Part shown: piece after piece, positions 1-64,000 of the stretch
Layout: each line of letters starts with the position of its first letter
How positions within the stretch are numbered: the stretch's first letter is position 1
NCBI GenBank assembly: GCA_963971405.1
Contig: OZ020487.1
Location: 42,443,039 to 42,507,038, forward strand
From: Psococerastis gibbosa
Taxonomy: Eukaryota; Arthropoda; Insecta; Psocodea; Psocidae
Direction of reading: 5' to 3'
Length of the DNA stretch: 64,000 nt
The notes under the pieces: generated by a model
The model's input: only the letters and a program-made list of their open reading frames with translations
Told to the model about the DNA's origin: nothing
Databases searched by the model: none
Program-made: the position numbers and the translations under genes

Positions 1-1000
1 GATCGATCTGTTGCCCTATGTCTTGCCCTGCTGTACTGCTCTGCCCCAAGTACAACCTACCCCTCTGTGCCTCTTTAAGCCCTCTATTGTACCATTTTTG
101 TACCCTCAATGATAATAGTAATGATGATGACGGTGATAAGTGCTGGTGTGTTTTTTTACGTGTATTTTTTGGAGAAGCCTTGACAACGCCATGTTCGGAA
201 GTGAAACCGGTGTCTCGTTGCTGTTTTTCGTGGGTTTTTTATTCTCTTTCGAGGCTATATTATGAGTTTTAGTTGCTTTATATGGTTGCTTTCCTTAATA
301 CGTAGTATTAGGAAAGCTTTGTGATGGTAAATTTTTTTGATTCCGAGATTTCAACGGATTTACACGTTTTGATGTCCCAGAAACCCAAAACATTGTTTTG
401 TTGGTCTGTTTGTTTGTTAATCGATTTGCGGTGGATTTTGATAAAATTTGGCATGTAGGTATACACCAATCATACCTCGGAACAATTTTTACTTTATTTT
501 GGGGGGTTTTATTCTAAAAAAAACTAAAAAAAAGGCTATAGAAATTATTTCTAAAAAAAACTCTCCAACTATTTCTTTTAAATTCACATATATTGTCTTC
601 TTCTTGAGTCGCAAACTATGGATTGGTTTGCAGCGAATGTAGTCGTTATTAATGTTATCAAAACGCAAACGCTTCTTCCTTGATAGTTTGTTTCTGGGGG
701 TAAAAAAAAAGAAACTAAATTTTCATGGAAAATGACTAAATAATTTTTTTCTGTGGAACCTTTATATCAATCAGAAAGAGTAACAAAACCAAAGAGGTTG
801 CTTTCCCACGCTGCGCCTTTACTTAATTCATATTAACAAGCCTTATCTACATTGCGGTGAGTTGTCTCGTATCAGTATAAAATCCCACACCCCCCTATCA
901 GAAACTGATTTGCAAGTACTTGCTGTTTTGTTTCTGTGTGGTAACGGGATCGTATACGGTTGAATGCATTCTGCAGGAAGAAACGCTTAATTTCTGTAAA
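1..1000. other. AT-rich sequence without a recognisable gene
   Basis: There are homopolymer A and T runs and short open frames with no family resemblance. I see no splice-framed coding segment, RNA gene or paired inverted repeat here. It lies upstream of the flippase gene and may be intergenic. Confidence 0.5.
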
Positions 1001-1017
1001 CTTGCTAGTAGTAGTAT

Positions 1018-1245
1018 GGTTGGACACAGTCCCAGGCCACAGTGTGGGCCCATAGGACAGTGGACCTCCTGATTATAGTGGATTCCGAACCACTTGGGAA
1101 CCACAGTGAAGTCACACGATTAGTTCGGAGGTGACCAGGACAAGTCCTACCATGTTTCCCTACCGGCACTGTGCACATGACCAAGTTATCTGCAGCTTTG
1201 AACCTGCTCTTGTCCGCTAGATTCAACGTAGTATGGCTGCCGGCT
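1018..1245 (-). repeat. Interspersed repeat R3, minus-strand copy
   Basis: The reverse complement matches 9409-9640 closely over about 220 bases, including the blocks AAGTGGTTCGGAATCCAC and GTAGGGAAACATGGTAGGAC. Related, more divergent copies lie at 20655-20960, 27922-28012 and 42583-42860. It shows no tRNA-type B box, no coding potential and no terminal inverted repeat, so its class is unknown. Short open frames here are incidental. Confidence 0.75.
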
Positions 1246-1403
1246 AAATTTGCTAGTAAGAATATTTTGTAAAAACCAGCAATAACGGTAAAAAAAGTGA
1301 AAAGTCTTCCGTGTCACTTAATATGGCAGCCCAGAGCCGTTTTTAAATTACTTACGAGCGCACAATGAAAAGAAACCACTGCCTGTATTCCCTTCAGCGT
1401 TAT

Positions 1404-1622
1404 AAATAAGTAAATAATGAATTTTTGTACTATTACTATGCCAACCTAGCGGAGTTAGGGCTTTAAAGCCCCTTACTTATATTTAAAAAACCCGGGACTG
1501 CCTTCTTTACATGCCCTCCAAATCATGGCCAGATAATTTAGCAAGTGTGGGGCTCGAACTAACAACCTTTCCGGTGAAAGTCAGGGTCCGTACCGCTACT
1601 CGACGATGCATGTCCTGACTAT
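1404..1622 (-). repeat. tRNA-derived SINE-A, minus-strand copy
   Basis: On the minus strand a tRNA-like head starts near 1622. It has a polymerase III A-box-like GTAGCGGTACGGAC region and a B box GTTAGTTCGAGCCC, followed by a body containing TTGGCATAGTAATAG and an AT-rich tail with ATTTATTTAC units. The best copy is at 15545-15775, and others are at 17421, 40998 and 53025. Non-coding; mobilised in trans by a LINE. Confidence 0.75.
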
Positions 1623-1939
1623 CGTTATGCTTATGTGTCACGTAGACACTAAAAAACGGTTTATACGACAATGTAATTGTAATGAAGGGAGGCAATAATA
1701 ATCCCATATCTGGGTCATGTTACTAAAAGGATTCCGGTCTTATCCGTTAATTACAGTAACTTTATTACTGGGTTTGATTTTGTAATTGCTTAGTATTTTT
1801 TTTTTTACCAACTTTTCGCAAGATCATTGATTGATTTACGACTGTACAACGGGGAATTAATTAATTTAGTCAAAAATTAACTATATTTAACTATTTGGAC
1901 ATTTCTACGTTAATTGGGTCCTAACACAGAAATATTACC

Positions 1940-2106
1940 CAAGGCCGTAGCCAGAAATTTTTCGGGGGAGCGGGGGGTCTATCTGCCGTCACATGAGGTG
2001 AGGTAACCTTTAAAACTACATTCTATCGAGTGTACGCTGAAAATATTTCGGGGGGGGGGGGTCCACAGACCCCCTGTACCCCCCCCCCCCTCTGGCTACC
2101 GCCTTG
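1940..2106. mobile_element. Short hAT-like non-autonomous element, G/C-run rich
   Basis: The ends are inverted: CAAGGCCGTAGCCAGA on the left and TCTGGCTACCGCCTTG on the right. The middle has long G and C runs. ATATTACC lies immediately left (1932-1939) and again four bases past the right end (2111-2118), which may be an 8-bp target duplication with an imprecise end. Related scraps containing GTGTACGCTGAAAT and CTCTGGCTACGGCC lie at 6382-6462 and near 56345-56390. Confidence 0.6.
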
Positions 2107-2237
2107 ATACATATTACCTACTCTTTTGATTTTTTTCGTCAGGCAGCTTGTGATACAGCCGCATTAAAATGGACTATCCGGGTAAACATGAGTGACGTTA
2201 TATTTAGCTAAATCAGGCTGTGCGTGTAGTAGACATC

Positions 2238-2527
2238 ATGTCAGACGATAAACCAAATAGTCTGGCTCCCATTTTGAAGATGGAGGACGTCGTGGAGATG
2301 GAGACGATGTTGACTCCGGAGGGACCAAGCCGTCGGCGTCGTCGAGAGGACTCCGAGGAGGACGACGACCTATCCAACAGAAGTGCCGCTATTGAGGTGC
2401 AGTCGCAGGGCAGCGGCAGCAAGCGCGTGCAAATCGTCGTGGACCGGTACTACCGAAGACGGTCCTCGGACGCTCCCGGACGCATGTGCAAGTGCTATAA
2501 TAGAGACTATCCGGTCTCTAGTCGAGG
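2238..2527 (+). CDS. ATP8B: Candidate first coding exon (N-terminal tail), acidic and Arg-rich
   Basis: An ATG with A at -3 opens at 2238, and an in-frame TAG lies upstream at 2205. It encodes about 96 residues of low complexity: an acidic stretch EDSEEDDD, an arginine cluster RRRRR and [13 protein letters not shown]. Base composition is clearly more GC-rich than its surroundings, as in the other exons. The best donor is G|GTAAAC at 2528, which leaves phase 2, whereas exon 2 needs one base from the preceding exon. Either a small exon (length 2 modulo 3) between 2.5 and 7.0 kb was missed, or this exon belongs to another isoform or gene. The P4 family has a variable cytosolic N-tail, so sequence similarity cannot decide. 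Confidence 0.5.
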
Positions 2528-5500
2528 GTAAACAGAAGTCTCCAGATAATAAGGGAAATTCTCACTATGGCCCGGTCCCACCATTGCTTGAAAAGTATGG
2601 CCGTTCCGTGCAGTATTCCTTACCGATACATTTCAAGTGATGAACTACCCGAAGGCCGGGTCCCGCGGTTGCTTGAAAAGTGTTGGTAAGAAACACCGGA
2701 ACACCAATCATTGCATGGCCGTTTCGTGCAGTATTCCTTACCGAGACTTTTCAAGTGGTGAACTACCCGAAGGCCGGGTCCCGCGATTGCTTGAAAAGTA
2801 TGGCCGTTCCGTGCAGTATTTCCTACCGAGACTTTTCAAGTGGTGAACTACCCGAAAGCCGGGTCCCGTATTGCTTCAAACGTATCGGTAAGGAATACTA
2901 CCCATCTTGGTAGATGGGGTGTGCCAATTTGCCAATTTTAGACTAGTCATTTTACTTATACTATTTAGGGATACTATTCGTTTCCTCGGGGGCTTAGAGT
3001 GGGTGTCCTTAATAGGGAATCGCTGAAAATTAATAAATACAAGTATTTTGCAGTGCCATCTGCTCCGAGATAGGTCGATAAGCGAAAGCTTGAGTGTGTA
3101 ATATTACTGTTTGTAAAAAATTGTCAATATATTGCCCCCTGTCCGGAGTTACCGCCAAGGAAAAAAGTGAAGTGAAGTGTATCAAAATCTGGAAGGACAT
3201 TTCTTCTTACCTCGATGGTAGCTCTAAGATGATTATTTCTTGTGAAATTTAATTTTGAACAAAAAATATTGTGAGAACATAACGGGGTGGGCTTTTAAGC
3301 CCTATTATAGGAGAAGCAGAATGCCATCATGAAAAACTAGGGCGGAAGCGTATGGATGATTAGGTTATTGACCTGTCAAGGAATGTGACTGCCCCCAACC
3401 CCTTGAGAGTTTTTCTGAAAAGGTCAGGCCAAAATGTACTTGTCAAGACTTGAGAACTGCAGCAAAAAGGTTCCGCAGGGGATTCCAGGGGAAAAAACAT
3501 CTCGGGATATTGGGGAGTAATTTTGAAATTGGAATTTCTGCAGCTCCCCGCGATATGAAGTCAAGAAAGGGCCTGTCATTCGCACTTATACTGTCTATTA
3601 GAAGCTCTACTGGTGTCAAGGGTTTGTGGTGGGGAGGTTTGAGGATTAATAAGGTCAAAGGGCAGTAGGGGAAAATGGGACTGTAGGTTAATATGGTTAA
3701 TTAGTTATTAAGGTATTATTATTTATTTTTTAATAGTAGTAATAGCTTGTATTTTTCTTCAAGTATACAAATTACAATACAATTACATTTGGAGGGGAAG
3801 CCCAAAGGACAAGTCCCGTGCTGAACCCCCTTTTTACAAAAGATGAAGTAAAATAAAATAAATGTACAATTTAGTGTTTTTCAAAAAACAATTTGATATA
3901 CAGTAAGACACTATACACCCGGGTATTTTCATTCGCCATTTTGAATCCTATATGGTAAGTATTGTAAGAAAGTAAAAGAATAAAAAGCACGAAAACACGT
4001 TTTAGTATTTTTTTATTAAGCATTTCCCTAATTGGTAGAACGTTTTTTAAAAATAATAATAAATAAACAACGATAGATTTCTAAACATAAATAGGTAAAC
4101 ACCCAATGCTTTGCTTATACACCAGATTTTAAAATGGATTCAAAATGGCGAATGACAATTCCTGTCTAATATAGAGCCCTCAATGGTCAGCTTGTCTCAG
4201 CTTGTCCATTATCGCTTGTAGCCGGTGTAGGTTGACATCGAGGATGTACATACCAGTTTGTCAATGACCAAAAATGCATGCGAAAACAGTACAAACAATG
4301 TCCGAAATCCATGGGGTCGTTGACTTTGGACAAGGGACCTATGGGCCACTTTACGTAGGCCTGGGTCCATTAAAAAAAATTAAAAAAAATTAAACAAAAT
4401 TTCAAAGAAAACATAAACGGATGTGAAATTTTTATTGCTATGTAATTGATATTTCTGGTAAAATTTGATTTAGTAATAAAAAAAAACAAAAAAAAACGAC
4501 AAACGACAAATCTTTTTGAAATCCGCTAAATGCCAATTCGCGTATAAATTCGCTGGCTGTTTGCAATTTTAAGTTACAAGGAACCATTCCGTGTACTGAA
4601 ACCATTTGCCAATCCCCCTATAAATTGTCTGGAGAACATTCTGTTACCCTCGCCTGTCATTCCCACTATCTAGCGAACACCATAATGGGCACCACGGGTG
4701 CAAAAGAAGAAGAACTCGGTCTCCGTATGTTTGTGTTAATAAAGACTCTCGCGAAGGTGTCAGTTTAGGGTCGGAAGGTTCGCTGCCGGGTCATGGACGT
4801 CCGAACACCCTGCGGGAAAGTCTTCTGACCGTTCTCGGGAAGTTGGTGGTTTGGCGAGGATCCAGGAATACAGGCACTACCCATGTACCACCAGAAGTGG
4901 TGCGCAGCGTTCGAAATATGCGTCAGTATTTTTTTTTCTTTGCATGTCCAACTGTGTTTGTAGGTGAAGTTGAAGACTTCAGGCTAGTGGGCCAGGAGCT
5001 ACGAAGAAATACGATCATGATGTATCCTAGACTTGTATCTGTACTTGGTTAAGTCATGCTTTCGCCTGTTTCATTGCGTCAATGGTAAGCTGGTCTCAGC
5101 TTGTCCATTATCGCTTGTAGCCGGTGTTGGTTGACATCGAGAACGTATACCAGTTTGGCAATGGCCAAAAATGCATACAGAAACAATACAAATAATGTCC
5201 GAAATCCATGGTCGTTGGAATTGGACAAGGGACCTAATGGGCCACTATAAATTGGCCTGGGTCCATAAAAAATCCTTCAAAAATTAAATTAAATAAATAA
5301 ATAAAAATCCCTGACATTCCTTCTTCTATCGAATGGGTCCTGTGTGATGGCTCTGTGAAATACTATTTCATGCAAGTAGCAGATGTTTGGGAGGGGAGGG
5401 GGGGGGGGTAAATATTGTAAATATCAGCGACGCCTTTTTTTACGAGATACGTCCCTTTATGACTTACCTCTTGTACTTCTAAGAGTCGGAGGTTGTTGAC

Positions 5501-8500
5501 ACATGTGGTTGTATCACGTACCTAGTTCTTTGCTGTGATGTATGCAGACAGTTTAATGACCTGCGTCAATTAGCTATTGTTTAGTAGCAGATAGTGACAA
5601 GAGTTAAATATGTTAAAACATCAATAATTGAGCACTGTAGTGTGATACAATTTTTATTTAAAGAAAATTAACTTGCGGGCAAATTAAATATAGTTTGGAT
5701 CAGTGGCGTACCCAGAATGTTTTTGTGGGGTCCGGTTTTCATGTAACATCAATAGACAACAGTTTGCCCACTTACGAGTACCAGTGGCGTAACGATAGGA
5801 TTTTGAAGGCGGCGGTGTTTTATTTGGCGCCCCCACCCATTTTCGTAAAAATTTAGAAAAAGAGTATGAAGCCGTTCTCTTGGACGTACGTAGCTTCTAA
5901 TTATTAATCTTAATATGGAAAATTCGAGGGTTCGGGAGGGGGTCTCCCCTGGGGATTGTTTGAAAAAATAGGTCTCAAATAGTGGGGTTTTACGCATTTT
6001 GTCTTTGATTATGCAGACGAGAACTTTATTAACAAAACTAGAAACAGTAGGACCGGGGGGTCTCCTCGGGGGAATTTTTTAAAATAAAGAGACCCAGCGG
6101 ACTGTGGAAGACACAGGACAGGAGGGCCTATGAAGGTGAAGAGGGGCTGAGTGACAGGAAGCTGAAGGTGTGAGAAATTGCAGCTAAGTTTGGGAAATCA
6201 AAAAGCGCTTTTCCACCGACGTCAATAGTTCACTATTGACGTGTTTGACGTGGTAGCAGACATTAAAGACAGTGTAAAAATTGTCTGCTACCACGTCAAA
6301 CACGTCAATAGTGAACTATTGACGTCGGTGGAATAAGCGCCAAAACGAATATAAACGAAACGAAATATATTGAAAACTCTATTATATCTAGTGTACGCTG
6401 AAATGTTTTTGGGAGGGGGGGGGGTCCAGACCACCTGGACCCCTCTCTGGCTACGGCCATGTTGGTGATTGTGACCCTTATGGTATGCGTAAGTGTTTGC
6501 AACAGCAATCTTATCAATTTTATAGCTTTAAGTTGTGGGGGGGGGGGGAAGAAATTGACGCAAGCGTATAATGTTGCAATTAACCGCTGGGTCTATGAAT
6601 AATACAGCCCTCCCTCCTCTCTCCCCTCATTTGCGAGCCGAAGTGGCGCTATCCATAATGAATTGTGGCCTTGCCTACAAGTACCTGCATTCTACTACAC
6701 GTCTCTTTTTCTGGGTTATTTCTTTAGGAATTCATGGTGGCAATTATCTTATCTATTTTTAAGTTTTAGAGAACTATGTATGGCGTCATATCATATGGAT
6801 GATGGGGGTATGATTCATGGGGTCGAATTTTTAGTTTGTGGTGTTGCGATGTTTCAAAGAATTGCGTGAAATGTATTTTTGTGCCCAGAAATTTTCATGC
6901 CACTCTGCAACGTTGCAATTATTATTACAATTAAATTACCTTCTTTGGTATGTTTTTCAGAAACAGAAAGGAGAATTCGAGCCAACGACAGAGTATACAA
7001 CGCGCAGTTTAGATACGCGGTGAGTTCTATGTAGTATATTTTAATTTAATTTAATAAAATAAAAATAAAATGCACCTTCTATGGTTCACTAGACGGATTT
7101 TTTGACCGAGCTCCAATTCCTGCAGCCGTAGGACGAACGGAAAATAATAGCTTAACCGGGAATTACCATAAATAAACCCTAAGAAACTGACTTCCCGGAA
7201 TTAAGAGGATATATGCTACATAGCTGGCACCCCAAAATTAAATAATTTTCATTTCTTATTCCATTAACTCAGCAAGTTATTACACATTTGGCTCATTTAA
7301 GTTGCAGAAGAATACTTCATGCATCATACTATATAATTGGGTATTTTTATTTTTCGGTTTTGTAGTTTTTCCAAAAATGCTAGTTTACGCGAAATTTTAG
7401 TCCCCAATGGTTTATATGAAAGAACTAAGGTACCAATAATTTAATGTTTCATATTATATTATGCATGAAGTAGTCTTCTACAACTTACATGAGCCAAATC
7501 TTTAATAACTTGCTTTGTTAATTAATTTAAAAAGTCAATAAAAGCAACAAAATTAATGTTCTACATAGCATTTTATCCTCTTAACAGAAATACATATTTA
7601 TTTATTTATTATTTATTCAGGGTTGTAGAAACAAAATGGAAATGACCACCTGCAGTCTGATCGAGGCGATTATAATACCGGGGTTAAATAAATACCCTAG
7701 GATTATAACTGTAAACAAACAAATTTTGAATAGCACTTTCCATTATAAAATTATCTTGTTTACCAGGGGATTAAATAGATACCGGTATTATAAACGCCTC
7801 AATCAGACTGCAGGCTGCAGCTGGTTCCATTGGATTTTTTTTTTTTGACTCGTCTATCGCCCTATTTAGCGTCATTGTTGGTTTTATACGTATTCCCTCT
7901 GTCACGAATTAAATTAATAGTAAGAAAAAGGACCTGACCGCTACTGGAGATAAGCCAACGCGTTTTCTTAAACCTGGCAAGGGTCCAGCGGTCTCATGCA
8001 ATATCCAATTATATAGACTTGCATTATTCTATAAACCCGGCAGTTGATGGTAGACAAAAGACATAGAAAATGCTATTCTCCATAGGGGTATTCCCTGTGT
8101 TTGGTTTACCTTAAGGGAAAGTCGGAAACTGAGGGAAAATAGAAAAATAGAACTCCAGTTTTTCTACGTAGAAAAATGATGTCATGGAGAAGTGTTTCTC
8201 TGCGTTTCCCACTTTACCCAACCGGCAGGTTGGGGAACTGCACTTGGGTAATTGAAAACGGCCATATTTGTTGTTGTTTTGAATTTGAATTTTGCTTTTT
8301 ATTTTTATTTAATTAAAAAAATGAGCTCTGCGACAGAAATTAATAAAAAATAACAGAAGGAAATATGTGGCAAGAGGTGGACTGTAGCAGATGTTCATAA
8401 GTTGATAGCAAAAGAAACTTTTGAAGCAAGTTAGGTTAGGTTTTTCTATTTCTATGGCTAGCGGAGGTATCCTCACGCTGAGCTATTTCTCTGTTTTCCC

Positions 8501-11500
8501 ATTTTCCTTTTTCTACCAACCCAGTGAATACCCGTAATAATACCACTACTCTAGCTAGGGTATCGTAAAAACGGGCGAATTGGGGGCAAAACCTCATTTT
8601 TAGATTTGGTGCCCAATTATATATTTTCATAGAAGCGAAACATCAACGAAGGGAACTACAAAGAATCGTAAACAATAGAATACAGTTTCGCATTAATGAA
8701 AACTATACTTTGAGCTCAAATCTAACAGTAAATTTTGGTCCCGGTTCACCCAAGCGTCCCTATTCATCCGCTTTTATAAAAAACTATATTCTCAATAATA
8801 CTACGTATTCTACCAAGGGTACAGTAAAAACGGGTGAATACTGACGCGTGGGTGAATCATTTATTTATCGGGGCAAAACTTCATTTTTAGATTTGGTGCC
8901 AAAATACAGATTTTCATAGAAGCAAAACTTCAACGAAGGAAAGTACAAAGAGTCGAAAACAAAAGAATACATTTTCGCATTTATGAAAACTATACTTTGA
9001 GCTCAAATCTAACAGTAAATGTTGGTCCCGGTTCACCCAAGCGTCCCTATTCATCAGTTTTTATAAAAAACAATATTCTCAATAATACTACTATTCTATC
9101 AAGGGTACAGTAAAAACGGGTGAATACTGACGCGTGGGTGAATCATTTATTTATCGGGGCAAAACTTAATTTTTAGATTTCGTGCCAAAATACAGATTTT
9201 CATAGAAGCGAAACTTCAACGAAGGAAACTAGAAAGAGTCGCAAACAAAAGAAAACATTTTCGCATTTATGAAAACTACACTTTGACCTCAAATCTAACA
9301 GTAAAGTTTGGTCCCGGTTCATCCATACGTCCCTACCTTTTCATCTGTTTTTATGGTGCTTAAATAAAAAACATACTGCTTACTTAAATTACTTGTACTG
9401 TGTAAGCCGGCCGCCTTAACAAGTTGAATCCAGCGGACCAGAGCAGGTTCAAAGATGCAGATAACTTGGTAGTGTGCACAGTGCCGGTAGGGAAACATGG
9501 TAGGACTTGTCCTGGTCACCTCCGAACTAATCGTGTGACTTCACTGTGTTTCCCAAGTGGTTCGGAATCCACTGTAATCAGGAGGTCCCCTGTCCTCTGG
9601 GCCCACACCGTGGCCTGGGAATGTGTCCAACCATACTATTACTACGAAAATTACTTCCACAAAACTTTTACCTACATACATTTTTTTTATCCAAAAAATG
9701 CCGAACCGTAACCTACCTTCTATTGCATCTTCCATTACTATACTATTACAACTAATCTCATACAATTTCTTTAAGCTACAATTAGAGACCTCCTTTTTTC
9801 GTAAAATATCGTTCATGTGGCCATAAATGAGTAGAAGAAGAAATGTTCCCATACATTTTATGCATCACTAACACAGTTTGGCCACAGTTTTGGAAGGCAT
9901 GGACCTTACCTAGCTTTGCACTGTGGCCAAACGATGATAGTGCCTGCTGCATACTATGTATTAAAATGGGGAGCAATGCTTCTATTTCAAATTCTCATTG
10001 ATGGCGCCACGATCGGTATTTTAGGCGGGGTTTCCACCGACGTCAATAGTGATAGTAGTAATGGTGGTATTGACGTGATTGACCTGGTAGCAGACATTAA
10101 AGACAGTCTGAAAATGTCTGCTACCACGTCAATATCACCATTACTATCACTATTGACGCCAAGGAAAACCCCGCCTTAGGAGAAATATCAGACTGTATAA
10201 AGAACGTCTTGAGGGGTGTCCAATTTAATTTGCTCAACGGTCCGGTACTGACAGGCGATTCGAACGCCAGTGATTCGCTGAGTAATTCGTCATGGGAGCT
10301 GTCGCTGTCGATTTCTGTCGCTGGCTTGTCACAGGTGCACGGGTTTCCCCTCCACACGCCAGCGATACACCAGCGACCTAGAAACCTTCTGGAGAGTGTT
10401 CTGAATTAGACTTTTTTTTCATCAATCACTTACCCATTTGTTCCGTGACAAATTTATCAGTGAACTGCCGGCGTTCGAATCGTTCGTTTGTACCGGGGCT
10501 TAATAAATTATTCTCCATCTGCGTATTCGCTCAACTCCAATGCCCTGCTTCTAGATGTTTATTTATTTATTTTTACGTGGTTGCCTTTACCGGTTTGGAA
10601 AGTTGGGGCCCCGGAAGACTTTTCCGATATTTTTTGTCTTTCCTTTGTACCATGATCCTTCGATGCCGCGCTGTGAGCAACAAGACTGCATTCTGTTTTT
10701 ATTAATTATTAAATTTTCCTGTGGTGCTGTGGAACTTTAAATTAGTCAGCTCAGCCCATTTGTGAAATTCTTAGCAGATTATTCAATAGAATGCACTTTA
10801 CCATATAATAAACAATGCAAAAACTTTTCAAATATTTAATAGGAAAAACTAGACTTCTATATAGGAGAGGTGGGACATTCCACCGCGCCAAATTGTTTTT
10901 TGAATTCTACGGCCAGTGAATGGTATTTGGCGGGCTCAAATGTTCCATCTTTCCATCTCCTACGTATAGATCTCAAGTAAAAACATTTTAGAAAGTAGGT
11001 GTGTTTTTGGGTTTATTCCAAAAATGACAAAAGTCTAAGTTTTAGGTCCGATACACGCGGACGATTCTCGCAGTCGTGATTTGCTGACGGCTTGTTCATT
11101 GTAGCCATATAGCTAGCAGGAGATTTCTTGACAATTTCACTATTTCAGAACCTGGCCTGAAGCTGACCGGTGGTGGGTTCGGTTCTTATTTAGTATTTAA
11201 ATGCAACTACTATATGAAGAACCAGTAGAATCCGGGTTGATGGGCCGTGGTCGAATTGAAACTGAACTTCCAAACGTTTCGTCAACATCTTTCGGTCGAC
11301 ATCTTCAGTGGCGCTGCGTAGACTTCGAAGGTTGTACCTTGGTGGCTCCGCAGCGAGTATTTAAATGCAACTACTATATGAAGAACCAGTAGAATCCGGG
11401 TTGATGGGCCGTGGTCGAATTGAAAGTGAACTTCCAAACGTTTCGTCAACATCTGCGGTCGACATCTTCATTGGCGCTGCGCTGTGGCTCCGCAGCGAGT

Positions 11501-14500
11501 GCCAACAAGGTACAACCTTCGAAGTCTACGCTGCGCCACTGAAGATGTCGACCGCAGATGTTGACGAAACGTTTGGAAGTTCACTTTCAATTCGACCACG
11601 GCCCATCAACCCGGATTCTACTGGTTCTTCATTTGACTCCGGCCGTGAAAGCCTTTGCAGTTATGTACATTGCAACTACTATAGTTCCAGTGCTTAGTCA
11701 GCAATTTTTTGTTACAGGATAATTACATCAAGACCTCCAAGTATTCTATGCTGACCTTCCTCCCGCTTAACCTTTTTGAACAATTTCAACGTTTGGCCAA
11801 TTTTTATTTTCTATGCCTTCTAGTTCTTCAGGTAAGTTTAACACTGAATTAATTAATTTTTTTTACTAACTTCCGGCATAATTTGTGGAAACACATTGCT
11901 TCCTGCTGCAATCTTAGAGCACCTGCAGCCCTACTATATATTTATATTATATATATATATATATATATTTGAGTGGGCCTACTATGGCGATTATTTTTTA
12001 CCTTAACCTGGGATTAAACATGTAAACAAGATAATTTTACAATTGAAAATGTTGTACAATATTTTTTTGTTTACATTTTTAACCCCAGTAGGAATAAGTT
12101 AATACGAAATGGCATACTAGGCCCGCAGGGGTGGGTAATGTCAACAGTACTTTGATTTTAAGTGTAATATGTATGAATGAATGATTGAATGAAACACGTC
12201 TTTATATTAGGCGAGCTTTAGCTCCGAAGGGCTACTCTACCAGCCAACCTATACTTATTATTTTAGTTTAGTTTTAGCTTAGTTATTAGTATTAAGGGGG
12301 CCCTAGCACGGGAGAAATCCTTTGGGCCACCCCTACTTCATTATATCACTGTATATGTGTATGTAATAAGACGCCCATTCTATCGACCGGCTAGGGCTAT
12401 TTACAAAAACAGTGACGTGGTAGCAGACTATCAAGACTTAGGCGGGGTTTCCACCGACCTCGCATTGCAGAATTGACGGAAATGTTTATTTTTTATATTA
12501 TTATTTTTAGTTAAAATTGATTAATGATCATACAGTAAAATCACAAACAAACAAACTAAAATTAAAAAATGGCGTCATGGGATATGTTAAGTACAAACAT
12601 TTTAACAGATTTCTATAAAAAGAAAAATTCTAATTTCCGTCAATGTCATTTGCATTCTGCAATGCGAGGTCGGTGGAAACGCCACCTAAGTCTTGAATGT
12701 CTGCTACCACGTCACCGTTTTTGTAAATAGCCCTAGCCGGTCGGTGAAATGGGCGCCTATTGAACGAAGGAAATACATTTATTTATTTTATTATTTATTT
12801 ATCTGTTATTCCGAAATTGACTGTTTAGCATTTATGCAACTATAAGAGTAAATCTAACTGAATGGGACTTCCAATGTTTATTTTTAGGCCTGAATATAAT
12901 TCCATCCAACATAAATGGGTCACGAGTGTGAAATTATTTAGTCGCAAGGCCAAGGCATCACATCGACCCGCGCCAACGTGCTACGTCTGGCTTAAAACTA
13001 AAAAATGGATTAAATAGGAATTACGTTTTTTTTTCTTCTAACAGTTGCTGCTGAGAAGCAAAGGCATTTCTTCATGCCCTTCAAATAACCAGATTAGGTC
13101 TGTTAGAAGCGCAACACATCCCAAACCAAAAAGATAAAACAGCAAAATTGATAGGAATCTACTTAAAAGGACATGCTACGTAGAAAATGAGCACCCAAAA
13201 ATTTGTTTTTTTTAATTGATTTTTTATTTTTTTATTTAATTAACAAAGCAAGTCATTAAAGATTTGGCTCATGGAAGTTGTAGAAGACTACTTCATGCAT
13301 CATGTAATAGGAAATACTAAATTTTTGGTACCTTAGTTCTTTCATAAATACCAGAAAAGACTAAAATTACGCGCATTCTGGGATTTTTGGAAGAACTACA
13401 AAACCGAAAAGTAAAAATACCCGATTATATAATGCACGAAGTAGTCTTCTACAACTTAGATGAGCCAAATTTTTAATAACTTGCTGAGTTAATCAAATAA
13501 AAACTGAAAAGTATTTAATTTTGGGGTACCAATTTTCTACGTGACATGTCCTCTTAATAAGAAACGCCTTACAGATTTATTTTATTTTATTTCTTTTTGA
13601 TTTATAATTTTTTTAAAGGTTAATCGCATAAAAACAATTAATTTAAGTTATTGTATGCGGTTGACCTCTTGAGTCTCCTCTGTAGGTTTGTACCCGTGTT
13701 GAATTAAGACACGTCTCCCATCGTATGGGGTGTAGAGACCTACATACCTACATGGCTACCGAACTCGGTTATTAGGTAGCTTTGACATTAGAATTCACTA
13801 CAAAAAGTAAATGTAGCCATCTGGATGTGCTATATTCATTGTCTACATTTAATTTTTGTGTGTAGAACTGGTTATATGGGGAAGAGCCGCATCCATTGAG
13901 CCAAAGAGCCGTATGCGGCTCGCGAGCCTCACGTTGCCGACCCCTGCCCCAGGTATTCAACAGGATACTGCCCTATTAGCAAAGATAATCACGCGGCAAT
14001 AAATAGGTATGGCAGTCGTACCCGTAGCCTGGTGGAAGTCAAGCATGTATGCAGGATTCCACTTCGGGGGGAGTGGTTTGGGTTTGATTTATACGTATAT
14101 TTTGGCGATGAGTTGGTAAGGCGGGTATTCCACATACGTCAATCATCAATGAAAAATTGAAAAATGACGTTTTAGCAGACATTAAAGACATACTAAAAAT
14201 TCTGCTACCACGTCAATTTACGTCATTGTTACGTCATTTTTCAATTTTTCATTGACGATTGACATATGTGGAATACCCGCCTAAGAGGAAATTTTTTGAA
14301 CAAATCGCCGCGGAATAATAATAATAATAATACTTAATAAATATATTGCGTTTCTTCAATATTACAAATTATAGTAACTCATATTCGCGGCCATCGCAGT
14401 CTCCCTCTCTACCAATATTTCTTCCACCTCTCTTCTCATTGGCTTATCTCACCCACTTATCGGCTTCGGTGGCAACAAGGTGATAGCGTGCTTTTACTAG

Positions 14501-17500
14501 TGTGAGTCTCTACACACCATGCGATGCGTAACTCAACACAAGTATTAAGTTACTTAGTGAGGCGACTGAAGAGGTCAAACGGATACATTTATTAAGTTGT
14601 TTGTATGCGATTAACATTAAAAAATTTTTTAAAAAAATCTTCTTAATCTACCTTGTCAGTACCCCTTTCACGGTGTTAAGGGACTCTCAATTAATACATA
14701 ACGCAATCTCTGTCGTTCGCACGAGCGTTTTTTCTACAATGGAACTTAAATAGCGCCAAGTCTTCGTGTTTGAAGGTGCCCTTCTGATTATAGTGGATTC
14801 CGGGCCCCTTGACTTCAGCCTCTCACATGAATAATTGAATAATTATTTTTTAATTAATCAGTTATTATACAGAGATTAATAGGTGACGGTTGGGGACACG
14901 CAACTTCCTTTACGAAAGTTCTGATCGTTACGCACTTTCACTAGCAAAAAACCTCCTCACAGAATTACCAAATCCTATCAAACAAGTCTGATATGCGGGG
15001 ATTCCACCGACCTGCTAGTGCTAAATACAAATACGGTGACGTGGTAACAGACATTCAAGACTTAGGCGGGGTTTCCACCGACCTCGCATTGCAGAATGCA
15101 AACGACATTGACGGAAATGTTTGTTTTACTCAATGCCATTGATAATTGATCATAGAGTAAAATCACAAACAAACAAACTAAATTTAAAAAATGGCTTCAT
15201 GGGATATGTTAAGTACAAATATTTTAATAGATTTCTATAAAAAGAAAAATTCAAATTTCCGTCAATGTTATTTGCATTCTGCAATGCGAGGTCGATGGAA
15301 ATCCCGCCAAAGCTTGAATGTCTGTTACCACGTCACCGTATTTGTATTTAGCACTAGTAGCAAGTCGGTGGAATCCCCGCCATAGGATACTGGCGATATC
15401 TATCTTGTACACTCTCATTGAGGCGATCACACGTGACAGTATATTGTATGCAGTGCTTTCTGGTTGGTCGAACTGCAGGTTGGCTGTAAGTCAGGTATCG
15501 CTAAGAAGTACTGCGAAGCAATGGCTTGATAGGTAACAAACCGACACATAAGTCAGGGCATGTAGAGTAGTGGTACGGACTCTGACTTTCACCCAAAAGG
15601 TTGTTGGTTCGAGTCCCACTCTGGCTACATTTTCTGGCCATGCTTCGGAGGGCATGTAAAGCAGGCAGTCCCGGACCTTCCTGGTTGAGTGTAAGAGAGG
15701 GCTTTATAGCCCTAACTCCGCTAGGTTGGCTTAGTAATAGAACAAAAAGTCAATATTTATTTATTTACTTGAAACTATAATTGCAAGTAGCGTGGCACTA
15801 TGTGCCTATATTGACCAAAACGTTTCTGTGTTGGTGGGGTCAAAAGAGTAAATGCAAACAAAACTTTGGACTAGCATTGTTCTGTAGCGCACTGTTTATC
15901 TAAACTGGCTGAACCCGCAAATATGACTCATTATCATTTATCATGTCTGCGATACTGGAACGGCTGTCGTGGGCGAAAAGATTAAGCTATTGTATTGTAT
16001 GTACTGTGGTACACGTGCAACTAGGGTAATTTCACTTTCTTCATAAAAAATAAGTTGATTCGTTGATGTGATCTATAGAGCATTAGGCAAGCCCATGTTA
16101 CCAATGAGAAGGTTCTGACCTGAATCTGGTTGCATCCATATGTACAAGAAGAGCTTGCTGGAACTAACATGTGCTATGACACGAGAACTTCGTCAGCATA
16201 GAAGGAACCATAGAAGGACGTTAACCGACCTGGGCGCCCGAGAAAAGAGTATCTGCAGCAAGTGATGGAGGATGTAGGGGCCAGTACATACGTGGAGCTG
16301 AAGAGGGCGTGCCAGGACCGAGGGGAGTGGAGGCATCGATAACATATATGTTGCTGCCAACCAGCCGGCCGGCTGTAACTTGAAGAAGGGGCATATTTCA
16401 AATGAGAAAATGAAGATTTCCTTCGAAAGCTTGCAATTTTTTTAATGAATTTTTCATCTGACCATTTTCCTGACTTGTTGGCTGTGGAACGAGAAATTAT
16501 TTAATTAATTCGAAAATCCACGGCCATTTATTATTTTGAAAGCTTTCCCTTAATTGAGCGTCATAAATCATCTGTAATAATTTTTCAATTCATGCAGCCT
16601 ACCCTTGTTAATAAAGACTGTCATGTCCTTTAATGGGAATTCAATCAGAACGGTCTGGTCGATGTTGGCAGCCCCAAGACAGTTCAACTGCTGAGCCTCG
16701 GACTCAATGCAGTGCCGGCAGATGGTAGGGCCTCTATGACCCAGTTTGGCCATGCGGGCTCTGAACACACATGGGTCTACTGACATTCAGTCTGTGCAAC
16801 CCCCTTCCTTCTTTTAGGGGAGATGAATTATTTCGATACGCGCGATTCGGGCGTTAACCGCCTTACCATTTCAAGCTCTTTGTATAGGCTGTTGACAAGA
16901 GTTCTCTTCAAAACTGCCAATCCCAAAGGGAGAATAGGTTTGTGCCCGAAGTAACGTGCGTTTCAACATGGCAATGACAATGACAAACAACTTTAAAAGG
17001 GGGCAACTCAACGATTTAGGACGTGTTCGATAATTTTACTTTAAGGATAAACGTACTGACTTATGAAAATTTTTTTTTTCTGTCACAGGTCATCCCGGCC
17101 ATTTCCTCTCTGACCCCCATCACCACTGCAGTGCCTCTCATCGGTGTGTTGTCCCTCACAGCAGTCAAAGATGCCTACGACGATTACGTAAGTTGCCATG
17201 TCTGAACCTACTTCTTAGATTGCATACAAATTTACTTTTTTTTTTAGCTATTAGCAAAAAGCCTATTCTGCATTATATATAATTTGGGTTTCTTTACAAG
17301 TTATTGAGCGCCTGCATAAATATGATTATGTAAAAGATAGTATTCGTATTGTCAAGTGGCATGATAATGGGCATTTTATATCTGTCAGCTGTCAATGCTT
17401 CGAATTTAAGTTGATGTTTAAAGCAGATGTACCCCATGCTGAGTCATTTGATTGGATGCGGCCATGTTTCGGAGGTCATTTAAAGCAGGCGGTCTTCGGA

Positions 17501-20500
17501 CACAGTAGTTGAGTGTAAGAGAAGGCTCTTGTTACGGTCATATACCGTAGCATACAGAGGCAGGATTGGAAATCTGAGTGAACCTAGGAACGACCCTGAG
17601 GAGTAGCTAGGGTGGGCCACCAGCCACTCAGGGTCTATATTTGTATGTTTAATATGTTTAGCTTATAAGGTAGTATAGTTTTATAAATAGTGTTTTTGTG
17701 TATTCTGTTTTACTGTTTGTACCCTGTCTTTAATTTGTGTTTATTATATCGTGAGTTCTCGAATAGGAAACACGGGTATCACAGAATAAGGATAGAATAG
17801 AAGTGCTACTAACATAGCCCCCCTTAATTTATTCAAAAGAGCGCAGTCTCGTTTCTGTCAGCGGAACTAGTGACACTACGTTAGACATTTATGTTCATAT
17901 TATTGATAATATTAAGAATAAAAACGTCGAATTAATTCTCAAAAACGTTTTCTAATTATTTTCGAATAGAAACTGCAATTTTGTAATTACATAAAAATAT
18001 ATTAATTTTAAAAGTGGCTTACTGACTTGTTATTTGACGGATGCGCATGACCGAATCCGAAATGTACACAAAAAATAAACAATCGCCATGCCATTCCATT
18101 TTTGCATTGTCACAGTTCAATATGAAATATCACTGCTGCAATTATAAGTTAAGGTGAGGGTAGAGCTGAATTTAAGTGAGGTTGCATTTAAATTAGTTAA
18201 TATTTGGAAATATTTTCACTTAAAAATTTATTGAAGAAAATTACGATAATTTGAATACTGGCGGGAAACAGACAGCGCCTCTCGTTTCTGTCAGCGGAAC
18301 TGAGGTTGGCCGTATTGGATAAATCAAGTTTTTAACATGGAGTGACATCCCCCTGACGGGTATTTTCATTGCCAGCAGTGGTTTTTCCCCAACCGGCCAG
18401 GCTGCCACAGCCTCTTCAACAGCTCTTTACGTGGCGTCAGCGATATGGCAGGTTCTCTTCCACTCCTTGCGATTCTGTGCTTCGACTGCGGTTGCTCCTA
18501 CGATTCTGAGGTCTCGGCGGACTTTCGCTTCTACTGTTGGTCTTCCCTATATAGCTTCGATATGTTTTAGCCACTTTATTAAGTAATTTGGCTGCCTTCT
18601 CTTGTTCAGCTCCCTGACCTAAGAAAAGTGTACAGTATCCCTTTATTACGGAATAAGGGTTTTGATGAACCAAGGGAGGAAAAAGTAAGAAATTGGTAGA
18701 TGACGAAGTGTCGTGCGAAACCGGAATGACTTGAGTAGAGTTGTTAAGCAGGGCAAAGCCCATCGAGGGCGGTATGATGTTTCCTGTCGTAACCAGAGCG
18801 ATGAATTATTTTGCAGCAAAGACACAGAAACGATTCAACAGTGAACAACCGGAAGTCCAAGGTGCTTCGCGACCGGAAGTTGGTGGACGAGAAATGGGCG
18901 CAGGTCCAGGTGGGCGATGTGGTCCGCATGGAGAACAATCAGTTTGTGGCAGCAGATGTTCTTCTGCTGTCAACGTCCGAGCCCAACGGGCTCTGCTATA
19001 TCGAGACTGCCGAACTAGACGGGTAAGCAAAACATATCGCATGCAAGGCGCGAAGCGCCGAGCCTCAGCCCCCAGTAGAGGCGGATGCCTTATACTTGCT
19101 TGCTTGGCCATCTCCGCATGGAGAAAAACCAGTTTTTGGCAGCCGATGTTCTTCTGCTGTCCACGTCCGAACCAAACGGGCTCGTATCTCGTATGCTGGA
19201 TTTCTCAGCGAAACAACTCCATTATGCCTACTTACTTAACGTGTCCGGGCGTAGGGCACTTAGCGTTGTTGTTGTTGGCCGATTAATGGCCGAGTAATTT
19301 ATTATTATTATTATTATTTATTACTTTAAAAAACGATAGTCGCGTGCATACAATTTAATGAATGTATCCGATTAACCTCTTCAATCGCCTCACTAAGTAA
19401 CCTAATAGGTACTTGTGTCGAGTTGCGACACGTATCACTCGCTGTTTACATTTTTGTAATATTTGTTTACATTACCCTGCCTGGCCGTTGGGCAGAACCT
19501 GACTTCCCTAGTCAAAAATTCTTCTTTGAAAAATTTTATAATAATCATCAGTCATGACAAAATAGTGAAACTCTTCTCAAAAATAACTCTTATAATTATG
19601 ATTTAAAAAAAATACCAATATTCAACGATATTATTAATACGAAACATTTAGGTGTTTAGGTTTAGACTAGCACAAGTCCAAGCACGCTACCACCTTGCCA
19701 CCAAAGTCGCTTAGTTGCCGCCGTTACTAGCAATCGCCCATTTTCGTGTTGTAATCTCAAGTAAGCCCAATCTTCGAGGAGGCTGCTTCTATGTCCCCTT
19801 CCATATCCAACTAATGGATAGCAGATGACTGAAGTTTCGTGGCTGGCTTACATTAATCGCTGATTGTTGCAGGGAGACAAATCTGAAATGCCGGCAGTGC
19901 CTGGTAGAAACGGCGGAGATGGGTCAAGATGATAACAGCCTGGGAAGTTTCAATGGCGAAATTATCTGCGAAACTCCCAATAACCTTCTAAACAAATTTG
20001 ATGGCAACCTTACGTGGAATGATAAGAAGTAAGTTCACTGTTTTATCTCAGCGATAATAAAATAAAATAGATGGCGCCTAACTATAAGCTTAGTATTGCA
20101 GATAACGGTAAAATGTGGGAGGATAGGAAGAGTTTCCAGGTTATGGGGTCCAAGCATAATAAGAGAAAAAAAAATGTCAGGGTTTCCCAACAAATTTTGA
20201 CTTTAGGGCCGTAATTGGTCATTATAACTATATTTGATCGGTAATTCACTTATGTATCCTGAAGAGTAATTTAATTATTGTCCATATTCACTGCTTAGAT
20301 GTACAATCGGTCTACTAGTTCCTGAGGAGGACAAATTTTCTTGGAACTCTGCACATTTCTCACATTTCACCCTTAGGCGCTGATTCCACCAACGTCAATA
20401 GTGACATTAAATGTTTTTTGACGTGGTAGCAGACATTTTTAGTATGGCTAAAACTGTCTAAAAATGTCTGCTACCACGTCAAAAAACATTTAATATCACT

Positions 20501-23500
20501 ATTGACGTTGATGGAATCAGCGCCTTAATCCGCCCCTACCTGTTGTTGTTTCTAACGCCTGCTTTCAGCATTTCTGCTTTTAAGCAACCCTGTCAGTGGG
20601 AGTGAGTCTGATTGTTAACTTGAGGCACCCTAAGGGCAGACTCTTTCACCTCGGGGAAAGGGAAGTTGACTCACAGGGTGGACCTCCTGATTATAGTGGA
20701 TTCCGAACCACTTGGGTAACATGGTAAAGTCACACGATTAAATCGGAGGTGACCAGGACTAGACACACGACACACACGTAGACTGACTCGTATAGTCTCA
20801 GCGCGTTATCATGTCCCACCATGCTCCCTTGCCAACGCTGTGCACACTACCAAGTTTGCCGCAGTGTGAAACATGCTCTGCTTTAATGGATTCAACATGG
20901 TAAGGCGGTTGGCATTGCGCCCCTACCTCGGTAATGGTACATTTTTTGTAGAATAATATGTGGGTTATTTTGGCTCCAAATTGAACGGGGAACACGCCCT
21001 AGAAGTTTGTCACCGTTCGCCTGAAACACCCAGTATAATACAGTCATTAAATTGCCCTACTGGGGTATTCAATTGTTTTAAACAAATGAGGGCAAATTGC
21101 GCGGGGAAATTCAAATTGATAAATTAATATTTTTTGATGAGTTTCTAATTTTTTCTCTCTTAGATGTAGACACATTAATTAAAATTCTTATTATATTTCA
21201 AAATTCTACCTGTACATTTTAATGTTTATTACTAGCAGTATTACCTTCAAATATTAAACATTGCAACCATTCTCTTGCATTCTAATATTTTATTAATTTC
21301 AATTTCCCGCGCATATTTTAATACCGTCACGTGACTCCTTACGACAGCGGTGTTAAAAAATAAACCCTGCTATTATAATAATCCCAAATCGCCATGATCG
21401 GGCTGCAGGACTAGAACGTTCTCACACACCATATATTTTTTGCCCCAAACTTGGTTTAGGTTAGGAGCCATCATTAAAACGCAATTTTTGTTTTTTTCAG
21501 GTACTCTTTAGACAACGACAAAGTAGTTTTGCGTGGTTGCGTCTTACGTAATACCCAGTGGTGCTATGGCGTAGTAATCTTTGCGGGCAAAGATACGAAG
21601 CTTATGCAAAACTCGGGCAAGACCAAATTTAAACGTACTAGTATTGACCGTCTCCTTAACTTTATTATTATTGGGGTAAGCATCAGGTTACTATAATAGT
21701 TAGGATTTATCGAGGAATATAGCAAGAATGGAAACAAACGAGTCGGTCAACGGAACTTTGTGTCCCTTATCCAATTTTTGAGGAGTATGTATGCATAAGG
21801 CGCCCATTCCACCGACCGGGCTATTTACAAAAACGGTGACGTGGTCGCTGACATTCAAGACTTGGGCGGGGTTTCCGACGACCTCGCATTGCAGAATGCA
21901 CATGACATTGACGGAAATTTGATTTTTTTTTTTTATAAAAATCTATTAAAATGTTTGTACTTAACACATCCCATGACACCATTTTTTAATTTTAGTTTGT
22001 TTGTGATTTTACTGCATGATCATTGATCAATTTTAACTATGGCATAGAGGAAAATAAACATTTCCGTCAATTCTGCAATGCGAGGTCGATGGAATCCCGG
22101 CCTAAGTCTTGAATGTCTGCTACCACGTCACTGTTTTTGTAAATAGCCCTAGCCGGTCAATGGAATGGGCACCTAAGGCGCATTTGCCACAAAAAAAAAT
22201 ATGTTTTGAGTTGGTGGTATCACTGGAATCGTCGCATTGACTGCTAGAAAATAGAAATGTTAGTTTGGTGCAAAACGCGTATAATATCAAAGAATATTAA
22301 TTAAAATATTACAACCTATAATATACTTGTAATAGGAATTAGATTTTAGAAGTTATTTGCCCCTCCTGCATTTACAATGTCACGTGACAAATCGCCTTTT
22401 GGATACTTGCAACTCATTTTTGCTGATGGGTTAGTTGACTGCTAGTTTACTAGAGGTGGGGCGTGACAGATATTTCCAGGAGCAACAGTGACCGGTGACA
22501 ATGACTCGACAGTCACTGATACAAATACTGGTGATTTCGGTCACTGGAGTGACTGCTTTTGTTCGTGCTGTCTAAGTAATCTTGGTACATCTTGGTATGA
22601 GTAATCAAAAGTCACTGTCACTTCTCATATTTGACAGTGATGTATTCAAGTTACATAGACTTACGTTAACAATTAAAGTCGGATATTCTTTTGTTTTGTT
22701 ATGCTAAGAAATTTAAGAAGTAGTAATATATACAGTATATATAAACTAAAAGCTAGCCAGTTATGGAGCAGTCACGGTGACAGCCTCGGGCATACCTTAT
22801 GTGTAGCTTACGTGAGACGATCGGAAAGCATTTCGGGGAATTTCTGCCTAGTGCATAGGCTAAACCTGAGCGAGTTACTTGCTCTTGCATGCGACTATCA
22901 GAGTATTAGAAACAAAGCTATTTAAAATATAGCCTAAATCGGTGACAGTGAGACAGTGACTCAAATCACCAGTATTTTTTTTGGGTAGGAACGGGTGGTT
23001 GCAGTGACCATCGTAGTCACGGTGATAAATCCGGTGATAAATCACAGTGACAGAAGTAACGCCCCACCTCTATAGTTTACTACGTCAGGAGTTGGTGATG
23101 CAGTGGATTCCGAGTCACGTCGACATACTTGGAAATGAAAAGGCGGACTTCTTGGTAAAGATGGGCACAAAACTAGCCCAGCCTAGCAAAGCAACACCCC
23201 TCACGGCTGTGAGAAACCTCATAGACATATCAGTACGGAGGACAAACCAGGATAGACTGCGACTAGCCTCAAGTGGAAAACATTGGAGCACACTGTTAAA
23301 CAACCCCGTAAAGAAGAACCTACCACGGCCCACTTCAGTAGCAGTCTTCAGAACAACAACCGGGCACGATCTTTTGGCATCCCACCTTCACCAAATTGGA
23401 ATATTGAGGTCCCCCAACTGCGTCCTGTGTACCCCTATGGTCGCCAGCCACCTCATGGACTGCCCGATGCTTGATGATGAAAGAAACGATCGACTTACCG

Positions 23501-26500
23501 GAGATGAACAGACGGCACATCTATACTGGTCAGCGCGGCACCTGATGGCAGAAATGCCAAGGGTGGGCGTTGGCTAGTAAGTAAGTAAGTAAGTAAGTAA
23601 GCAAGTTTACTACGTATAATAGCTGAACATACTGATTTTTTTTTCTTTTTTCAGATTGTATTTTTCCTACTCTCCGTGTGCTTGTTTTGTATGGTTGCGT
23701 GTGGTATTTGGGAAACCATTGTAGGAAGGTATTTCCAGGTTAGTACTTAATCTTCCTCTATAAGATTTATATGTGAACTTCGAGGGACAAACTTAGGCCT
23801 CCTCACGTACTTAACGTGTCCGGGCCAAACATTGCGGTTTGGATTGCCTTGTAATTGACATCTGAAAGATTTGTCAAGGGATACAGCTTCTTCTAGTCCA
23901 CGATCAATCAATCAATTAATCAAATGTGAAATGTAATTTTTACATAATGCTGATATGTGGCTTGTCCGTTAGTTTGCTCATATTCTCTATAGGGTTTGGT
24001 CTCTTTTCAGTTAATCGCGGAACGCTGTCAGCTCTAAAACGGTTTTAGCGGCGAGGGTAATAAAATGCGCATTAAAGTGGTTTTTATGCCCCTGCAATTC
24101 AGCTGAGTTTGCTGAGTCTCAGCCCCTGGTTTCAGCCAATATGGGGGGAGGCTGGAGGTGGATAATAAAATTCTATAGCTTAATCCCTTCAAATTATAAC
24201 TGACAGCCGTTTCCATCCTATAATTGTTTTGACTTTTAGAATGTATTTAACCGCTACGTATATATTGGCCCCTCCCGAATTACCCGAATTATTTCAGTTA
24301 TTATAACTTTCACTCATATACGAAGTATAGTGAAGTATTGTGACGAATAGAAATGTTGGGTTTCTCATGATCCGAGGTCCTGAGTCCGAAAAAGGTCCCC
24401 AAATTCCTAGCGCAAATTCCCAATAGGGACCCGTGCTTTAATAAAAAAAATAAGAAATAAAATACTATCAATATTTCCTGTCAATTTATTATTACGATTA
24501 CGATTCCCATTTTTATGTGAAACTACAATATATTTTAATAATTTGTTTTTTTGTTTCTAGTTGTACCTGCCGTGGGATTCATTAGTACCTAAAGATGCCC
24601 TAAATGGAGCCACAATCATAGCTTTGTTGGTATTATTTTCATATGCTATAGTTCTGAATACCGTTGTGCCTATTTCTCTCTATGTGAGGTAAGAATCCTG
24701 CTTTTGTTCTTAAGAGGAAGCTTGAAATTGGCCACCCCAAAATAGGTTGGTTTATATCTTTTATTAAATTTAATATTTATGTAAATAACGATTTAGTATG
24801 TTCCATTAGTAAAGGGCTATTTCATACATAGTACTACGAGGCTTTTTTTAGTTTCGGTGCAGTAGGTTTTCCGTGAAACTATAGGCGACAGAAAGTTACA
24901 GAATTATTAAATTTATGGAAAAATAATAACAAAAATGAAAACCCCCTTAGAATACGGTGTATATGAAATTATTATTACACTGTAGTATTATATGGTATAT
25001 ATATAACACTGACATTAAATTAACTTTGGTTGAAGAGGTGACCTCCTCGTTATAACCGAAATTAGACAGACCTGTTCGGTTAGATAGTTGTGTAGTTGTG
25101 CTAACCTGTCTAGCAACACGAATCATGTCAATTAGAGCATAAGTAGAGGATTTGGCATTTACTGGACTTGTCGGGGCTTGTGGTCCAGTGGTTAAGACGA
25201 CGCCCTGGTTAGGCGTAGATTGTGGGTTCGAATCCCGCCAAGCCCAGTTTTTTCCATATCCTCTAATTTCGGTATATGAAATTGTCTCCTACCAATTGAA
25301 TGGACCAAATCTTTACAACTTAGGTATTAACTTAAATAAAAAATATAAACCAAACTATTTTGAGGTGATCCAGGGATTATGACATGGGTAATCTTCCTCT
25401 TCGTGCCTTTAGATAAATCTTTATCTGTATTTTTGAATATTTGATCCTGGATAAGATGGTACTTAATTAGCTTACTTTGTGAATTCTATAGAGATCGGTT
25501 TTATCACATGTTGGCGCGGGGCACTAAGACGATTTCTAAGTGCAAATGCACCGGGAGATCCGTCATTGGAGCTTATGTGTTGGTGAAGAAACTCAGAATC
25601 CACTACAGAAGATTTCTCTGAGAAGATCTCTCTGATTGCGCTGGTGCACGGTTTTCCGAAGATGCAGTGAGAAATCTTCTGAAGTAGATTCTGGGTTTTT
25701 TTACCTATCCATTTGCTCCAATGACGGATCTCCAAGCGTATCTGCTGCGTCTTTGTGCACCGGGCCCAAGTAATTATTATTATTATAATATTCTGATTAA
25801 AGGTTTAATTTAATCTGAGGCATTTAAAAAGGCCATAAATGAGTATGTTGGGCGTATTTCTGGGTTTCTAAGGGAAGTAGTGTAGTTTGGTGTTCCCAGG
25901 ACCTTATTTTCTGTGTAAAGCCGCACAGCAGTCTTAGCGGTACAATTGATTTGTTATATTGCTTCTCATAGTCACGTATTGATTTTCAGTGTTGAAGTTA
26001 TTCGGTTCGCGCAGAGCTTTCTTATAAATTGGGACTTTAAAATGCATTGTGAGAAGTCCAACACTTTCGCCAAAGCCAGAACTACTACACTGAATGAGGA
26101 GCTCGGCCAGATCCAGTATATTTTTTCTGATAAGACTGGAACTCTCACTCAGGTAACAAAAATTACAGGCAGGTCATAAAGTTTTAAATATTTTGTTTTA
26201 AGAGAATATACTACGTAGACAATCGACACCTCAAAATTAAATAATTTTAATTTTTTATTTCATTAACTCAGAAAGTTATTAAAAATTTGTCTCATTGTTG
26301 TAGAATACTACTTCGTGCATCATGTAATCGGGTATTTTTACTTTTCGGTTTGTTTTGTAGTTTTTCCAAAAATCTTAGTTTACGCGAAATGTTAGTCCCC
26401 ACTGTTTTTTATGAAAAAAACTAAGGCACCAAACATGTAATATTTCCTATTATATTATGAATGAAGTAGTCTTCCACAAATTACTCGTACATGAGCCAAA

Positions 26501-29500
26501 TCTTTAATAACTTACTTTGTTAATTTAAAAAAATGTAAAGTCAATAAAAACAAGAAATTTTGGAGTGCTTATTTTCTACGTAGCAGTCCTCTTAAGCAAA
26601 TGATAACTGAGTCTTTTTGAGGGATTCAATTAATTCCTCGTTGTGAAGTCACAAAGGCAATTGTCAGATGAAAATTGAATAAAAAAATGCTAGCGTGAGG
26701 AAATTGCTAGAGGAAAAAATAGAGAGAACGCGAAGAAGTGGAAGGCCATGGAAGAAATACAAGAACCCGATTGAGGACGATCTCAGAAGAGTGGGACTGC
26801 TACAAGAAGAAATGCTGAATAGTCAGAAGTGGAGTACAGGAGGGAGTGTAGGAGGCTCACAGATCACACCCGTACCACTGCAGCTGATTATTGATGATGA
26901 TGATGAGAAGCTATATGTCTGGCGACCTTACAATATTGTTGTTTATTTTTGTTATCAATAGTCGTATACTTACTCAGTGGCAGCTCGTGGTGTATCAAAA
27001 TGGTGGGGCAACGAATTGTAATAAAGTAATAGCATATAACTTACCACTACTTGAATATCAAATAGATTCTTCGGCATTTCGATGTGGCAAACAAGTCTAT
27101 CACTCGCTGTTTACATTTTTGTAATATTTGTTTACATTACCCTGCCTGGCCGTTGGGCAGAACCTGACTTGCCTAGTCAAAAATTCTTCTTTGAAAAATT
27201 TTATAATAATCATCAGTCATGACAAAATAGTGAAACTCTTCTCAAAAATAACTCTTATAATTATGATTTTTAAAAAATACCAATATTCAACGATATTATT
27301 AATACGAAACATTTAAAGTCATGTTTGGGGCGCTGCCCCGCTGCCCATGTATAAATGCATATGGCATGAATTGCATTGCAAGGTCCATAAGAGAAAAGTT
27401 GTGTACACCTTTTCAATGGTGCGAACGATCTTCTTAACTTTTGCCTGACTCGGTTGCCATGGCGACCCGGGGCTAAATTGAAAATTGCCCCAAGTTGCCC
27501 AGAGCACGCACATAGCATAGCCGAATTGTAGCAGTTGCATTTTTCTTCAGAATAGTATATTATTATTTTATTATTATTATTATTATTAAAAGGAAATTGC
27601 TTTGTTTGCCTGTAAAATTATGGGAGGGCTGTAGCCCCAGTGCCCTTATGGACGAGCCGCCACTGATCATCACTATTCACTGGCCGCCACTGTACTTACT
27701 AGCTTTCTCGCAGGCTGTTCACCCAACCGAATTAATACTATTTTATAAAACCACCATCGTGGGTTTTTTAGAGAAATGATATTTGAGAAAATGAACATTT
27801 ACTCCGGAAGCTTGTATTTATTTTAATGAATTTTTCATCCGACCATTTTCATCCTTGCGGCTGCCGAACGTGGGATTAATTAAATTAGCCAAATAGACTC
27901 AGTTGTCATTTTTTTAGCCAACGGCCTTACCAAGTTGAATCCACGAGAGCAGAGCGTTTCAAACTTGGTAGTGTGCACAGGATTGGCAGGGAAACATGAT
28001 GGGACTAGATAATGGAGATGATGGATTTTCTTAAAAATAGGTCTAACTTTAGAGGAGCATTTAACATGGGAGAAAAACCTTTTTGACGCCAAAGTTGTAT
28101 GTTTATGTTTATCGATAGGCCTTCAAGCAAGAAATCCAATCCAATCAAAAACTCCTATTCGAAAAAAAGCGGAGATAGGCCCATTTGAAAATAGGCAACT
28201 CCCATGTCTAATATAGAGTCCAAGTCGTGTGGTAAACGAGACAAACTTGAAAAGCGTGATAAAATAAATATTTCTATTTCCAGAATATATACCTTCAATA
28301 AGTGCTAATCCTGATAAATTATACATTTCTATTTCCAGAATGTAATGGCCTCCAATAAAGGTTAATCGTGATAAACTATGTATTTCTATTTCCAGAATAT
28401 AATGACCTTCAACAAGTGTTCAATAGCTGCGGTGTGCTACGGTGAAATTCTAGATGAAAAGGGCGAGATACTGGAGGTAACTGAGGTGGGATAACTTTAC
28501 ACGGAGCTTTCTTACCTTGTGAATCAGGGCGGATTACAGAATTCGTTCCTTAGGCGCGGTTTCCACCGACCTCTAAGTGCAAAATACACATACGCCATAC
28601 GGTGACGTGGTATCAGATATAATTAATAAAGGCGGGGTTTCCACCGACCTCTCATTGCAGAATGCAAATGCCATTGACGGAAATATTTGTTTTACTCTAT
28701 GCCATAGTTAAAATTGATCAATGATCATAGTGTAAAATCACAAACAAACAAACTAAAATTAAAAAATGGCGTCATGGGATGTGTTAAGTACAAACATTTT
28801 AATTGATTTTTATAAAAAGAAAAAAATCAAATTTACGGCAATGTCATGTGCATTCTGCAATGCGAGGTCGTGGGAAACCCCGCCCAAGTCTTGAATGTCA
28901 GCGACCACGTCACCGTATGTGTATTTTGCACTTAGAGGTCGGTGGAAACCGCGCCTTAGAGTATTCTTTAGATCCCTTTATACTTATAGTCTTCCATAAC
29001 TTGTAGGTTCTGCCATTTCAACTTCCATTTAAGAGCAAATCGGAGTACCTCCACTAGTCAGAAGTGGCTTGGTGCGCTGTGAAGGAGTTGACATGGCTCA
29101 TGCTGAGGCGCAAGATGCAAAAAGAGAGGCCTTAACAATAAGAAGGGCCCAGCCCAGCTGTATCAGCTTAGGGCGGCTATTCCACCGACGTGATTTTGAA
29201 TGTGAATGTGTCATGTCGTGGTAGCAGACATCATTAATAAGTCTACCATATTATAACTTAATTTATAATAGCTAAGTTCAGTATCTACATAATAAGTCTC
29301 CTTAAAATATGGCAGAGACTTATTAATGATGTCTGCTACCACGTCATGACACATTCACATTCAAAATCCACGTCGGTGGAATAGCCGCCATAGCAGCGGA
29401 AAAGTCACGACTATTCAGTATTCTGATGTAATGCTGAAAAGAAATTCCAGAATAGTTCGTAGAAGGAATAAAGAGTGCCCCCGCAAAGTCGACTTTCACA

Positions 29501-32500
29501 TGGATTATCGATCGTGGAGCCGTAAAAAATATCCTTTAAATTATCAGAAATGCACCTCAATATTTCGATTTAGAACATGTGGGTATTATGACTAACAAGT
29601 TCTTGAACACCTTTTTGTACAAATGAAATGCAATAATTTCTTGCTAACCTAAATTCTGCCACTAATTGGTATCTGGGTAAGTTCTTTGGTGGACTGTCTT
29701 TCTGCACTAGTTTTTCCCACATTTTCCCAGCAGCGTCGGTCCTGTGAGCTGTCTCACACTTGGCTTGAAATAATTCTTTGGTATGCCTCTTACAGTCACT
29801 TAAAGTGAGTTTGTCAGGTTGTTCCATAGTAGCTCCCTCTCTGGCGAGCCTGTCGGCTTCCCCAATTCCATAGACATCAGCATGTCGTAATTATTGACGG
29901 ACGCGCGTATTAGGTGGCAATTCCACCGGCGATTTTACTTCATTTGTGATTTGCGATTTTTTGTTTGTTTTGTTTTAAGGAGACTTATGTAGATACTTAA
30001 CTTATCTATTATAAATTAAGTTATAATATGGTAGCAGACATCATTAATAAGTCTCTACAATATTATAACTGAATTTATAATAGATAAGTTAAGTATCTAC
30101 ATAATAGTCTCCTTAAAACAAAACAAACAAAAAATCACGAATGAAGTAAAATCGCCGGTGGAATTGCCGCCTTACAGTTTTGGCACCGGATTTTAATTAA
30201 AAATTAATTTCTTTGCTTACAGAGTACACGGCCGGTTGATTTTTCATTCAATAAAGACCATGAGTCCGGGTTTCGGTTTTACGACCAGAAACTTCTCGAA
30301 GATGTTCGCAATAATAATCAGCATTGTCACAATTTTTTCCGCGTCCTGGCGTTGTGTCACACTGTCATGGCGGACACCAAAGATGGTAATGGAATTTTTT
30401 AGTCCTTAGGCGCCAATTCCACCGACCGACTAGGGCTAAATACAAAAACGGTGACGTGGTAGCAGACATTCAAGACTTAGGCGGGGTTTCCACCGACCTC
30501 GCATATCCCATGACGCCATTTTTTAATTTTAGTTTGTTTGTTTGTGATTTTACTGTATGACCATTGATCAATTTTAACTATGGAATAGAGGAAAACAAAC
30601 ATTTCCGTCAATGTCATTTGCATTCTGCAATGCGAGGTCGGTGGAAACCCCGCCTAAGTCTTGAATGTCGGCTACCACGTCACCGTTTTTGTATTTAGCC
30701 CTAGCCGGTCGGTGGAATCCCCGCCTTACAAAAGACCCCTGCTCAGTGTGACTACACTTAATCCTAAAAAAGAATTAACTCATAAAGAAAAATGGGTCCA
30801 CACGACCCTAACAGGTACCTTGAGGAACTTGAGTACACTGTACTGGCACTGTACGCCCGGACACTTGTTGACTACAACATAAGTGTCCAGAGAGTACCTG
30901 TTACTCACGGTGGTTGGCCGTTGTTTTTTTTCTTTTTGAAACTGAAGAAAGGACAATGGCGTCCTCTGTAGAGACAGCTCAGCGATTGCAGAAGGAGTAA
31001 AAACTACTCAAAATAAATGTGTTGATCATGCTATGGGCAGAACGGAAAGGAAAGCAGGGGAAAACGCGGTTGCCGGACGATTTGCTGACCACAACAATAG
31101 AGCAGAGACAGTACCTCCTGCTCGCAGTGGCTTTATTCTTTTTTAACTTAAGGAAGGACAACGGCATCCTCTGAGTAATAATTCTCAAAATAAATTTGTT
31201 AATCGTGCTATGGACAGAACGAAAAACCATTTTCCCTATTGTGAACAAAATAACTTTGTAAAGTTTTACGTTATAAACATAAAATACACAACTGGTTTCT
31301 GCTCTCGCCATTGTCAAGTGTAAGGAAACCGGTTGCGTATTTTATGATTATAACCTAAAACTTTACAAAGTTATTTGTTCACAATGAGTGACAATAAGTT
31401 TTACAATATTAATAAAGAGACTAATATGTTTAAACTATTTTTCGTTGGGTCGGGTTAGTTTCAAAATCTCTGTTTTGTCTGAGCTGCTATTTTCTGAGTT
31501 TGTATATGGCTCTAAGCATTAACTGATGATTTCAGGTACTTTGGAGTATCAAGCGCAATCACCGGACGAAGGGGCATTAGTATCAGCTGCGCGTAACTTC
31601 GGCTTTGTGTTCAAAGAGCGCACTCCTAATAGCATAACAATAGAAGTAATGGATAAGCGAGAAATCTATGAACTGCTTTGTATTCTCGACTTCAATAATG
31701 TTCGCAAACGGATGTCAGTAATACTAAGGAGAAACAATTCACTGAGGTTTGTAGTTATTTATTTATTTTTTTTCATTTTTTTGAACAGAGGAAGCTAGTG
31801 GAAACACAGTGCTTATTGTCGATACTCGATTTCCAACAACCTGCAGTCCGATCTATCTGAAAACAATGCGCATTCACCATACCAACGACCAGCGTATGTG
31901 TGGGACATTGGATAGCAGCTACCACCTTCAACACAGCAACCAATTATCAGGCTTATCTGTAAACTGCAGCATTAGTTCCAAATGAAAAACAGGCCGAAAA
32001 TCCATCAAAGTACGCACCTGAAGTCCTTAATTCTTGGGAAAATTGTTGTTTTTTGGACCACTGCTACCGTTTTCATGGAACTGACAGAAAATTGGCTGCA
32101 GTGTTGAAGGTGGTAGAAATAGCTACTACACAATGTCAATGCGCTGGTTCGGTGAAGATCCGAAAGGTGTGTGTGATCTTCTTCCTTGTCTCATCAGAAA
32201 TTAGTTTTCCTCTTGGAATTTTTTAAATGTTTTTTTTTTTAGTCAAATATTTTTCAGCTCTTTTTACATGATAAATTGGACAACAAAAGAAAATTTTGCC
32301 TTTTTTGTAACCTAAAGAGGATTGAGCAAAAGCTTGCGAACTATTATGCCTCCCAAATGGATGAAATAAAATTTAATTCTGAAGTTTATATTGCTAAATC
32401 ATGTTCTCTGTCGACTGATATCAAGTATTATTAAGTCGGGCTCTTGCCAAACCACTGCCTGTTATTCAGGTTAATCTTCTTTATACCAATAAGGCCTTGT

Positions 32501-35500
32501 GACTACTTAAGAGCGGGGTATGCCTATGGGACAGAGAATAGCCCATAAGTAGCAGCTTCCTCCCAAAGTTTGGGTGCACGCCTAGTTCAACAAATGCATT
32601 ATGTCAATAAAATGTAGAGGTTCAAGAACACTGGTTTAGTTTGCATCAATATTGTCTTCTACATTTCAGACTGTATTGCAAAGGTGCCGATAATGTGATA
32701 TATGAAAGGCTGAAACAAGGTTCAGAGGCTCTCAGCAGCAAAACTCAGGAACATTTGAATGTAAGTATTTGTTTTAACAAATCGTGAATCAAATCGGGCG
32801 TGTAGTTTTTTTTTTTTTTTTTTTTGCGAAATCAATTAATTTCTCGATACACGGCTACAAACATCTAAAAATGGATATTGGACTACTTTAGAAAAATACA
32901 AACTTTTTGAGATGGAGAACATTTACCTTGCGGAATTACCGATATTCTATAAAATCTGGATAATGCATTTTTTTAGTAACTAATACTATTTCAAGTGATA
33001 AAATGCAAATTTACTATAAAATTATTTATTAAGTCTTCAAAATATCATCCTAATAGGGTTGCGGCTGTGGATCGAGGTATTTATTATTTTTTTCAAATCA
33101 ACTCTGGCCAGCATAAAACTGCAAAGCTGATTTTTTTTTAATGTTTAACTATCAATCATTTGATATGACAGATTGTCTGTGCCTGTGTCTGCTTCTGAAT
33201 AGCCGCCATCCAAACAGTACCATAACCGGTTTCACAACTGTCTAATATATGGAAATATAACTGCACTCGTTTTGACTGCAGAAATTTGCGGGGGAGGGGT
33301 TGCGAACGCTCTGTCTGGCTGTGCGGGACTTGGACGAGAGGTTTTTCAACAACTGGAAACAACGCCACCAGGAGGCAGCACTGTCGCTGGAGAACCGCGA
33401 CGAGAAACTGGATGCCATCTACGAGGAGATCGAGAAGAACATGACGTTGGTGGGTGTCACCGCCATTGAGGATAAACTCCAAGATGGCGTGCCGCAGACG
33501 ATAGCCAATCTCACGATGGCGGATATTAAGCTGTGGGTTCTTACCGGAGACAAGCAAGGTACCCTAAATTAACTATACAGTGAAGCAGTAAAGTGACATT
33601 GGTAGGCGCCATTGAGCCGACGTCATTGTAGGGATAGGACGTGGAGAATGGTTGGTGCAAACTCACAGTGTCCACTTGAGAACATTTCTAGGATCTGGCA
33701 TATCTAGGGGAAACCCGGGCTTTTTCGTGCTCGTGCTCAGCTTCCAAAATCGTCAAAAAAAATCGACAGAAAATCGTCTGCCTGTCTTTGACTACAATGG
33801 AAAAGACGTCGGGAAATCGCGACAGCAAGAATCGTACGTGTGTGTACCTGGCGGAGAGACCAAGATGGCGTACCGCAGACGATAGCCAATCTTACGATGG
33901 CGGATATCGAGCTATGGGTTCTCACCGGGGACGAGCAAGATACGTCAAATAAACTATTCAGTGAAGCAGTAAAGTGACGTTGGTAGGCGCCATTGAGGAT
34001 AAACTCAAAGATGGCGTCCCGTAGACGATAGATAGTCGCATTGTGATGGATTACAAGCTATAGTTAATCGCTGGAGGCAAGCAAGGTAGGCTTTTAAATG
34101 AACTATACAGTAAAGTAGTATAGGCGGCAAGGATAAACACCAAAATGGCGTCCTGCAGGCGATTGCCAATCTCACCATGGCGGAAGCTGTGGGTTCTCAC
34201 CGGGTTCAAGCAAGTCAGGCTAAATATCTGTAAATTGTTCTGTTACAGAGACTGCCATCAACATTGGGTACTCGTGCCAACTGCTGACTGACGACATGAC
34301 GGACATGTTTGTGGTGGACGCTACGACGTACGACGACGTCGAGTGCCAGCTGATGAAGCACCGCGAGGCCATCCGAACGGCGACCGCCCCAGGCGGCCAC
34401 CACACCAATATTAGCGTCGTCACATTCAGGTTTGGTGACCGATCACCCCGTGCAGCCACCGTTACCAGGTTTCAAAATCATTCCCTTTTTATGCGCAAGT
34501 CATTCGCCTGGGGCTGCGGCGCTCTGCTCGTCTTTACGTCTGTCTCTCTTTGTCCTTTTTATTTATTTCTTGTCCCGCACGCATTGTTTCAAGGAATACT
34601 ATTTTGTCGGCTACAGTGTGATTTGTCACTAAATGGTGTCATACTCTATTATTTTTTCCTGCATTAAGGGAACTCACATATCCCATGGTGAAGGGAGAAA
34701 CTCAGTTACGTTTAATTAGCAAGGAAAAGTACTTACTTCACTTTAACGGCGCCTTGTCCCTCCCACGGGGTAGGCGGCACGGATCTTCAATTTTCTGGGT
34801 GTTACGGCCTTATGCGACTTCTGGTGACAAACCCGGGGTCATAAATTCCTCATTTCAGTTTCTAGGGACATTTTTCGTCGTCCTATTGACTGGTCTGGCA
34901 CCCTCCACCGAATAGACACTCACACGTTGTAGCAGGTGCCCATCGTCTCTCTTCTTCGTGCTTACCTCCATGCTAACCTCCGTTTCCTGACTTTTTCGGT
35001 GATAGGGGCCACCTGCATCTCCACTTGAGTATCTTCGTTCCTCCTCGTGTCCGGTAGCTTATATCTGAGAGAGTAGCGCAACATTCGCATCTCCGCCACA
35101 TGCAGCAGTTGCTCTTGCATCAAACTCGGTCTCACTACTCGTTTGTAGATGTGACCCTTCAGTTTTTCGGCATTCACCTTTCGTTCAGGATCCCCACCAT
35201 ATCTCGCCTAAGCCTGAGCTTATGCGTACACCATGCTCTTCACAGCCTCAATCCTCGTGTTTATGTTGCTCCCAGGTATTTGATGATCATGGCTTTCTCA
35301 AGGTCTTGCTTGTCGATTTTTATTTGTCCAAGCGTTTGGTTTACGCATTCCATGTACCCGGTAAACTGGTAAGGAAAAGTATATACGAGTAAATAGAAAA
35401 GGTATACAAACGAAATTTATTTCCTTAGTTTTTCCAAGTTATCATGGGATATGTGAGAATTGTCTGGGTAGTTTTGAGACCTAGTTCCTTAAACAGCCCT

Positions 35501-38500
35501 ACAGAGCATAAATAATATCACTTCATGTAACAAGTTTTTTTTTTGGTTAGTAAATGGGCTAATAGTGACACAATTTTAAAATTCTGTTTGGATCATAACC
35601 CTTAGGTGCCCATTCCATTGACCGGCTAGGGCTATTTCCAAAAACGGTGACGTGGTAGCAGACATTCAAGACTTAGGTGGCGTTTCCATCGACCTCGCAT
35701 TGCAGAATTGACGGAAATGTTTATTTTCCTCTATGCCATAGTTAAAATTGATCAATGATCATACAGTAAAATCACAAACAAACAAACTAAAATTAAAAAA
35801 TGGCGTCATGGGATATGTTAAGTACAAACATTTTAATAGATTTCTGTAAAAAGAAAAATTCTAAATTCCGTCAATGTCATTTGCATTCTGCAATGCGAGG
35901 TCGGTGGAAACCCCACCTAAGTCTTGAATGTCTGCTACCACGTCACCGTTTTTGGAAATAGCCCTAGCCGGTCAATGGAATGGGCACCTTATGATAATTT
36001 TCATAATTTCTCCATTTCTTGGATGACATACGAGTATTAATGATAAGTATGATACCATAAACAGCACGAAACAGTGATCGTAAATTGTCACTCGTCTTTT
36101 GATTCTTACTAACCCGATTTTATCGTATGTTACGTGATCCAAATCTCGGATTTGTCTTCTGTTTCTATAACTTAATAGCCTTTCCTCACTTTTAACCGCC
36201 CATAAGTTTCAGTAGTGCTTATTTGTTTTATGGGGAAACTTTACAAATTTAAAAATAGACCCCCACATGGCGTGAGAGATTAATTGGCACACGGTCCCTC
36301 TGAAGTAAGGTCCTCGTAATAAATAATTCACATATCTTCAAATACTGTACCGTACTTATGTATTGTATTGTTTGTTCTTCGACAGTTCTATTCCTAATCC
36401 CCTCATACCGTGCAAGGTACCTCTATATAACCACTTTTCCTCTTCAACCAAAGTTAATTTAATGTCAGTGTTATATATGCCATATTATAATACTGCAATA
36501 TAATGTGTGCCTCTATATATCCCTTCCTCTTTAACCAACTTACAGTTCATGCACTCTTAACAATAACCACAGTCAACACTGACACAGAGTCACACCACAC
36601 TATTCCATACTATACCACACCTCTGTGAAGACCTGAAATATCTCAAATTTGATGAAACACAATAAATTTACTTACTTACTTATTTACTTATAGAAAGGAT
36701 TGTTATGCATTAAAATATGATAATCTGACCAGAAATAAGACTTACTTTATTGAATTTTGTTGGTTAGCGATAGTCCCGTGGAAAAAATCTATTGTGTATT
36801 ATTACAGTTTATAATTGAAAGAGGTCTTCATAGATCAGTTTTGCCAATATATCTTCTTCTTTTAATGTCTCTTCTACGAAAAAGATTGGCGATCATCATG
36901 GCAGTTTGGACTTTGGAGACTGCTGTTCTGAAAAAGGAAGTCGTGCTCTTGCCAAACCACTTTCTCAGGTTTTTCAATGAGGATGTTCTTCTGCCGGGAG
37001 GGACCGAACCAGAAATTAACTAATTAGCTCTCACATCAAGTTTTTTTTTTTTAAATATTCCCCTTAACTGTTTACATTTGTCCTTCAAAATAGTGCGTGC
37101 CACTACAGTCCAAATTTTGATACTTTAGGTTTGCGTTGGCTGTGTTATTCATATTATATCGTAGTTATATTGTTGAAATGTATTCTGTAATTCATTAATG
37201 TTGCGCATAACATTATGGTTGGTTTGGCCAAAATCGCTTTCCGTTGCTGATTTCGTTGGCAAGCGCTCGCCAAGCTGCAAGCAGTTGCTGCTCATGAATT
37301 TTTTTTATTGGGGGAAAGCTATATTATTTGTAGGGGGCGTTTCTCTGCCGTTGAAAAACAATAGTTCATTTTATATTAGTTAACTGATAATAAAGCTATC
37401 CTATTTTTCTTCCCATTGATTTGTCGAAATGAGGGTAAATTCGCAAACCACTTACTAGCGTTGTTAGTCGCTTAATTTAGCCAAAAAATTTAATAACCAT
37501 TTTATTTTCGTGGGACCCCGCTGTGATGATACGGTTGGCTCTCTCTTACACTAAAGTAGTGCCTTTGGTGTATTACGGTATTACTTTAGCTCATATTGTT
37601 CTACTATAATACTAATTAAACTTGACTACTAAATTATTGCAACCACTTTTACATGCAACATTTTTACAATAATACGGAATTAGCTAACTGAATTGGCTTG
37701 TAGGTACACGATATGCTTAGCAAGTTTTAGCTTGCTGAATTCCAGATGGCAGGCGAAGGGTTTTTCAGTGTACCCTACATTGGTGTTAGAACTGTTAGCA
37801 TTTTGTGTATGTTGCATCGCGCTGTATTCGTTCTCAATGTGGGATTTATTACCATATTATTTATTGATCAATGGTCAAGGTTATTGTTGACGTCTTTTTG
37901 AGGCCTATTTCTTTATTACGGCAATGTTATTTAAAATACTTCACCTTGAAAAATAAGAGGATAATAATAAAAGGGGGGGCCCTTAAAAGTGCCGACATCA
38001 TGGCCCTTATGAGGTGTCGTGACTAGGAAACTGTCAGTTACTATATATGAAGAATATAATAACGAAGGCTTTCACGGCCGGAGTCTAATAAGGGGACAGA
38101 AGAATCCGGGCTAATAGACCCTGGTCGATTTGAAAGTAGGCTTCCCCGGTCTATTAGCCCGGATTCTTCTGTCCCCTTACTATATATGAAGGTTTATTAT
38201 TTTTTAGTCCAGTAGATACTGCATAATGGTTGGAACTATTTTAAAACGCTCCCCATCAGCTTAGTAGTATCGTACCCAGAAGTACAGAAGTATGCCATGT
38301 CTTCAAGTGAAAATTCGAAGATTTCTTAGGTTTTGCGCTTTTCTAATTAAAGGCATTCGCATCTACTGTAGTTTGCAATTCTTGGCTCATTTCTTGTTTT
38401 CTAACTTTGCACTTTTCATTATGTATAACCATCACAAGCCCGCGATCTTTTTCTAGTCTTCTGAATTGTCTTATGTGTCACTAACAGCAATATCGATGCA

Positions 38501-41500
38501 GAGTATAATGGTAAAACATTATTATTTTACCGTACTTTGGTTTGCTTGGTGCAGGGAGCACTTTTTTTGTAAAAAATAAGACTTGCCCAAGTCTCCTAAT
38601 AAGCGTCTATGGTAAGCAAGCCCCAGCTTGTCCATGGTCACTTGCAAACGGTGTAGGTTGAAATCGTGTTAGTTTTCCATTGACCAGTATATTTCCCGGG
38701 AAATATCGATCGTTGACCCATAAATGAAGTGTCAAGTAGAAGAAATGTTGCTCTAGATTTCGTTACAACTTTAACACAGGTCTACCTTATTCGTGCCGTA
38801 AGAGGACATGCTATCTAGAAATTGAGCACCCCAAAATTTATTGTTTTTATTGACTTTATTTTTTTATTTAATTAACACAGCAAGTCATTAAAGATTTGGC
38901 TCATGGAAGTTGTAGAAGACTACTTCATGCATCATATAATAGGAAATATTACATTTTTGGTACCTTAGTTCTTTCATAAATACCAGAACGGACTAAAATT
39001 TGCGTATTCTGAGATTTTTGGAAGAACTACAAAACCGAAAAGTGAAAACACCCGATTAAGTGATGCACGAAGTAGTCTTCTACAACTTAGATGAGCCAAA
39101 TTTTTAGTAACTTGCTGAGTTAATTAAATAAATAATGAAAAGTATTTAACTTTGGGGTGTCAATTTTCTACGTAGCATATCCTCTTAACCATAGGCCTCA
39201 TCCTTAAAACCGAAATTAGATGATATTGAAAAACTGGGTTTGGCGGGTTTCGAACCCACGATCTACGCCTAATCGGGGCGTCGTCTTAACCGCTGGACCA
39301 CAAGCCCCGATAGATTGTGGGTTCGAATCCCGCCAAGCCCAGTTTTTATATACCTTCTAACTTCGGTTATTACAAGGAGGTTACCTCTTCAACCCAAGTT
39401 AATTTAATGTCAGTGTTACATATACCATATAATACTGAAATATAATGTGCTCAATCTTAAACCCTAACTAAATTATTTTCCAACCAACCTTCTTGAGGCT
39501 TAAGGAGTATCAATTTTTGTGCTTAATAACCTTTTAACTCTTTTGTTGACCGGTATTATACAGTTCTCTAACAGTTGCTAATTTTATTTAGCTCAGAATC
39601 GGACTATCCGAACTTGGCGCAGTCATGCATGTGCCCGTTAAATGCCAAGTGGTAAGTTTGTCTCAGCTGGTCCATTACCGCCTGTAGCCGGGTTAGGTTG
39701 GCATCGAGGACGTACGTACCTTTAGACTATATAATACTCTAGACGCGGCATTCTAGATGCACTGCATGAGAAAATTGGGATACCAACATTATGTTTATCT
39801 TTTGCCAGCGGCTGACGTCAGCCCAAATTTATGCTTGCAAAAGTTTGTTCACCAATTACCTAGCCCAACAATGTCTCTGTTGCTAGGTAACCTGGTCACC
39901 CGAGTGACTAGCTAGGTTTTGAAAAAATAACGGACTTCCAGACTGATCGTTAAAAGTTTCTAATTGAATATTAAGTAAGTTTTACCAAAATTAAAAAATG
40001 TTCTCTCACTCCAATTACATTAATTAACTAAACAAAGCTTGAAAATAATAGGTTCGCAGCTGCTTTTGCCAGTGTGTGACTTCATTTTATGTTGGTCCCT
40101 CGGAAATTCTAAAATGCCATGTCTAAAGTATTATATGGTCGAAGTACGTACCAGTTTGTCGATCGCCACAAATTCATACGGAAAAATAGATCAATAATTT
40201 CCGAAAGTCCATGGGGTCGTTGGCATAGGGCCGATGAGCCACAAAGGCCTAGGCAACGCTCTTCAGGACAATATTTTGAATGTTTTAGCTCGGAATTGGA
40301 TTACCCGAATGGGTGCACGATTGAAGAGCCGGAAGCGCCCCCTGCCTTCGCGATTGTCATCAACGGACACTCGTTGGTCCACGCTCTTCACACGCAGATG
40401 GAGAAGTTGTTCTTGGAGGTGGCGAGTGCGTGCAGATCTGTTATCTGCTGCCGGGTGACTCCTCTGCAAAAAGCCCTGGTTGTCGAGATGATTAAGAAGA
40501 ACAAGAAAGCTGTTACGCTGGCGATTGGAGACGGTGCTAATGATGTATCGATGATTAAAGGTTAGTAGAATAACTAATAATAATAATGAGAAACTAAAAA
40601 TATCGGTTTCTGCATGTTCTCATTTAAGGACGGATAGAAGGGCTTGGCGCTCCCGGAAGGAGAACATCCTTGTTGAAAAAATTGCGGCAGTGCTTTGGCA
40701 AGGACACGAATTTTTAGAGCAGCAGTCTCCAAGGTCCAAATTGCCGTGATTATCGGAAATAGTGGCTAAAAGAGGCATGCAAAAAATAATAAGAATAACT
40801 TGGGAAAAAGAAACAAGTTTTTTTTTCTTTTTAAGTAACTATACGCTTCTTCTGTGCTTTCGCGCCGCAGAAGGAGCTCTGTCATTATATTGTTATTTTA
40901 TTGATCAATAGAGTTGATTCCGGTTCTGAAATTGGGGCCAACAAGTGCATGGGCACCGAACATCCGACAGATACCGTACATCAGTTAAAAGAGGTCAAGG
41001 GGTAATAGGTCAGAACCGGTAGAGTAGTGGTGTGGACTTTCTCACGAAAGGTTGTTGATTCGTTTTCTGGCCTTGCTTCGGAGGTCATGTAATACAGGTG
41101 GTCCTGAATAGAATGTCCCAGCTCTTCAATATAGAACTGAAGGTGAGTTTGTCACCTCTCCACATTTGATTCTTTTTTCTCTTTTGCGAGGAAACGGACA
41201 AAAAAGGAAGTGGTTAGGGGTGGCCAACAAATTCTACAGTCTGACTGGCTAATTTCGTCTTTTTCTTATTTCAGCCGCGCACATAGGAGTGGGGATTAGC
41301 GGGCAAGAAGGGATGCAGGCTGTTTTAGCATCTGACTACTCCATAGCACAATTTCGTTTCCTGGAGAGGCTTCTTTTAGTTCACGGTCGTTGGTCGTACT
41401 ACCGGATGTGCAAATTTCTCCGTTACTTTTTTTACAAGAACTTTGCATTTACGCTCGTCCATTTTTGGTTCGCATTCTTTTGTGGGTTTAGTGCACAGGT

Positions 41501-44500
41501 AAGTTATATTTGGTATTATTCTGAGCTCTACTTTGCCTTGCTGCTGACTCGTATCTCTACTTGGTCATGCTTTCGCCTGTTTCATTGCGTCAATGGTAAG
41601 CTTGTCCATTGTCGCTTGTAGCCGGTATAGTTTGGCATCGTATACCAGTTTGCCAATGGCCAAAAATTCATACGGAAACAATAAAAATATTGTCCGAAAT
41701 CCATGGGGTCGTTCGCATTGGACAAAGGACCTATAAGTAGGCCTGGGTCCATAAAAAGTCCTTCAGGACATAATTACTAGTAATTGCTAGACTTGCTGCT
41801 TCTGTTAAGGCCAAACCGGAGGGGGTCACGTGACTGGCCTGGAAATGTCTTTGCAGAGGGTTCGTAATATATGTTTTAAACCGCAGGTATAATAAAAATC
41901 GATAGAAGGGTATAGTATACGTGTAGACATGCTTACACTATTGACTAAACCAAAAATTACAATTACATTAGGTCTAAAATTTGTGCATGAAGCAATTAAA
42001 AACATACCTTTTAGAACATTTTTACGTGCCCCACAGGGAAGAAAAACCTCCAACTTTTGTAATGAAATGCACTTTAGCCAGAAGCTCAACACTTAATTTG
42101 ACAGTAAAGGGCCAGAAATAGGTAAAACTGCAATTATTTGAAATAATACAAGTCAAATACGGAACAGGTACACGACACGGGGCTTTGTTTATAAAATGGA
42201 TATTCAACCATCTCGTGGCTGGAGACCGCTATCAATATGGCTGCTAGTTTAGCCTGCACAAGCTAAGTACAGAGTTTTTGACCGGTTCCAGGTATCCGCT
42301 TTGCTATGCTGCAATGTGTATGACTTCGATATTTTTTGGGTTGGTACTTATCTCTGATAGTTGGCTTATGGTTAACGGGTGCCTCGTAAGGCATATTATG
42401 GCTCCCGCCGCTCTAGTTCTATTATATTTCTATGTATTCAACACTCAACGTTCAAGGTCAAAACTCTCCGTCTTGGCCTTAATTCAAATTACGACTCTCC
42501 TTTGTGGAACTATTCGTGGACTAACTTGTACGGTCAAAAGCAGGATTTGTCTTAAACCTTTAATTTCGGTTATAACTTGCCAGCAGCTTTACCAAGTTGA
42601 ATCCATGAGAGCAGAGCATGTTTCAAACTGCGGCAAACTTGGTAGTGCGCACAGTGTTGGCAGGGTAGCATGGTGGGACATGATAACGCGCTGAGACTAT
42701 ACCAGTAAGTCTACGTGCGTGTCGAGTCCTGGTCACCTCCAATTGAATCATGTTCCCCAAGTGGTTCGGAATCTACTATAATCAGGAGGTCAACCCTGTC
42801 AGTCAACTCCCCTTCTCCCCGAGGTGAAGAGTCTGCCCTTAGGGTGCCAAATACTAATGGCTATGTAACTAATATTATTCAGTGATCATGATTGTAATAG
42901 AATAATAACGTGCATTTTGATGTATTTATATTTGTATTTATATATATTTATGTATATATTTTATATGTATGTATTTGTATTTATTGGAAATAATGAATTT
43001 TTATTATTATTATTATTATACACCAAATAATAAGGCCATGTACAGACATTGTCTCTTAACTTTTTAATTGTGCTCTTGTCTTTATGTGACATTCGTTTTG
43101 TTACAGACCGTGCTGGATCCTATGTATATAGCCGTGTACAATTTATTTTATACGTCCTTACCTGTCCTCGCACTTGGGATCTTTGACCAAGATGTCAACG
43201 ATGAAAATTCACTCATGTACCCAAAATTGTATATTGCTGGCCACCGAAATTTACTGTTCAATAAAGCAGAGTTCATCAAGAGTGCTCTACATGGGTTTTT
43301 TACTTCTTGTGTCATTTTCCTCGTACCTTATGGTGAGTAAGCTTAATTCAAATAACTTCTTCTTAATTAACCTTTTTAGTATGCCCTGCAGGATGTCAAG
43401 GGACTCTTAGTTGATACTTTCTGTATTTCGCATGATTTTTTGCTTGGACATGCCGCCAAGCCTACGTGTTTCAACTTGCTATTTTATCAGGGGACCTCCT
43501 GAGTCCTGATTATAGTTCGGGGTGGATGAACCATTGGGGACAAAATATCGAGGAGACGGCATTGGTTCGGATATGTAAATCGAATGGATTGCAGCGGATG
43601 CTCGAGAAAATGGCTGGGGGAAGAAAGAAAGAAAACACGAAGAAGAGTAAGAATGAGATACAGAAACCAGGGAACGATGTCAGAAGAGTGGGACTGGTAT
43701 CAGAGGGAGTACAGGAAAGGAGGCTCCCCGAAGATAGCTTTTTATACACGTCGATAAAGTAACCGATCGGGCGTACCCTGGGCAACGCTAAGTGGAAACA
43801 TCTAGCGGCTAATCCTTTCACCACCGAGAAAAGAGACCAATGACTTCAACGATCTTTAGGTACGCACCGACCAAGGCGTCGGGTTGGTAGAAACTAGCAG
43901 TTTCTACCTCGGACACGAAAAACTAAACTATCAGAAGATGTGTTGAATGAACATAAGGAGGGAGTGGAGGGGGCTCATGTATCCACCTGGTCAACTGGAG
44001 CTGATTATTGCTGATGCATAGCCCAATATCAACAGTAAAGTCTTTATTAATAAAAAAATTAAAGATAAATACAGCGAGTATAAGGGGCCTATGGCCCTCT
44101 CTGACACCTAACTACGTATCAACGATAACTTAATGGACATATTAAAGTATAATAAACTACCTTCATACCGAATATCAGTTACACTAATCCAATCAATTTA
44201 ATTTAATTTGGTTATTTGTTTCAGGAACGTACAAAGATGGAGTTTCCCCTCAGGGCTACACTCTATCAGACCATATGTTGTTCGCTAGCGCTATCGCCGC
44301 TATTTTAGTTATTTGCAACACCGCCCAGGTATGTTCTACCCGACCACGATAGGATGGCGCTGGGAATACTTTGTTTATTCCAAATATTGTAACAGAAGCG
44401 GAACACCGAGTTTATTCGATTTTTATTTGTGTTCTAAGTGTTCATTTATGAACTTACGCGGTACCGTAACCAGTATAGTACTATGGACGTCCGATTCCGA

Positions 44501-46173: not shown

Positions 46174-46730
46174 CGTTTGCTGATTTCGACTCTACTGTGA
46201 ACGTATACGTGTTTCGCTTGCATAGGCGAAGGGTCCACTTTTTGTTTGTACTAGATAACTATTGTATTAAAAGTTACCATGGATGATGAGACTCTATGCT
46301 GTAGGTATCGCTGATTGAAAATGATGCCCAAGGTTGCGAACCCTCCGGAGAAAGGGCTGTTGACCCATCGGCAAAGCCTGCGGAAACACAGTTCGTCATG
46401 TTGTCTGACTTTATTCATAACTAATTATTTTTTTTATTGGGCATTTGCTTCCGGACAATGAGGAAAGAAAAACGTAGGTGGCGCTCATTGAAATTATGAA
46501 TTACAGCCCGATCTTTTATTCATATTCAGAAAGCCTACTGAGGCAAATGATTTTGCTCAAAACATATGAATAGAAACCCAAGCATATGCTTCAATTATGT
46601 GAAGCATAAGCTTATGCTACTTTTTATTAATTCGGCTGATTATTATGGTAATGTGGACAGTTGTCAGTACAGACCCTGATTCGAGGGGGTTCTTAGCCTG
46701 GGGCGCATTTTTCACCATTGATTCCTACAA
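46174..46730. other. Region just after the flippase stop, probable 3' UTR
   Basis: No gene is seen. ATTAAA at 46266 is the nearest poly(A)-like signal. The true transcript end is unknown. Confidence 0.35.
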
Positions 46731-46732
46731 TA

Positions 46733-46871
46733 GGCGCTTATTCCACCGACGCCAATAGTCAAAATATTGATGATATTGACGTGGTAGCAGACATTTTTAC
46801 ACTGTCTTTAATGTCTGCTACCACGTCAAACACGTCAATAGTGAACTATTGACGTCGGTGGAATAAGCGCC
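46733..46871. mobile_element. GGCG-family palindromic element (P7)
   Basis: A 139-bp palindrome with ends GGCGCTTATTCCACCGACGC and a matching right arm, flanked by ATA on both sides. The right half is nearly identical to that of P1 (6204-6341). Confidence 0.88.
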
Positions 46872-47930
46872 ATAGGTATTGTCCAGTGTTTGACTGTCAG
46901 CGTCTATACTCGTCGATAGGCTTGCTCTGCACCTAAGGTAAATTATGTAAGATGTATAAATTTATAAGAAAACTACGTCACGGTAGCTGTTAAGTATTGG
47001 TAGCGAATTCAATTTATGGACTAAGTGCAGTATATTATTACAAGTATATTGATTCGTAAATTGTGGTCAGTTCCATGTTTATTGTTTGTCTATGACGTGG
47101 TCTTCTTATATAGAAATCGGTGCTCAGCAAATGTTTCTCCGACCATGTATCGTTCCCACTACGCTTAGAAATGACTCGCTATGGAACACTAGAATGCACC
47201 GTGATGTTCCCATGTATTGCGGTGCCGTTCATTATTTCTTACCGAGACATTTCTAAGGGGGGGGGGGGCATGGCCATGTGGGAGTAATCGTTACCGCGGG
47301 TAAATGCTTAGCTTGGGAGCAATTTACGCATACCCAGAATGCTTATGGTTGTTAAGTTTCTTTCCTTGTGTTAAAATAGTTTTCAGGTATGCTGTATAAG
47401 AATTTTGGTAATCCTTTATTACGTACATTGTTTCGGCTAGGCTAGAATTTGCATATTATATGCTGGCGGTTGAACAATGGTTACTAGAAATTGAGAAAAC
47501 TATAATTCATTAATAAAAAAAAAGTATGAGTAACGTTACCCGTGGTATGTACAATATAATGAAAATAACCCTGTAAATAAGTATATGATATTGTTTTACA
47601 TAAAGAGAGAAAATTTAGAGACTATTGTTAATTTTTATATGGTGCTGGTAGATGTAGTTTTACCCCATGTGTAAAGCAAGTGGTGACGCGCGATTTTTAA
47701 ACATTTGACCTCTCCATTGAAGCATTATATTACTTAGCATATTTTTATTATACTATGAGACTAGGCTATATGACACCACACTGGCATTTTTTTGAACAAA
47801 TTTAATTTCACAGGAAGTCTTGTTTGTAGAGCTAACAATTAATTGTACTGGTATGGTGAGTAATAAATTAGTAGATATTTTATTAATAAGTATTCAACCG
47901 ATATAAGTCCAAAATGATAGCGTCAAACAT
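46872..47930. other. AT-rich sequence without recognised features
   Basis: Only short low-complexity runs (a G run at 47261) and a single piece resembling the intron 1 minisatellite unit (47220-47255) are seen. Confidence 0.45.
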
Positions 47931-47934
47931 AGTG

Positions 47935-48215
47935 TATTGCAGTATTATATGGTATATAACACTGACATTAAACTAACTTGGGCTGAAGAGGTAACATCCT
48001 CGTTATAACAGAAATTAGAGGATATAAAAAAAATGGACTTGGCGGGATTTGAACCATCGTCTTAACCGCTGGACTACAAGCACAAGTACAGTGCCCTCTA
48101 AACCCTTTACTTATACGTTCTTATCGACAAGATTCGTATTGCTAGACAGGTTAGCACAACTGGGTTTGAATCCCGCCAAGTTCAGTTTTTTCTGTGTCCT
48201 CTAAGTTCGGTCAAA
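47935..48215. repeat. Repeat with tRNA-like arms, copy T3, broken
   Basis: It starts TGCAGTATTATATGGTATAT and AACACTGACATTAAACTAAC as in T1. Minus-strand tRNA-like sequence (CTTGGCGGGATTTGAACC, CGTCTTAACCGCTGG) and a plus-strand T-arm half (GGGTTTGAATCCCGCCAAG) flank about 60 unrelated bases. Confidence 0.65.
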
Positions 48216-50160
48216 CATCGTAGGCTATATTATATTTCCAAAATTAATATTACAATCCTTGTACAATTAGGTACCTCAAGGCAACGCTCGTTTTCACTTC
48301 TAGTTGAAATAATGGTTGAGAATATAGGTACACAATCAAAATAAATTAATTACATTAGTGGCTCATTATTTCCAGTGAAAAAAGCGGATAATGGGGTTTC
48401 CCCAAAATCTCTTAAAATTAAATAACTCTGGGTTCACCTTGTGCGCTCCTCGCACTCTACGCTGCAGGGTTGTGACTCGGACTCAGACTGTCAACTTACT
48501 GTACTATTCTAATGCAGTGCGATATAATTCAAAGAAATACTTATAAGATCAGAAATTTACTGCTTTATTGTGTTGTCAACATTCAATATTTTTTAACTTG
48601 TTAATGACCACCATTTCAGATGGTCTGGTGGGAGTTGATATTTGTGGGAAACTTTAGTTGAGTTGCTCCGCTATGATAAGAATACCCGATCTATTCTTCT
48701 TCTAATGCCTCTTCTAACGAAGATTGGCGATAATCATGGCAATTGTAACAAAAACCCGATCAATAGCAAAGCGAAAATAATAAGACTTAGTCAAGCATAC
48801 CTGAACTAAGAAAAGTGCAACAATGGCAATGACAGAGCCACCCCTGATTTTGATGATAATTTGACTATTTTACTTTATACTTAATGATTACTTGATTGTA
48901 TAATTGAACCGAAATACACATTTATTTATTTAAATAAATAAAAAGGGACGAATCCCCGCTAATCCACCAGCTAGGAGAGTAATTAATTTAATTAATATTA
49001 AAAAAATATATTGTCACGCCTTTTAAAGCTATGGTCAAACTGTGTTAGTACCGGCTAAATACTACGTATAAAAATGTAGAGGGGCATTTCTTTTACTTGA
49101 ATGCATCACCATAATGGCTCTATAATCGACACATATTGAGAAATTTGACTTTGTTATAAAAAAAGTCAGATTGTACCTTAATTTCTGCATTTCATTTGTG
49201 TACGTACAAATACGCGCTTCACCACTGAGTTGCTATGTGCTTATTAAATTCTTTTATATTATTGGGTTATGTTTCTGCCTAATAATATTTTATTCTTATT
49301 GCTAATGGGCAAACAATTCGTTTTTTGTTATGACATCAACTACGAAAAAAATTTGCTCACTAAGGTAGAGTTTTCCTAATTTTTTGTAATTAATGGTGGC
49401 CTTGTCATTATACTCGTTCCACAGCCGATTTATAAAATAAAATGACTATGTATTCATAAAAATGCTAGTTTTCCCAAAATGCAAACTAGTATAGTAAAAT
49501 ATATTTCCAGATTAATAAAGTAATATTGTACATTGCTCATCATCTACCGCAAGGCGACGCCCGTTTGTGGTTTTTACATTTAGCTGTAAAATAATAGTTA
49601 AATATACAGTACATGTACAGTCAAACAAAAAACAAATGGATTAATATTAAAACTAGGTTTCTATGAAATCTGACAAATTTTTAGCGAGAAATTGATGGTA
49701 GATAATTTCGAAATAATGACACGGTTGCTCTGTATAAAAAAAAAGCAGTTCTCCCTATAGGCATGGATTTCCGAATATTTTTTTAAACAAAAAAGGCCTG
49801 GGTATTTTTGACTAACTAAATTAATTCATCCTTCCGCAGCCACAAAGATATGAAAATGGTCATGTGAAAAATTCATACGAAAATACAAGCTTTCGTCTTA
49901 AATTTGCATTTTCGTACCTGAAGTAGGTATTATTGCTCTAGATTTCACAAAAATACGATAAATTGCATTGACCATATTGTTATAGATTCTATAAATAAGA
50001 TATATTATCTTAAGGCAGAAATGCTGAAAGGAGGCGTTGGAAATATATCTATAATATTTATTTTCCACATTATTAATTAATTGTAAGAGTGGGCCGAAAT
50101 GCCCAAAATTCGCCCATATGGAAAATAATGACAATTTTCTTCTTTTTTTCTATTAATTAG
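48216..50160. other. AT-rich sequence without recognised features
   Basis: Frames here are short and show no family signature, and I see no paired inverted ends. It is probably old intergenic DNA. Confidence 0.45.
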
Positions 50161-50169
50161 GGCAAATTT

Positions 50170-50305
50170 CACCCGACTGATTTACGACTACACTCAACCA
50201 CAATGGGATGGAACTTGGAACACTTAAATCAAAATTGTCACTTATGCAAGTTTTCGAATAAACAAACTGTTCTAAGTGCCATCCTATCGTGGTCGGGTAG
50301 TACAT
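50170..50305. mobile_element. MITE with CACCCGAC / GTCGGGTAG ends
   Basis: CACCCGACTGATTTACGACT ... GGGATGGAACTTGGAACACT on the left pairs imperfectly with GTTCTAAGTGCCATCCTATC and GTGGTCGGGTAG on the right. Related fragments are at 44329 and 55735. Confidence 0.5.
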
Positions 50306-51134
50306 GTTTCATATTATAGATTAATAGTGTGCTTTATTTTAGAAAGTTTGTATTTTTTACGAATTTTTCATAAGAACATTTTATTATCTTTGCTATTGTG
50401 AAACGAAAAATTTATTAATTCTGTAAAAGTGACCTTTGCTGACAAAATATTGGGAAATCTCTACCTTAATGCTGCTTTTCACAATTGTTTTCTCGAATTT
50501 GTTCGCTTTTGTGAACTGAAATGGTCAGTTCGCCGATGGATATTTATTGAGCATTTAGCAACTAGTCACCTTTGTCTCAAAATATATTTTAAGACGTGCA
50601 TTTTATTATTTTGTTCTACTATGTATTTTATTGCACTGTTCAAAGAGTTTGCCGTGGTTGGTTGCCGTTTTTGACGTTTCCTCTGTTTCTATACTTGTTA
50701 CTATATGAAGGCCCATTTTGCCTAACATCTGTTAAGTTTTCAACAAAATAAATAATTATTTGGTCTCACAACTTTCACTTATTATCAAAAGCTGTTATTT
50801 ATTAATTGATTATGTATGTGGAATTCGGGAAGAAATTTTTTTGGAGCCATTGGCATTCAGTGGATGCTTCAAGAGAAGAATCGAGGAGTTTAGGTTGGTT
50901 GTGTATTTTCGTAATAGAACAAGTGGTATAGGGTATGAGTAGGTATACTGTGGATGCTAGTTAAAGAAAGTTCACTCTTCATTGGTCTTTCAGTGCTATT
51001 CAATTGTAAATATTGATCAATTTACTATTATGCATGGCAACATCATGAATGATAAATATGAGAAGTGGCGGGGAAACTGGCAGCCATATTTGGGACCCAA
51101 ATAATAAAAATAATAATCATTTAATTCCCAAGTA

Positions 51135-51515
51135 GGCGGGAATTATAGTTGTAATATGGCAGATTATATTATATATTATTATTATGTCTCTACCATATTA
51201 TAACTTACTACTTACTACTACTTACTAGCCAACGCCCACCCTTGACATTTCTGCCATCAGGCGCCGCGCTGACCAGTATAGATGTGCCGTGTGTTCATCT
51301 CCGGTAAGTCGATCGTTTCTTTCATCATCAAGCATCGGGCAGTCCTTGAGGTGGCTGGCGGCCATAGGGGTACTCCCGCACAGGACGCATATATAATATT
51401 ATAACTTAATTTATAATTGATACGTTAAGTATCTACATAATAGTCTCCTTAAAACAAAAATCTCATCAATTTTTAATGCACAAATGAAGAAAAACTGACA
51501 AGTGGAATAACCGCC
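51135..51515. mobile_element. GGCG-family element (P8), interrupted by a LINE
   Basis: GGCGGGAATTATAG on the left and AAGTGGAATAACCGCC on the right enclose the TACCATATTATAACTT / GTTAAGTATCTACATAATAG centre seen in P5 and P6. A LINE copy (51208-51395) splits it. Confidence 0.65.
51208..51395 (-). mobile_element. Short LINE copy, minus strand, with 13-bp duplication
   Basis: The reverse complement matches the last ~165 coding bases of the LINE at 23086-23603 (including the CVLC and [10 protein letters not shown] codons), and its tail (TTAC-type units) lies at the left. ATATTATAACTTA flanks both sides (51195-51207, 51396-51408). Confidence 0.85.
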
Positions 51516-51837
51516 ATTTAGACAAAAAAACTTAAAATGTATACCAGATATGAACATATATAATTACATATACGCATATTTTACAAATATGAACATATTT
51601 AGCCATTTAATTGTTAATTTATTAATGGTAAGTAATTTAGAACTAGTCAAATAAAGTTCTGAGTTCAAAAAATGTCGGTGACAGTCACAACAAATTTTTG
51701 CACTTATGTTCAGCATAGAACATTAAAACCAAGTTTTGTATCCAGTTATTCCTTGCTATTATAAAGCACTGAACCAAGTCCCAATGCTGCAGAGTGAAAT
51801 TTTCTTTAACTTGCGTCGACTGTATCTTTTTTAAAAA

Positions 51838-52115
51838 GGCTTTCATCGCTGGAGCTGCCTGACGAAGCGGTAGAATCCGAGATGATATGCCGTGGTCGTT
51901 CTGGAAGCATACTTACAAACGTTTCGTCAACATCTGTGGTTGACATCTTCAGTGGAAATGCGTAGACTTCTAAGATTGCTGTTGCTGCTGAGCCTCTGAG
52001 ATACAATCTTAAAAGTATACGCAGTTCCACTGAAGATGTCGAACGCAAATTTTGACGAAACGTTTGAAGGTACGCTTTCATCCCGGTTCTACTGCTTCGT
52101 CATATATATTTCTTT
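51838..52115. mobile_element. Penelope-like terminal fragment
   Basis: It holds an inverted pair of units sharing GTAGAATCCGAGATGATATG, ACAAACGTTTCGTCAACATC and GTTGACATCTTCAGTGGAAA with the region at 11194-11690. A minus-strand frame across it is incidental. Confidence 0.6.
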
Positions 52116-52334
52116 TTTTGGTTGCATCTTTTACCTTTACTCTTGAAGCACATATCTAATATGAATTCCATCTGATTGTTTCTATGGCAACCAAGAAAAC
52201 AAATTCCAGTTCTGTAGACCTCAATGATGTACCTCATTGAATGTTTTGGACAAACAGAAACTTGGAGGAAGCTGCCCTCAGATCTGACAAACAAAAACCA
52301 TTTCTGCCGCTGCAGTGTTGACGCTGTGGCTATA

Positions 52335-52400
52335 AAAACATTCCTGGGGTCGTTGGCATAGGACAAGGCCTACGTTCATGAAAAGCCCTTCAAGTAATGC
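52335..52400 (+). repeat. SINE-B 3' fragment
   Basis: GGGGTCGTTGGCATAGGACA and AAAAGCCCTTCAAG match the 3' end of SINE-B. Confidence 0.45.
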
Positions 52401-52562
52401 CAAAGTTGGCGTTTTCCATCTACATTTCGTATACCTGCACATTATTTCTACACATTTAATTGCTAAGCTCACAAATCGGGAATAGTGTTTTTTACTGAAT
52501 AGACCTATATTACATATGGAGTGCGTATTTATTTATCTATTCATGTTGTTTGTTTTCCAAAG

Positions 52563-52640
52563 CCTCCTTTCAGCATTTCTGCTTTAAGCAAGCCTGTCAG
52601 CCTGGCGGGGGAGTGAGTCTGTTTCTGAACTTGAGGCACA
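52563..52640 (-). repeat. R3 end fragment
   Basis: TTTCAGCATTTCTGCTTTAA and GTGAGTCTGTTTCTGAACTT match 20565-20640. Confidence 0.55.
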
Positions 52641-52853
52641 ACAACCAGCTGTTATAAATTAGGAGAAATGTTCCTCTACATTTCGATTACGTTCTGTTTA
52701 GCTTTCGCCAACACAATTTAGCGATATTTTTGGAATGTGACGTGTGAATTTCACGACTTCGAAAACAGTGTTGGTGACTGTTATATTGTAAAAAAAATCA
52801 TTGGCTTAACTTATGGGAACACAGTTCTTCTTGTTGGAAATATTGACTTACAT

Positions 52854-52920
52854 CAGTGGAGTCGAGACATCGATGCCACATGTTGCTGCCATTCGGCTGT
52901 AATTTAATAAAGAAAAGCAT
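52854..52920 (+). mobile_element. LINE 3' tail fragment
   Basis: GTGGAGTCGAGACATCGATG and ATGTTGCTGCCATTCGGCTG resemble the closing part and 3' flank of the LINE end at 16320-16385. Confidence 0.45.
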
Positions 52921-53024
52921 TTTGCAGTCCGATCAAATTTAGCCGATGTGAAACCTATTTCTAAATAAATAATAAATAAATATTGGCTTTTTGCTCTATT
53001 ACTAACCCAAACCGCGGTCAGCTT

Positions 53025-53262
53025 TACATAAATAATAATTAAATATTGACTTTTTTGTTTTATTACTAAGCCAACCTGGCGGAGTGAGGGCTACAAAGCC
53101 TAAAAAGTACACTCGTCTAGGAAGACCCTAGACTGCCTGATTTACATGACATGGCCAAAAAATGTAGCAAGTAGCAAGTGCGGTACTCGATTCAACAACC
53201 TTTCGGGTGAAATTCGGAGTCTGTACTTCTACTCAACATGCCCTACATGTTCTGCTATGTCC
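53025..53262 (-). repeat. SINE-A, minus-strand copy
   Basis: AAGCCAACCTGGCGGAGTGA, TTCAACAACCTTTCGGGTGA and CAACATGCCCTACATG match the complement of 15545-15775; the B box is mutated. A 71-codon plus-strand frame just after it (53289-53504) has no family signature. Confidence 0.65.
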
Positions 53263-53504
53263 AATAGTCTCAATGCCCGTATATAAATATGTTCGACATT
53301 GTCTTAACCAACCCACCAGAAAGCAAATATGATCTGATGGGATCTGATAATTGTGTGATGCGGTTATTGTATAGTCCAGATATGCCTTACCATAGCGAAG
53401 CATATGAGGGGCTTGGTTACAAATGTGGCCAACTCAATTTTTTCAAAAAATGGGGTTTTGATCCGACCTTGCAGAAAATTTTAATGTCCACCTGCACGTT
53501 GTAA

Positions 53505-54080
53505 AATAAAGTAACAAAATCAGCCAGATTGCGCACAGAAGCGCTGAGAAGTTTAGCTATAAACTTAATGCAATTTTCTACAGTAAATCCGCTCTCCGGA
53601 AAAATTCTACAACTTGGAGTTGGCCATGTTTGTAAACAGCCTCCTCATATATAGCACTGAGTTCAGCTAGCTGAGCTGAGAAAAGGGTAACTTGACATGC
53701 TGTAAGAATTTTTTAAATTTTACTTCTCTTGGCGGGCTTTACTGAAATGTTTGACTTTTGATACAAAAGCTGGGACACATAATATTAAGGTAGCAGGTTA
53801 CCGGTATAAAGTGAAAATTAGGTTGCCTGTTAAAACGGAAAGAGAAAACATCGCTCCTACCAATTAGGAGGACAAAACAGTAGGTGGTCATTTGTCGAAG
53901 AAAAATGCAGTGTTGCAGATAGATGTATCAGCAGCGCAACTGATCCTGCTTTGCGGAATTTTAGTTAGATTTTATAACTGCGCCTCCTTATAATTTATAG
54001 TACGCTAATACAGTTTTTCTGTTATGTTGCTGGTCCGTAATTTTTTTTTCTGTATTGGGCTAACGCAATTTTCGGGGGGT
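53505..54080. other. Sequence without recognised features
   Basis: No open frame, RNA or repeat end is recognised. Confidence 0.4.
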
Positions 54081-54081
54081 T

Positions 54082-54444
54082 TTAAGAGGACATGCTACGT
54101 AGAAGTTTAGCACCCCAAATTTTTTTTTTTTTACTTTTTATTTTTTAATTAATTAACAAAGCAAGTTATTCAAGATTTGGCTCATGTAAGTTGTAGAAGA
54201 CTACTTTATGCATTAAATAATAGGAAATAGTAAATTGTTTGTATCTTAGTTCTTTCATAAAAACCGGAGGGGACTAAAAACTACAAAACTGAAAATTAAA
54301 AATAACCCAATTATATGATGCATGAAGTAGTCTTCTACAACATAATTTTGTAACAATTTTTTATAGCTTGCTAAGTTAATTAAATAAGAAACAGAAAGTA
54401 TTTAATTTTGGGGTGGCACTTTTCTACGTAGCATATCATCTTAA
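54082..54444. mobile_element. TA-flanked foldback MITE, copy D5
   Basis: Ends AGAGGACATGCTACGTAGAA and ...TCTACGTAGCATATCATCT are flanked by TA; slightly shorter than the other D copies. Confidence 0.75.
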
Positions 54445-55152
54445 TTGATTGGTGTAGTTTTACTTCTGTCGTAAGTCACTTTTTTGTGGGAGGACATGTA
54501 GGACTATTTCAAAAAGAAAAAATGTGTTTCAAAAATGTAGATGAACATTTCTTATAGGCCTAGTTTATGACGCCTCACCGATGGCTCTACGTTCGATGTT
54601 TCATGTGAAGTGTGAAGTTTGACTTTGTTCCAAAATACTGATGGTGGGGTATGGTGTGTCAGATATCCTCTTACCTTATAAACCTGCTGACAGCTGACTC
54701 CTGGCAGGCTTTAGGCTTCTTATGATGTTATGGTGGTAATGTTAACTAATGATATTGCACCAATATGCACCAATAGCCTACATTCTTAAATGGACCTCTT
54801 CAATATAGGAATAAGTTATATGCTTGCGCCCAACCAATCAACAAATGGGGATGTCACGTGATCTTTCTATCGTTACTTAGAGCACATATAAAGCGAAAGA
54901 GCTCCATTTCTAAGGGACAACTTTCCTCTAGAAAAAAGTAATGACAAGATGGGGTCAGTTTCTATTCCGATAAGCCTAAACTTATATAAATTTATTTTAT
55001 TTTATTCATTTTACGATGAAATAGCAGTTGGCCATGTTGATCATTTGCATTATCATGAAGCAGGCTTTTAAAATTAATAGCTTTCATTGGCCTATCATTT
55101 GGGTGTATACAGATTATCTACTAAAGTTTATGTAAATTCAAAAATTACTTTT

Positions 55153-55353
55153 GGCGGGAAAAAATGCTCAACCGACGTGGATTTTGAATGTGAATTGTGT
55201 CATGACGTGGTAGCAGACATAATTCTCTACCATATTGTAACTTAATTTATAATAGATAAGTTAAGTATCTACATAATAGTCTCCTTAAAATATGGCATCA
55301 TATGGCTACATGACACATTCACATTCAAAATCCACGTCGGAGGAATAGCCACC
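55153..55353. mobile_element. GGCG-family palindromic element (P9)
   Basis: GACGTGGATTTTGAATGTGA and GACGTGGTAGCAGACATAAT on the left are mirrored on the right by TCACATTC-type sequence and TCCACGTCGGAGGAATAGCC. It is closely related to P5 (29172) but decayed. The right arm has lost the GTAGCAGACAT block. Confidence 0.75.
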
Positions 55354-55359
55354 TATCAA

Positions 55360-56750
55360 CTATCAAAGCGGGAGTCCTCCATCATGGGCGCTATAATTGG
55401 GAATCGACGTGTTCACGTGTATTATATAAGTTCTTTGGAATCGACCCCTAATTCTATTGGAAAGTTGTCCATTATATTGATTGATTGTCAGAATTAAGTA
55501 AAATATTCAATTGTAATACTTAATACATTATTAAACTGTTGCCGACTATGTCCACCATGAGAAAACCGTTCCGTTTATGTGTTGTTATAAATTTATTGAA
55601 CGTTCCTTCTTTTTTTTTTTTTTTACTTTGTAACAAATTAAAAATAAAGCGATATTTTCTTGTATTTTGCAGTTATTATTTGAAAGTCGTAACACTTAAA
55701 AAATAAAAAATAAAAAAAAATCTTATGCACTCGATGTTCCGCTTATGCAAGTTTTCGAATACCTAAACAAAGTGTTCCAAGTGCCATCCTATCGTGGTCT
55801 GGTAATATAACCTTTAATAACCCAGAAACAAAATGACTTTCGAGTGTTATTCAAACATGTTCGTTAGGATTAAACAAATTAATGGCTTAGCAAGGGCATA
55901 TAGCCAGGGTGGAGGCTTACTGGGGTAAAGGTACACAGGTACACTCCCCCCCCCCCCCAAATGAAAAATTGAGAATTAAGTACATCAAGTAATCAAAACC
56001 CTACCGTACTATATTTTACTCCTATATTTTTAAAAACCTTTTTCCCATGCCCCCTCTTTGGCATAATGACAATATATGATCTATAGCCTAGTTCTATACT
56101 ACCATATAAACCGTCGTTATTGTAACATGATTTAGTCTGCGTGTCCGAAAGTTGGTCTATATATCTGCCTATGTACGCACTAAAGCTAAATCCGCCACTG
56201 AATAGCCTACATTAGCTATAGTTGACTTTTAAAATGTCTTAGCACTCATGTATATGATACGAGCAGCATCATATAACTTCTAAAGAATACACTAGAGTTG
56301 AGTTCTCAAGAAAAAAAAAATACACTAGAGGTCTAATAGGATCACAGTCACCCCCCCCCCCCTCCAGAAGAAAAATACTGGCTACGTCCTTGATGACTAT
56401 AGGGACATCCCATACCTAGGTACATAGGGACACTGGGGGCATCATTTTATTCATATTTAATTTGTTAGACCTATACATAATAACATAATATGAAGCGTGG
56501 AAATAAAAACCGGGTTAAGCTTAAAAATCATTATTTTATGCCATAATGTAGCTCCTTAGGTTTACCACTTATGATACCAGTATATATAGGTATCTCAAAA
56601 AACTTTAAATCTTTGTTTATGGTAACATTGGTAACAAAGCTAAAAAATTAAAAAATTGTCCGTCGTTGCGAAGAAAAAAAAAATAGGAAAAGTCGAAATG
56701 AAAGAAACGTGCTAAAGCGCCACCATGCGAAATCGAATTACCGGGACAAT
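55360..56750. other. AT-rich region with G/C-run repeat scraps
   Basis: Fragments of the hAT-like G/C-run family lie near 55915-55960 and 56340-56395 (TACTGGCTACGTCCTTGATG), and of the CTATCGTGGT repeat at 55735-55805. No gene is seen. Confidence 0.45.
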
Positions 56751-56757
56751 ATAAGTA

Positions 56758-56957
56758 TGAGTCCGCGCAAAATGAGAAAAGTATGGACATGGAATGTTTT
56801 GATCCTGTGCAACAACGTAAAAATATTTTTTGCACAATTTTTGTTATGCCTTGCATCCAATGCAACAAGGTAACACAAAATTGTGCAAGGAATATTTTTA
56901 TAGTGTTGCACAGGATCAAAACATTCCATGTCCATACTTTTTTCATTTTGCGTGGAC
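56758..56957. mobile_element. 200-bp palindromic MITE with TA flanks
   Basis: GAGTCCGCGCAAAATGAGAA and AAGTATGGACATGGAATGTT on the left are mirrored by AACATTCCATGTCCATACTT and CATTTTGCGTGGAC on the right, with TA at both edges. Frames found on both strands here are products of the palindrome. Confidence 0.8.
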
Positions 56958-57559
56958 TAGGCCTATATACGTACTGATCTAATGTGCTAAGTGCCAGGGA
57001 ACATGAAAACAACAATTAAGTTCAAAACATCCATTTTTCAGCGATATTTATACCAGTAAACACAAAGAACGCAAGCATGGCACTTGACACGTTTTTAAGA
57101 CAGGAGTTGGTGGATATGCCACAAATGCCAACTATTTACCAACTGCAACTACAATTTTGCCACTGTCGCGTGGCGCTATTTACAGGTCGTTGGCCATGTC
57201 ACTTGGATAGTACAACCCAACCACATTGAAGTTCGTCCACCTATGATTTTTACATTTAAGTCCATTTTTTGATTTATTTTTTATCTAAACTAATGAATCT
57301 GTCGAAATAATGATAACTGAAACTTAATTGTAATAGAAGGACTGTCATTAAACTGAAGCAAAAAGATTTAAAAGAAAACAGCCGAGTAAGTTATGGACAG
57401 AATCGCGGTCTCTTGCGCCCACATTGAAGTTCGTCTATTCTCTTATCACTGAATAAATTCACGCACTGTCATTGAAATTACTCTCATTCTATTTTAAAAC
57501 GAATAAATATGTAGCCCAACTGTCCAAAGAATATCTGTCTTATTCGCTATCTGTCATTG

Positions 57560-57860
57560 TCAAATTGTGAAAATAGGACGAGGAAGACCTTTGAACGAAG
57601 ATTTGTCCGAAACAATAATTCTTCTTCACTGTGTAGGTACGTATGTTTCAGTGAAAAATAGGCTCCCAGTTGTTGCTAAGTCGATCCACCATCCAGTCAG
57701 GAATAAGTCCCCCATACCAAAGAAACGTCCAGGCGCTCAGAAGAAAATTGCTGATCGTGACTTAACCGCTTTAAGATGTTTAATTTCAAAGAATAGAAGG
57801 AAAACAACTAAAGAAATTTCTGCACAAGATGGAACAATCCTACCTTTTTGCTATTTGAAG
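57560..57860 (+). mobile_element. Tc1-like transposase N-terminal remnant
   Basis: The frame includes GRGRPLNEDLSETIILLHC and PKKRPGAQKKIADRDLTALR followed by NRRKTTKEISAQ. The second half resembles the Tc1 DNA-binding region (GRPKK...DRxL.R...NRRKT..EI). The catalytic domain is absent. CACATTGAAGTTCGTC occurs twice upstream (57221, 57421) and might be repeated terminal sites. Confidence 0.6.
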
Positions 57861-58743
57861 TTTTTCCATAGGACTTGTAGTTTTGTCGGAAATTAAGATT
57901 TACCGTATTTCACCCTTAAATACCCCCCTTACCTACCCCCCGAACTCAGATCACCCGTAATTTATTTTTCCTTTAATGTCTGCCATATTATCTTCAATTT
58001 CCAATGGGTTTCATTCTGCTATAATTTAATGTTTTTTTCACCATTTTACAGGGGATCTACCCTGGGCTATAAAGTATTTAAGTTCAGTAAAACAAAACAA
58101 AAAGTAAACTTTTGTTTCTGACACGCCCAGCGACCTAGTGGCTAGTCGTCTCATTCTCTATATGCATGACGGCCAAATTTCTGAACCTGTTCTGAATGGT
58201 GGTAGGATTTAGATATTTGTCTCGGAGGGTGCGGGAGAATTTTGCCTAAAATTGGAACCTATATGCATTCAAATTTCAACAGAGGGTATAAGTGACCAAT
58301 ACATATGCTATACGTACCGTGGGGACAGGGGGGCCCGGGGGTCTCCCCGGGAGAAAAAATTTCATAATTGGCCCAAATTAGTGAGGTTAGTGAAAGCAGT
58401 ACAGTTGAAATTTTACCGACGAATTAATCTACCACTGAGGGAGGCCCGGGGGTCCCCCCGGAGAAAAGCTTTGAAAAAATAGGTCTGAAGTATGGGGGTT
58501 TTAAGCTTTTAATGTAATATCTTTTTTGTGAAAGTACTCGGTCAATATGTTTATTTTTATTATGTCTTTCATGTGAAATAAGCACACCGAGAATTAATTT
58601 CCCTTTCGTTATTGTGGATACTAAACTTTTTGCCTTTAGCCGCCATTTATCACCAGAAATTCTGGGGAGGACCCTCCTATTTACGCCAATGATTTTCCCT
58701 CGTACTTTCAACGAGTTTTCCTAAAATTGGTGTAACCTCAATA

Positions 58744-58919
58744 CAGTAGAATCCGTTTTTAAGACTCCGTCTATGTCGACCAACCGCCTATTATGACGAA
58801 TTACACAAGAAAGTATGGTTTTCATTATAAATTTATATATATATTGTATACTATACGCCTTGTATGACATGCATGTTTGTCAATTCCCTTCGATGTAATA
58901 ATAAACGGATATTCTACTG
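58744..58919. mobile_element. pogo/Tigger-like MITE in the left arm
   Basis: CAGTAGAATCCG and CGGATATTCTACTG are inverted ends flanked by TA on both sides, a Tc1/mariner-pogo pattern. It contains ATGACATGCATGTTTGTCAA. Confidence 0.75.
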
Positions 58920-59721
58920 TATATTTAAAACTCCACTGCAAATACGCTGCAAATAGTTTGGGGGGGGGGGGGTTGGTCCGGACCCAAAATACGTGCCTGT
59001 GCCTCTACCTCGTGCAGTTGCGCTGCTACAACTAGTCAAATCATCATATCATAAGCAAAGCGCTGATGTTGTGATGTACTTGTGATGTATTAATCAAATT
59101 TTATGTGTTTATATTATTTCTTGTAAGTTGTAACTTTTTCCATTTTCAGCTAGTTTTTAATCATTGACTTTTCTATTTCTACATTCTACCACCAGTTTTC
59201 CCTCAAAATCTCTCTTATTTGACAATTTGAGTTATTTCCAGCGTTTCCACTTTGAGGGAAATTTCCCTTTTTAGGGAAAATCCGGGTTTAATCACTGCAC
59301 TAAAGGGAAATTGGAGGGAAAAGGGAATTTTGAGGGAAATTTGAAAAAATAAGAGAGATATTTAGGGAAATTTGAGGGAAAACTGGTGGAAAATGCAATG
59401 ATTAAAATAAACTATCTGAAAATGGAAAAGTTACAATAAATTATAAAAACACATAAAATTTGATAAATATGAATAAATAACGGTTTCAAATTTTAGCGCG
59501 AATGTTATGAATTCTTAATTCTCATGCCACTACTGATGGCTTGGTGGGAACTTTAAAAACAGGAGTACATCAGTGCTTTGCTTATGATATGATGATTTGA
59601 CTAGCCTAGTTGTAGCAGCACAACTACACGACAACACGAGGTAAAGGCACAGGCACGTGTTTTGGGTCCTCCCCCCGAAATATTTGCAGCGTACACTAGA
59701 TAGAATGGAATTTTAAATATA

Positions 59722-59896
59722 CAGTAGAATCCTGTTATAATGACATCGAAGGGAATTGACAAACATGGATGTCATACAAGACGTGTAGTATACAATATAC
59801 CTAGGTATATATAACCAAATTATCTTCGTAATTCGTCATAATAGGCGGTTGGTCAATGTTCAATATAGACGGAGTCATAATAAACGGATTCTACTG
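59722..59896. mobile_element. pogo/Tigger-like MITE in the right arm
   Basis: CAGTAGAATCCTGTTATAAT and AATAAACGGATTCTACTG are the ends. It is the mirror copy of 58744-58919 within the foldback. Confidence 0.72.
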
Positions 59897-60257
59897 TGTT
59901 GAGGTTACACCAATTTTAGGAAAACTCGTTGAAAGAGCGAGGGAAAATCATTGGCGAAAATAGGGGGGGGGGGGTCCTCCCCAGGATTTCTGGTGACAAA
60001 TGGAGGCTAAAGGCGTAATATCCACAATAACGAATGGGAAATTAATTCTTGGTGTGCTTATTTCATCTGAAAGACTTAACAAAAATAAAAATAAACATAT
60101 TGGCTTAGTACGTTCACAAAAAAAATATTACTCAAAAAGCTTAAAACCCCAATACTTCAGACCTATTTTTTCAGAATTTTTCTCGGGGAGAGACCCCCGG
60201 GCCCCCCGCAGTGATAGGTTTATATGTCGGTAAAATCTCAACTGTACTGCTTGCAAA

Positions 60258-60525
60258 ATGCGTAAAACCTCACGAATTTGGGCCTATTTATAAATGTTTT
60301 TCCTCCGGGGGAGACCCCCGCCCCCCCCCCTTCTCCAGGGTATAACATGCACAAAACCTCACTGATTTGGGACCATTTATCAATTTTTTTCTCCCGGGAG
60401 AACCCCGGACCCCCTTTCCTCCAGTGTATGATATGCGTAAAACCTCACTAATTTGGGCCTATTAATTATCAATTTTTTCTCCCGGGGGAAACCGCCGGGC
60501 CCCCCTGCCTCCAGGGTATAACATG
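60258..60525. repeat. Tandem repeat, three units of about 89 bp
   Basis: GCGTAAAACCTCACGAATTT, GCACAAAACCTCACTGATTT and GCGTAAAACCTCACTAATTT start units at 60258, 60349 and 60435. Each contains a CCGGGGGAGACCCCCG-type palindrome and CTCCAGGGTATAACAT. The left arm of the foldback has only one such unit. Confidence 0.8.
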
Positions 60526-61477
60526 TGTATTGGTCACTTATACCCTACTTGAAAGATGACTGTATAGGTTCCAATTTTAGGCAAAATTCTCCCTCATCCT
60601 CCGAGAAAAATACCAAAATCCGCGTCTGGTACCACCATTCAAAACAGGTTCAGCAATTTGGACGCCATGCATATACATAGTAGAATGAGACGACTAGGTC
60701 GCTGGGTGTTCCAGAAACAAAAGTTTACTTTTTATTCTTTTTTGTTTTACTGAACTTGAATAGTTTAATGTAGGCCTATATAACGTATTTCAGACTCATT
60801 AAAAAACAATAAAATAATAATAATAGAAAAGTCATATAATTTGCTAGGCAAACTTCCCCCCCCCCCCTAGTAATTTTGGAAATTTAGAAAATAGAGGAAT
60901 ATTAGCGAATTGGGCGAGCGAGGGAAAAGAGGGAAATTTTGAGTTGCCGGCTTATTTCTTCAAATTTCCCTTTTCCCTTCAATGCAGTGATTGATTATAT
61001 GTTTAATTTTAATTGTTTAATGGGGCTTCGCGAAAAGAAAGCCCACGAAAAATTAGTTAATTAATAGTTATACTGTATTTTCCTAAATTAATAAACAATT
61101 AACCCTACCAGGTTTACTGTTCCGAAATAGGTAACAGTGAAGAAATCTTGATGTTAATCTAAGTCAATGGATAATTGACTGGCTTATGTCATCACCAAGT
61201 GACTCGTTCATTTCTGGTGGATAAGAAGTCTTTTTGCAGTTATGGAACAACTATTTTGCATCAGTCACATGCCATTAAATATAAAGATGGTGTTTTCCTC
61301 AAATTTATAAGAAGGGAGTTAGGTTCAGCCAAGTAATCAAAATAATTTCTTCGTGGGAATACTCACTACAATGCGTAAGACGCATTCTAACGGCTTTAAT
61401 CGGAACTATATAATAACTTCAGCTTACCCCTTGGCGTTATCGACCTGCATAGTGCTGAGAAGTACTGTTGAACCAGC

Positions 61478-62688
61478 CAGTGCCGGATTAACCCCTGGGG
61501 GGGGGGGCGGTGGCACAAGATATGGGGGGGGGGGCGTGGGTGCAAACCAGAGGCGGACGAGGCGGTCCCAGACCTCATAAAAGGGGGAGGTACTTGTCAG
61601 TGGCGCAACGATATGTTTTCAAAGAGGGCGATGTATAATTTGGCGCCCCTCCACCCATTTCCATAAAAGTGTATAAAATGGGGAAAGCCGTTCTCATGGA
61701 CCTATGCAGCTTTTAAATTAATGACCTTAGTTCGGTTCGGAGGATATCGCCTTTTCCGAACCAAGGGGAAGTAACTCAAAATTTTTAGTTTCGAGTAAAT
61801 TTCAAAATCAGTTTTGGCGTTCTTCCCTTTTTGATTTTTTTCAAATAAAATGAATAAAGGAGCTCGAGTTGCTTCCGTTTGGAGCAGGCTGCTGTAGTCA
61901 TATAAATCGGGCCGTAGAGAAGGAAGTGGAGTTTCTTCTACACCAAGTAGCGTAACATGTGGGGAATTTGTTGCTCAGAAAGAGAATTAACTCATTTAAT
62001 TTGAATCCAGATTTTTTTCTATGATGTACTTCTGTTTCATTCAACGGAGAATTTTTTTCTGCTTTTTTTGATACCAAACACTCATTTTTTGATTTTTTTG
62101 AGTTACTTCCCTTTGACTTGGAAAACGCGATATACTGTAGGGGGACCGGGGAGTCTCCCACGCGGGAGAAATTTAGTGAAAACAGACCTGAAATAATTGC
62201 TAACAAGGGTGCGGGCCGGGGGTCTCCCACGGGTGAAAATTTTTGAAAAATAGGGCTGAAATATTGAGGTTTTACACATTTCGAATGCAATAAATTTAAG
62301 GTTTATATATTTTGTTATTAATATAATTGTGAACTAGTGGAGCCCGGAGGTCTCCCTCGGGTGAAAGTTTTTGAAAAATAGGTCTAAAATATTGGGATTC
62401 AACGCATTTCGAGAGGATTAAGGTTTATAGCCTAAATGACAGAGAATTAATATATTTAATTGGGAACAGGGGGGCCGAGGGTCTCCCCGGGAGAAAATGT
62501 TTAAAAAAATAGGGCTGAAATAGTGGGGGTTTACTTTCAATTTTTACTTTCAATTTCAAAACTTTTAATTTCTAATATTTTTTTATTTTAATACAAAAAT
62601 ATCTCATTCTGGGGGGCCAGAATTTTACGCATTTCTGGGGGGGGGCGTCGGCCCGTGCCCCAAGTGCCCATGAGTTAATCCGGCACTG
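61478..62688. mobile_element. Non-autonomous hAT element, 1.2 kb, exact 8-bp duplication
   Basis: The ends CAGTGCCGGATTAACCC and GAGTTAATCCGGCACTG are inverted and flanked by GAACCAGC on both sides (61470-61477, 62689-62696). Inside is a second hAT-like start, CAGTGGCGCAACGATA (61598), shared with 5780, and then four diverged tandem units with GGGTCTCCC(C/A)CGGG and GAAAAATAGG(G/T)CTGAAATA (62150-62540). There is no transposase frame; the 130-codon minus-strand frame at 61898-62290 covers the repeats. Confidence 0.88.
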
Positions 62689-62696
62689 GAACCAGC

Positions 62697-63475
62697 CGAG
62701 TTGGCAAATACACAATGGATGTTCCTGTTATGCCTTCCCAAATCCCGCTTCTCCATGTAAATTTCCTATGCTGCATTTTCCAATCACATGGAACTATTTT
62801 GTATGTGTTTGTATACACAAAACTACTGGGGGTTCCAATCATAATTTAATGCATTAAGGTCACAAGTGGTCACTGGTTATTTACTGAGCTGAAATTATCA
62901 ATTTTACGAATTCACTGGCCTAATGTCAAAATAACAATTTAATTTTTCTGAATTTTAGTTTAATGTCTACTGTAGTACGGCTGGTGGAACGATTTTAGGC
63001 TCATCATAGAACAAAATCAAATCAACATTAATGTTATAAATAAGCTATTATTACTCCGTTTCTTGAACTATATAAGAAATATGAGAGATATATAAAAATG
63101 TTCCTCTTACTTTACTGTATTATAAAATGGATCAATTTGAAAGTAGACACTTAACTGGAGTCCCGGATTCGTTGTAAATACCTACAACGTCAAGAACTCG
63201 GGTGCGTGGCGTCTATTTTTTATCAAACTTCTTTAACCTGCAATAGAATTTTAATTGTGACTGGTTTACTTCTGCTTCACTTCTGTTGCAATTATACTAA
63301 TTGATTACAGTATTTATTAATATTATGGAGAAGTCTTTTGAAATATTGTATCCATCAGACCAAAAAATCCACTGATACTAACAATTTAAGGAGTCCCGAG
63401 GGGAAGGGGGTGGGGTAGAACTCCAATTTAGCCATTACAGGGGTAAGATCGAGACACTACGTAATGAGGTTTCTT
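62697..63475. other. AT-rich sequence without recognised features
   Basis: No coding signature or repeat edge is seen in this stretch. Confidence 0.4.
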
Positions 63476-63476
63476 C

Positions 63477-63479
<3 letters not shown>

Positions 63480-63511
<32 letters not shown>
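63480..63511. repeat. Poly(T) tract
   Basis: About 31 T residues directly precede an R4-like segment, consistent with the A-tail of a minus-strand retroposed copy. Confidence 0.8.
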
Positions 63512-63513
<2 letters not shown>

Positions 63514-63605
63514 GTTAATCACATACCCACGTCTCCGATTACATGGCATGTAGAGACTCGCACAAGGACAAGTATACGCCGAGACCACCTTGCCATCGAA
63601 CTCGC
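63512..63605 (-). repeat. R4 copy following the poly(T) tract
   Basis: GGTTAATCACATACCCACGT, CATGTAGAGACTCGCACAAG and GAGACCACCTTGCCATCGAA match the R4 family (14453, 19330). Confidence 0.6.
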
Positions 63606-63799
63606 GCTAACAATTTAAGTTAACTATGTTTTCGTGTAGTGAATGTACCACAGACCCAGTCTTCCATAAGATCCTTTATGGCTGTGCAGGCATGGTCAAA
63701 TTAGCGGTAACAGCTTAATTGCCCTAAGGTTATTATTAGGGAGATTCATCAACCTATTGAGACGGTGACCAATGTTCGGCTTTTCGAAAAAAAATTCAT

Positions 63800-64000
63800 T
63801 TTCTGTAGAAATGACGCGATATACCAAGTACCTACGATAGTAGCCGAAATCAAGAGAGCCCTCATCAGGAGGCTAGGGCACGTGGAATGAATGCCAGACA
63901 ATAGGGTAACAAGAGCAGTCTTACACAAGGTGCCCCAACGGAGAAGACGAGTGGGACGACCACGGATGCGATGGCTGGACGACGTCGAGGGGGATCTGGC
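63800..64000 (+). mobile_element. LINE 3' end, cut by the window edge
   Basis: A frame encodes EIKRALIRRLGHVE, TRAVLHKVPQRRRR and VGRPRMRWLDDVEGDL, the common RLGHVxRM ... GRPRxRWxDDV end of a LINE polyprotein. A stop interrupts it after GHVE. It continues beyond the window. Confidence 0.75.

Follow-up and report, generated by a model that had tools for sequence, protein, structure and literature searches.

The window, a 64,000-nucleotide stretch of contig C12 in a 409-Mb genome, contains six nested palindromic elements at the places given in a preliminary description, each with outer and inner ends of the form GGCG...TTCCACCGAC (Table 1). As described there, the inner element is reversed in two copies (those at 21799 and 30409, read from the sequence; for 30409 the automatic test gave no class), and part of it is gone from the copy at 30409. 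The outer duplications are TTA or TAA in four of the six copies, again as claimed, and the flanking 3-mers match perfectly in five. The statement that the junction between outer and inner element is the same in every copy does not hold, given that the copy at 28553 differs on both sides and the copy at 14994 on the right.

Table 1. Composite MITEs and their inner elements in the window. Junctions are given as the sequence to the left and right of the inner element.
Feature	Position	Strand	Remarks
Composite MITE copy 1	12370..12757	+	Symmetric junction (CTTA left, TAAG right); outer flanks TAA/TAT
Inner MITE, copy 1	12441..12686	+	
Composite MITE copy 2	14994..15381	+	Outer flanks ATA/ATA; degenerate right inner junction (AAAG), AAAGCTTG to the right
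Inner MITE, copy 2	15065..15308	+	
Composite MITE copy 3	21799..22173	-	Reversed inner element; outer duplication TAA/TAA
Inner MITE, copy 3	21865..22102	-	
Composite MITE copy 4	28553..28955	+	Ancestral-type asymmetric junction (ATTAATAAA left, CAAGTCTTG right); outer duplication TTA/TTA
Inner MITE, copy 4	28631..28884	+	
Composite MITE copy 5	30409..30725	-	Reversed inner element with an internal deletion; outer duplication TTA/TTA
Inner MITE, deleted, copy 5	30480..30654	-	
Composite MITE copy 6	35605..35988	+	Symmetric junction; outer duplication TTA/TTA; no difference between the outer arms in the segment compared
Inner MITE, copy 6	35676..35917	+	

Descent of all six copies from one segmental duplication, which the preliminary description had named as a finding that would speak against it, was checked by comparing the 800-bp flanks of the window copies (blastn, E 1e-3). 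The flanks of 28955 and 30409 form the only matching pair; where they match, they physically overlap and hold two other MITEs. Since the flanks are otherwise unrelated, no segmental duplication is involved. In a first search of the genome, all 40 scored candidates (the best 40 of 1836) matched at 94-100% over approximately 385 bp, on several contigs. With this length and thousands of copies, the element is short, non-coding and high-copy, as is characteristic of a MITE.

To put a number on its abundance, we counted junctions. The symmetric junction, as an exact 35-mer (CTTA, then GGCGGGG...), occurs 3155 times in the genome (1556 forward, 1599 reverse; controls 0), and the asymmetric filled junction has 461 exact matches. 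Exact symmetric junctions are present in 4 of 14 composites that had not been targeted by junction searches, which suggests a total of approximately 11,000 composites; the range of 6,000 to 25,000 is rough, as the six window copies hold three of these four junctions and the other eight composites hold one. At 6,000 to 25,000 copies, 1 to 4 would be expected per 64 kb, compared to the six observed, and the window has three exact junction 35-mers versus 0.5 expected. The local density is thus about 2- to 6-fold above expectation, i.e., the copies are moderately clustered, and the earlier wording of a "strikingly high" density is weak. A comparable cluster is located on contig C1, at 8,903,978, 8,920,867 and 8,922,374 (among the first 100 junction sites listed).

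We then asked whether the composites carry target duplications of their own. The set comprises 74 distinct composites from 77 detected, after removal of two that repeated window copies and one that was an exact repeat; it is search-derived and not a random sample, and retains a near-copy pair in L019 and L020 and one wrongly bounded copy in L081. The outer 3-mers are identical on both flanks in 46 of the 74, where random pairing expects 20.4 and the maximum reached in 20,000 shuffles of the 3-mer pairs was 34. TWA triplets predominate among these perfect duplications, with 35 being TAA (18) or TTA (17) and 6 ATA; the rest are TAT (3), ATC (1) and TAC (1). The remaining 28 composites have no perfect duplication; in 11 of them the flanks mirror each other (TTA/TAA or TAA/TTA). 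Within this one genome, composites with 3-bp duplications of their own are spread over many contigs, supporting the proposal that a transposon within a transposon has spread as one unit.

The three forms that the preliminary description suggested looking for, i.e., composite, outer-only and inner-only, are all present in the genome. Inner ends outside the usual context were sampled via a non-C base before the inner end, as 30 of 112 matches to one 35-mer in which the left TTA was forced. When read, these 30 loci proved to be 24 composites with a changed base, four hybrids (L013, L015, L016 and L037) that combine an inner with an outer end, one inner-only copy (L021) and one copy (L033) that matched by an ancestral-type outer end; the rarity of inner-only copies applies to this sample, with its TTA flanks. 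The four hybrids and L021 have TTA on both sides, suggesting that inner ends are still able to act as ends. These flanks are supportive rather than proof, given the forced left TTA and the fact that TTA is common at outer ends.

Alternatively, hybrid and inner-only forms could have arisen by recombination between the repeated ends within one arm instead of by inner-end transposition, a route that we consider possible but somewhat doubtful. Collapse between repeated ends does happen: L041 is flanked by TTA on both sides, and its right end is a chimera of inner body and outer tip. It could also have occurred in L015 and L016, in which outer and inner tips are identical over at least their first 11 bases. 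The forced left TTA likewise leaves room for it. However, the two tips differ in sequence in L013 and L037, where an inner one is opposite an outer one, and neither outer arm is present in L021, yet this copy has TTA on both sides; these three loci argue against such recombination.

Evidence that the inner element was inserted into the outer one comes from a minority junction. In the dominant inner junction (CTTA left, TAAG right), the 3-mers are mirror images in 48 of 74 composites and direct repeats in just 1. The TTA/TAA at this junction is therefore not a direct target duplication, and the junction by itself is no proof of insertion. In the copy at 28553 and its relatives, by contrast, ATCATTAATAAA is present on one side of the inner element and TAAGTCTTGAATG on the other. 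Joining both sides of this asymmetric junction predicts an empty outer element with the centre GATATCATTAATAAGTCTTGAATGTC, and such elements were found: bases 8-59 of the 66-base query are matched at 100% in 33 of the best 40 of 812 candidates. A 35-mer pattern for the empty centre, with two two-letter positions, has 270 matches in the genome, fewer than the exact composite junctions (3155 + 461); this count covers one outer subfamily, with the outer-type MITEs of other subfamilies falling outside it. Among the first 100 matches listed, 28 agree with the prediction at both of these positions (by eye), and most of the remaining ones are a sister variant with the centre GTCTTTAATG.

Read end to end, the empty outers are palindromes of approximately 140 bp. 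Their flanking 3-mers match in L087, L088 and L096 and differ in L085, L086, L089-L092, L097, L098 and L100, with L099 having no left tip; for outer-type MITEs without an inner element, the 3-mers match in 12 of 22. Comparison of the empty and asymmetric forms demonstrates that the filled site consists of the empty site, the inner element and a second TAA, i.e., the nesting is a true insertion. Empty site, filled site and own target duplications are together what is expected of insertion followed by amplification, as in a MER6-type composite MITE. All 11 asymmetric copies that could be classified have the inner element in one orientation, its ATG-side end towards the ATTAATAAA side, although one of these copies is the query and nine were fetched with it, so that L013 alone is independent.

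Nearly all filled asymmetric sites bear one additional A; a slightly different pattern without it has one match, L093, the outer arms of which are 93% identical to the empty outer. The additional A in the 461 asymmetric junctions is unexplained by a simple 3-bp duplication.

Could the 140-bp empty outers be excision products of composites and not their ancestor? PIF/Harbinger elements can excise cleanly, and what asymmetric composites have in addition to the empties is the inner element and a TAA, usually with one A. However, the common composites have arms of a different sequence. Identity of the arm consensus to that of the empty outer declines stepwise, from 0.93 for L093, 0.93 for L019a and 0.95 for L033 (two arms each) to 0.85 for the asymmetric class, 0.81 for left-symmetric copies (four arms) and 0.70 for right-symmetric copies. 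Moreover, an outer-only form with the symmetric centre (...GACTTAAGTC...) is absent from the best 40 of 324 candidates, even though the symmetric class accounts for most exact junctions; the 30 loci cut from that search are composites or pieces of composites with a variant inner tip. Since, in addition, the sister variant of the empties was not seen in the tabulated composite junctions, we regard an origin by excision as improbable. A single long-arm MITE of the foldback type, with its terminal repeat tandemly duplicated in each arm and no second transposon, would fit the mirrored dominant junction and the approximately 49 nearly identical bases that inner and ancestral outer ends have in common (by reading), but is largely refuted by the empty outer centre and made highly improbable by the asymmetric composites, in which the second end is that of an inserted element, and by the inner-only copy L021.

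Insertion of one MITE into another leaves the symmetry of most composites to be accounted for. The outer arms within one copy have a mean identity of 94%, versus 85% to other arms as the average of the medians (n = 76), and the same 5-letter tag is present on both arms in 57 of 74 copies (19.0 expected). On average, 14% of other arms resemble a given arm more closely than its partner does; as the partner is often not the nearest, what is seen is concerted change between subfamilies only, and not conversion after insertion. Besides the dominant symmetric class there are left-symmetric copies, with ATTAATAAA on both sides, of which 11 exact pairs are present among the first 100 asymmetric-junction sites listed (by eye) and three were read (L094, L095 and L101). 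Because the empty outer corresponds to the asymmetric arrangement, the most plausible reading is that both symmetric classes are derived. In each, one arm was probably copied onto the other, presumably via template switching or gene conversion between arms in inverted orientation. Other routes to symmetry, e.g., recombination between two copies, are compatible with the data.

The 3-bp TTA/TAA duplications and the TIR start GGCGGGGTT fit the PIF/Harbinger superfamily. This start, present in the inner element and the empty outer, conforms to the G(N)5GTT motif that has been used for plant PIF/Harbinger elements (PMC2213677); the main later outer subfamily (GGCGCCCATT) does not have a start of this type. 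With regard to possible sources of transposase, the genome has 150 scored matches to PF13359 (DDE) for Harbinger-like transposases and 113 matches to PF10545 for MADF-type proteins, and PIF transposons are described as carrying both genes (PMC9710019). An autonomous parent, which would bear the tips GGCGGGGTTTCCACCGACC, was not found in four of the 150 DDE regions (L069-L072, of which L069 and L070 were translated) or in three short segments at MADF starts (L102-L104). Similar tips were observed in L069 alone, a Harbinger-like element with DDE and MADF frames, tips AGCCGCGTCTCCACCAACC and TTA on both sides (by reading). Approximately 14-15 of 19 positions are alike between its tips and those of the MITE (by eye), and L069 is not the parent. 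The start of the inner element's ORF (23 residues) resembles MADF protein starts, by eye only, and Pfam gave nothing significant for this ORF, the one match (E 0.13) being to an unrelated herpesvirus family. A protein search with the same ORF listed at least 150 of 14,762 candidates, the two best being composites.

Taken together, the element is very likely a composite, non-autonomous PIF/Harbinger-like MITE in which an inner MITE is nested in an outer one and which was amplified by its outermost ends. We propose that an inner MITE of approximately 240-255 bp inserted at the central TAA of a palindromic outer MITE of approximately 140 bp and of the same TIR family, with the centre GATATCATTAATAAGTCTTGAATGTC, probably in a single founding event. 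This would have produced ATTAATAA(A), followed by the inner element and TAAGTCTTG. The four-ended product would then have been mobilised by its outermost ends to thousands of copies, presumably with a PIF/Harbinger transposase supplied in trans. A series of subfamilies would have followed, both outer arms changing together, and the arm segments beside the inner element would have been made symmetric in one direction or the other, both sides having CTTA or both ATTAATAAA.

More speculatively, the nesting itself might be the cause of this success. Under this tentative proposal, the four-ended MITE would have outgrown its parents approximately tenfold or more (by exact-match counts), could move through any pair of ends (outer/outer, inner/outer or inner/inner) and would become palindromic again by arm copying, its terminal repeats drifting in concert. 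The suggestion that nesting may have raised mobility is based on Galileo, in which extra internal sites in the long arms are reported to be bound by its transposase domain (PMC3688188). Given that empty, asymmetric and both symmetric forms coexist in one genome, it becomes possible to test whether a MITE with additional ends transposes more efficiently, and by what means a palindromic transposon keeps its arms alike as their sequence turns over. MITEs are usually explained as relics of internal deletion; the present record is that of a MITE built by fusion.

Nested MITEs and an amplified composite MITE are already known (PMC3695323, PMC6887750). The family described here is not met in the consulted parts of accounts of silkworm and Helicoverpa MITEs (PMC2997013, PMC9033116), and neither the TIR sequence of the composite nor an amplified MITE-in-MITE with four similar ends, a surviving empty site and arms symmetrised in two ways was found in the open-licence literature searched. 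With Tourist-like MITEs of the PIF/Harbinger superfamily, the composite shares the 3-bp TTA/TAA duplications and the GGCGGGGTT TIR start; unlike in those elements, the arms are approximately 100 bp or longer and hold a second set of ends. Foldback, Galileo and Tetris elements with long TIRs resemble it in having long arms with repeated internal blocks (PMC3688188, PMC4079207), but Galileo belongs to the P superfamily and its repeats are read as internal duplications, whereas we read those of the composite as a nested insertion. In plants, DcSto1 elements with DcSto2 or a Tourist-like MITE inside are likewise MITEs within MITEs, but are reported as individual insertions (PMC3695323). A precedent for its history is the mammalian composite MITE MER6/MER6A, for which insertion of a transposable element into a MITE and amplification of the composite have been described (PMC6887750), as for the element here. 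In MER6, however, the insert is a SINE, whereas the partners here are two MITEs that share a TIR family, giving a composite with four similar ends, the arms of which were symmetrised later.

Among the 28 composite MITEs that lack a perfect outer 3-bp target duplication, 11 have mirror-image flanks, that is, TTA on one side and TAA on the other, in either order (L005, L007, L022, two at L033, L039, L050, L051, L076, L077 and L081). Three outer MITEs without an inner element (L097, L098 and L100) also carry such flanks. These may be due to chance, or they may reflect something more, for example arm copying that extends into the target site.

Within the window, eight more stretches share the GGCG....TTCCACCGAC ends of the composites but have no inner element; they are whole or partial MITEs (see table). 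Most of them contain the ACGTGGTAGCAGACAT motif, and the flanking 3-mers agree at several. The window also holds a further imperfect palindrome, with 135-nt arms that are 79% complementary, two 218-bp direct repeats (99% identity) unrelated to the composite MITE, and an open frame (11 residues read at its end) that is a putative P-type (P4) ATPase exon.

Window features and their positions
Feature	Window position	Ends
Inner-less MITE or MITE part	6203-6341	GGCG....TTCCACCGAC
Inner-less MITE or MITE part	10024 to about 10170	GGCG....TTCCACCGAC
Inner-less MITE or MITE part	14120-14281	GGCG....TTCCACCGAC
Inner-less MITE or MITE part	20376-20524	GGCG....TTCCACCGAC
Inner-less MITE or MITE part	29172-29389	GGCG....TTCCACCGAC
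Inner-less MITE or MITE part	29913-30171	GGCG....TTCCACCGAC
Inner-less MITE or MITE part	46733-46871	GGCG....TTCCACCGAC
Inner-less MITE or MITE part	about 55205-55353	GGCG....TTCCACCGAC
Imperfect palindrome	13222-13510	
218-bp direct repeat	19433-19650	
218-bp direct repeat	27098-27315	
Open frame	40113-40565	

Many copies of the inner element retain a short protein frame of at least 26 letters (e.g., at window 12570-12690), a possible remnant of a parental transposon gene. In the hybrid L016, which has one inner and one outer end, an unrelated further insertion sits within the inner element. Elsewhere in the genome, L069 (C2:50586000-50590500) is a Harbinger-like transposon with TTA flanks and AGCCGCGTCTCCACCAACCGAACA tips. 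One of its strands carries an MADF-type frame of 288 aa, and the opposite strand a DDE frame in pieces.
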